Shown piece by piece: positions 1-33,995 of a DNA stretch of 33,995 bases. The DNA comes from Plectonema cf. radiosum LEGE 06105 (GTDB lineage: Bacteria > Cyanobacteriota > Cyanobacteriia > Cyanobacteriales > Nostocaceae). The position numbers and the translations under genes are program-made. The stretch is from assembly GCF_015207665.1 (NCBI RefSeq), contig NZ_JADEWL010000072.1, forward strand, positions 1 through 33,995. Reading direction: 5' to 3'. The number at the start of each line of letters is the position of its first letter. The first letter of the stretch is position 1. The notes beneath the pieces were generated by a model. It was not told where the DNA came from and ran no database searches. It was given only the letters and a program-made list of their open reading frames with translations.

Positions 1-2
1 CC

Positions 3-695
3 GTTGATGCCGGTTCCTTTAACTTAACAGAAGGTGCTAGTCTTACTGCCTCAACATTCGGAGAAGGAAATGCTGGGAGTGTGACGGTGAAAGCCAAAGA
101 TACTGTTTCCCTTACAGATGCTAATATTTTCAGCAGGGTGCAAGCAGGTGGTGTGGGTAATGGGGGAAATATTACCGTTGATGCCGGTTCCTTCAACTTA
201 ACAGAAGGTGCTGAACTTACTGCCTCAACATTCGGAGAAGGAAAAGCGGGGAGTGTGACGGTAAAAGCCAAAGATACTGTTTCCCTTACAGATGCTAATA
301 TCTTCAGCACGGTGCAAGCAGGTGGTGTGGGTGATGGGGGAAATATTACCGTTGATGCCGGTTCCTTTAACTTAACAGAAGGTGCTAGTCTTACTGCCTC
401 AACATTCGGAGAAGGAAATGCTGGGAGTGTGACGGTGAAAGCCAAAGATACTGTTTCCCTTACAGATGCTAATATTTTCAGCAGGGTGCAAGCAGGTGGT
501 GTGGGTAATGGGGGAAATATTACCGTTGATGCCGGTTCCTTCAACTTAACAGAAGGTGCTGAACTTACTGCCTCAACATTCGGAAAAGGAAAAGCGGGGA
601 GTGTGACGGTAACAGCTAATGATACTGTTTCCCTTACAGATGCTAATATTTTCAGCACGGTGCAAGCAGGTGGTGTGGGTGATGAGGGAAATATT
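3..695 (+). repeat. In-frame 174-bp tandem repeats (58 aa), arranged as a 348-bp dimeric higher-order unit
   Basis: The marker GTGACGGT recurs at 81, 255, 429 and 603, an exact 174-base period. Alternate copies match better than adjacent ones. The text starting at base 1 recurs from base 349 with no difference that I see over at least 90 bases, and the copies at 81 and 429 are almost identical, while odd and even copies differ (ANIFSRV/ELTAS versus ANIFSTV/SLTAS). The array therefore grew or was homogenised as 348-bp pairs. The last visible unit (from 603) is diverged (TVTANDT, GDEGNIEIN), as expected at an array edge. Confidence 0.95.
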
Positions 696-962
696 GAGAT
701 TAATGCTGCTAACCTGACACTACGAGATAGCGCTCAATTACAAACTATTACTCGTGGTGCATCTGGTAGTCAAGGTTTCCCCTATCGTCCCGGTGATGCA
801 GTACCTTCTGTCTACTCTACCGTTGGAGTGCAGTCTGTAACAAATAGTATATCTGAAAAGCCGCGTCGTCGCTGGAAAATTGGAGACCCCATTGTTGAAC
901 CATCAGGGGTTTATCGTTTGGAAAATGGGCAACGTATACTTAGTCGGGAGTGTAGCAGGTGA
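3..962 (+). CDS. Repetitive secreted exoprotein, C-terminal part (two-partner-secretion / filamentous-haemagglutinin-like), 5' end outside window
   Basis: The frame is open from the window edge (first full codon at base 3) to the TGA at 960-962, so only the C-terminal ~319 residues are visible. They consist of near-identical 58-residue repeats. Each contains a TVSLTDANIFS strand, a Gly-rich turn (QAGGVGxGGNITVDAG) and SFNLTEGAxLTAS, the pattern of a secreted beta-helix as in cyanobacterial haemagglutinin-like exoproteins. After the repeats comes a non-repeated tail with a basic stretch (KPRRRWKIGDP) and the ending YRLENGQRILSRECSR. The family is normally exported by a TpsB outer-membrane partner, which is not in this window. 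A decayed N-terminal fragment of the same family lies at 1411-1584. Family assignment rests on repeat character and the tail, not on the diagnostic N-terminal domain, which is outside. An internal GTG at 81 is not a real start. Confidence 0.8.
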   Translation, partial: VDAGSFNLTEGASLTASTFGEGNAGSVTVKAKDTVSLTDANIFSRVQAGGVGNGGNITVDAGSFNLTEGAELTASTFGEGKAGSVTVKAKDTVSLTDANIFSTVQAGGVGDGGNITVDAGSFNLTEGASLTASTFGEGNAGSVTVKAKDTVSLTDANIFSRVQAGGVGNGGNITVDAGSFNLTEGAELTASTFGKGKAGSVTVTANDTVSLTDANIFSTVQAGGVGDEGNIEINAANLTLRDSAQLQTITRGASGSQGFPYRPGDAVPSVYSTVGVQSVTNSISEKPRRRWKIGDPIVEPSGVYRLENGQRILSRECSR

Positions 963-1102
963 ATATAATTCGTAATTCGTAATTAGGGTTCCCCATAAAT
1001 AAAATAATGGTGCTTCAACATTGCCGCCCCGTCAGGGGCATCCACGGATAAATCCGGGGGCTACCCTCTAAGAGGGTGTTTTGAATGTTTAATTTATTTT
1101 TA

Positions 1103-1186
1103 CCTGGCGACTAGAAGTCGCGGCTACACAAACGAAACCCGTCTGCACGGGTTTCAAATTAGTCCACGCAGGTGGACTTTGTTTGT
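1103..1186. repeat. Dispersed palindromic intergenic repeat
   Basis: This segment contains short inverted repeats: GGCGACTAGAAGTCG, AAACCCGTCTGCACGGGTTT and AGTCCACGCAGGTGGACT. The last one recurs at 26730-26747, again followed within ~20 bases by a GTAG(T)..GCGGTTT..AACCGCC block, so the two places share a dispersed repeat family. There is no coding capacity. Confidence 0.75.
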
Positions 1187-1318
1187 GTAGTCGCGGTTTA
1201 AACCGCCGGATATCGGTAGACTTTGTTCATGTAGTCGCGGTTTAAACCGCCGGATATCGGTAGACTTTGTTCATGTAGTCGCGGTTTAAACCGCCGGATA
1301 TCGGTAGACTTTGGGCAT
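1187..1318. repeat. Three tandem 44-bp repeats, each centred on palindrome GCGGTTTAAACCGC
   Basis: GTAGTCGCGG starts at 1187, 1231 and 1275, an exact 44-bp spacing. The copies are identical except for two bases at the end of the third. Each holds the perfect 14-bp palindrome GCGGTTTAAACCGC followed by GGATATCGGTAGAC. A related single copy (TAGCGGTTTTAACCGCC) lies near 26760. There are no unique spacers, so this is not a CRISPR array. It sits in the 791-bp gap between the exoprotein and the PKS. Role unknown; probably a dispersed element amplified locally. Confidence 0.9.
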
Positions 1319-1410
1319 CCCTTCACGGAGTTTACCCTTGAACGAAGTGAAGGGTTCGAGGGCAAGCCTGCCCGCTTTGTCTATCTAATTTAGGCGCTTA
1401 ACAGCTTAGC

Positions 1411-1584
1411 TTATGGAAATTTTCAATAAAAATATTACTAGGATTTTTGAGTGTCAGCGTCACATCAATAGAATCGGGTTTTGCTCAAAGCAATATTGTT
1501 CCGGATAACACTTTAGCTATTAAATGCGAAGCTAACGTTCCTCGCTGCGGACAAGGATGTAAATATTTTCGCCTAAGTACTTAA
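1411..1584 (+). pseudogene. Remnant of the N-terminus of a two-partner-secretion exoprotein
   Basis: In one frame the DNA reads LWKFSIKILLGFLSVSVTS, then IESGFAQSNIVPDNTL. This is a signal-peptide-like hydrophobic stretch ending in FAQ, followed by SNIVPDNTL, which I recognise as the usual start of the mature haemagglutinin-like exoproteins of cyanobacteria. There is no start codon in frame, and an in-frame TAA lies just upstream at 1402-1404. After about 1515 the similarity stops and a Cys/Arg-rich sequence, possibly repeat-derived, runs to a TAA at 1582. The rest of the gene, normally hundreds of codons, is gone. Together with the 3-962 exoprotein this points to deletion within a former cluster of such genes, at the edge of the biosynthetic locus. 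Confidence 0.7.
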
Positions 1585-1601
1585 CTATCATTAATGGACG
1601 A

Positions 1602-1687
1602 TCCAACAAATATACTAATTTACCGAACTTTTTTCCATTGAAACTATATTTAGCATCACTTAACCTGATTAATGTAGCTGATTAATT
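1602..1687 (+). promoter_or_regulatory. Conserved upstream element, copy 1 (before the PKS gene)
   Basis: An ungapped alignment with 15453-15538 gives, by hand count, about 72 matches in 86 positions (~84%). The best conserved part is TTTTCCATTGAAA, then TAACCTGATTAATGTAG and TGATTAATT. It contains a direct repeat of TGATTAAT at 1666-1673 and 1679-1686 (13-base period). The element ends ~66 bases before the PKS start codon, a position that suits a promoter or operator. The function as a regulatory site is inferred. Confidence 0.65.
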
Positions 1688-1753
1688 TACTCTAATTTCG
1701 TCCGAATGTAGTTAAACAAAACAATAATTCCCAACGCCTAATAAAAAGTTTTG

Positions 1754-4700
1754 ATGATGAAAAACAATACCACAGATAGAAGTAAATTATCTCCCTTGCA
1801 ACGTGCTGCTATCGCTTTAAAAGAAATGCGTATCAAGCTTGATGCGGCGGAAAACTCGAAAACTGAACCAATCGCTATTGTTGGTATGAGTTGCAGGTTT
1901 CCCGGAGGAGCCAATTCTCCCGCACAATTTTGGCAACTATTACGCGATGGGGTGGATGCAATTACAGAAGTTCCTCAAGATAGATGGAATATTGATGAAT
2001 ATTATAGTTCCAATCTGAATCTTTCCGGTAAAATGTATACCCGTAATGGCGGGTTTATTGAAAATGTAGACCAATTTGACCCCCATTTCTTTGGGATTTC
2101 TGCGAAAGAAGCTGCGAGTATGGACCCCCAACAGCGTCTGTTGCTTGAAGCTGCTTGGGAAGCTTTGGAATATGGGGGACAATCTCCACAACAACTACAC
2201 GGTTCTCAAACCGGGGTGTTTATGGGATTGTTTATGGATGATTATTCCCGATTTAATCTTTATTCTGGCGACCATAACCGTATTGATGGTTACAGCAGTT
2301 TAGGTAATGCCCGCAGTGTGGCGGTGGGTCGGATAGCTCATTTTTTAGGTTTACAAGGACCTGTGATGCAGCTCGATACCGCTTGTTCTTCTGCTTTATT
2401 AGCGGTGCATTTAGCTAGTCAAAGTCTGCGTTCTGGGGAATGTAACATGGCTTTAGCTGGTGGGGTTAATCTCATTTTATCTCCAGAGGCTTCCATCGGT
2501 TTAAGTAAAATGCGAGCATTGGCTCCCGACGGACGCTGTAAAACCTTTGATGCTGCTGCTGATGGTTACGGTAGGGGTGAAGGTTGCGGGATTGTTGTTC
2601 TCAAACGATTGTCGGATGCAATTGCCAACGGCGATCGCATCTTGGCTATGGTTCGGGGTTCTGCTGTTAATCATGATGGTGCTAGCAGCGGTTTAACTGT
2701 TCCCAACGGATTGGCTCAGGAAGCCTTAATTAAGGAAGCGTTGAAAAATGCTCGCGTAGAACCCCATCAAGTTAGTTATGTAGAAACTCACGGAACCGGA
2801 ACTGCTTTGGGAGATCCAATTGAAGTCAGAGCTTTAGGTTCGGTTTTCTGCGAAAATCGTTCTTTGGAATCACCTTTGTATATTGGTTCGGTAAAAACTC
2901 AAGTTGGTCATTTAGAATCTGCTGCTGGGGTTGCAAGTTTAATCAAGGTAATCCTGGCTTTGCAAAACAAGGAGATTCCCGGTAATTTACATTTAAAGCA
3001 ACCCAGTTCTCACATTGCTTGGGATAAACTTCCGGTTAAGGTTCCCACCGCTCCTACAAAATGGGATTGTGAAGCAAAAAGATTGGCTGGTGTAAGTTCT
3101 TTTGGAATTAGCGGTACCAACGTTCATTTAATTGTAGAAGAAGCACCACAAGTAGAATCTTTACAGTCGGATATTGAACGTCCCCTACATTTATTATGTT
3201 TATCAGCGAAAACAGAACCAGCCCTGGTTGCTCTTACCCAAGATTATCAAACATTCTTAAAATCCCATCCAGGATTATCTCTCACAGATATTTGTTTTAC
3301 AGCCAATACAGGGCGATCGCACTTGAAACACCGATTGGCTATAGTTGCTGAATCGACAACGGTTTTGGGCGAAAAATTACGGGTTTTATCCCTCAGTGAT
3401 TCTACTAATAAATTAATTAAAGGAGTAGCAGAAAACAACCAGAATAAAATCGTCTTTCTATTTACGGGACAAGGTTCTCAGTATGTGGGAATGGCTCGTC
3501 AACTTTACGAAACTCAACCGACTTTCCGTAAAACATTAGATAGATGCGACGAGATTTTACGTCCTTATCTGCAACAACCTTTATTATCGGTACTTTATCC
3601 AGAATCTAACGCCCTAGAGTTATTGCACGAAACTGCTTATACTCAACCGGCACTGTTCGCTATAGAATACGCTTTAGCAGAGTTGTGGAAATCCTGGGGT
3701 ATTGTTCCGGATGCAGTTATGGGTCATAGTGTTGGTGAATATGTCGCTGCTTGTGTCGCTGGAGTATTTAGTTTAGAAGATGGATTAAAATTAATTGCGG
3801 AACGGGGAAGGCTTATTCAGTCACTACCGCAAGATGGGATGATGGCTGTGGTTTTTGCTCCAGAAGCTCAGATAACACCTCTATTACAACCTCATGCGGA
3901 TAAAGTATCTATTGCTTGCGTTAACGGAGCTAATAATGTTGTAATTTCTGGAGTTACAGAAACCGTTAACAAAATACTCGAACAATTAAAATCCCAGGGA
4001 ATCAACGCTCAAGCTTTACAAGTTTCTCACGCTTTCCATTCTCCATTAATGACAACCATACTCGATGAATTCGAGCAAGCCGCAAGTGGAGTAGAATTTA
4101 AAAAACCGCGCATTCCTTTTGTTTCCAATGTCACCGGAGAAGTATTAGAAGCGGGAGAGATACCAGATGCTGTTTACTGGAGAAAGCATCTGCGAGGTAC
4201 GGTAAAATTTTTGGCGGGAATGGAAACTTTAGATAAGCGGAGATATGATATCTTTTTGGAAGTAGGACCGAGTTCCACGCTGTTAGGAATGGGTAAAAAA
4301 TGTTTACCAGAAAATACCGCGACTTGGTTATCTTCTTTAAAAAAAGGTAATGATGATTGGACGCAATTACTCGCGACAGTAGGTGAATTATACGTCCGAG
4401 GAACAACAATCGATTGGTTGGCTTTTGACCAAGATTATCAGCGTCAACGGGTTGTATTACCAACTTATCCGTTTCAGCGTCAAAGATATTGGGTTGATAA
4501 ACCACAAGTTAATTTCTCACCCACTAACTCACAACTCACAAATCCAGAATGGTTTTATAATTGGCAGTGGAATCGGGAAAGCTTGGGCGAACCGACAAAA
4601 ACAACAACGGGAGCGATTCTATTTTTCCAGAATAATAATTTGGGAGAAAGATTTTACGAGCAGTTTAGCAGTAAATATACGGCATATTTTATTACTCCCG

Positions 4701-7700
4701 GTGAAATTTTTACCAAGCAAGGAGATAGACAGTTTACTATTAATCCCGCAGCTTCTCAAGATTACGCAAAACTGATTGAAATTATTAAAGCTGATGGTTT
4801 TAATCTATTAACAGTTGTTCATCTGTGGAATTACAATCAAAAGCAGGTTTCGGTAGAAGAATTACTACTTGAAGATAATACTTTAAATCAAAGCTTTTGG
4901 AGCCTCCAGTGGTTAACACAAGCTTTGAATCAACAATATCCCAACCATAAACTGAATCTACTATTGGTAACTCAAGGTGCTTACGTTACATCTGCATCCG
5001 ATAGCTTACAAAACGTACATCAATCAATGACTGGTACTTTGATTCGGGTTTTAGCAGAGGAAAATCCTGAGATTCAAACCAAAGTAGTAGACGTAACTCC
5101 AGAGACTTTACCCCAAGAACTTGCCGATATTATCTACCAAGAAATCCCCATAGAAGCGACAGGGGAAGGTATTGTTGCTATCCGCAATCAACAAAGATTT
5201 ACTCGCAGTTTAGAAAGAATTAAGCTACCTACAAATAATCATCAAGTTTCCCTATCCCAAGGTGATACTTGGTTAATTACAGGTGGTACTAGTGGTGTGG
5301 GAACGGAAATTGCCTTAGTTTTGGCTGCTCAAGCAAAGATTAATTTGGTGCTGACGGGAAGAAAACCTCTACCACCGAAAGAAGAATGGGAATCTGGTAA
5401 TCTTGCTGCTGGAACCATCAAACGCATCCAAACAATTCAACAATTAGAAAGTTTGGGAGCAACGGTAATGTACCAAGCTGTGGATGTGACTGATAGTTTG
5501 GCTATGGAAGATTTAGTCAAAACCATTAAATCACGCTTTGGTAATTTAGATGGTGTGATTCATGCAGCAGGTGTTGCTGACAATACCACATTTAAACTGT
5601 TGCAAAAGTCAGATCAGATAATTTCTCAAGTATTAGCACCCAAGGTTCAAGGGACTATTATCTTAGATCAAGTAACCCGTAACGAACCATTAAAATATTT
5701 TGTGGTCTTATCTTCAGTTTCCGCTTCTAAAGCCGAATGGGGAACTGGTATGGCTGATTATGCTGCTGCAAATACTTTCCTGGATAATTATGTAGTTTAC
5801 CGCAATCAATCTGGTGCTTCGGGACGTTCCTTAGCTCTCAATTACTCTTTGTGGAGCAATCGAGGAATGGGTGCTTTGATGGGTGATTCAACTTTATTGA
5901 TGGTTAAATCAAAAGGTCTTAATCCCTTGGAACCCGAACCAGCAGCGAATGCTTTTATTACTGCTTTGGGTTTGAATGGTTCTTCTGTGATTCATATTAT
6001 TGATTTGATTGAATCAACTATTCCGATTAAGGAACAGAAAACCAAACCAACAAAAACTTTCAATATCCGCGATTTGGTGGGAGAAGTATTAAGTCAACAT
6101 TTGGCGATTTCTGCTGCGGAAGTGGAAGGGTATCAAACGTTTACGGAGTTGGGTTTGGATTCGGTGGGTACTGTAGAAGTTATACAAAGTCTGGGTAAGG
6201 CTTTGGAATTTGAGTTACTTCCTACTTTGATGTTTGAATATCAAACACCAGATGATTTGATCGGTTATCTCGAAGAGATGTTTGGGTATGATTTTGTTGG
6301 TGTTTCGGAAGTTGAAGAAGAGGAAATTAACCGCAGAGACGCGGAGAGCGCTGAGGAAAGAGATGTCGAGGAGCAGAAGGTTTTAGAAGATGATCTGAGG
6401 GAGGATGATATTGCTATTATCGGTATGGCTTGTAAGATTCCTGGTGCGAATAATTTGCAGGAATACTGGGATTTACTAAGTGAAGGACGTTCTGCTGTTC
6501 GTGATGTACCTGAAGATCGATGGTTTAATCAACATTATTTTTCGGAAAATAGTCCTCAATCCACACAAGTTTCTAAACGGGGCTGTTTTGTTGATAATCC
6601 CTTTGGTTTCGATCCGATGTATTTTGGTATTTCTCCCAAAGAAGCCGTCGCAATAGACCCCCAACAACGAGTATTCTTGCAATTAGCGATGCAAGCTTTG
6701 CAACAAGCTGGTTATGGTGGCAAATATCGGACTAAAAATATCGGGGTATTTGTTGGTTGCGGACAAAATACTTACATAGAACATTTTGGCAATTCTCAGT
6801 ACTATGAAGCTTTAAGTCAGCGTTTCGGTGATAGTACTTGGTTTGAAAATTTAAACAATGGCGATCGCCAAAATTTACTCGATACTCTTTCCCAGGTATT
6901 GCAACCCAGTGAAATCTTACCAGAATCTTCTGCTGGTAATGAAGTCAACGAACTTGCAGCTAGAGTTAGTCACTGTTTGGATTTAAAAGGTCCGAGTATG
7001 GCTGTTGTGACTGCTTGTTCTTCTTCTCTGGTAGCTTTGCACATTGCTTGTGAAAGTATCCGTCGTGGTGAAAGTAAAATGGCGATCGTTGGTGGGGTGA
7101 ATTTCAATCTTAGCCCTAGTCCTTTTACTTTCCTCAGAAAAGCTCAAGCTCTTTCACCGACAGGAACTTGTTATCCTTTTGATAAACGTGCTAACGGTTT
7201 ACTTTTAGGAGAAGGTGCTGGTGTCTTGATTGTCAAACCTTTGAAACAAGCTGTTTCTGATGGGGATATTATTCATGCTGTAATTAAAGGTTCCGCAATT
7301 AATAACGACGGACATTCGCAAGGTATCACCGCTCCTAATCCCAAAGGACAAGCGGAAGCCATTCGTCAAGCATATCTCAACTGTGGTATAAACCCCGAAA
7401 CTATTTCTTATATCGAAACTCACGGTACGGGTACACTTTTAGGAGACCCGATAGAAGTCGAAGGGATGACTAAGGCATTCAGTAGTTTTACTGAGAAAAA
7501 AGGTTTCTGTGGCATCGGTTCAGTTAAATCTTCTATCGGTCATTTACTTTCGGCTTCTGGAATTGTCAGCTTAATAAAAGTGGTACTTGCTATGCAGCAT
7601 GGTGAAATACCCCAAACCCTTGGTTTCAGCGAACCCAATCCTCATATTAACTTTGATAACACCCCATTTTATGTGGTCGGTGATGGTAGCAAACAATGGG

Positions 7701-9049
7701 TGAGAAATGGAAATCCTATGCGTGCGGGAATCAACGGATTTGGATTTGGTGGTACTAATTGTCATGTGATTTTGGAAGAATCTCCTTTAACTACAACATC
7801 GGTTGTTAAACCAGAGGAAAAAACTGATTCTCCTCAACTCTTATTCTTAACCGCTCGCAATCAAGAAGCATTGCAAAAAGTAGCAGCACAATTACACGAG
7901 CATATTATCAAATATCCAGAACAAGGAATTAGCCAAATATGCTTCACTCAAAATAATGCTCAAAAGGAACAAGCATTAAAAGCAGCAATTTTGGTTAAGA
8001 ATCGTCAAAATCTGCTCGATAACCTAGATGCTATTACCAACAATCAAACAACATCGGAAATACATACAGGTAAAGCCAATCCCCAACGGAAAATCCCAAT
8101 ACATCTAATATTTGATGACAATATTTCTATAACTCCCCAAGAAGTAGAAATATTAAGAACAAACTTTGGGGAATTTAACCGAGCTTGTAGCGATTGCGAA
8201 CAATATTGGGGTTGTGAAATATCAAATTTAAGTACCAAAGCATATATCTTTGTAGTGCAGTATGCTTGGGGGCGGTGGTTGCAATCTTTAGAGCTTCAAC
8301 CTACTATTTTATTAGGAGAAAAAACGGGTATCATTGTTGGAGCTTGTTTAACTGGAATACTAACATTAGAACAAGCAATCAAGCTGTTAGATTCGCAAGT
8401 AAAACCATCTATTACCCCACAGCAATTAGCATCAACTTGGACTTGTCCCTTAGTTACATCCGAAGGAATCTTTAGACAGCAGCAAAAAATTGATGGAAAC
8501 CAATTACTCAACTGCATCCAAAATGCTCGCTCTTTGAACGCAGAAAACATCAAACAAGTAATTGGTAAACAAGGAGTATATTTGCACTTAGATAACAACT
8601 TATCCTTACAACAGCAAATCACCTCTTTAGATGCTAACGGAACTTGGATAAATCCTGATAAACAGCAATCAATTGCAAACAGTTTATTCACAACTCTAGC
8701 AAAAATGTATGTAGCGGGAGTTCAATTTAATAGCAAGAAATTATTCCCAGAAAACCTGCGTCGAGTAGTACTACCCACCTATCCTTTCCAAGAGAAAGAC
8801 TACAGAGTAGAAGTAGTAACAACTCAAGTTGAACAAGAAACAATTTCCACACTATTACCAATCGAAAAACTACCAAAACTTTCACCAGAACAACGTAATT
8901 CAAGTCGTGCGAAATTAGCAGAAGATTTCAATCCTCAACCAAACAACAGCAAACTTTTACCAATCGAAAAACCAACCCCACTTTCAGCAGAACAACGTCA
9001 ACAAACTTACTTAGCGTTATCTGAAGAATTGGAAAAACTTGGTAAATAA
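1754..9049 (+). CDS. Type I modular polyketide synthase: KS-AT-KR-ACP-KS-degenerate AT
   Basis: Multifunctional megasynthase of 2431 residues. A TTG at 1751 and ATGs at 1754 and 1757 are in frame; 1754 is used for numbering. A short N-terminal LSPLQRAAIALKEM helix resembles a docking segment. KS1 (~38-465) has Cys211 in TACSS, His346 in ETHGTGT and His386 in GHLESA. AT1 (~565-860) has Ser659 in GHSVG and HAFH at 759-762, the malonyl-CoA signature. KR (~930-1345) has TGGTSGVG at 1176-1183 and Ser, Tyr1336 and Asn1340 (YAAAN). ACP1 carries Ser1470 in GLDS. KS2 (~1550-2005) keeps Cys1755, His1890 and His1930. The next ~330 residues are a shortened AT-like region with GEKTG at 2188-2192 where GHSVG should be. 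It ends in the usual post-AT linker LPTYPFQ (2340-2346). There is no C-terminal ACP; one opens the next protein. No loading module is present. Confidence 0.95.
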   Translation: MMKNNTTDRSKLSPLQRAAIALKEMRIKLDAAENSKTEPIAIVGMSCRFPGGANSPAQFWQLLRDGVDAITEVPQDRWNIDEYYSSNLNLSGKMYTRNGGFIENVDQFDPHFFGISAKEAASMDPQQRLLLEAAWEALEYGGQSPQQLHGSQTGVFMGLFMDDYSRFNLYSGDHNRIDGYSSLGNARSVAVGRIAHFLGLQGPVMQLDTACSSALLAVHLASQSLRSGECNMALAGGVNLILSPEASIGLSKMRALAPDGRCKTFDAAADGYGRGEGCGIVVLKRLSDAIANGDRILAMVRGSAVNHDGASSGLTVPNGLAQEALIKEALKNARVEPHQVSYVETHGTGTALGDPIEVRALGSVFCENRSLESPLYIGSVKTQVGHLESAAGVASLIKVILALQNKEIPGNLHLKQPSSHIAWDKLPVKVPTAPTKWDCEAKRLAGVSSFGISGTNVHLIVEEAPQVESLQSDIERPLHLLCLSAKTEPALVALTQDYQTFLKSHPGLSLTDICFTANTGRSHLKHRLAIVAESTTVLGEKLRVLSLSDSTNKLIKGVAENNQNKIVFLFTGQGSQYVGMARQLYETQPTFRKTLDRCDEILRPYLQQPLLSVLYPESNALELLHETAYTQPALFAIEYALAELWKSWGIVPDAVMGHSVGEYVAACVAGVFSLEDGLKLIAERGRLIQSLPQDGMMAVVFAPEAQITPLLQPHADKVSIACVNGANNVVISGVTETVNKILEQLKSQGINAQALQVSHAFHSPLMTTILDEFEQAASGVEFKKPRIPFVSNVTGEVLEAGEIPDAVYWRKHLRGTVKFLAGMETLDKRRYDIFLEVGPSSTLLGMGKKCLPENTATWLSSLKKGNDDWTQLLATVGELYVRGTTIDWLAFDQDYQRQRVVLPTYPFQRQRYWVDKPQVNFSPTNSQLTNPEWFYNWQWNRESLGEPTKTTTGAILFFQNNNLGERFYEQFSSKYTAYFITPGEIFTKQGDRQFTINPAASQDYAKLIEIIKADGFNLLTVVHLWNYNQKQVSVEELLLEDNTLNQSFWSLQWLTQALNQQYPNHKLNLLLVTQGAYVTSASDSLQNVHQSMTGTLIRVLAEENPEIQTKVVDVTPETLPQELADIIYQEIPIEATGEGIVAIRNQQRFTRSLERIKLPTNNHQVSLSQGDTWLITGGTSGVGTEIALVLAAQAKINLVLTGRKPLPPKEEWESGNLAAGTIKRIQTIQQLESLGATVMYQAVDVTDSLAMEDLVKTIKSRFGNLDGVIHAAGVADNTTFKLLQKSDQIISQVLAPKVQGTIILDQVTRNEPLKYFVVLSSVSASKAEWGTGMADYAAANTFLDNYVVYRNQSGASGRSLALNYSLWSNRGMGALMGDSTLLMVKSKGLNPLEPEPAANAFITALGLNGSSVIHIIDLIESTIPIKEQKTKPTKTFNIRDLVGEVLSQHLAISAAEVEGYQTFTELGLDSVGTVEVIQSLGKALEFELLPTLMFEYQTPDDLIGYLEEMFGYDFVGVSEVEEEEINRRDAESAEERDVEEQKVLEDDLREDDIAIIGMACKIPGANNLQEYWDLLSEGRSAVRDVPEDRWFNQHYFSENSPQSTQVSKRGCFVDNPFGFDPMYFGISPKEAVAIDPQQRVFLQLAMQALQQAGYGGKYRTKNIGVFVGCGQNTYIEHFGNSQYYEALSQRFGDSTWFENLNNGDRQNLLDTLSQVLQPSEILPESSAGNEVNELAARVSHCLDLKGPSMAVVTACSSSLVALHIACESIRRGESKMAIVGGVNFNLSPSPFTFLRKAQALSPTGTCYPFDKRANGLLLGEGAGVLIVKPLKQAVSDGDIIHAVIKGSAINNDGHSQGITAPNPKGQAEAIRQAYLNCGINPETISYIETHGTGTLLGDPIEVEGMTKAFSSFTEKKGFCGIGSVKSSIGHLLSASGIVSLIKVVLAMQHGEIPQTLGFSEPNPHINFDNTPFYVVGDGSKQWVRNGNPMRAGINGFGFGGTNCHVILEESPLTTTSVVKPEEKTDSPQLLFLTARNQEALQKVAAQLHEHIIKYPEQGISQICFTQNNAQKEQALKAAILVKNRQNLLDNLDAITNNQTTSEIHTGKANPQRKIPIHLIFDDNISITPQEVEILRTNFGEFNRACSDCEQYWGCEISNLSTKAYIFVVQYAWGRWLQSLELQPTILLGEKTGIIVGACLTGILTLEQAIKLLDSQVKPSITPQQLASTWTCPLVTSEGIFRQQQKIDGNQLLNCIQNARSLNAENIKQVIGKQGVYLHLDNNLSLQQQITSLDANGTWINPDKQQSIANSLFTTLAKMYVAGVQFNSKKLFPENLRRVVLPTYPFQEKDYRVEVVTTQVEQETISTLLPIEKLPKLSPEQRNSSRAKLAEDFNPQPNNSKLLPIEKPTPLSAEQRQQTYLALSEELEKLGK
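6327..6357 (+). repeat. Dispersed repeat inserted in frame in the ACP1-KS2 linker
   Basis: The DNA AACCGCAGAGACGCGGAGAG encodes INRRDAESAEE inside the linker. It matches the common cyanobacterial intergenic AACCGCAGAGACGCAGAG-type repeat. A copy on the opposite strand lies in the spacer at 9189-9215 (CGTCTCTGCGGTT). The surrounding linker is acidic (EVEEEE before it, ERDVEEQ after it), so the insert sits in a flexible, tolerant position. Confidence 0.75.
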
Positions 9050-9303
9050 CCTCTTGATATAAAGAATGGGGAGCAGGGAGTAGGAAGTAGAGAATAGTAA
9101 AGAATTAAGTTCTAAATAAAAAACATCCTCATTCTTTACTACCAATCAATAATTCTTAAACCCCAAATCTCTCCTCCAACCTTCCATGCTCTGCCTTCTC
9201 TACGTCTCTGCGGTTTTTTAATCTGTAATCTCGAATCACAAACACACAAGTGTTGATTAGAAACTTCAAAGTAAACCAATTATAAAAATCTCAACAAATC
9301 ATC
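9050..9303. repeat. Spacer between PKS and NRPS genes, largely dispersed-repeat sequence
   Basis: The 254-base gap splits one biosynthetic module: KS2 and its AT remnant lie before it, the ACP after it. It starts with a purine-rich GGGGAGCAGGGAGTAGG tract and holds, at 9189-9215, the reverse complement of the repeat found inside the PKS gene at 6327-6357. No hairpin with a T-run that I would call a terminator is visible, so read-through from the PKS to the NRPS is possible. No small gene is seen. Confidence 0.6.
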
Positions 9304-12300
9304 ATGACTACCACAACTTTACAACAACAAATCTTCTCCGTCGTTTCTCAAATTACTGGACACGATATCGAAGACTTAGAACCAGATATGTATTTAGAAG
9401 GGGACTTAGGATTAGATTCTATCAAAATCATGGAATTTCTCAACGGATTAATTCAAATTATCCCGGAATCACAACAATCATTATTTATGGAAGTATTGCC
9501 CTTACAAAAATTAATTCAATTACAAACATTAGCAGAAGTTGTCACAGCTACCGAAACTTGTTTATCTACTCAACAACCAAAAACAGAAAAAGTTGAAATT
9601 ATCCACGGTCAATATTTCCACTTACTAGGTCATTGGGTTGTAAACTCCATCAGTTTATTTTCTACTCTACGTCTACGGGGAGATTTTGATAATAACATTG
9701 CTTGGCAAACCTGGAAAGACTTATTAAATCGCCATCCTATGCTACGTTCTCGCTTTATTATCCCTCTTGATGCAACTCGATTCAAAGACTATGAAATTGA
9801 AGTTTTGAATAATCCCAATCCCCCAGAAATTCCCGTTACCGATATCAGACATTTAGATAGTAAAGCTCAAGAACAAGCTATTAACGATGAACTACATCGC
9901 TGTTTAAATTATGAATGGCAAATCACTCAATTTCCCCTACATCGATTCTTTGTCTTTCGTCTCCAAGATTCCCTTTACCAACTCATTTTAGCCAACGAAC
10001 ATTTAATTTCTGATGCTTTGGGATGTCATACAATATTGCGCGAATTTATGGAAATTTACCGCGCTCATGTTAACAACGAACAACCAAACCTACCCCCAGC
10101 TACAACAGTTGCAGAATATCAGCAAATGGTACAATCCATTAATGCTTGGCAAGATACGGAATCAGAAAAAGCCCTTGTAGAATACACCAACCGTCAAGGT
10201 ACGGATTCTTACTTATGGAATCCTGCAAAGAAAAAGATTACATCGGGTTGCCCCGTATTTCACAACCGTCGCTATGCTCTGAGTCATGCTACCACTGCCG
10301 CATTGATTTCTCAAACCCGTGAATGGCGATTACCCCTAAACTCGCTGCTCTTAGCTGCTTTTGTGCGAACAATTGCCAAATTAGAACAGTCCAATCACAA
10401 ATCTATTCTTCTACAAGTACCTACCAGCGGTCGATTTTATCCAGAAGTAGATGCTACAAACATAGTCAGTAGTTTCGCTCAGAACTTATCCATTGATATT
10501 GAATTACCATCCCTCACCGAAGACTGGGAAGTTTTGTTAAATCGAATTCATCAGAAAGTACAGCAGGGAATCGTTAATAATTGCGATCGCACTCAAACTC
10601 GTCAAATGGGAATAGCTTTCCGAGATAATATCGTTTTAGAAAATGGTCAAATACCAACTCGGATGTTACCGATGTATCGTCAGGTATTAAAATCTAATTT
10701 GTACTGTCCCTTTACCGGACAAACTCAAATTGCAAAGCAATATGGAAATTTAGAAGTCATCGATTATCGGGCTGGTGGAATCAACGCTCCCGGAACCATC
10801 GACATTTTACAGGAAATATTCGACGATTGTTTGCAATTCCAAGCCAGTTACGACAGCGATTTCTTCCCTTTGGCAGTTGTAGATCAACTCATGGAAGAAT
10901 ACATCGCTCAAATCGAAGCATTGATTGCGCTCCAAACTCCATCACAACAGGTAAGGAAGCAACTAACACAAACATCAACAGATGGTGATGTTAAATCGAC
11001 ACTCCAAGAAATAGTAGCCCAAGTTAGCCATAATTCCATCAATGAGTGCGATATGGATAAAGATATGGAATCGGAATTGGGTGTTGATTCCTTAGAAATT
11101 ATCCGTATTATTACTAAGCTAGAAAAAAAATTAGGTAAAGTTAACCGTCAAGCTTTACTTAACTGTAGAACTCTCAGAGAAATGGCTGTGGTTCTGAGCA
11201 ATCGACAATCTCTATTAGAAAGCCCCAAATCAGTAGAGATGCCTTACTTAGAAATTATCGCACAAGCCCGACGCACCCCCAACGCGATCGCAGTTACCGA
11301 TGGGGAAGCTCAAATCACTTACCAAGAATTAGATTTACAATCCAACCAAGTTGCTAATTATTTACGTTCTGTGGGAGTTGCTCCGGGTGTATTTGTCGGA
11401 ATCATGACTCTACGAGGTCCGTTGATGTTTGTGGGAATTTTAGGTATCCTCAAAGCTGGTGGAGCCTACGTTCCCTTAGATCCAATGTATCCCCAAGAAA
11501 GAATCAACTACATCCTCGAACACGCCCAAATTAAGATTTTACTTAGCCAAAATAGCTTAACTGAAAAATTAGCAGAATGTTCCCTGCAACAATTATCCTT
11601 AGAAACTCTAATGTTCTTAGACAACGGACATAGCACCGAGTATGAGAACAAAATCGCTCAAATAAACAAGCAAACTTGGTCAAATTATTCTGATAGCAAA
11701 CCAGCTTGCGTCAATACTCCCGACGATTTAATGACAGTATTGTATACCTCCGGTTCCACGGGTAAACCCAAAGGAGTTATGCTCAATCACCGGGGTTACA
11801 TGAATCGTTTGGTGTGGATGCAGAAAACATTCCAATTACAACCAGGAGACAGAGTAGCACAAAAAACCTCTTGCTGTTTTGATATTTCAGTATGGGAAAT
11901 CTTCTGGCCCCTGATGTATGGTTCCACAGTTTGCTCAATAGGAACCAAAACAGTCAAAAATCCCTGGTTGCTAGCACAATGGCTGAAAGACAACCGCATC
12001 AATATCATGCACTTCGTTCCCTCCTTATTTGGGGAATTCTGTAACGCCTTAGAAGATGAAACCTGGAGTTTTCCCGACTTACGCTGGTTAATCTTTAGCG
12101 GTGAAGCATTACCAGTTAACTTTATTCGCAACTGGATTGACAAACATGGGATGAAAACCGGACTTGCCAACTTGTACGGACCTACAGAAGCTTCCATAGA
12201 CGTAACCGCTCATATTATCTCTCAACGTCCCGGTGAAGATCAAAATAGTATTCCCATCGGTAAAGCAATTGATAACGTCTACGTCAAAATACTCGACGCA

Positions 12301-14181
12301 CAAATGCAGCCAGTAACACCGGGAGAAATTGGAGAATTATGGCTTGGTGGAATACAGCTAGCTAAAGGGTATCTCAAAGATGAAGAACGTACAGCTGCAT
12401 CATTCTGTCCCAATCCCTTTCCCGAAGAAATTCCGGGTGACTTCATCTACAGAACTGGTGACTTAGCAATCCAATATCCTGATGGAAATATTGATTACCA
12501 CGGACGCATTGATAATCAAGTAAAAATACGTGGTTTCCGCATTGAATTAGGGGAAATAGAAAGTATTCTCAATACTCACCCATTAGTTAAAGAAGCCGCA
12601 GTCTTAGCCATCGATTACGAAAGCGGACAAAAAAGATTAGTTGCTTACTTAGTAGGTAATCAAGCAGACCAGCAAACAATCAAACAATACTTAGCTCAAC
12701 GAGTACCTGATTACATGATTCCTCAGCGTTGGGAATGGTTGTCGAGTTTGCCCAAAACCCACAATGGTAAACTAGACCGTAAATCTCTCAAAGCTGATAA
12801 AAAGGCAGCAGGGAACAGGGAACAGGCAATAGAAGCACAATCGCCCTTAAATCAAAATCTACCTCTAGGTTCCGCACAACGCTGGTTATTAGAATATTTC
12901 GAGCCTCCCTATCAATGGAATGGTTATACACGTTTTCTGTTCCATCAACCCTTGGATGCAGAAACTTTCAACCAAGCAGTAAATCTATTAATCGAACGTC
13001 ATTCTGCTTTACGTACCGTATTCATCTGCGAAAACGAACAATGGACGCAAAAAATACTTACTCCCGAATCAAATCAATGTACTGAATTTTACGATGCCAG
13101 CCATTTAACTACAGAACAACGAGATCAAGAAATTTGGGAATTAATTCAACAAATCGGTCAAAAATTCCAACTTAACCAATACCCACTATTAAAAATAATT
13201 GTTGTTAAAGTTGATGAATCCTGCTATGACATATCTTTTGTGGGACATCATATGATTGGGGACTTGCTCAGTAATAGAGTCATCTTCCACGAACTATGGA
13301 CAACTTACACCCAACTTTTGGGAAACCAAAATCCCCAGAATAAACCAGCTACATCCTATGCTGATTATGTCAAAGTACTGCAAGAGCAAGAAGAACAAGG
13401 AATATTTGCAACTCATGCAGAATACTGGAAATCGCAATTTCCTTCAGCAGACTATAGTCTAATAATACCCTGGGATTATCAAAAAGGAGCTAATACCGAA
13501 GCCACAGCAGCGATAGAAAAATTCGTTTTTAATGCAGCAAAAACCAGCACCTTGTTACGGTCCGCCAAAAAATACTATAGTTGCAGCGTATACACCCTCC
13601 TACTGGGGGTACTCTATCGACTAACCGCAGAGTGGAGCCGACAATCTTGGGTAGTAATTAGCCATCGCAGCCACGGTAGAACCATAGACAACCAACAAAC
13701 ATTCTTTAACAGTGTTGGTAACTTTGCGATTAACTTCCCTGTAGGTATCAACATCGAAAATCAAGATAATTGGCAACTAATCCTTGAGCAAATAACAACA
13801 AAATTCGACCAACTACCCATGAATGGTGTTACCTTCGACTGGATATCACCACAACTACCCAATCATATCTATCCCGATAATAATCTGACACCAATTAGAG
13901 CCAACTACTTAGGAAATCGTACCGCTCCCACATACCAAAACTTCGAGTTTACCGAAACAGACACAGACAAACGCTTATCAGCACCCCAGCAAAAACGTAC
14001 AACACTAGTCGAATTCTTCTTCTCTTTTACCAATGGACAATTCAATCTAGAAATAGAATACTCGCAGAACTTCCATAACCAAGCAACCATTCGTCAACTT
14101 GGCGATCGCTACTTAGAATTATTGCAAAGTATGCTTGCAGCCATATCTTACGCAAACAACGGTAGCACAGTAAATAGATAA
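9304..14181 (+). CDS. NRPS-like megasynthase with order ACP-C-CP-A(Ser)-C
   Basis: 1625 residues starting at ATG 9304. The protein opens directly with a carrier domain (~5-85, Ser39 in GLDSIKIM), probably the acceptor ACP for KS2 of the PKS. C1 (~95-540) has NEHLISDA at 231-238: the catalytic second His (233) and Asp237 are kept, the first His is Glu and the final Gly is Ala. A second carrier (~555-630) has Ser596 in GVDSLEI. The A domain (~648-1165) has YTSGSTGKPKG at 814, FDISVWE at 859, NLYGPTE at 956, YRTGDL, and the core lysine 1156 in NGKLDRK. Reading the ten pocket positions by alignment to the GrsA motif layout gives DIWHISLIDK, very close to the serine code DVWHLSLIDK. C2 (~1186-1615) has HHMIGDL (His1315, His1316, Asp1320). 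There is no carrier between A and C2 and no TE or reductase at the end. The protein probably acts right after the PKS. Confidence 0.93.
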   Translation: MTTTTLQQQIFSVVSQITGHDIEDLEPDMYLEGDLGLDSIKIMEFLNGLIQIIPESQQSLFMEVLPLQKLIQLQTLAEVVTATETCLSTQQPKTEKVEIIHGQYFHLLGHWVVNSISLFSTLRLRGDFDNNIAWQTWKDLLNRHPMLRSRFIIPLDATRFKDYEIEVLNNPNPPEIPVTDIRHLDSKAQEQAINDELHRCLNYEWQITQFPLHRFFVFRLQDSLYQLILANEHLISDALGCHTILREFMEIYRAHVNNEQPNLPPATTVAEYQQMVQSINAWQDTESEKALVEYTNRQGTDSYLWNPAKKKITSGCPVFHNRRYALSHATTAALISQTREWRLPLNSLLLAAFVRTIAKLEQSNHKSILLQVPTSGRFYPEVDATNIVSSFAQNLSIDIELPSLTEDWEVLLNRIHQKVQQGIVNNCDRTQTRQMGIAFRDNIVLENGQIPTRMLPMYRQVLKSNLYCPFTGQTQIAKQYGNLEVIDYRAGGINAPGTIDILQEIFDDCLQFQASYDSDFFPLAVVDQLMEEYIAQIEALIALQTPSQQVRKQLTQTSTDGDVKSTLQEIVAQVSHNSINECDMDKDMESELGVDSLEIIRIITKLEKKLGKVNRQALLNCRTLREMAVVLSNRQSLLESPKSVEMPYLEIIAQARRTPNAIAVTDGEAQITYQELDLQSNQVANYLRSVGVAPGVFVGIMTLRGPLMFVGILGILKAGGAYVPLDPMYPQERINYILEHAQIKILLSQNSLTEKLAECSLQQLSLETLMFLDNGHSTEYENKIAQINKQTWSNYSDSKPACVNTPDDLMTVLYTSGSTGKPKGVMLNHRGYMNRLVWMQKTFQLQPGDRVAQKTSCCFDISVWEIFWPLMYGSTVCSIGTKTVKNPWLLAQWLKDNRINIMHFVPSLFGEFCNALEDETWSFPDLRWLIFSGEALPVNFIRNWIDKHGMKTGLANLYGPTEASIDVTAHIISQRPGEDQNSIPIGKAIDNVYVKILDAQMQPVTPGEIGELWLGGIQLAKGYLKDEERTAASFCPNPFPEEIPGDFIYRTGDLAIQYPDGNIDYHGRIDNQVKIRGFRIELGEIESILNTHPLVKEAAVLAIDYESGQKRLVAYLVGNQADQQTIKQYLAQRVPDYMIPQRWEWLSSLPKTHNGKLDRKSLKADKKAAGNREQAIEAQSPLNQNLPLGSAQRWLLEYFEPPYQWNGYTRFLFHQPLDAETFNQAVNLLIERHSALRTVFICENEQWTQKILTPESNQCTEFYDASHLTTEQRDQEIWELIQQIGQKFQLNQYPLLKIIVVKVDESCYDISFVGHHMIGDLLSNRVIFHELWTTYTQLLGNQNPQNKPATSYADYVKVLQEQEEQGIFATHAEYWKSQFPSADYSLIIPWDYQKGANTEATAAIEKFVFNAAKTSTLLRSAKKYYSCSVYTLLLGVLYRLTAEWSRQSWVVISHRSHGRTIDNQQTFFNSVGNFAINFPVGINIENQDNWQLILEQITTKFDQLPMNGVTFDWISPQLPNHIYPDNNLTPIRANYLGNRTAPTYQNFEFTETDTDKRLSAPQQKRTTLVEFFFSFTNGQFNLEIEYSQNFHNQATIRQLGDRYLELLQSMLAAISYANNGSTVNR
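12811..12832 (+). repeat. GGGAACA-type heptad repeat inside the A-C2 linker
   Basis: GGGAACAGGGAACAG encodes GNREQ in the linker KKAAGNREQAIEAQS. Heptad tracts of this type (GGGAACA/GGGAGCA) are common in cyanobacterial spacers, as at 9068. This suggests a repeat was captured exactly where a carrier domain would normally sit between A and C. Confidence 0.55.
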
Positions 14182-14188
14182 ATCTGAA

Positions 14189-14235
14189 GATAACCCTCAT
14201 GATAGCTTGTATCATGGGGGGTTTATCTATTTTAT
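14189..14235 (+). terminator. Intrinsic terminator after the NRPS gene
   Basis: The arms GATAACCCTCATGATA (14189-14204) and TATCATGGGGGGTTTATC (14210-14227) form a long stem with one small bulge and a short GCTTG-type loop. TATTTTATT follows. The hairpin begins seven bases after the stop codon, so transcription of the PKS-NRPS unit most likely ends here. Confidence 0.75.
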
Positions 14236-14481
14236 TAGTAGCAAAAAATACAATCAACTTTAGTAGTAAAAAATTGAATAAATTATGAATTTAAAGCCCC
14301 AAAATCTCCGTTCATTGTTGCTTAGTTCATCAACCTAAATTTTTCACTATCAAAAAGTAGTCCTTTACATTATCTTTAATTTGTAACAAAAAGAATCAAT
14401 AATATTGCTATCTTCAAAACAATCATGATAAAGATACGGATGAAAGTGATTTTTCTTGACTATATACAAATACGTAGAAAA

Positions 14482-15111
14482 ATGGTATCAAAAATATCCT
14501 GGTTCGTTCCGATAGCTGTTTCAATACTAGGTGTAGGAGCAAGTTTAACTCCAGTAACAGCCCAAACAACTTTTGATTACAGCGCAACCTTCGATGGAAT
14601 TAGTCTTAGGTCTCTTATACCACCCGATATTGCCGAAATTTCTTATGAAGGTGAGAGTGATGATGCTTCATTGGGTTTGAATCAATTAAACGCTTTACTA
14701 TACAGCCAAGTTGACCCTACTACAGGTGAAGCCATCTTAAACACAAATCCAAATATATTTGGTGTTGACAGACCAAACGGTTCCTTTGTATTGCAGGGAA
14801 ATGGTGATGACAAAATATTTGCTTCGGTTGATTCTACTGGATTAGTAAACTTTGAAACTGGTATTGAAACTCTGACTGGTACAGTTAATATTCTTGGAGG
14901 AGAGGGAAGGTTCAGTGATGCTCAGGGAAGTCTATCCCTTGGAGGAACTGTTGTGATTGATTTAGAGCCAAATGTTCCTGAACCAACTCAAATCACAGTA
15001 AATGGTTCGTTTACAGTTTCTAAATCTGTTCCAGAACCAAGTACTCTAGTGACATTGATTGGTTTAGGTGTAACTGGAGCAAGTGCCATGTTTAAACGAC
15101 ATCTAATCTAG
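14482..15111 (+). CDS. PEP-CTERM-anchored exported protein of unknown function
   Basis: From ATG 14482 the product (209 residues) begins MVSKISWF, with a hydrophobic stretch and a SLTPVTA-Q cleavage-like site: a signal peptide. ATG 14425 is in frame and adds 19 residues, but leaves the signal peptide deeply internal, so 14482 is preferred. The C-terminus is SVPEPSTL, a hydrophobic helix and KRHLI, a PEP-CTERM sorting signal that the exosortase system removes after export. The middle resembles no enzyme I recognise; it is Asp/Gly/Ser-rich and probably beta-structured. It lies between a terminator on each side, and the shared upstream element is not before it, so it may be a bystander in the biosynthetic locus. 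No exosortase is in the window. Confidence 0.8.
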   Translation: MVSKISWFVPIAVSILGVGASLTPVTAQTTFDYSATFDGISLRSLIPPDIAEISYEGESDDASLGLNQLNALLYSQVDPTTGEAILNTNPNIFGVDRPNGSFVLQGNGDDKIFASVDSTGLVNFETGIETLTGTVNILGGEGRFSDAQGSLSLGGTVVIDLEPNVPEPTQITVNGSFTVSKSVPEPSTLVTLIGLGVTGASAMFKRHLI

Positions 15112-15170
15112 CTAGGTATTGCAGAGAAAGAGAAAAAAATAACACTATTACTAAATTGGTAATTAACACA

Positions 15171-15196
15171 AACCTGTCGCTGCGACGGGTTTTACT
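15171..15196 (+). terminator. Intrinsic terminator after the PEP-CTERM gene
   Basis: AACCTGTC pairs with GACGGGTT around the loop GCTGC (an eight-pair stem with one G-U), followed by TTTACTGTTATT. It lies 59 bases after the stop codon. Confidence 0.65.
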
Positions 15197-15452
15197 GTTA
15201 TTAATAAGTACTTAAGCCCGTATTATTTATATAATTACTAATAAGTTATATTACTGTTCCCTATTCACTATTCCCTGACTAAAAGAAATGTCTAATTAAT
15301 GAAGGCACAGGTACTTATTGGATTAACACACATCTTGCACCTGAACTAAAAACCGGATTTTTCGCAAATATCTGAGGCTAAAAGCCTTGATTTTCCATTT
15401 AGAAACCCCGTTTTTTGGTCTTATTGAGAATGGTTCAAGATATAAATTCATG
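15197..15452. other. Spacer upstream of the thioesterase gene with dispersed repeats
   Basis: No gene is seen between the PEP-CTERM terminator and the conserved upstream element. It holds a CCCTATTCACTATTCCCTG tract near 15256 and a pair of opposed motifs (AAAACCGGATTTTTCGC near 15350 and AGAAACCCCGTTTTTTGG near 15401). The latter belong to the same dispersed family as the spacer at 21715-21785. Confidence 0.5.
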
Positions 15453-15538
15453 TCAAACGAATATGCTATTTTATCGAAACATTTTCCATTGAAAGTATAT
15501 TTTGTATCGTTTAACCTGATTAATGTAGTTGATTAATT
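15453..15538 (+). promoter_or_regulatory. Conserved upstream element, copy 2 (before the thioesterase gene)
   Basis: Ungapped partner of 1602-1687. It keeps TTTTCCATTGAAA, TAACCTGATTAATGTAG and both TGATTAAT boxes (15517-15524 and 15530-15537). It ends 85 bases before the thioesterase ATG. Similarity fades on both sides, while the downstream genes are unrelated, so conservation of this stretch alone argues for a regulatory role or a recent local duplication. Confidence 0.65.
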
Positions 15539-15623
15539 GAATTAAATGCAAATGCCTCAAAAATTCAATTAACCAAGTAAACATCTATGAGAAAAATATT
15601 GCCAAATTCCCCATATAAAAAAT

Positions 15624-16430
15624 ATGAAAACGCAACATAAATTGACTTCTTGGATTAGCTGTCCTAAACCAAATCCGCGAGCTACTCTCAAATTATTCTG
15701 CTTTCCCTGTGCGGGAGGTACAACTTCACCATATAGTAAATGGCATAAATATTTACCAGAAGAAATAGAGATTAACTTGATTCAACTTCCCGGAAGAAGT
15801 TATCGAATAGAAGAACCACTTTTTACTAATTTATTGTCACTTATCAAAACAATCACATCAGAAATTAAACCTTATTTAAATAAACCATTTGCCTTTTTTG
15901 GTCATAGTATGGGTGCAACCCTTGCCTTTGAAATTACCCGTCAACTACGTCGTGAAAATCATCTGATTCCAACTCATTTATTTGTTGCTGCTTGTCCTGC
16001 TCCTCATAGCCCCATCAAGAAACCTTTTATTCATAAATTAGCAGAAACCGAATTTATCGCAGAACTGCAAAATCGTTATAATGCCATACCTCAATCAATT
16101 TTGAATAACAAGGAATTAATGCAAATGTTTCTACCTTGTTTGCGGGCAGATTTTACAATGATTGAAACATATATGTATGGGCTTGAAAAACCACTTGATT
16201 GTCCAATAACTGTATTTGGAGGCTTACAAGATAAAGCAATTAGTATGAATAACTTAGAATATTGGTGTGTTAATACTAATGATATTTTCAAATTGGAAAT
16301 ATTTCCAGGAGACCATTTTTTCTTACATCATCCTCAATCATCTTTTCTACAATCATTATCTCAAACAATTTCCGATAATATTTTAGCAGTAAACTTACCG
16401 ATTAATTATAGTAACAAGCAAATAGCATAA
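15624..16430 (+). CDS. Type II thioesterase (editing TE of the PKS/NRPS)
   Basis: 268 residues, the usual size for external thioesterases of the GrsT/RifR family. Visible marks are LKLFCFPCAGG near residue 25, LPGR near 56, the nucleophile Ser95 in GHSMG, Asp203 in FGGLQDKAIS and His231 in GDHFF, the alpha/beta-hydrolase triad. Such enzymes hydrolyse wrong or stalled acyl groups from carrier domains. It is a separate transcription unit from the PKS-NRPS but carries the same upstream element and lies on the same strand, so a role in this pathway is likely. Since the assembly line has no terminal TE, it could also help release product, though the family usually edits. The MFS gene follows after 98 bases. 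Confidence 0.92.
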   Translation: MKTQHKLTSWISCPKPNPRATLKLFCFPCAGGTTSPYSKWHKYLPEEIEINLIQLPGRSYRIEEPLFTNLLSLIKTITSEIKPYLNKPFAFFGHSMGATLAFEITRQLRRENHLIPTHLFVAACPAPHSPIKKPFIHKLAETEFIAELQNRYNAIPQSILNNKELMQMFLPCLRADFTMIETYMYGLEKPLDCPITVFGGLQDKAISMNNLEYWCVNTNDIFKLEIFPGDHFFLHHPQSSFLQSLSQTISDNILAVNLPINYSNKQIA

Positions 16431-16528
16431 CTCTCTTTTTATAGATTAAAAACAGAAAAAATTTGATTTTTATATCTATAACACATCAAAAAATAGTAAA
16501 TTCTATCTGATAACTACTCCCTAAATCA

Positions 16529-17692
16529 ATGAAACTATCTAAACAAAAAAAATCCAATTCAATATTCTCCGACGGGTTATTAGCCTTATACATAATTGCG
16601 TTTTTAACAGGTATTTCATTAGGATTTTTTAATCCTTTTATTTCAACATTAATGGCTCAAAATCAAGTCAATGAAATCTATATAGGAGCAAATTCTACCG
16701 TCTATTTTCTTGTTATAGCCCTAGTAACTCCCTTCGTTCCCAAAATATTACGTAGATTTGGACTGGCTAAAACAATGATATTTGGCTTCGTATTAATGGC
16801 AGTTTCTGCATCTCTATTTCCCATGACAACACAACTACCATTATGGTTTTTAATCCGTATTTTTATGGGTATAGCTTGCTGTTTGTATTTAGTTAGTGGA
16901 CAAACCGCATTGAATTATTTGTCTCACGAAGGTAATAGAGCAATGGTTAACGGAATTAATGCTCTAGCTTTAACTTTGGGCTTTGGTGTTGGACCTCTTT
17001 TCGGTTCTTCACTCTACCAAATTTCCCCACAACTTTCTTTCTACTTTGGTAGTCTTGTAATTCTGAGTGGAGTAATTGTAGTTTGGATTGGTTTACCTCA
17101 AAAAAGTATTAGTTTTCAAACATCTACTCACACCAAAATTCTCAGCAAACTTAAACTTCCTCTAGTTGGTGCATTTGCCTATGGTTTCGCTGAATCTACT
17201 TTAGTAAGCTTATATCCAGTATTTTTGTTAAAACAAAATTATAGTGTAGATAAAATTGGTGCTACTTTGGCTATTTTTATAGTTGGTGGTTTGATTTCTA
17301 CCGTTCCAATTGCTTATATTGGAGACAAACATGGTCGATTAAAAACCCTATTTTTTGCTGCTTGTATTGTACTCTTTTCATTTATATTTCTTTCGTTTAG
17401 TTACAATATTACTGCTACTAATATATTTGCATTTACTGTAGGGGCAGGATTTTCTCCCATTCTACCTTTAGCAATCGCATTAATTGGTGAAAGCATTTCT
17501 CAACATCAACTTTCTACAGGTACTTCTATATTTATGGGTACTTATAGTTTTGGATGTACCGCAGGACCAATACTTTCTTCCTTCGTGATGCAAAGTATTG
17601 GCGACCGTTACATATTTAGTTTAGTAATAATTAGCTTCTCAATCTTTTCATCCTACATACTCAAAAAAATTATGCAGGTAAAAACAATCTAA
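16529..17692 (+). CDS. MFS-family transporter, probable product exporter
   Basis: 387 residues with about twelve hydrophobic segments, the size and layout of major facilitator drug/metabolite:H+ antiporters. The loop after TM2 has RRFGLAKT (a weak motif A), and the symmetrical loop in the second half has GDKHGRLKTL starting at residue 265, a good motif A. The segment LNYLSHEGNRAMVNGINALALTLGFGVGPLFGS fits the TM5 region of exporters. It sits 98 bases after the thioesterase on the same strand, without a clear terminator between them, so the two are probably co-transcribed. Export of, or self-protection from, the PKS/NRPS product is the natural inference; the substrate cannot be read from sequence. 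Confidence 0.88.
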   Translation: MKLSKQKKSNSIFSDGLLALYIIAFLTGISLGFFNPFISTLMAQNQVNEIYIGANSTVYFLVIALVTPFVPKILRRFGLAKTMIFGFVLMAVSASLFPMTTQLPLWFLIRIFMGIACCLYLVSGQTALNYLSHEGNRAMVNGINALALTLGFGVGPLFGSSLYQISPQLSFYFGSLVILSGVIVVWIGLPQKSISFQTSTHTKILSKLKLPLVGAFAYGFAESTLVSLYPVFLLKQNYSVDKIGATLAIFIVGGLISTVPIAYIGDKHGRLKTLFFAACIVLFSFIFLSFSYNITATNIFAFTVGAGFSPILPLAIALIGESISQHQLSTGTSIFMGTYSFGCTAGPILSSFVMQSIGDRYIFSLVIISFSIFSSYILKKIMQVKTI

Positions 17693-17765
17693 TTTTAAAG
17701 GTTTATGGGAACACTATATTAATCTTTTCCTCACGTTCTCTGTTCTCTTTTACATATCATCAAGA

Positions 17766-18488
17766 ATGAATTTTATGTCTACTTCTCCATCTATGTACCG
17801 TATTACCGCACTTTTGTTAATTATTGAAAGCCTACTTTTGTTTATACCAATAATTGTTCTTGGTCAAGCAATAGATTGGCCCGCTAGTTTAAGTCAACCT
17901 GCCAGTAAAGTTTTACCCTTATTAGTAGAACAATCTCAACCAGTTTTCATCGGTTATTTCACTTACCTAATCTATTCAGTATTGTTTTATCCGATTTCAC
18001 TGCTGACTATCCAAATCCTTAAAAGCAAAAGTAATAACAATCCTTATCTGAATTTGGCAGTTGGATTTGGTATTGCTTCAATGATTTGCCGTACTTTAGG
18101 CATTATACGATGGCTTGCTCCCATGCCTCTGATGGCAAAAATTTACGTGCAGCCTTCAACCTCAGAAACAACCCGAACTGCTATAGACGTAGTTTATCAA
18201 GCTCTTAATCAATATGGAGGCTCTATTGGTGAAGTCTTAGGAGTGAGCTTATTTACAACATTATGGCTAATCATTGTTTCCCTTACAATTCTCAAAACTA
18301 GAATTCTACCGCGCTGGCTTGGTATGTCCGGATTCATTTCTAGTATGCTGTTGACAACTCAGTTAGTGGAATTATTCGGTATAGATACTGGCTCTTTTAT
18401 AGCAGTCTCAGTAAGTGTCTTTCAGATATGGTTATTAGCTATGGGAATTGTCTGTTTGCTGCGTTCTTTCAAATTCAAAAATAGTTAG
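17766..18488 (+). CDS. Small polytopic membrane protein, possibly DUF4386-like
   Basis: 240 residues with about six hydrophobic segments and few charges (MYRITALLLIIESLLLFIPIIVLG near the N-terminus). Internal motifs CRTLGIIRWLAPMPLMAKIY and LPRWLGMSGFISS resemble DUF4386-type membrane proteins, but this is from memory and not firm. ATGs at 17766 and 17775 are both possible starts. It follows the MFS gene by 73 bases on the same strand and may be the last gene of the thioesterase-MFS unit. Function unknown; a role in tolerance or transport is possible. Confidence 0.7.
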   Translation: MNFMSTSPSMYRITALLLIIESLLLFIPIIVLGQAIDWPASLSQPASKVLPLLVEQSQPVFIGYFTYLIYSVLFYPISLLTIQILKSKSNNNPYLNLAVGFGIASMICRTLGIIRWLAPMPLMAKIYVQPSTSETTRTAIDVVYQALNQYGGSIGEVLGVSLFTTLWLIIVSLTILKTRILPRWLGMSGFISSMLLTTQLVELFGIDTGSFIAVSVSVFQIWLLAMGIVCLLRSFKFKNS

Positions 18489-18634
18489 AAAGCAAATTAT
18501 GCTTGATTTTATAAATGGTAATAATTGTCTATGTTTGTTTACATTTATGGCAAAAAGATTTAATACTCGTAGTTAGGAATCTGCTTAATCGTAATGTGCC
18601 AGTTGCGTAAGCCCTGGTTATGGTAACATTGGTT

Positions 18635-19099
18635 TTACTTTGGTTGGTTGGCACGAAATTCGATATCTTCAAGTGTTTGCAGTAAGAGACGCTTGGCTTG
18701 CATTTCCCAACCTAATTTCTGAATTTTGATCGCAGCAAAAGTACCACCGATAGCAGCCAACAAGCCAATGGGTTGATTTAGTGAAATTCCCAGTAATAAG
18801 CCCAAGCCAGCGATTCCCCAAAACGGTAAAGCTACTGTTTGCCGCTGCTCTTCAATAATTTTATTTAGTTCACCCTTTAAGGGCATTTGAGCTAATAATG
18901 CTTCTTTTACCTCTCGCTGTTCTGCCATTGGTACAGATAAACAAATCTTCCGCCGTAGTTTTTCAATTTTACGGGCATCCGTGCTGTATTCTGTAAGTTC
19001 ATCAAGAGTCATTAACAACAAACGTTTTAATTTTTCCATCGTGGTTGCATTGTGTGATTTAAATACCTGATATTTATTTTTACATAAAAAGCTATTCAA
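18635..19099 (-). CDS. Small two-helix membrane protein of unknown function
   Basis: Up to 154 residues. The true start may be the ATG at 19039 (MEKLKRLLLMTLDELTEY, 134 residues), because the first 20 residues of the longer form look like untranslated leader. A charged N-terminal half rich in Lys/Glu/Arg is followed by two hydrophobic segments (VALPFWGIAGLGLLLGISL and IGLLAAIGGTFAAIKI) and a short amphipathic C-terminus (LLLQTLEDIEFRANQ). I do not recognise the family. It converges with the DUF4386-like gene and lies downstream of the toxin-antitoxin pair on the same strand. Confidence 0.6.
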   Translation of the reverse strand: MNSFLCKNKYQVFKSHNATTMEKLKRLLLMTLDELTEYSTDARKIEKLRRKICLSVPMAEQREVKEALLAQMPLKGELNKIIEEQRQTVALPFWGIAGLGLLLGISLNQPIGLLAAIGGTFAAIKIQKLGWEMQAKRLLLQTLEDIEFRANQPK

Positions 19100-19182
19100 T
19101 CGCTACTTGGGTGATGGGTGTGTTAATGGAATGTAGCGCACCTTATTACTGGCTTGAACACAGTTCCAATTTTTTAGTGCGA

Positions 19183-19515
19183 TTATGAGAGGGCAAGCAA
19201 TGATGAATTTTCATCTTCATAAAATAATTTGATTGTGCTGAACTCCCGACGCAGTAAATTTTCAACTTCTAAGGTAGAACAGTTTCCAAGTCTAAGCCAG
19301 ATAACTTTTGGGGGATTCCCAAACACTAAACTCAGATCGTGCATATCAGCATCTTTCGAGACAATCATCAAATCATTATCTTTTGCATAATTCCAAACTA
19401 TCGGGTCTATTGTTGCTTTCATGCCTACATCCCGAACATGAAGTGAGCCTGAAAAAAGATCGCTCAAACGGGTGGATAATTTAGGGGATAAGTTTTCATC
19501 AAACAGTAATTTCAT
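19183..19515 (-). CDS. DUF5615-family PIN-like protein (toxin-like)
   Basis: 110 residues. MKLLFDENLSPKL at the start, SKDADMHD near residue 56 and the later IWLRLGN are the hallmarks of DUF5615 PIN-like proteins. The acidic residues Asp6 and Glu7 and the DAD(M)HD cluster would form the metal-binding nuclease centre. The start codon overlaps the stop of the DUF433 gene as ATGA (19512-19515), a layout typical of translationally coupled antitoxin-toxin pairs. Toxic nuclease activity is known only by analogy with VapC-like PIN proteins, so the role is inferred. Confidence 0.85.
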   Translation of the reverse strand: MKLLFDENLSPKLSTRLSDLFSGSLHVRDVGMKATIDPIVWNYAKDNDLMIVSKDADMHDLSLVFGNPPKVIWLRLGNCSTLEVENLLRREFSTIKLFYEDENSSLLALS

Positions 19516-19766
19516 GCGGATAAGGTCGAAATCATCAGCCGACGTTCACGGTCAGCCGCATAAGCAATACAAGCTTTTAAATCTTCTCGCGTTAGATCGG
19601 GAAAATCATCAAGAATTTCTGCTTCGGTCATCTCGGAAGCTAGGTATTCAAGCACCTCATAAACTGTAATTCGCAAGCCACGTACACAAGGCTTGCCACC
19701 GCGTTTATTGGGTTCGATTGTGATATAGTTTCTGTAATTCATCGGTGGCGAGTGCATTTTTGCCAA
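19512..19766 (-). CDS. DUF433-family protein (antitoxin-like)
   Basis: 84 residues; an internal ATG at 19742 (MNYRNYITIEPNKRGGKPC) may be the true start, giving 76. GGKPCVRGLRITVYEVLEYL followed by EILDDFPDLTREDLKACIAYA is the DUF433 signature, a winged-helix-like fold often encoded beside PIN-like toxins. It would neutralise the product of the overlapping downstream gene and may bind its own promoter. The pair forms a compact two-gene unit with a four-base overlap. Confidence 0.87.
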   Translation of the reverse strand: MAKMHSPPMNYRNYITIEPNKRGGKPCVRGLRITVYEVLEYLASEMTEAEILDDFPDLTREDLKACIAYAADRERRLMISTLSA

Positions 19767-20242
19767 ATTATCTCATCTTACCATGTATTTCTGCTAAAAA
19801 CTCAATAATTTCACCGTTAAACATCTTTGAGAAAAGCGATCGCTCAATATCCAAACAATAAATCAATACCTTTCGGAAAACAATAATAGAAGCCACTATT
19901 TGAAAGTTAAGACCAGTAAGTAGTACCTCTCCGTATTCAGGTAGAGGATTCAAATAATGATACAAGCACGGTTTTTACTCGTCTTTAAAAGACGAGGCTT
20001 TATACCAAAATACGGGCATATATTATCACTTTTTACTTTTTACTTTTTACTTCGCGACTTTTGCCCGAAGGGCTTCGGTAAGTTTGAGATTTGATTTTCT
20101 ATTAAAAACGCTCGCTCTTCAAGCTAAAACGATGAAATTAAAGCGGAGTAAGCCTTTGTGCGACTACCTTTTCCAAGACTGACCCCCCCATAGTAGGATT
20201 ATTTATTTTTCCTTATCCACTGTCCACTGTCAACTGTCTCAA
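19767..20242. other. Spacer with repeats upstream of the toxin-antitoxin pair
   Basis: It holds a palindrome CTCGTCTTTAAAAGACGAGG (19979-19998), a tandem TTTTTAC heptad tract around 20031-20051 and a CCACTGTCCACTGTCAACTG tract (20218-20237). A HIP1 site lies near 19837. A 65-codon minus-strand reading frame (19768-19965) ends one base before the DUF433 start, but has no family resemblance and no visible ribosome binding site, so it is not called a gene. Confidence 0.55.
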
Positions 20243-21553
20243 TTATCTTTCCATATCCTGAAGTTCCTTATCAACTCCCTTCGTTAACACTTCACAACCC
20301 GTAGCTGTGACTAAAACATCATCTTCAATACGAATTCCAATTCCCATCCATTTTTGATCAACTTGGGGTTGTTCTTCAGCGGGTTTAGCTCCGGGTACAA
20401 TATAAATTCCTGGTTCCACAGTCAAAACTTGTCCCGGTTGCAAAATTAACGGGTTATCTTCACCATGTTGATAAACACCCACATCGTGGACATCCAAACC
20501 CAACCAATGTCCAGTACGGTGCATATAATAAGGTTTATATTTCTCTTCTTCAATCAACTTATCAACTTCACCTTTGAGAATACCCAATTCCACCATTCCT
20601 TCTACAAGTACCCGTAAAGCGGTATCGTGAATTAAATTGTAAGCATTACCAGGTTTAACTTGAGCAATTGCTTGTTTCTGTGCTGATAAAACTAATTCAT
20701 ACAATATTTTTTGTTCTTCAGTAAATTTACCACCCACGGGAAACGTGCGAGTAATATCGGAATTGTAATAATCATAAGAACAACCCGCATCAATTAAAAG
20801 TAAATCTCCATCTTGCATTTGACGGTTATTTTCAATGTAATGTAGTATGCAGGAATTAGCACCCGATGCCACAATTGAAGGATATGCAGGTCCCAAAGCA
20901 CCGTGTTTTCTAAAAATGCGCTCCATCTCTGCTTGAATTTCGTATTCGTAAACACCCGGCTTCGCGATTTCAAAAGCTAAATTATGGGCTTCCACAGCAA
21001 TATCGGCGGCTTTTCGCATTAATGCCAATTCCGATTCGGTTTTCACCATCCGCATACTGTCTAAAATAGTGCAAGTATCTTGAATTGCCGTGGGACCTAT
21101 ACCACGTTTGGGATAAACTCGCAATAACCTTTGGTAATGATTGAGGACAGTTTGATTAAAAGATTTATCTCGTCCGAAGCGGTAATAAATTCGATCTGCG
21201 TTTGATAAATATTGGGGTAATTTTTCGTTAAGTTCGTTGATGGGGTAAGCTTCATCAGCCCCGTAAATTGATTTTGCTGCATCTACCCCAGTCACATAAC
21301 CGCTCCAAACTTCCTTGGTGATATCCTTGGGCTGTACGAACAATATAAATTTATGTTCTTGATGATGAGGAGCTAAAACCGCTACAGCTTCGGCTTCATT
21401 AAGTCCAGTTAAATATAAAAAGTCACTATCTTGACGGTAAGCATATTCTACATCATTGTGCATTACAGCCATAGGCGCACTGCGAAAAATTGCTGTACCG
21501 TTACCAATCTTTGACATTAATGCTTCCCGACGCTGGCGATATTCTGCTTGCAT
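20243..21553 (-). CDS. pepP: Xaa-Pro aminopeptidase (M24B)
   Basis: 436 residues, the full length of bacterial aminopeptidase P. The N-terminal domain (~1-170) starts MQAEYRQRREALMSKI and holds DFLYLTGLNEAEAV. The C-terminal pita-bread domain has all five metal ligands: Asp255 and Asp266 (DAGCSYDYYNSDITRTFP), His349 (HRTGHWLGLDVHD), Glu380 (TVEPGIY) and Glu410 (GIRIEDD). It removes N-terminal residues preceding proline in cytoplasmic peptide turnover, using two Mn-type ions. It is transcribed alone and looks intact. It has no evident link to the biosynthetic locus. Confidence 0.97.
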   Translation of the reverse strand: MQAEYRQRREALMSKIGNGTAIFRSAPMAVMHNDVEYAYRQDSDFLYLTGLNEAEAVAVLAPHHQEHKFILFVQPKDITKEVWSGYVTGVDAAKSIYGADEAYPINELNEKLPQYLSNADRIYYRFGRDKSFNQTVLNHYQRLLRVYPKRGIGPTAIQDTCTILDSMRMVKTESELALMRKAADIAVEAHNLAFEIAKPGVYEYEIQAEMERIFRKHGALGPAYPSIVASGANSCILHYIENNRQMQDGDLLLIDAGCSYDYYNSDITRTFPVGGKFTEEQKILYELVLSAQKQAIAQVKPGNAYNLIHDTALRVLVEGMVELGILKGEVDKLIEEEKYKPYYMHRTGHWLGLDVHDVGVYQHGEDNPLILQPGQVLTVEPGIYIVPGAKPAEEQPQVDQKWMGIGIRIEDDVLVTATGCEVLTKGVDKELQDMER

Positions 21554-21923
21554 AGTTATCCGATATGGTGTTGTATGTTTCTAAGGTAATATATTCGCAC
21601 CTCATGGGGAGGGAGCAGAGGGAGAAACTTTTTTCAAAATCTCAAGTTTTGGTAACTTAGATAAAATTGCGATCGCAAAGCATAAAAATCAGGACTTACG
21701 CATAAATTCATTCCTAGAATCCGGGTTTTTTCATTGATACATTGCAATAAAAACGAAGATTTTGCCTAGAAACCCGGTTTATGCAGCCTAAGCCCTAAAA
21801 ATCAAAAATAAAAATACAAGATTATTGCCAATATGGCAACCATTTTATTAAAAAATAAATTTAAATGTTTGGTATTTCATCTAGATTCTTCATCTTATAT
21901 GAAGAAATACAAGTACTAAATTA
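21554..21923. other. Divergent spacer between pepP and the acyltransferase gene
   Basis: This 370-base region must hold both promoters. It contains a purine tract (GGGGAGGGAGCAGAGGGAG), a HIP1 site near 21670 and an imperfect inverted pair CCGGGTTTTTTC (21721) / AGAAACCCGG (21768), a dispersed repeat also seen near 15350-15420. A small palindrome TTGCCAATATGGCAA lies at 21825-21839, about 85 bases before the acyltransferase start, and could be an operator. No gene is seen. Confidence 0.45.
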
Positions 21924-23186
21924 ATGCCTACACATATCAAAAAGTATAACCGTTTAGATGCACTGCTGACTTTACGGGGTTTTGCCTGTTTAATGGTAGT
22001 AATTATTCATTGCGCTCCGCCGAGAAAATCAATTATTTACAAAGGTTTTGATTTAAGTTGGTTAATATTTAGTCATGGGGCAGTAGCAGTTTGGATCTTC
22101 TTTGTGTTATCGGGTTATTTGATGGGCAAAGCCTTTTATAATCAACGTTACACCGCTGATATAGTAGGAGTTATGAGATTTTGGCGCAATCGTGTTTTAA
22201 GAATTTTTCCGCTTTATTATTTTGCTGTACTAATTTTATCTATATTTGTTTATCCAGAAATTCTCAAGTTTTCTCATTGGGGTTATCTACTAAGAATATT
22301 TACATTTACTTATCATCCATATATAGGAATAGAAACAGTAAAATTTAATGATGTTTTTTGGTCTTTATCAACAGAAGTACAGTTTTATCTATTTGTCCCT
22401 TTTATTTACAGTTTAATTCAAAATATTTTTCATAAATCAAATAAAATATTTATTGTGATTTTGATAATATTTGGCAGTACTTTTATTTTTAGAAGTCTAC
22501 TTTGGATAAGTTTTAAAATCCAAATTAATCAAGAGATGGGATATGCATTTAAATATTGGTATACTCCCTTGATTGTCAATCTCGATTTATTTTTATGTGG
22601 ATTTTTACTAAATGAATTTTTGATAAATCAACAACAAAATTTGAATCAAATAAAATCATTAATCATCAAATGTTTTGCTGTTGTACTGATAATTTTATTG
22701 TATTTATTCAGTGCATATCATTTATATCATCAAGAATTGTGGAATTTACCGAATCGTAACGGTGGATGGAGAACATCAACAACAATTTTAATACTCCAAC
22801 CATTAACAGCAATTATCACCTCATTTTTTATATTCGCCTTTGAAAAAGATATTTATCAAGATTTTGCTAAACATGAAAAATTATCATTCAGCGCTATTTT
22901 AAAAAATCCTCTGAGAATATTAGAAGTAATTGGTAACTTATCATATGGGATTTATATTTGGCATATGCCAATTATCACTAGAACTTACGATATTTTTACC
23001 TCAGAAATACCTATAGAAGCGTTTTATATTAGACTAACAGCAACCTTGATTTTATCAACTATATTGGCAACAGTTACTTACTACTTAGTTGAATTACCTT
23101 TTTCAAAATGGAAGATTTATCAAAGTAGGAATAGCCAGGGAATAAAATTCCCTGTCTCAAAGCGAAAGTCGTCTGAAGACGACTAA
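21924..23186 (+). CDS. Membrane-bound acyltransferase family 3 protein (OafA/YrhL-like)
   Basis: 420 residues with about ten hydrophobic segments. The N-terminus has TLRGFACLMVVIIHC with conserved Arg18 and His29, and the middle has FWSLSTEVQFYLFVPFIYSL, the two best marks of acyltransferase-3 proteins. NLSYGIYIWHMP near residue 340 is also typical. These enzymes move acyl groups onto extracellular sugars or lipids such as O-antigen or exopolysaccharide. The substrate is unknown. The last ~17 residues (SQGIKFPVSKRKSSEDD) are encoded by palindromic dispersed-repeat DNA rather than family sequence. It stands alone, with a divergent spacer upstream. Confidence 0.9.
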   Translation: MPTHIKKYNRLDALLTLRGFACLMVVIIHCAPPRKSIIYKGFDLSWLIFSHGAVAVWIFFVLSGYLMGKAFYNQRYTADIVGVMRFWRNRVLRIFPLYYFAVLILSIFVYPEILKFSHWGYLLRIFTFTYHPYIGIETVKFNDVFWSLSTEVQFYLFVPFIYSLIQNIFHKSNKIFIVILIIFGSTFIFRSLLWISFKIQINQEMGYAFKYWYTPLIVNLDLFLCGFLLNEFLINQQQNLNQIKSLIIKCFAVVLIILLYLFSAYHLYHQELWNLPNRNGGWRTSTTILILQPLTAIITSFFIFAFEKDIYQDFAKHEKLSFSAILKNPLRILEVIGNLSYGIYIWHMPIITRTYDIFTSEIPIEAFYIRLTATLILSTILATVTYYLVELPFSKWKIYQSRNSQGIKFPVSKRKSSEDD

Positions 23187-23277
23187 GTTTAAATGTCGCG
23201 ATTTAAACAAATTCTTTTCCCAGCCCTCTGAGGACTTATGCTATTAGACGGGGAATTCTATTCCCCGGCTATAATTT
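23139..23277. repeat. Cluster of palindromic dispersed repeats overlapping a gene end
   Basis: GGGAATAAAATTCCC (23139-23153) and GTCGTCTGAAGACGAC (23168-23183) lie in the last codons of the acyltransferase gene. GTCGCGATTTAAAC and GGGGAATTCTATTCCCC (~23252-23268) follow in the spacer. The rest of the gap to 23496 is AT-rich leader sequence without a gene. Confidence 0.7.
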
Positions 23278-23496
23278 GACGGCAAACCGGCAATTCTATT
23301 CTTTTTGTTTATAATAAACTTTTTAAAATATTACTAATAACACTTGTAATTTTGCCAAAAATAATTAGAATTCACAATCATCATTAAAAAATATAATTTT
23401 CCAACATTAAAAAAAAATAGTAGATGTTCTAAATTAACAGAATCTTTGCAAAAATAGAGATAAAAGATAGATGAAAGCTGGTAATAAATAAAAACA

Positions 23497-24684
23497 ATGC
23501 TGGAATCTACAAATCCCTTACAAGATAAAAGTACATTACAATCTGCGACAATCCAAAATAATAGTTTTGCTCCAGAAACTGATTTAAATACCTTAAATTT
23601 GACAGGTTCTTCACAATCATTATTGACTTCATCAATAGATTCTCAACAGAATCCTAACCCCAGTCCTTATATTAGCAGTCCGGCAGTTTTTGCGGATTTT
23701 AATGGGGATGGTAAACAAGATAAATTTTGGCGTAACACTCAAACTGGTGAAAATGCTATTTGGTTGATGGATGGTTCTAATCCTACTGGTGCTGCTGTCA
23801 ATTCTTTAGGTACAGAATGGGATTACAGTATTGCTGATTTCAACGGCGATGGTAAAACCGATTTAATGTGGCGCAATCAAAATTCCGGAGAAAATCTACT
23901 TTGGTTGATGGATGGTAGTCAGATTGTATCTGAGACTTCTTTAGACACCCTCGGCACCGAATGGGATTATAGTATTGCAGATTTCAACGGCGATGGTAGA
24001 ACCGATTTATTATGGCGGAATCAAAATACGGGTGAAAATGCCGGTTGGTTGATGGATGGTGCTAGCGTTACTAGTGCAGATTTTCTACCGCAGTTAGATT
24101 CATCATGGACTTATACGGTTGGTGAGTTCAATCCTAATTTCAATACCGATGTGTTCTGGCATAACGAGCAAACTGGTGAAAATACTGTTTGGTTTATGAA
24201 TGGTTTGAGTGCCGAACAAGCTGCATTACCGACTTTTGGCGCAGGTTGGGAGTATACAGAGGGTGACTTCGATGGTAATTTTACTACCGATATTCTCTGG
24301 CAAAATAAGAGTACTGGTGAAACCAAACTTTGGTTAATGAATGGCTCCAATGCGGTAGAGTCAGATTTACCAACTTTGGGTTCTGGTTGGGAATCCAATA
24401 TCGGCGACTTTAACGCTGATGGGAGAATGGACATCCTGTGGCGGAATCAGTCAACTGGACAAAATGCCGCTTGGATTATGAATGGTGCTGAGGCTACTGG
24501 TATTGAATTACCATCACTTGGTACTGAATGGGATTTGAGTATCGGTGATTTCGACGGTGATGGCGATACAGACGTTTTTGGACGCAATACCCAAACTGGT
24601 GAAAACATTATTTTGCGGGTAGACGGTGCAGATGTCACCCAAGAAATTCTACCTTCACTACCTGGAGAATGGGTTGTTAGTTAA
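23497..24684 (+). CDS. Seven-bladed FG-GAP/VCBS-type repeat protein, paralogue 1
   Basis: 395 residues: ~65 low-complexity residues, then seven units of ~47 residues of the form (A/G)DFNGDGxTDxxWRNxxTGENxxWLMDG, ending at the C-terminus. DxNxDGxxD loops are Ca2+-binding-like. The fourth and fifth units (GEFNPNFNTD, GDFDGNFTTD) have lost part of the loop, and the seventh has lost the Trp. Seven such units match a beta-propeller. There is no signal peptide or PEP-CTERM, so export, if any, would need a non-Sec route such as type I secretion. Units 1-3 are close at DNA level, a sign of recent internal duplication. The paralogue follows at 25002. Confidence 0.88.
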   Translation: MLESTNPLQDKSTLQSATIQNNSFAPETDLNTLNLTGSSQSLLTSSIDSQQNPNPSPYISSPAVFADFNGDGKQDKFWRNTQTGENAIWLMDGSNPTGAAVNSLGTEWDYSIADFNGDGKTDLMWRNQNSGENLLWLMDGSQIVSETSLDTLGTEWDYSIADFNGDGRTDLLWRNQNTGENAGWLMDGASVTSADFLPQLDSSWTYTVGEFNPNFNTDVFWHNEQTGENTVWFMNGLSAEQAALPTFGAGWEYTEGDFDGNFTTDILWQNKSTGETKLWLMNGSNAVESDLPTLGSGWESNIGDFNADGRMDILWRNQSTGQNAAWIMNGAEATGIELPSLGTEWDLSIGDFDGDGDTDVFGRNTQTGENIILRVDGADVTQEILPSLPGEWVVS

Positions 24685-24708
24685 GAGTTGAAATTTTAGG
24701 TTTGTATT

Positions 24709-24734
24709 GGGAGTCGTTAGGCTCCCTTTTTTTT
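24709..24734 (+). terminator. Intrinsic terminator between the two propeller genes
   Basis: GGGAGTC and GGCTCCC form a stem (one G-U) around the loop GTTA, followed by eight T residues. It lies 25 bases after the stop codon, so each paralogue is probably its own transcription unit. Confidence 0.85.
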
Positions 24735-25001
24735 GAATATTTAATTAGCTTTTAACCAATGAATAATTGGCAATTATTTATTATTGAATAGTTGGATTTA
24801 TTTTTACCTTTATCTAAATAAATAGAGATAAAATAAATATAGATTCATAGATGATTAACTTGATATTAAATAACCATTCATAAAAAATATTAAAAATGTT
24901 CATCACAAGCAACAATTAATAAAAAACTATATGTTAGTACTTAACAAAAAAAACTATAAGAATCAGTTATAACAGATAAAGATTATTGATAAAAAAACAC
25001 T
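24735..25001 (+). other. AT-rich leader before propeller paralogue 2
   Basis: About 270 bases of AT-rich spacer with no coding frame. It most likely holds the promoter and 5' leader of the second paralogue, but no promoter boxes stand out enough to call. Confidence 0.4.
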
Positions 25002-26228
25002 ATGTTTTCAAATGAAAATCTAGCCGGTGTATCCGCAAACGCTCTTGCAACAGAATATACTCAACTTTCAAATAATACTTTTGACGACGGTATTTCTTCC
25101 GAGCACAATTTGAAAATTGGACATTCTTCGCAATCATTGCCCCTTGAGGATGCCGACAGTATAACTGCTGCGAGAAATCCCAATCCTAATCCTATCTTTA
25201 GCGATGCAGCAGTTGTTGTCGATTTCAATGGTGACGGTAAAACTGATAAATTTTGGCGTAACGCTGAAACTGGTGAAACCGCAGTTTGGTTAATGGATGG
25301 TGTTAATCAAAATCCAGCTTTTCTCAAGAATGTTGATGCATCTTGGGATTTTGCTTTCGCCGATTTTAATAACGATAACAGAACTGATATTTTCTTGAGG
25401 AATAAAAATACCGGAGAAAATGTGATTTGGCAAATGGATGGTACTAATATATCCTCCGAAGAATCAGTACAAAGAATAGATTCCAATTGGGATTTTAGTA
25501 TTGCTGATTTCAATGGTGATGGTAAAAGTGATATTTTTTGGCGGAATACTTCAACTGCTGAAAATGCAACTTGGATAATGGATGGTAAAAATGTCACTAG
25601 TGCTGCTTTTTTACCTACAACTGATTTAAATTGGGACTACAGTGTTAATGATTTCAATAATGATGGTAAAAATGATTTATTTTGGCGAAATCGTATTACA
25701 GGTGAAAACGCTATTTGGTTGATGGATGGTACTAATGCTAATGGTTATGCTGTAAAAGGATTAGAAACTTCTTGGACTCCTACTTTTGGTGATTTCGATG
25801 GAGATTCTCGAACCGATATTCTTTGGAGTAATCAAGATAGCGGTGAAAATTCTGTTTGGGTAATGACTGGTACTCTGTTTAACGATATCATCTTTGGTGA
25901 ATCAACTTTACCGCAATTAAGTTCTGCTTGGAAAGCAAATATTGGTGATTTCAACGGTGATGGTAGAACTGATATTTTCTGGCATAATAATCAAACTGGT
26001 GAAAATACAGCTTGGTTAATGAATGGAGGAGAAGTATCAACTAAAGCCTTTTTACCTTCCAATGATTTAACTTGGGAACCTATGATTGGAGATTATAATG
26101 GTGATGGTAAAACTGATATTTTCTGGCGCAATAATACAACTGGAGAAAATGCTATTTGGACAATGAATGGTACTATTGCTGAAGGTAGTTATTTATCAAA
26201 CTTTGACCCCGGTTGGTATGCTTTTTAA
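25002..26228 (+). CDS. Seven-bladed FG-GAP/VCBS-type repeat protein, paralogue 2
   Basis: 408 residues built like the gene before it: ~70 residues of non-repeated N-terminus (MFSNENLAGVSANALATEY), then seven units with the same DFNGDGxTDxFWRNxxTGENxxWLMDG pattern. The fifth unit carries an extra ~5 residues (TLFNDIIFGESTLPQLSS). Its loops are better preserved than in paralogue 1. N-termini of the two paralogues are unrelated except for a shared SSQSL near residues 42-46 and a PNP motif just before the first blade. No signal peptide is visible. Function unknown; a Ca2+-stabilised extracellular or cell-surface propeller is the likely fold. Confidence 0.88.
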   Translation: MFSNENLAGVSANALATEYTQLSNNTFDDGISSEHNLKIGHSSQSLPLEDADSITAARNPNPNPIFSDAAVVVDFNGDGKTDKFWRNAETGETAVWLMDGVNQNPAFLKNVDASWDFAFADFNNDNRTDIFLRNKNTGENVIWQMDGTNISSEESVQRIDSNWDFSIADFNGDGKSDIFWRNTSTAENATWIMDGKNVTSAAFLPTTDLNWDYSVNDFNNDGKNDLFWRNRITGENAIWLMDGTNANGYAVKGLETSWTPTFGDFDGDSRTDILWSNQDSGENSVWVMTGTLFNDIIFGESTLPQLSSAWKANIGDFNGDGRTDIFWHNNQTGENTAWLMNGGEVSTKAFLPSNDLTWEPMIGDYNGDGKTDIFWRNNTTGENAIWTMNGTIAEGSYLSNFDPGWYAF

Positions 26229-26305
26229 TAGTTAACATTGAGAGTGTGCGTGCAGTATAAATCAGTTTTATAAGGAATGAAGAAAGTCCTTTTTGCAGAG
26301 TAATC

Positions 26306-26324
26306 CCCCGAATTGAATTCGGGG
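26306..26324. repeat. Palindrome CCCCGAATTGAATTCGGGG
   Basis: Perfect nine-base arms around a single G, 77 bases after the propeller gene. No T-run follows directly, so it is a dispersed palindromic repeat rather than a clear terminator. Confidence 0.6.
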
Positions 26325-26363
26325 ACTTTACCCATCACCACTTATAATTTGCAATTATTGTCT

Positions 26364-26437
26364 CTAATATTGATTGCGTTCTGCCATTACACCACCATCC
26401 ACATCCCAAACTGCACCCGTAATCCAAGAGGCTTTAC
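26364..26437 (-). pseudogene. C-terminal remnant of a short-chain dehydrogenase/reductase
   Basis: On the minus strand the frame reads GKASWITGAVWDVDGGVMA then ERNQY and a stop (TAG at 26366-26364). This is the typical end of classical SDR enzymes (S-x-x-T-G-x-x-x-x-V-D-G-G). Upstream, from about 26438, the sequence turns into a CCCCTCTC...GGAGAGGGG dispersed repeat, and nothing of the Rossmann fold or active site remains. Confidence 0.65.
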
Positions 26438-26885
26438 CCCTCTCTTAGCCACCCCTCTCCAAGGCATCGGAGAGGGGAGGGGGTGAGGTTTGATCTTACA
26501 TTTAATTACGCCTACCTACTTATTACTAGTCTTGGCGAATGGAATATGTCCTGCGGACACGCGGAGCAAACGCGACTACACAGACAAAACCCTGATTTTT
26601 TTGGTCCCCGCAGACGGACTTCGCTTGTGTAGTAGCGAATTATATTCGCCCAATACTTTTCAAACATCCACTACGCGATCGCCAAACTCACTTGATAAAA
26701 CCCGTCGTGATAACGGGTTTTTTTTATAGAGTCCACGCAGGTGGACTTAGGAAGGTGTAGTAGCGGTTTTAACCGCCATATTATACATAAATTTCTCACA
26801 AGTCATTTAGGATTGCTATATAAGACGAGAATATCAAACTCTTGTAGTGCGGGCTGTTAGCCCGCTACTCAAATACAAATTAAAT
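26438..26885. repeat. Dense mosaic of dispersed palindromic repeats
   Basis: It includes CCCCTCTCCAAGG..GGAGAGGGG (26453-26477), GTCCTGCGGAC (26546-26556), GTCCGC-type and GTGTAGTAGCGAA blocks, AGTCCACGCAGGTGGACT (26730-26747), TAGCGGTTTTAACCGCC (26761-26777) and GTAGTGCGGGCTGTTAGCCC (26846-26865). Several are shared with 1103-1318. A 79-codon frame (26490-26729) lies entirely within this mosaic and is not a credible gene. Confidence 0.75.
26697..26726 (+). terminator. Terminator-like hairpin in the repeat mosaic
   Basis: AAAACCCGT (26697-26705) pairs with ACGGGTTTT around CGTGATA and is followed by a T-run. No gene lies just upstream, so it may be part of a mobile repeat rather than a working terminator. 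Confidence 0.5.
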
Positions 26886-26950
26886 GCGTAGCAGCTTACT
26901 CACGTTAATAGACATAAAAAATATTTTACTTACTATAAAAATATCAATTT

Positions 26951-27086
26951 ATGCGAACAGTAGTAATTCAATTACTAGATACAGTATTTTCTGCCCTTTC
27001 CTAAAAACCCTGAAGAATTCGTTCAAAAAATGCGAATTGCCGCAGAAATTTGGGAATATTTAATCAAACTTACGTACTTTAGTTAA
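26951..27086 (+). pseudogene. Frameshifted remnant, probably a UPF0175-type antitoxin
   Basis: ATG 26951 begins MRTVVIQLLDTVFSALS and stops at once (TAA). One base out of frame the reading continues KNPEEFVQKMRIAAEIWEY (from 27003) to a TAA at 27084. Joined, the two halves resemble the start of UPF0175-type proteins as I remember them (a short strand, then PEEF, then MRxAAA). The single-base shift at ~27000 and loss of the C-terminal helix-turn-helix part mark it as decayed. The family call is tentative. Confidence 0.5.
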
Positions 27087-27232
27087 AGTAACTTCATATA
27101 TTCTCATTTTGCCGTAAATCGGATAAATTTCTTTAAATCACTAAACAACCCTTTAACTGCTGCTTATTTCAACTCAAATCAATTTTATAACTCTCAGTAA
27201 ATTTTCTTAATAATGAAATATGTTTACATAAC

Positions 27233-27254
27233 TTAATCTTTTTGTTAAGATTAA
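27233..27254. promoter_or_regulatory. Inverted repeat, candidate operator before the DoxX gene
   Basis: TTAATCTT and AAGATTAA are perfect eight-base inverted arms separated by six bases (TTTGTT). The site ends 42 bases before the DoxX start codon, where a dimeric repressor or activator could act on the promoter. It is AT-rich, so chance occurrence is not excluded. Confidence 0.4.
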
Positions 27255-27296
27255 TCAGATAAATATGATAAATTTGCTTGCATCAAGAGTTGAGAT

Positions 27297-27839
27297 ATGA
27301 ATTATACAGCGCTATTGACGGGGATTTTCAAGCCTAACGTTAGCCCTAATTTTTTGTCACAAACAGGTTGGGCTGTATTGCGGGCTATTGTTGGAGTGAT
27401 GATGATTCACAACGGTTTAGATAAACTGGGAAATATTGAAAGCTTTGCGGAAGCTTATGTTCAGGTTATTGGTTTACCTTTCCCGATATTTTTTAGCTAT
27501 GTAGCAGGTTTTACCGAGTTGATTGGTGCATCGTTGTTGATACTGGGTTTATTGACTCGTCTTGCTGGTTTGGGTTTATTTTCAACAATGTGTGTTGCGA
27601 TGTACCATCACATCTTGGTTGCGGGTTTGAATATTTCTTACCTGGAGTTATCAGCAATTTACGCAGCTTGTTTTCTATTTTTTGCTATCAATGGTGCGGG
27701 TTTATTTTCCAGCGATGCATTAATTGCAAACTGGCTTGATAACAACGCATTCTCAGCACAAGCTAAGCAAATCATGCGATTAGAGAAAGCTTATCAAGCT
27801 ACCAGTGCAGATAAAGAAGTGAATGCTGCGGTGAAGTAG
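27297..27839 (+). CDS. DoxX-family membrane protein
   Basis: 180 residues with four hydrophobic helices. WAVLRAIVGVMMIHNGLDKLGN, followed by FAEAYVQVIGLPFPIFFSYVAGFTELIGASLLILGLLTRLAG, matches the DoxX pattern (R..G..f...G..K, then G.P.p...a...g..E..gg..L..Gl.tr.a). The family comprises small integral membrane proteins tied in some bacteria to quinone or thiol redox balance, but no firm activity is known. The C-terminal ~30 residues are soluble and charged. The gene stands alone, with a candidate operator upstream and repeat DNA on both sides. Confidence 0.9.
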   Translation: MNYTALLTGIFKPNVSPNFLSQTGWAVLRAIVGVMMIHNGLDKLGNIESFAEAYVQVIGLPFPIFFSYVAGFTELIGASLLILGLLTRLAGLGLFSTMCVAMYHHILVAGLNISYLELSAIYAACFLFFAINGAGLFSSDALIANWLDNNAFSAQAKQIMRLEKAYQATSADKEVNAAVK

Positions 27840-28163
27840 TAGATATTAGACATCTCGGAAAAAGATGTCCCAGACGGGGTGTATTCCTACGTCTGCGACA
27901 AAGCTTTTGGGTAAGGGATAATATCATGTCCGGTTAAACACTCCTGTATATCTGTGAAGGTTGGTAATGGGTAATTGCCAATTGGTAATTAGGATTGGGG
28001 ATTGGTAATTGGGAAATTACCGATTACCCATTACCAATTACCAGTCAACAGCTAATAATAACTAATCATCCGGACTTGATATAATATTACTTCTTTAAAT
28101 CGGTAATCTTTTAACGAAAAAGGAGTAGTAATAAATAGTTCTGTACTCAATTGATCAAAGCTG
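27840..28163. repeat. Spacer with inverted and heptad repeats
   Basis: Just after the DoxX gene are GACATCT/AGATGTC (27849-27869) and CAGACG/CGTCTG (27871-27895) inverted pairs. From about 27962 to 28045 an ATTGGTA/GGGTAATT heptad-type array forms a large imperfect inverted repeat (GGTAATGGGTAATTG against the complement of ATTACCCATTACC). No gene is seen. Confidence 0.65.
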
Positions 28164-28457
28164 ATGAAGAAAAACTTATTTGTGATTAATGTAATTAAGA
28201 TTATATCTACAGTTTTAATGATAGGAGCTATAGGACTAGAATTAGGTCATATTTATGCTTTAAAAAATCACCTGCAAATTCCTGATATTATTAGACCAAT
28301 TTTAGTAATTGAACGTGTTGCTGTTGGAGTTCATTTAATTGAAGCGATAATCGCATCTTTTAAAGCCGGTTCTAAATATGGTGTTTATACTTTTTTTGTC
28401 GGCACAATTGGTTTAGTAGAACTGTTTGGAGAAGAAAATCAATCAATAAATAAATAA
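28164..28457 (+). CDS. Small membrane protein of unknown function
   Basis: 97 residues with three hydrophobic segments: VIKIISTVLMIGAIGLELGHIYAL, VIERVAVGVHLIEAIIASF and YGVYTFFVGTIGLVELFG. Glu and His residues inside the segments (ELGH, VHLIEA) might be functional. I do not recognise the family. A strong purine box (AAAGGAG) lies at 28119-28125, too far upstream (~40 bases) to be its ribosome binding site. An in-frame TGA at 28152 rules out a much longer N-terminus. Confidence 0.6.
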   Translation: MKKNLFVINVIKIISTVLMIGAIGLELGHIYALKNHLQIPDIIRPILVIERVAVGVHLIEAIIASFKAGSKYGVYTFFVGTIGLVELFGEENQSINK

Positions 28458-28463
28458 ATAAAA

Positions 28464-28484
28464 AGACGTAGCAGTGCTACGTCT
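28464..28484. terminator. Palindromic hairpin between convergent genes (repeat copy 1)
   Basis: A 21-base near-perfect palindrome with arms AGACGTAGCA / TGCTACGTCT lies seven bases after the small membrane protein gene and 22 bases before the end of the convergent GHL10 gene. It could end transcription from both sides. The same 21 bases recur at 32301-32321, so it is a dispersed element. Confidence 0.55.
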
Positions 28485-28505
28485 CTACATTATTATTATG
28501 ATTAA

Positions 28506-29921
28506 TTAAATTCTGGAACGACGAGTAAAACGGGGAAATAAACTTTGGAATCCAGCTTGTCGCAATTCAGTATTTTCTTGAGCATGATTCCATAGACTTT
28601 CGTAATAGAAGAAAGTTACACCCAAATTATTTTGTTGTGCTGCTCGTACCTGAGATTTAATTTGTTGCATTGAAACTGGACGATTTCGCAAACCTGCCAT
28701 AATGCCTACACCAGTAGGTATATATTGCTTGGTTTCGAGCATTTCTGGAAGGTTAATTTTGTCAACAAAACTTGCTAAATCGTTACGATAAACTTGCATG
28801 ATTAGTTCGTCTACAACACTCAAACGCACCCAATTGAGCCAATCTTGCAACTGTAATTTATAAGCGTGGTTGTAATAATTGGGAGATACAGAAAAAATTG
28901 TATAGGGCTTTCTAGCTTTGACGGCTTGGTTAAGTTGTACCATAAACGCGGTAATTTTATCCGCACGCCATTTTACCCATGCTTCATCTGCAAAGTTGCT
29001 TGGGGGTGGATTTTGGGTTTCTTGAGTATACAAAGCAACGGTGTAGGAGTCATAACCGAATTCTCGTGGTAAACTCATGTGGTCATCGAACTGAATGCCA
29101 TCAACATCATATTGACTGACAACTTCTAAAACCAAATTTTGAATAAATTGTTGTACCTGGGGATGAAAAGGATTTAACCATGCAACTTCACCCGCAGCAC
29201 TATTGGAAGTTAAACTCCTGTCAGCTTTTTGAGTCAACCATTGAGGGTTATTTAAAGCTAATTCCGAGCTTTCGGGAACCATAAAACCAAATTCAAACCA
29301 GGGAATTACTAACAAACCTTGACGATGAGCTTGACTAATCAAGTCTGCTAATATATCCTGTCCATTTGAACCTTTGAAGAAAAAGGGAATACCAGCCCGT
29401 CTTGCTGTAGCACTAGGAAATTTGGTATAACCAGAATTCCATACAACAGGATAAATAGTATTGAAATTCAAACGTCTTAGTTGAGTAACAGCATCTCTGA
29501 GAGCAGATTGATTTCTCAGAACATTAAAATCATTGGTACTCATCCATACACCCCGAATTTCTTGACGGGGTAGTTGTCGTGGTTGCAATATTTCCGGTTG
29601 GATGATGTCGGGTTGAATTATGTCGGGTGTAATTATAGTGGCTGCCGGAGGAAATTGTGCGATCGCCGATTCTAAATTATCAAGCAGCAACACCGTAGAA
29701 AATGATATTACAAATAGAAGTGGAAGACAACGCTTGAGTAGCTGGGAAATTCCGAATTTTGGCAAATTTAGCTTTCTAAATGAGTTAACTAGTCTTGCGT
29801 GGACTTGTAAACTTTGAGCTTTAAACTGATTGATCATTAGTCTACAGGTATGTCTGCTTACTCTACAAAAATTGATTTTTTCAGCGATAATTGTGCTGCA
29901 TTGGTTTAGAATGAAGCACAA
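28506..29921 (-). CDS. Glycosyl hydrolase-like 10 (GHL10/DUF187) protein
   Basis: Up to 471 residues; ATG 29837 (MINQFKAQSL, 443 residues) is a likely alternative, since the first 28 residues are Cys-rich and not family-like. A hydrophobic stretch (CLPLLFVISFSTVLLLDNL, ending SAIAQ) is a signal peptide or anchor. It is followed by a Pro-rich (D/E)IIQP repeat. The catalytic-type domain starts at EIRGVWMSTNDFNVL and holds LNFNTIYPVVWNSGYTKFPS, VIPWFEFGF, YDVDGIQFDDHMSLP and FSVSPNYYNHAY, marks of GHL10/DUF187 TIM-barrel proteins. Asp and Glu residues in these strands are candidate catalytic groups. The family acts on the cell envelope or extracellular glycans; the exact substrate is unknown. 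Confidence 0.88.
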   Translation of the reverse strand: MCFILNQCSTIIAEKINFCRVSRHTCRLMINQFKAQSLQVHARLVNSFRKLNLPKFGISQLLKRCLPLLFVISFSTVLLLDNLESAIAQFPPAATIITPDIIQPDIIQPEILQPRQLPRQEIRGVWMSTNDFNVLRNQSALRDAVTQLRRLNFNTIYPVVWNSGYTKFPSATARRAGIPFFFKGSNGQDILADLISQAHRQGLLVIPWFEFGFMVPESSELALNNPQWLTQKADRSLTSNSAAGEVAWLNPFHPQVQQFIQNLVLEVVSQYDVDGIQFDDHMSLPREFGYDSYTVALYTQETQNPPPSNFADEAWVKWRADKITAFMVQLNQAVKARKPYTIFSVSPNYYNHAYKLQLQDWLNWVRLSVVDELIMQVYRNDLASFVDKINLPEMLETKQYIPTGVGIMAGLRNRPVSMQQIKSQVRAAQQNNLGVTFFYYESLWNHAQENTELRQAGFQSLFPRFTRRSRI

Positions 29922-30295
29922 TTATCGTAGCTTTTCCGATTGACGTATTTTATCGTTGATAGTGCCGTGTTTAGTATACGTGTTTATGTATCAAGAAGGA
30001 CAATTTTTTTTATTGTGAGTTTATTTCATGAATTGGCTTAATTCTATTTAGCACAACGAAGTCATCTTAAAGAAATTCAAATGATTTGAAAAACAGTTAT
30101 CTACAAATAAATCTCACCTTAAGAGATAGAAGTTGAAGAAGGAATATCACTTTACATGGAAGTTTTACAAGATAGAGGTGAATTTATTCCCTTTTAAGTC
30201 TTAGGCAAGTATACAAATAATTTAAATTTACGTTTATCCCCAAACAATCTTTACTCTTTTAATCAATAATAAGGTTATCTACAATCTCTGGTCAT
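29922..30295. other. Divergent spacer between GHL10 and aldo/keto reductase genes
   Basis: This 374-base region carries the promoters of two divergent genes. It has no tandem repeats, unlike most spacers here, and no convincing frame; the longest ATG frame I saw, near 30155, is 13 codons (MEVLQDRGEFIPF). I see no clear palindrome or promoter boxes. Confidence 0.4.
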
Positions 30296-31270
30296 ATGTA
30301 TAATCAAACATTGTTTCTTCCTCAAATGGGTTGCGGAACTTGGGCATGGGGTAATAAGGTGCTTTGGGGATACAATCAAAGCATGGATAATGATTTACAA
30401 CAGGTATTCAATCTTTGTGTTGAGAATGGTGTAACTTTATTTGATACAGGGGATTCTTACGGTACGGGAAAGTTAAACGGACAAAGTGAGAAGTTATTAG
30501 GAATTTTTACTAAAGAATATGAAGGTATAAATAAGCAAGATATCTGCATTGCGACTAAACTTGCTGCTTATCCTTGGAGATTAACTAGAGGTGCAATGGT
30601 TTCTGCTGGTAAAGCTTCTGCAAAACGTTTGGGTAGAAATATCGATTTGGTACAAATGCATTGGTCAACAGCGAATTATTTTCCTTGGCAAGAATGGGCT
30701 TTATTGGATGGACTTGCAGATTTATATGAACAAGGTTTGGTGAAGGGGGTGGGTTTATCAAATTATGGTTCTCAAAGATTGAGAAAGGTACATCAAAAGT
30801 TTGCGGAAAGAGGAATATCTATTACAAGTTTACAGGTACAGTATTCATTATTATCAACTTATCCTGTAACGGAGTTAGGTGTTAAAGAAGTTTGCGACGA
30901 ATTGGGAATAAGAATGATTGCTTATAGTCCTTTATGTTTGGGAATTTTGACGGGAAAATATACAAAAGGTAATTATCCTAAAGGTATTAGAAATTTTCTA
31001 TTTAGGCAATTAATTCCCAGTGCAAAATCTTTATTGGAATGTTTACGAGAAGTTGCAGAATTTAGGAATAAAACTATGTCGCAAGTGGCTATCAATTGGT
31101 GTATTTGTAAAGGTACAATTCCCATTCCTGGAGCGAAAAATTCCCAACAAGCACAGGAGAATATTGGTGCTTTGGGTTGGAATTTAGATGCTGGAGAAAT
31201 TGCCGAATTGGATAAAGCAGCAGCAGGTACAGATAAAAAGATGGTGCAAAATATTTTTCAGACGAAGTGA
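30296..31270 (+). CDS. Aldo/keto reductase
   Basis: 324 residues, the usual AKR length. The catalytic tetrad is present: Asp50 and Tyr55 (LFDTGDSYGTGK), Lys88 (IATKLAAYPW) and His122 (LVQMHWS). GVGLSNYG and the C-terminal IPGAKNSQQAQENIGALGW segment bind NADPH. It reduces aldehydes or ketones in the cytoplasm; the physiological substrate cannot be read from sequence. The start at ATG 30296 gives MYNQTLFLPQMGCGTWAWG, a standard first strand. It is followed by a hairpin at 31310-31332 and then by the PH-domain gene on the same strand. Confidence 0.95.
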   Translation: MYNQTLFLPQMGCGTWAWGNKVLWGYNQSMDNDLQQVFNLCVENGVTLFDTGDSYGTGKLNGQSEKLLGIFTKEYEGINKQDICIATKLAAYPWRLTRGAMVSAGKASAKRLGRNIDLVQMHWSTANYFPWQEWALLDGLADLYEQGLVKGVGLSNYGSQRLRKVHQKFAERGISITSLQVQYSLLSTYPVTELGVKEVCDELGIRMIAYSPLCLGILTGKYTKGNYPKGIRNFLFRQLIPSAKSLLECLREVAEFRNKTMSQVAINWCICKGTIPIPGAKNSQQAQENIGALGWNLDAGEIAELDKAAAGTDKKMVQNIFQTK

Positions 31271-31309
31271 ATTTTTGTATGGGTTGTATAATTATTCTAA
31301 AACCTGCTG

Positions 31310-31332
31310 AAACCTGCTCCCGGTAGGTTTTG
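31310..31332 (+). terminator. Weak intrinsic terminator after the aldo/keto reductase
   Basis: AAACCT pairs with AGGTTT around GCTCCCGGT and runs into TTGTTTGTGTAG. The stem is short and the T-run imperfect. Confidence 0.4.
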
Positions 31333-31371
31333 TTTGTGTAGACAAGCCACTGCGTTTATATAGGTGATAAT

Positions 31372-31752
31372 ATGGACATTTTCAATCAATTTATGGGTAA
31401 TGCATCCGAAGTGAATGTGGAGAAATTACAAAAGGAACTTAGTGCTTTAATGATTGAAGGAGAAAATATACATAAGGCATTTAAATTAATCAGAGATTTG
31501 ATAGTTTTTACCAATAAAAGAATTATTTTGATTGATAAACAAGGAATGACGGGTAAAAAAACTGAATTTTTATCAATTCCCTATAAGTCAATTAAATATT
31601 TTAGTAAGGAAACTGCTGGTACTTTAGATTTGGATGCTGAAATTAAAATTTGGATTCATGGTGATGATTTACCAAGAGAATTTCAATTTAAAAGAGATAA
31701 TGCGGTAGACGAGGTTTATCAGATTTTGAGTTATTATATTTTATCAACTTGA
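31372..31752 (+). CDS. Bacterial PH-domain protein (YvbH/DUF1696-like)
   Basis: 126 residues. The order GENIHKAFKLIRDLIVFTNKRIILIDKQG, then KKTEFLSIPYKSIKYFSKETAG, then DLDAEIKIWIHG and EFQFKRD is the standard pattern of bacterial pleckstrin-homology proteins of the PF08000 type. It is cytoplasmic with no membrane segment. Function unknown; possible protein or lipid binding. It is followed by a CAGTGGACAGTTGACAG repeat tract and converges with the GNAT gene. Confidence 0.85.
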   Translation: MDIFNQFMGNASEVNVEKLQKELSALMIEGENIHKAFKLIRDLIVFTNKRIILIDKQGMTGKKTEFLSIPYKSIKYFSKETAGTLDLDAEIKIWIHGDDLPREFQFKRDNAVDEVYQILSYYILST

Positions 31753-31781
31753 TTGACATGACAGTGGACAGTTGACAGCTA

Positions 31782-32243
31782 TTAATAATTATTACACCTT
31801 TGACCTTTAACCTTTAACCTTTTAACCATTTTTACATGAGGGATTCCCGCTTCTTGAAAAACTTCTCCAACTTGTTCAAAGCCTAATTGCTGATGTAACT
31901 TTTTAATATATTCTTGAGCATGAATCATAACTTCGGGTATATTTTCATTTGCTATAACTTCCAAAGCTTTTTGCATAATCTTTTTCCCAATACCCTTCCC
32001 TCTTGCGTAAGATAAAACCGCTAATCTTTCAATTTTCGCCGTTTTTTCATCTAAATATCGAATTCTCGCAGTACCAACCGCTTCTTTATTTAAATAAGCA
32101 ATCAACTGCGGACAAGCTTTATCTTTACCATCAAAATCTAATTCTACTTCTACTTTTTGTTCCTCCTGAAATACCCTTCTTCTAATTATCTCAATTACTG
32201 TCCATTCTTCCCAATCAACTACTTTTACAGTTATTTCACTCAT
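31782..32243 (-). CDS. GNAT-family N-acetyltransferase
   Basis: 153 residues. The acetyl-CoA loop is RLAVLSYARGKGIGKKIMQKAL (R-G-K-G-I-G), preceded by AVGTARIRYLDEKTAKIE and followed by EVMIHAQEYIKKLHQQLGFEQVGEVF, the full GNAT fold of the ElaA-like branch. RRRVFQEEQKVEVELDFDGKD near the N-terminus also fits that branch. The acceptor substrate is unknown. The last ~11 residues (RLKVKGQRCNN) are encoded by a TTTAACC heptad repeat running past the family domain, so the natural stop was probably displaced by repeat growth. Confidence 0.9.
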   Translation of the reverse strand: MSEITVKVVDWEEWTVIEIIRRRVFQEEQKVEVELDFDGKDKACPQLIAYLNKEAVGTARIRYLDEKTAKIERLAVLSYARGKGIGKKIMQKALEVIANENIPEVMIHAQEYIKKLHQQLGFEQVGEVFQEAGIPHVKMVKRLKVKGQRCNNY

Positions 32244-32300
32244 TCAATTATCTACTGTTCACTTCTCAGAATTATATACAATAACCGGAGTTAGTTGTAG

Positions 32301-32321
32301 AGACGTAGCAGTGCTACGTCT
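32301..32321. repeat. Palindrome AGACGTAGCA/TGCTACGTCT, repeat copy 2
   Basis: Identical to 28464-28484 over 21 bases. It lies upstream of the GNAT gene and downstream of the PutA-like gene. Confidence 0.8.
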
Positions 32322-32353
32322 GTACCAAAGTTAGGAGTTAGAAGTTATTACAA

Positions 32354-32437
32354 CTCTAACCTCTAATCTTTAACCTCTAACCTCTAACCTTCAACCTCTA
32401 ACCTTTAACCTTTAACCTCTAACCTCTAACCTCTAAC
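32354..32437. repeat. Heptanucleotide tandem array, 12 units of CTCTAAC type
   Basis: Twelve consecutive seven-base units, mostly CTCTAAC or CTTTAAC, with single CTCTAAT and CTTCAAC variants. It is a classic cyanobacterial short tandem repeat. It ends one base before the stop codon of the PutA-like gene. A shorter related tract lies at about 31797-31827 in the end of the GNAT gene. Confidence 0.95.
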
Positions 32438-32438
32438 C

Positions 32439-33995
32439 TTATTCCGCTCCTTCAATCGGAGCAAAACCTTGACGCTGAATGTTTTCAGTTATAGTACGTG
32501 GTTCTAAAAATTGTAAGAGATAATCGGGACCTCCGGCTTTTGAACCAACTCCGGAAAGTTTGAAACCGCCGAAAGGTTGTCGGGAAACAATCGCGCCGGT
32601 GATGGTACGATTGATATACAAGTTTCCAACTTCAAATTCTGCTTGAGCTTGTTCAATGTGGGAAGGTGTTCGCGAATAAAGTCCCCCAGTTAAAGCATAA
32701 TTGGTACCGTTAGCAACTTGTAAGGCTTCCTGAAAATCTTTAACTTTAATTACCGCTACTACAGGACCAAAAATTTCTTGTTGAGCAATTATCCCATCTG
32801 CTGGGACATTACTAAATATTACCGGACCGATAAAATATCCGTTAACAGGTGCAGACATTTCTAATGCAATTTCTGCTTCTGCTTTCCCTTTTTCGATATA
32901 TTCGCGGATTCTGGATTGAGATTTGTCATCAATTACAGGTCCTACTTGAGTCTGTGGTAATTCTGTTTCTCCGATATTCAGGGATTTGGTTGCTTCTACA
33001 AACCGTTTGATAAAACTATCATAAACGCTTTCTACAACTATTACTCGTGAACAAGCCGAACATTTTTGTCCACTGTAACCAAATGCTGATTGCACTACAC
33101 CGACAACGGCTTGGTCTAAATCTGCACTTTCATCAATGATAATTCCATTCTTACCTCCCATCTCAGCAATTACCCGTTTCATGTGCTTTTGACCGGGTTT
33201 TAAGACTGCTGCATCTGCGTAAATTTTACAGCCTACTTCCTGGGAACCTGTAAAAGCGATGACGTGAGTATCAGGATGATTTACCAAATAAGAGCCGACA
33301 ACCGAACCTTTACCGGGGACATATTGAAACACACCTTTGGGTATTCCTGCTTCCAGCAAAACTTCCGTAATTTTCGCTGCAATTACCGCAGAAGTTTCCG
33401 CAGGTTTGAGTAAAGTGCAGTTACCCGTGACTAAAGCAGCGACAGTCATCCCAGTTGCGATCGCAAAGGGGAAGTTCCAAGGTGAAATCACTACTGTAAT
33501 TCCCCGTGGTTGGTAAATATAACGATTATTTTCCCCGGCTACGTCGTAATTGTAACCTTTATCTAACCGTTCCATTTCCGCAGCATAATAGCGACAAAAA
33601 TCTATGGCTTCACTCACTTCAGCATCAGCTTCTCGCAAGGGTTTACCAACTTCTAAAACAATCCAAGCGGATAATTCGGCGCGGCGATTTTCTATGATAT
33701 CTCCAGCTTTGCGGATTATATCAGCGCGTTGTTTTGCGGAGGTTTTACCCCAAGTTTTAAATACTTCTTTCGCTGATTGCATTGCGGTTTCGGCTTGTTC
33801 AATATTAATTAAACCAACTTTACCTACAACTTGAGAATAATTAGAAGGGTTAACCGAATCGACTTTTTCCGCAGTTTCTACGTATTCGCCATTAATTAAA
33901 GGTAAATAAGTTTTCCCAAGTTGTGTTTTCACATCTTGTAAAGCAGCTTGAGATTTTCTTCTGATTTCTTCCTGAGCATAATCGGTGTCAGATGA
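32439..33995 (-). CDS. putA: Delta1-pyrroline-5-carboxylate dehydrogenase domain, probably the C-terminal part of a bifunctional PutA-type protein; 5' end outside window
   Basis: The visible 518 residues are an aldehyde dehydrogenase of the P5C/glutamate-semialdehyde group, which oxidises glutamate semialdehyde to glutamate with NAD. Visible motifs are ISPWNFPFAIATGM, IAEMGGKNGIIIDESADLD (general-base Glu), GYSGQKCSACSRVIV (the nucleophilic Cys is codon 291 counted from the GTG at 33932), QQEIFGPVVAV and RQPFGGFKLSGVGSKAGG. The GTG at 33932 could pass for a start, but the frame stays open for 21 more codons to the window edge, reading SSDTDYAQEEIRRKSQAALQ. That is helical linker-like and fits the junction to an upstream proline dehydrogenase domain, as in fused cyanobacterial enzymes. 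The fusion is inferred; putA/rocA naming depends on the part not seen. Confidence 0.9.
   Translation of the reverse strand, partial: SSDTDYAQEEIRRKSQAALQDVKTQLGKTYLPLINGEYVETAEKVDSVNPSNYSQVVGKVGLINIEQAETAMQSAKEVFKTWGKTSAKQRADIIRKAGDIIENRRAELSAWIVLEVGKPLREADAEVSEAIDFCRYYAAEMERLDKGYNYDVAGENNRYIYQPRGITVVISPWNFPFAIATGMTVAALVTGNCTLLKPAETSAVIAAKITEVLLEAGIPKGVFQYVPGKGSVVGSYLVNHPDTHVIAFTGSQEVGCKIYADAAVLKPGQKHMKRVIAEMGGKNGIIIDESADLDQAVVGVVQSAFGYSGQKCSACSRVIVVESVYDSFIKRFVEATKSLNIGETELPQTQVGPVIDDKSQSRIREYIEKGKAEAEIALEMSAPVNGYFIGPVIFSNVPADGIIAQQEIFGPVVAVIKVKDFQEALQVANGTNYALTGGLYSRTPSHIEQAQAEFEVGNLYINRTITGAIVSRQPFGGFKLSGVGSKAGGPDYLLQFLEPRTITENIQRQGFAPIEGAE

Follow-up and report, generated by a model that had tools for sequence, protein, structure and literature searches.

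Cyanobacterial lipopeptide clusters such as those for puwainaphycin, hapalosin, the jamaicamides and others join PKS and NRPS genes and are primed by FAAL enzymes (PMC11837247). The locus described here resembles them in the succession of an adenylate-forming loading enzyme, an ACP, a short cis-AT PKS and then an NRPS, but differs in that its primer would derive from a phenylalanine ammonia-lyase (PAL) and in that its serine module runs C-PCP-A-E* (E* being an epimerization-type terminal domain) and is followed only by an SDR, in some relatives. The cyanobacterin/furanolide (cyb) clusters are described as carrying the ThDP enzyme CybE and the KASIII-like protein CybF (PMC8777810), and ThDP and KASIII-like proteins likewise stand in nine of 16 other PAL neighbourhoods among the relatives that we compared (Pfam-named in one of them). 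In contrast to that description of the cyb clusters, the ligase of our locus is fused to an ACP, and a PKS gene comes next. The solanimycin NRPS SolG, for which the available excerpt of its description names a C domain as candidate for dehydrating serine and proposes iterative action toward a Dha chain (PMC10204066), is the second NCBIfam match of our NRPS at 428 bits, far below the cut-off of 2200 bits; both use serine, but the terminal E* of our NRPS has no equivalent in that excerpt.

By kind, the cluster is a PKS–NRPS, with KS, AT and ACP as well as C, A and PCP domains on consecutive genes of one strand as in a hybrid type I system. An earlier note, made from the DNA alone, had called its layout unfamiliar, and indeed no described pathway of this architecture was found in the literature searched (MIBiG not covered). 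What is new, as far as sequence comparison goes, is the combination of a permuted serine module, a terminal domain derived from E domains with a motif of its own, and a secreted partner protein that is constant in Cyanobacteria. We consider it quite likely that the cluster is a cinnamate-primed PKS–NRPS that the assembly has broken into two pieces and that works by the steps proposed below, in which case its product would be a phenyl-diene polyketide joined to serine. A siderophore role was considered and dropped.

The window and the loading genes on contig C42

The window, i.e., the whole stretch of 33,995 nucleotides that was analysed, is an entire contig (C64), one of the 323 into which the 7.6-Mb genome is assembled, and ORFs were called mechanically (greedy longest); all coordinates given here are window positions on the forward strand. 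It starts inside the repeat array of a haemagglutinin-like (two-partner secretion) gene, the 3' part of which occupies positions 3 to 962 with 174/348-bp tandem repeats at 1 to 695, and a short remnant at 1447 to 1584 matches the first codons of a haemagglutinin gene on another contig, C42. What follows a first PKS gene (PKS1) on C42 is a haemagglutinin-like gene that is represented by its 5' part, Pfam TPS domain included, and the contig stops within its repeats. The end of C42 and the start of C64, both in one kind of repeat, overlap exactly over 89 bp; because this repeat has paralogues elsewhere in the genome, the join is likely but not proven. G007, the nearest relative, likewise has PKS1 at the end of one contig and the second PKS (PKS2) at the end of another. 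We regard the window as probably the 3' half of a PKS–NRPS cluster split by an assembly break. With C42, the gene set spans ca. 35 kb, haemagglutinin gene counted in, and is hardly the compact locus that the earlier note had seen. That the locus has no loading module, as had also been stated, is true of this contig alone, which begins at base 1 within a repeat while the loading genes are on C42; in draft genomes, the apparent absence of a loading module can be a mere contig end.

C42 encodes a DAHP synthase, a PAL, an AMP-binding-type ligase with an attached ACP (ligase-ACP) and PKS1 (KS-AT-DH-KR-ACP), along with an AraC-type regulator, a conserved protein of 119 aa and a PEP-CTERM protein. 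The PAL carries the Pfam domain Lyase_aromatic and the MIO-forming ASGD motif, and its selectivity site reads FL, which we take to bear on the choice between Phe and Tyr/His. Its best NCBIfam model is phenylalanine ammonia-lyase (phe_am_lyase), reached with 415 bits and thus below the cut-off of 519, and the best NCBIfam level reached by the ligase is a general acyl-CoA ligase model; it is therefore from gene order that we infer cinnamate. No homologue of a cyb-type ThDP or KASIII protein was detected in the C42 stretches (L113/L114), and there is none among the window ORFs. PAL, ligase-ACP, PKS1 and PKS2, then the NRPS, are contiguous in five other genomes (G100, G022:C60, G403, G404 and G405). 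In Nostoc sp. FACHB-973, PAL, ligase-ACP and PKS1 of the same domain order precede PKS2; Nostoc flagelliforme FACHB-838 is another culturable strain in which the cluster is contiguous. Given PAL, ligase-ACP and PKS1 upstream of an orthologous PKS2, the starter is most likely cinnamate made by the cluster from phenylalanine and not an acyl group from outside. PAL would form the cinnamate, the ligase would load it onto its own ACP, and PKS1 would extend it to a 5-phenylpenta-2,4-dienoyl chain.

The prediction of a small acylated serine derivative grown from an externally supplied starter has to be divided: the hybrid PKS/NRPS and the serine stand, but the external starter gives way to the set of PAL, ligase-ACP and PKS1, which the same genome encodes and which is contiguous with PKS2 in five others. 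One might still argue that the acyl-serine is primed from outside and that C42 is part of another pathway, given that the halves sit on separate contigs and that relatives with FAAL-like proteins show the core to accept acyl starters. The contiguous clusters in five genomes, the overlap of the contig ends and the lack of a loading ligase among the window ORFs all speak against this idea, which we judge very improbable. The FAAL-like loading proteins occur in G070, G074, G042, N. desertorum and the Firmicutes that were read, and the two tested have fatty-acyl-AMP ligases as their best specific NCBIfam models, below cut-off; PfaD-associated PKSs were found in G045, G025 and Microcystis (that of G025 was tested and scores above cut-off).

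The cinnamate set is present in seven genomes (G000, G007, G022, G100, G403, G404 and G405), and a PAL in 20 of 198 relatives. In a PAL tree, a 99/97 branch separates the seven PALs of the cinnamate clusters, together with two neighbours (G042 and G022:C15), from 20 others, and in both neighbours a PAL operon of the kind with ThDP and KASIII-like proteins directly adjoins a version of the cluster. This branch shared with cluster-adjacent PALs suggests capture of the loading genes from a neighbouring operon. Cyanobacterial PALs are related to an enzyme used as a drug, and one group of them would here gain a concrete biosynthetic job.

PKS2 and the extension at KS2

PKS2 (1751 to 9049, with a TTG start at 1751 or an ATG at 1754) has the domain order KS-AT-KR-ACP-KS-AT0, confirming what had been read from the window before, including a degenerate second AT, which has lost GHSxG. 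Its first module consists of KS1 (1865 to 3160, by domain search), AT1 with GHSVG (3431 to 4420), a KR with NADPH motif and S/Y motif (5246 to 5860) and an ACP (6071 to 6280), and PKS2 would convert the incoming diene into a 3-hydroxy-7-phenylhepta-4,6-dienoyl chain. The second KS (KS2 or KSb, 6398 to 7780) is PfaA/trans-AT-like by its best matches; its PDB relatives include PKSs without an AT as well as CurL and PKSs of the cis-AT type. In the adjacent AT0 (8006 to 8740), LLGEKTG is read where GHSxG is expected. The loss of GHSxG from AT0 at the aligned position, with Cys and both His of KS2 kept, recurs in 23/23 rows (19 distinct). A trans-AT reading would fit KS2 only, as module 1 of PKS2 and PKS1 have ATs with a GHSxG site; the count of a single functional AT in the earlier note hence rises to two once C42 is included.

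Two outcomes can be envisaged at KS2. With an AT0 that has no active site in any of the 23 rows and no trans-AT gene seen among the window ORFs, KS2-AT0 might do no more than pass the chain on, and 3-hydroxy-7-phenylheptadienoyl-serine without a beta-keto group would result. The invariant Cys and both His of KS2 are not what a non-extending domain would lead one to expect, and in variant proteins with the order KS-AT-ACP-C-PCP, wherever an AT was found at the equivalent step (11 rows; none beside the KS of L056), it has GHSVG, which makes an extension there plausible. In the Salinarimonas relative, moreover, a discrete AT adjoins the NRPS. Taken together, the retained active-site residues, the GHSVG ATs of the variants and the discrete AT lead us to prefer extension with malonyl loaded in trans, because AT0 is dead, and to regard mere passage of the chain as rather doubtful. 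In the preferred reading, KS2 would extend once more onto the N-terminal ACP of the NRPS and leave a beta-keto group. The neutral masses calculated for the serine products before tailoring are 347.137 (C18H21NO6) after hydrolysis and 329.126 (C18H19NO5) after cyclisation if KS2 extends, and 305.126 (C16H19NO5) and 287.116 (C16H17NO4), respectively, if it does not.

The serine module and its terminal domain

The NRPS (9304 to 14181) comprises an N-terminal ACP (9313 to 9543), which would receive the chain from KS2, a condensation domain C1 with the motif NEHLISDALG (9598 to 10953), a PCP placed before the A domain (10990 to 11199), the A domain itself (11254 to 12798) and E* (12853 to 14139). 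The canonical C-A-PCP order is absent, and the module runs C-PCP-A-E*; from the ACP-C-CP-A-C read in the earlier note, the first four domains hold, and the last is an epimerization-type domain, not a C domain. The specificity residues DIWHFSLID of the A domain match the Ser code of the DVWHFSLIDK type, and D[IV]WH[FY]SLID is found in 52/52 rows (duplicates included, ca. 39 distinct proteins). The A domain is thus predicted to be serine-specific, in line with the serine proposed earlier; it would load serine onto the preceding PCP, and C1 would join the polyketide chain to it.

The unusual order is not a product of chance, as judged from its completeness (ACP-C-PCP-A-E*) at 32 of 37 loci outside the window; these were taken from named genomes out of 43 matched loci, with six weak ones (L074-L079) left out. 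The order is found in one protein at 24 of the 32, is split into ...ACP-C1-PCP and A-E* over two proteins at seven and is frameshifted at one, while L047, L055, L058, L064 and L069 are incomplete or unresolved, L055 and L058 being cut by contig ends. Hosts of the module are Nostoc and its relatives, Microcystis, Crocosphaera, Moorena, Paenibacillus, Clostridium, Ruminiclostridium, Halalkalibacter, Shouchella and one Salinarimonas, so that the core with its serine A domain recurs in Cyanobacteria, Clostridia and Bacilli. A search of a plasmid collection with the N-terminal part of the NRPS gave no match. The protein ends with an SDR at all 12 Firmicutes loci with a complete protein and at four cyanobacterial ones, and the SDR copies of L050 and L054 are devoid of the YxxxK lysine. 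In Firmicutes and some Nostoc this SDR may remove the beta-keto group, which argues against one common Dieckmann step.

Like the epimerization domains of TycA, GrsA and PvdL (E2), E* belongs to the E-domain sequence family and carries HHxxxD. Its best PDB matches are chains matched at their epimerization domain (PvdL E2), ahead of chains matched at a C domain; for the TycA, TycB and GrsA chains we take the matched stretch to be the E domain. In an unrooted tree of 53 domains, a 99/95 branch sets E* and the five E domains of this genome off from C1 and ordinary C domains. It differs from TycA, GrsA and PvdL E2 in following the A domain and not directly the PCP, and in having SHRxHGR in place of LE(G/A)HGRE (in the window SHRSHGR for LEGHGRE, with HHMIGD kept). 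The Glu of the (E)GHGRE motif is catalytic in E domains, and E* therefore shows the lineage and the HHxxxD of this class without its Glu motif. This replacement, which spans two phyla, was read in 36 of 38 distinct proteins, the exceptions being SHRTNGR (G025) and AHRLNGR (Salinarimonas), and HHxxxD is kept in all copies but that of Salinarimonas (AAAQIAD). Such conservation across phyla speaks for an activity of E* that is changed, not lost.

An ordinary or dead epimerase would nevertheless leave release to the stand-alone, type II-like thioesterase encoded at 15624 to 16430 (with GHSMG), which would simply hydrolyse the N-acyl-serine. The E-domain lineage, the presence of this thioesterase in the window and several relatives, and the two copies with a deviating motif, of which one lacks HH as well, fit this explanation. 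It is less easily squared with a dead domain that the Glu motif was exchanged for one and the same SHRxHGR in two phyla, or with a thioesterase-dependent release that no homologue of the window enzyme was found in five of six Firmicutes stretches (Rhung, Prhiz, Shou, Halk and ClMAG), and we see it as somewhat unlikely. Our favoured reading, guessed from motif and position, is that E* acts on the acyl-seryl thioester by cyclising release or alpha-proton chemistry instead of plain epimerization, and the thioesterase would then edit or release. A PCP-A-E* model (pLDDT 81, pTM 0.48) has multi-domain NRPSs and A domains as its matches and carries no information on the chemistry of E*. E* as a fungal-type release C domain was considered and dropped. 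The domain offers a testable case of a terminal NRPS domain with a conserved motif that is common to Cyanobacteria and Firmicutes.

Downstream genes and the PEP-CTERM partner

Behind the NRPS follow an ORF for a PEP-CTERM protein (14425 to 15111), the thioesterase, an MFS exporter (16529 to 17692), homologues of which adjoin the NRPS in Firmicutes too, and a DUF4386 membrane protein (17766 to 18488). The MFS protein would export the product. All four genes are present on the forward strand as the earlier note had listed them, but the PEP-CTERM ORF is a local insertion outside the conserved set: it is missing in the closest relative G007, in which the gap between NRPS and thioesterase measures 283 bp vs 1442 bp in the window, and nothing in the compared loci matches it better than a stretch of 53 aa with an E value of 0.001. 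With no counterpart in the closest relative, it was dropped as a part of the cluster.

This insertion after the NRPS, the haemagglutinin gene between PKS1 and PKS2 and the broken NRPS frame of G007 together mean that the pathway may be decaying in the genus. For the cluster to be a mere relic in this genus, one would have to reconcile these signs with open frames of PKS2 and NRPS, with motifs that were found intact wherever checked save in AT0 (where the loss is shared by all relatives) and with an identity of 80-91% of PAL, PKS1, PKS2 and NRPS to the copies of Nostoc sp. FACHB-973 (PKS1 81%, PAL 91%, NRPS 84%); we consider a decaying relic distinctly unlikely.

The protein that does accompany the cluster belongs to another PEP-CTERM family, has no Pfam domain match and is encoded on C42 in this genome. 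Among 100 relatives, this partner is confined to the eight that carry the NRPS and is missing from the remaining 92, and both are found in the same seven of 291 genomes of the order, a co-occurrence with a chance of 3e-14 by simple counting that ignores kinship. It lies inside the stretch examined around the locus at 13 of 21 named cyanobacterial loci; six of the remaining eight belong to genomes that carry it elsewhere or further off, one is that of G007, and one is the second cluster of FACHB-973, which has the partner at its first cluster. Genomes hold one or two copies (G022 has one beside each of its two clusters), and in G000, G007, G375 and G387 partner and NRPS are on different contigs. 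The partner was found in none of the ten non-cyanobacterial genomes searched, and its predicted fold, of modest quality (pLDDT 69), has no PDB match at E<=0.001. The perfect co-occurrence across the searched cyanobacterial genomes links a secreted PEP-CTERM family to a single assembly line, and the protein would work with the product outside the cell. More speculatively, and as a tentative suggestion only, E* might be a condensation-superfamily domain of a new catalytic class and terminate the line unaided, e.g., by 5-hydroxymethyl tetramate closure or by formation of dehydroalanine from the acyl-seryl thioester, with the PEP-CTERM partner as a dedicated carrier, receptor or acceptor of the product at the outer surface. 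The pairing of such a terminal E* line with a PEP-CTERM partner was not found in the literature searched.

Two copies of a 70-bp element stand upstream of PKS2 (1629 to 1698) and of the thioesterase gene (15480 to 15549), and its 53-bp pattern occurs only these two times in the 7.6-Mb genome (reversed control: 0). Of 41 stretches scanned, 38 lack the 29-bp core, C42 being one of these, and the sharing of the element by PKS2 and thioesterase gives no link between C42 and the window. In G007 the element again precedes PKS2 and the thioesterase gene, in Nostoc sp. FACHB-973 it stands upstream of the MFS gene, and it may be a promoter or the site of a regulator.

A secreted PEP-CTERM partner of the NRPS core

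In Cyanobacteria, the NRPS core (ACP-C-PCP-A(Ser) with an epimerization-type terminal domain) and a family of secreted PEP-CTERM proteins show perfect co-occurrence, being present together in 8 of the 100 relatives searched and in 7 of the 291 genomes searched from the order. The family member of the Plectonema genome itself lies on contig C42, which also carries the loading genes, at positions 6930-7931 of stretch L113, and its homologues are collected in alignment A3. The family was not found in any of the ten non-cyanobacterial core-bearing genomes searched, and a comparison with the PDB returned no match to the fold of this protein at E<=0.001.

Variants of the cluster in other genomes

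In two relatives (G042 and G022:C15), a version of the cluster is directly adjoined by a phenylalanine ammonia-lyase operon with ThDP and KASIII-like genes, an arrangement that possibly represents an evolutionary intermediate. PfaD-containing PKS sets are joined to variants of the core in Microcystis wesenbergii FACHB-1317 (L052) and in genomes G045 and G025. In a Salinarimonas MAG (L073), the homologous NRPS, whose terminal domain has lost the HH of its motif, adjoins both a discrete AT and a PKS protein that bears several KSs without any AT match.

Repeated sequences in the window

A 70-bp upstream element precedes the PKS2 and thioesterase genes (1629-1698 and 15480-15549); these are its only copies in the genome, as counted with a 53-bp pattern, and it is also carried by the closest relative (G007) and Nostoc sp. 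FACHB-973. Separately, a 44-bp direct repeat of about three copies (1171-1313) lies upstream of PKS2, past the end of the haemagglutinin gene. Outside the PKS-NRPS cluster, two adjacent ORFs (23497-24684 and 25002-26228) are alike and repetitive in sequence, and a domain scan of the first detected FG-GAP repeats.
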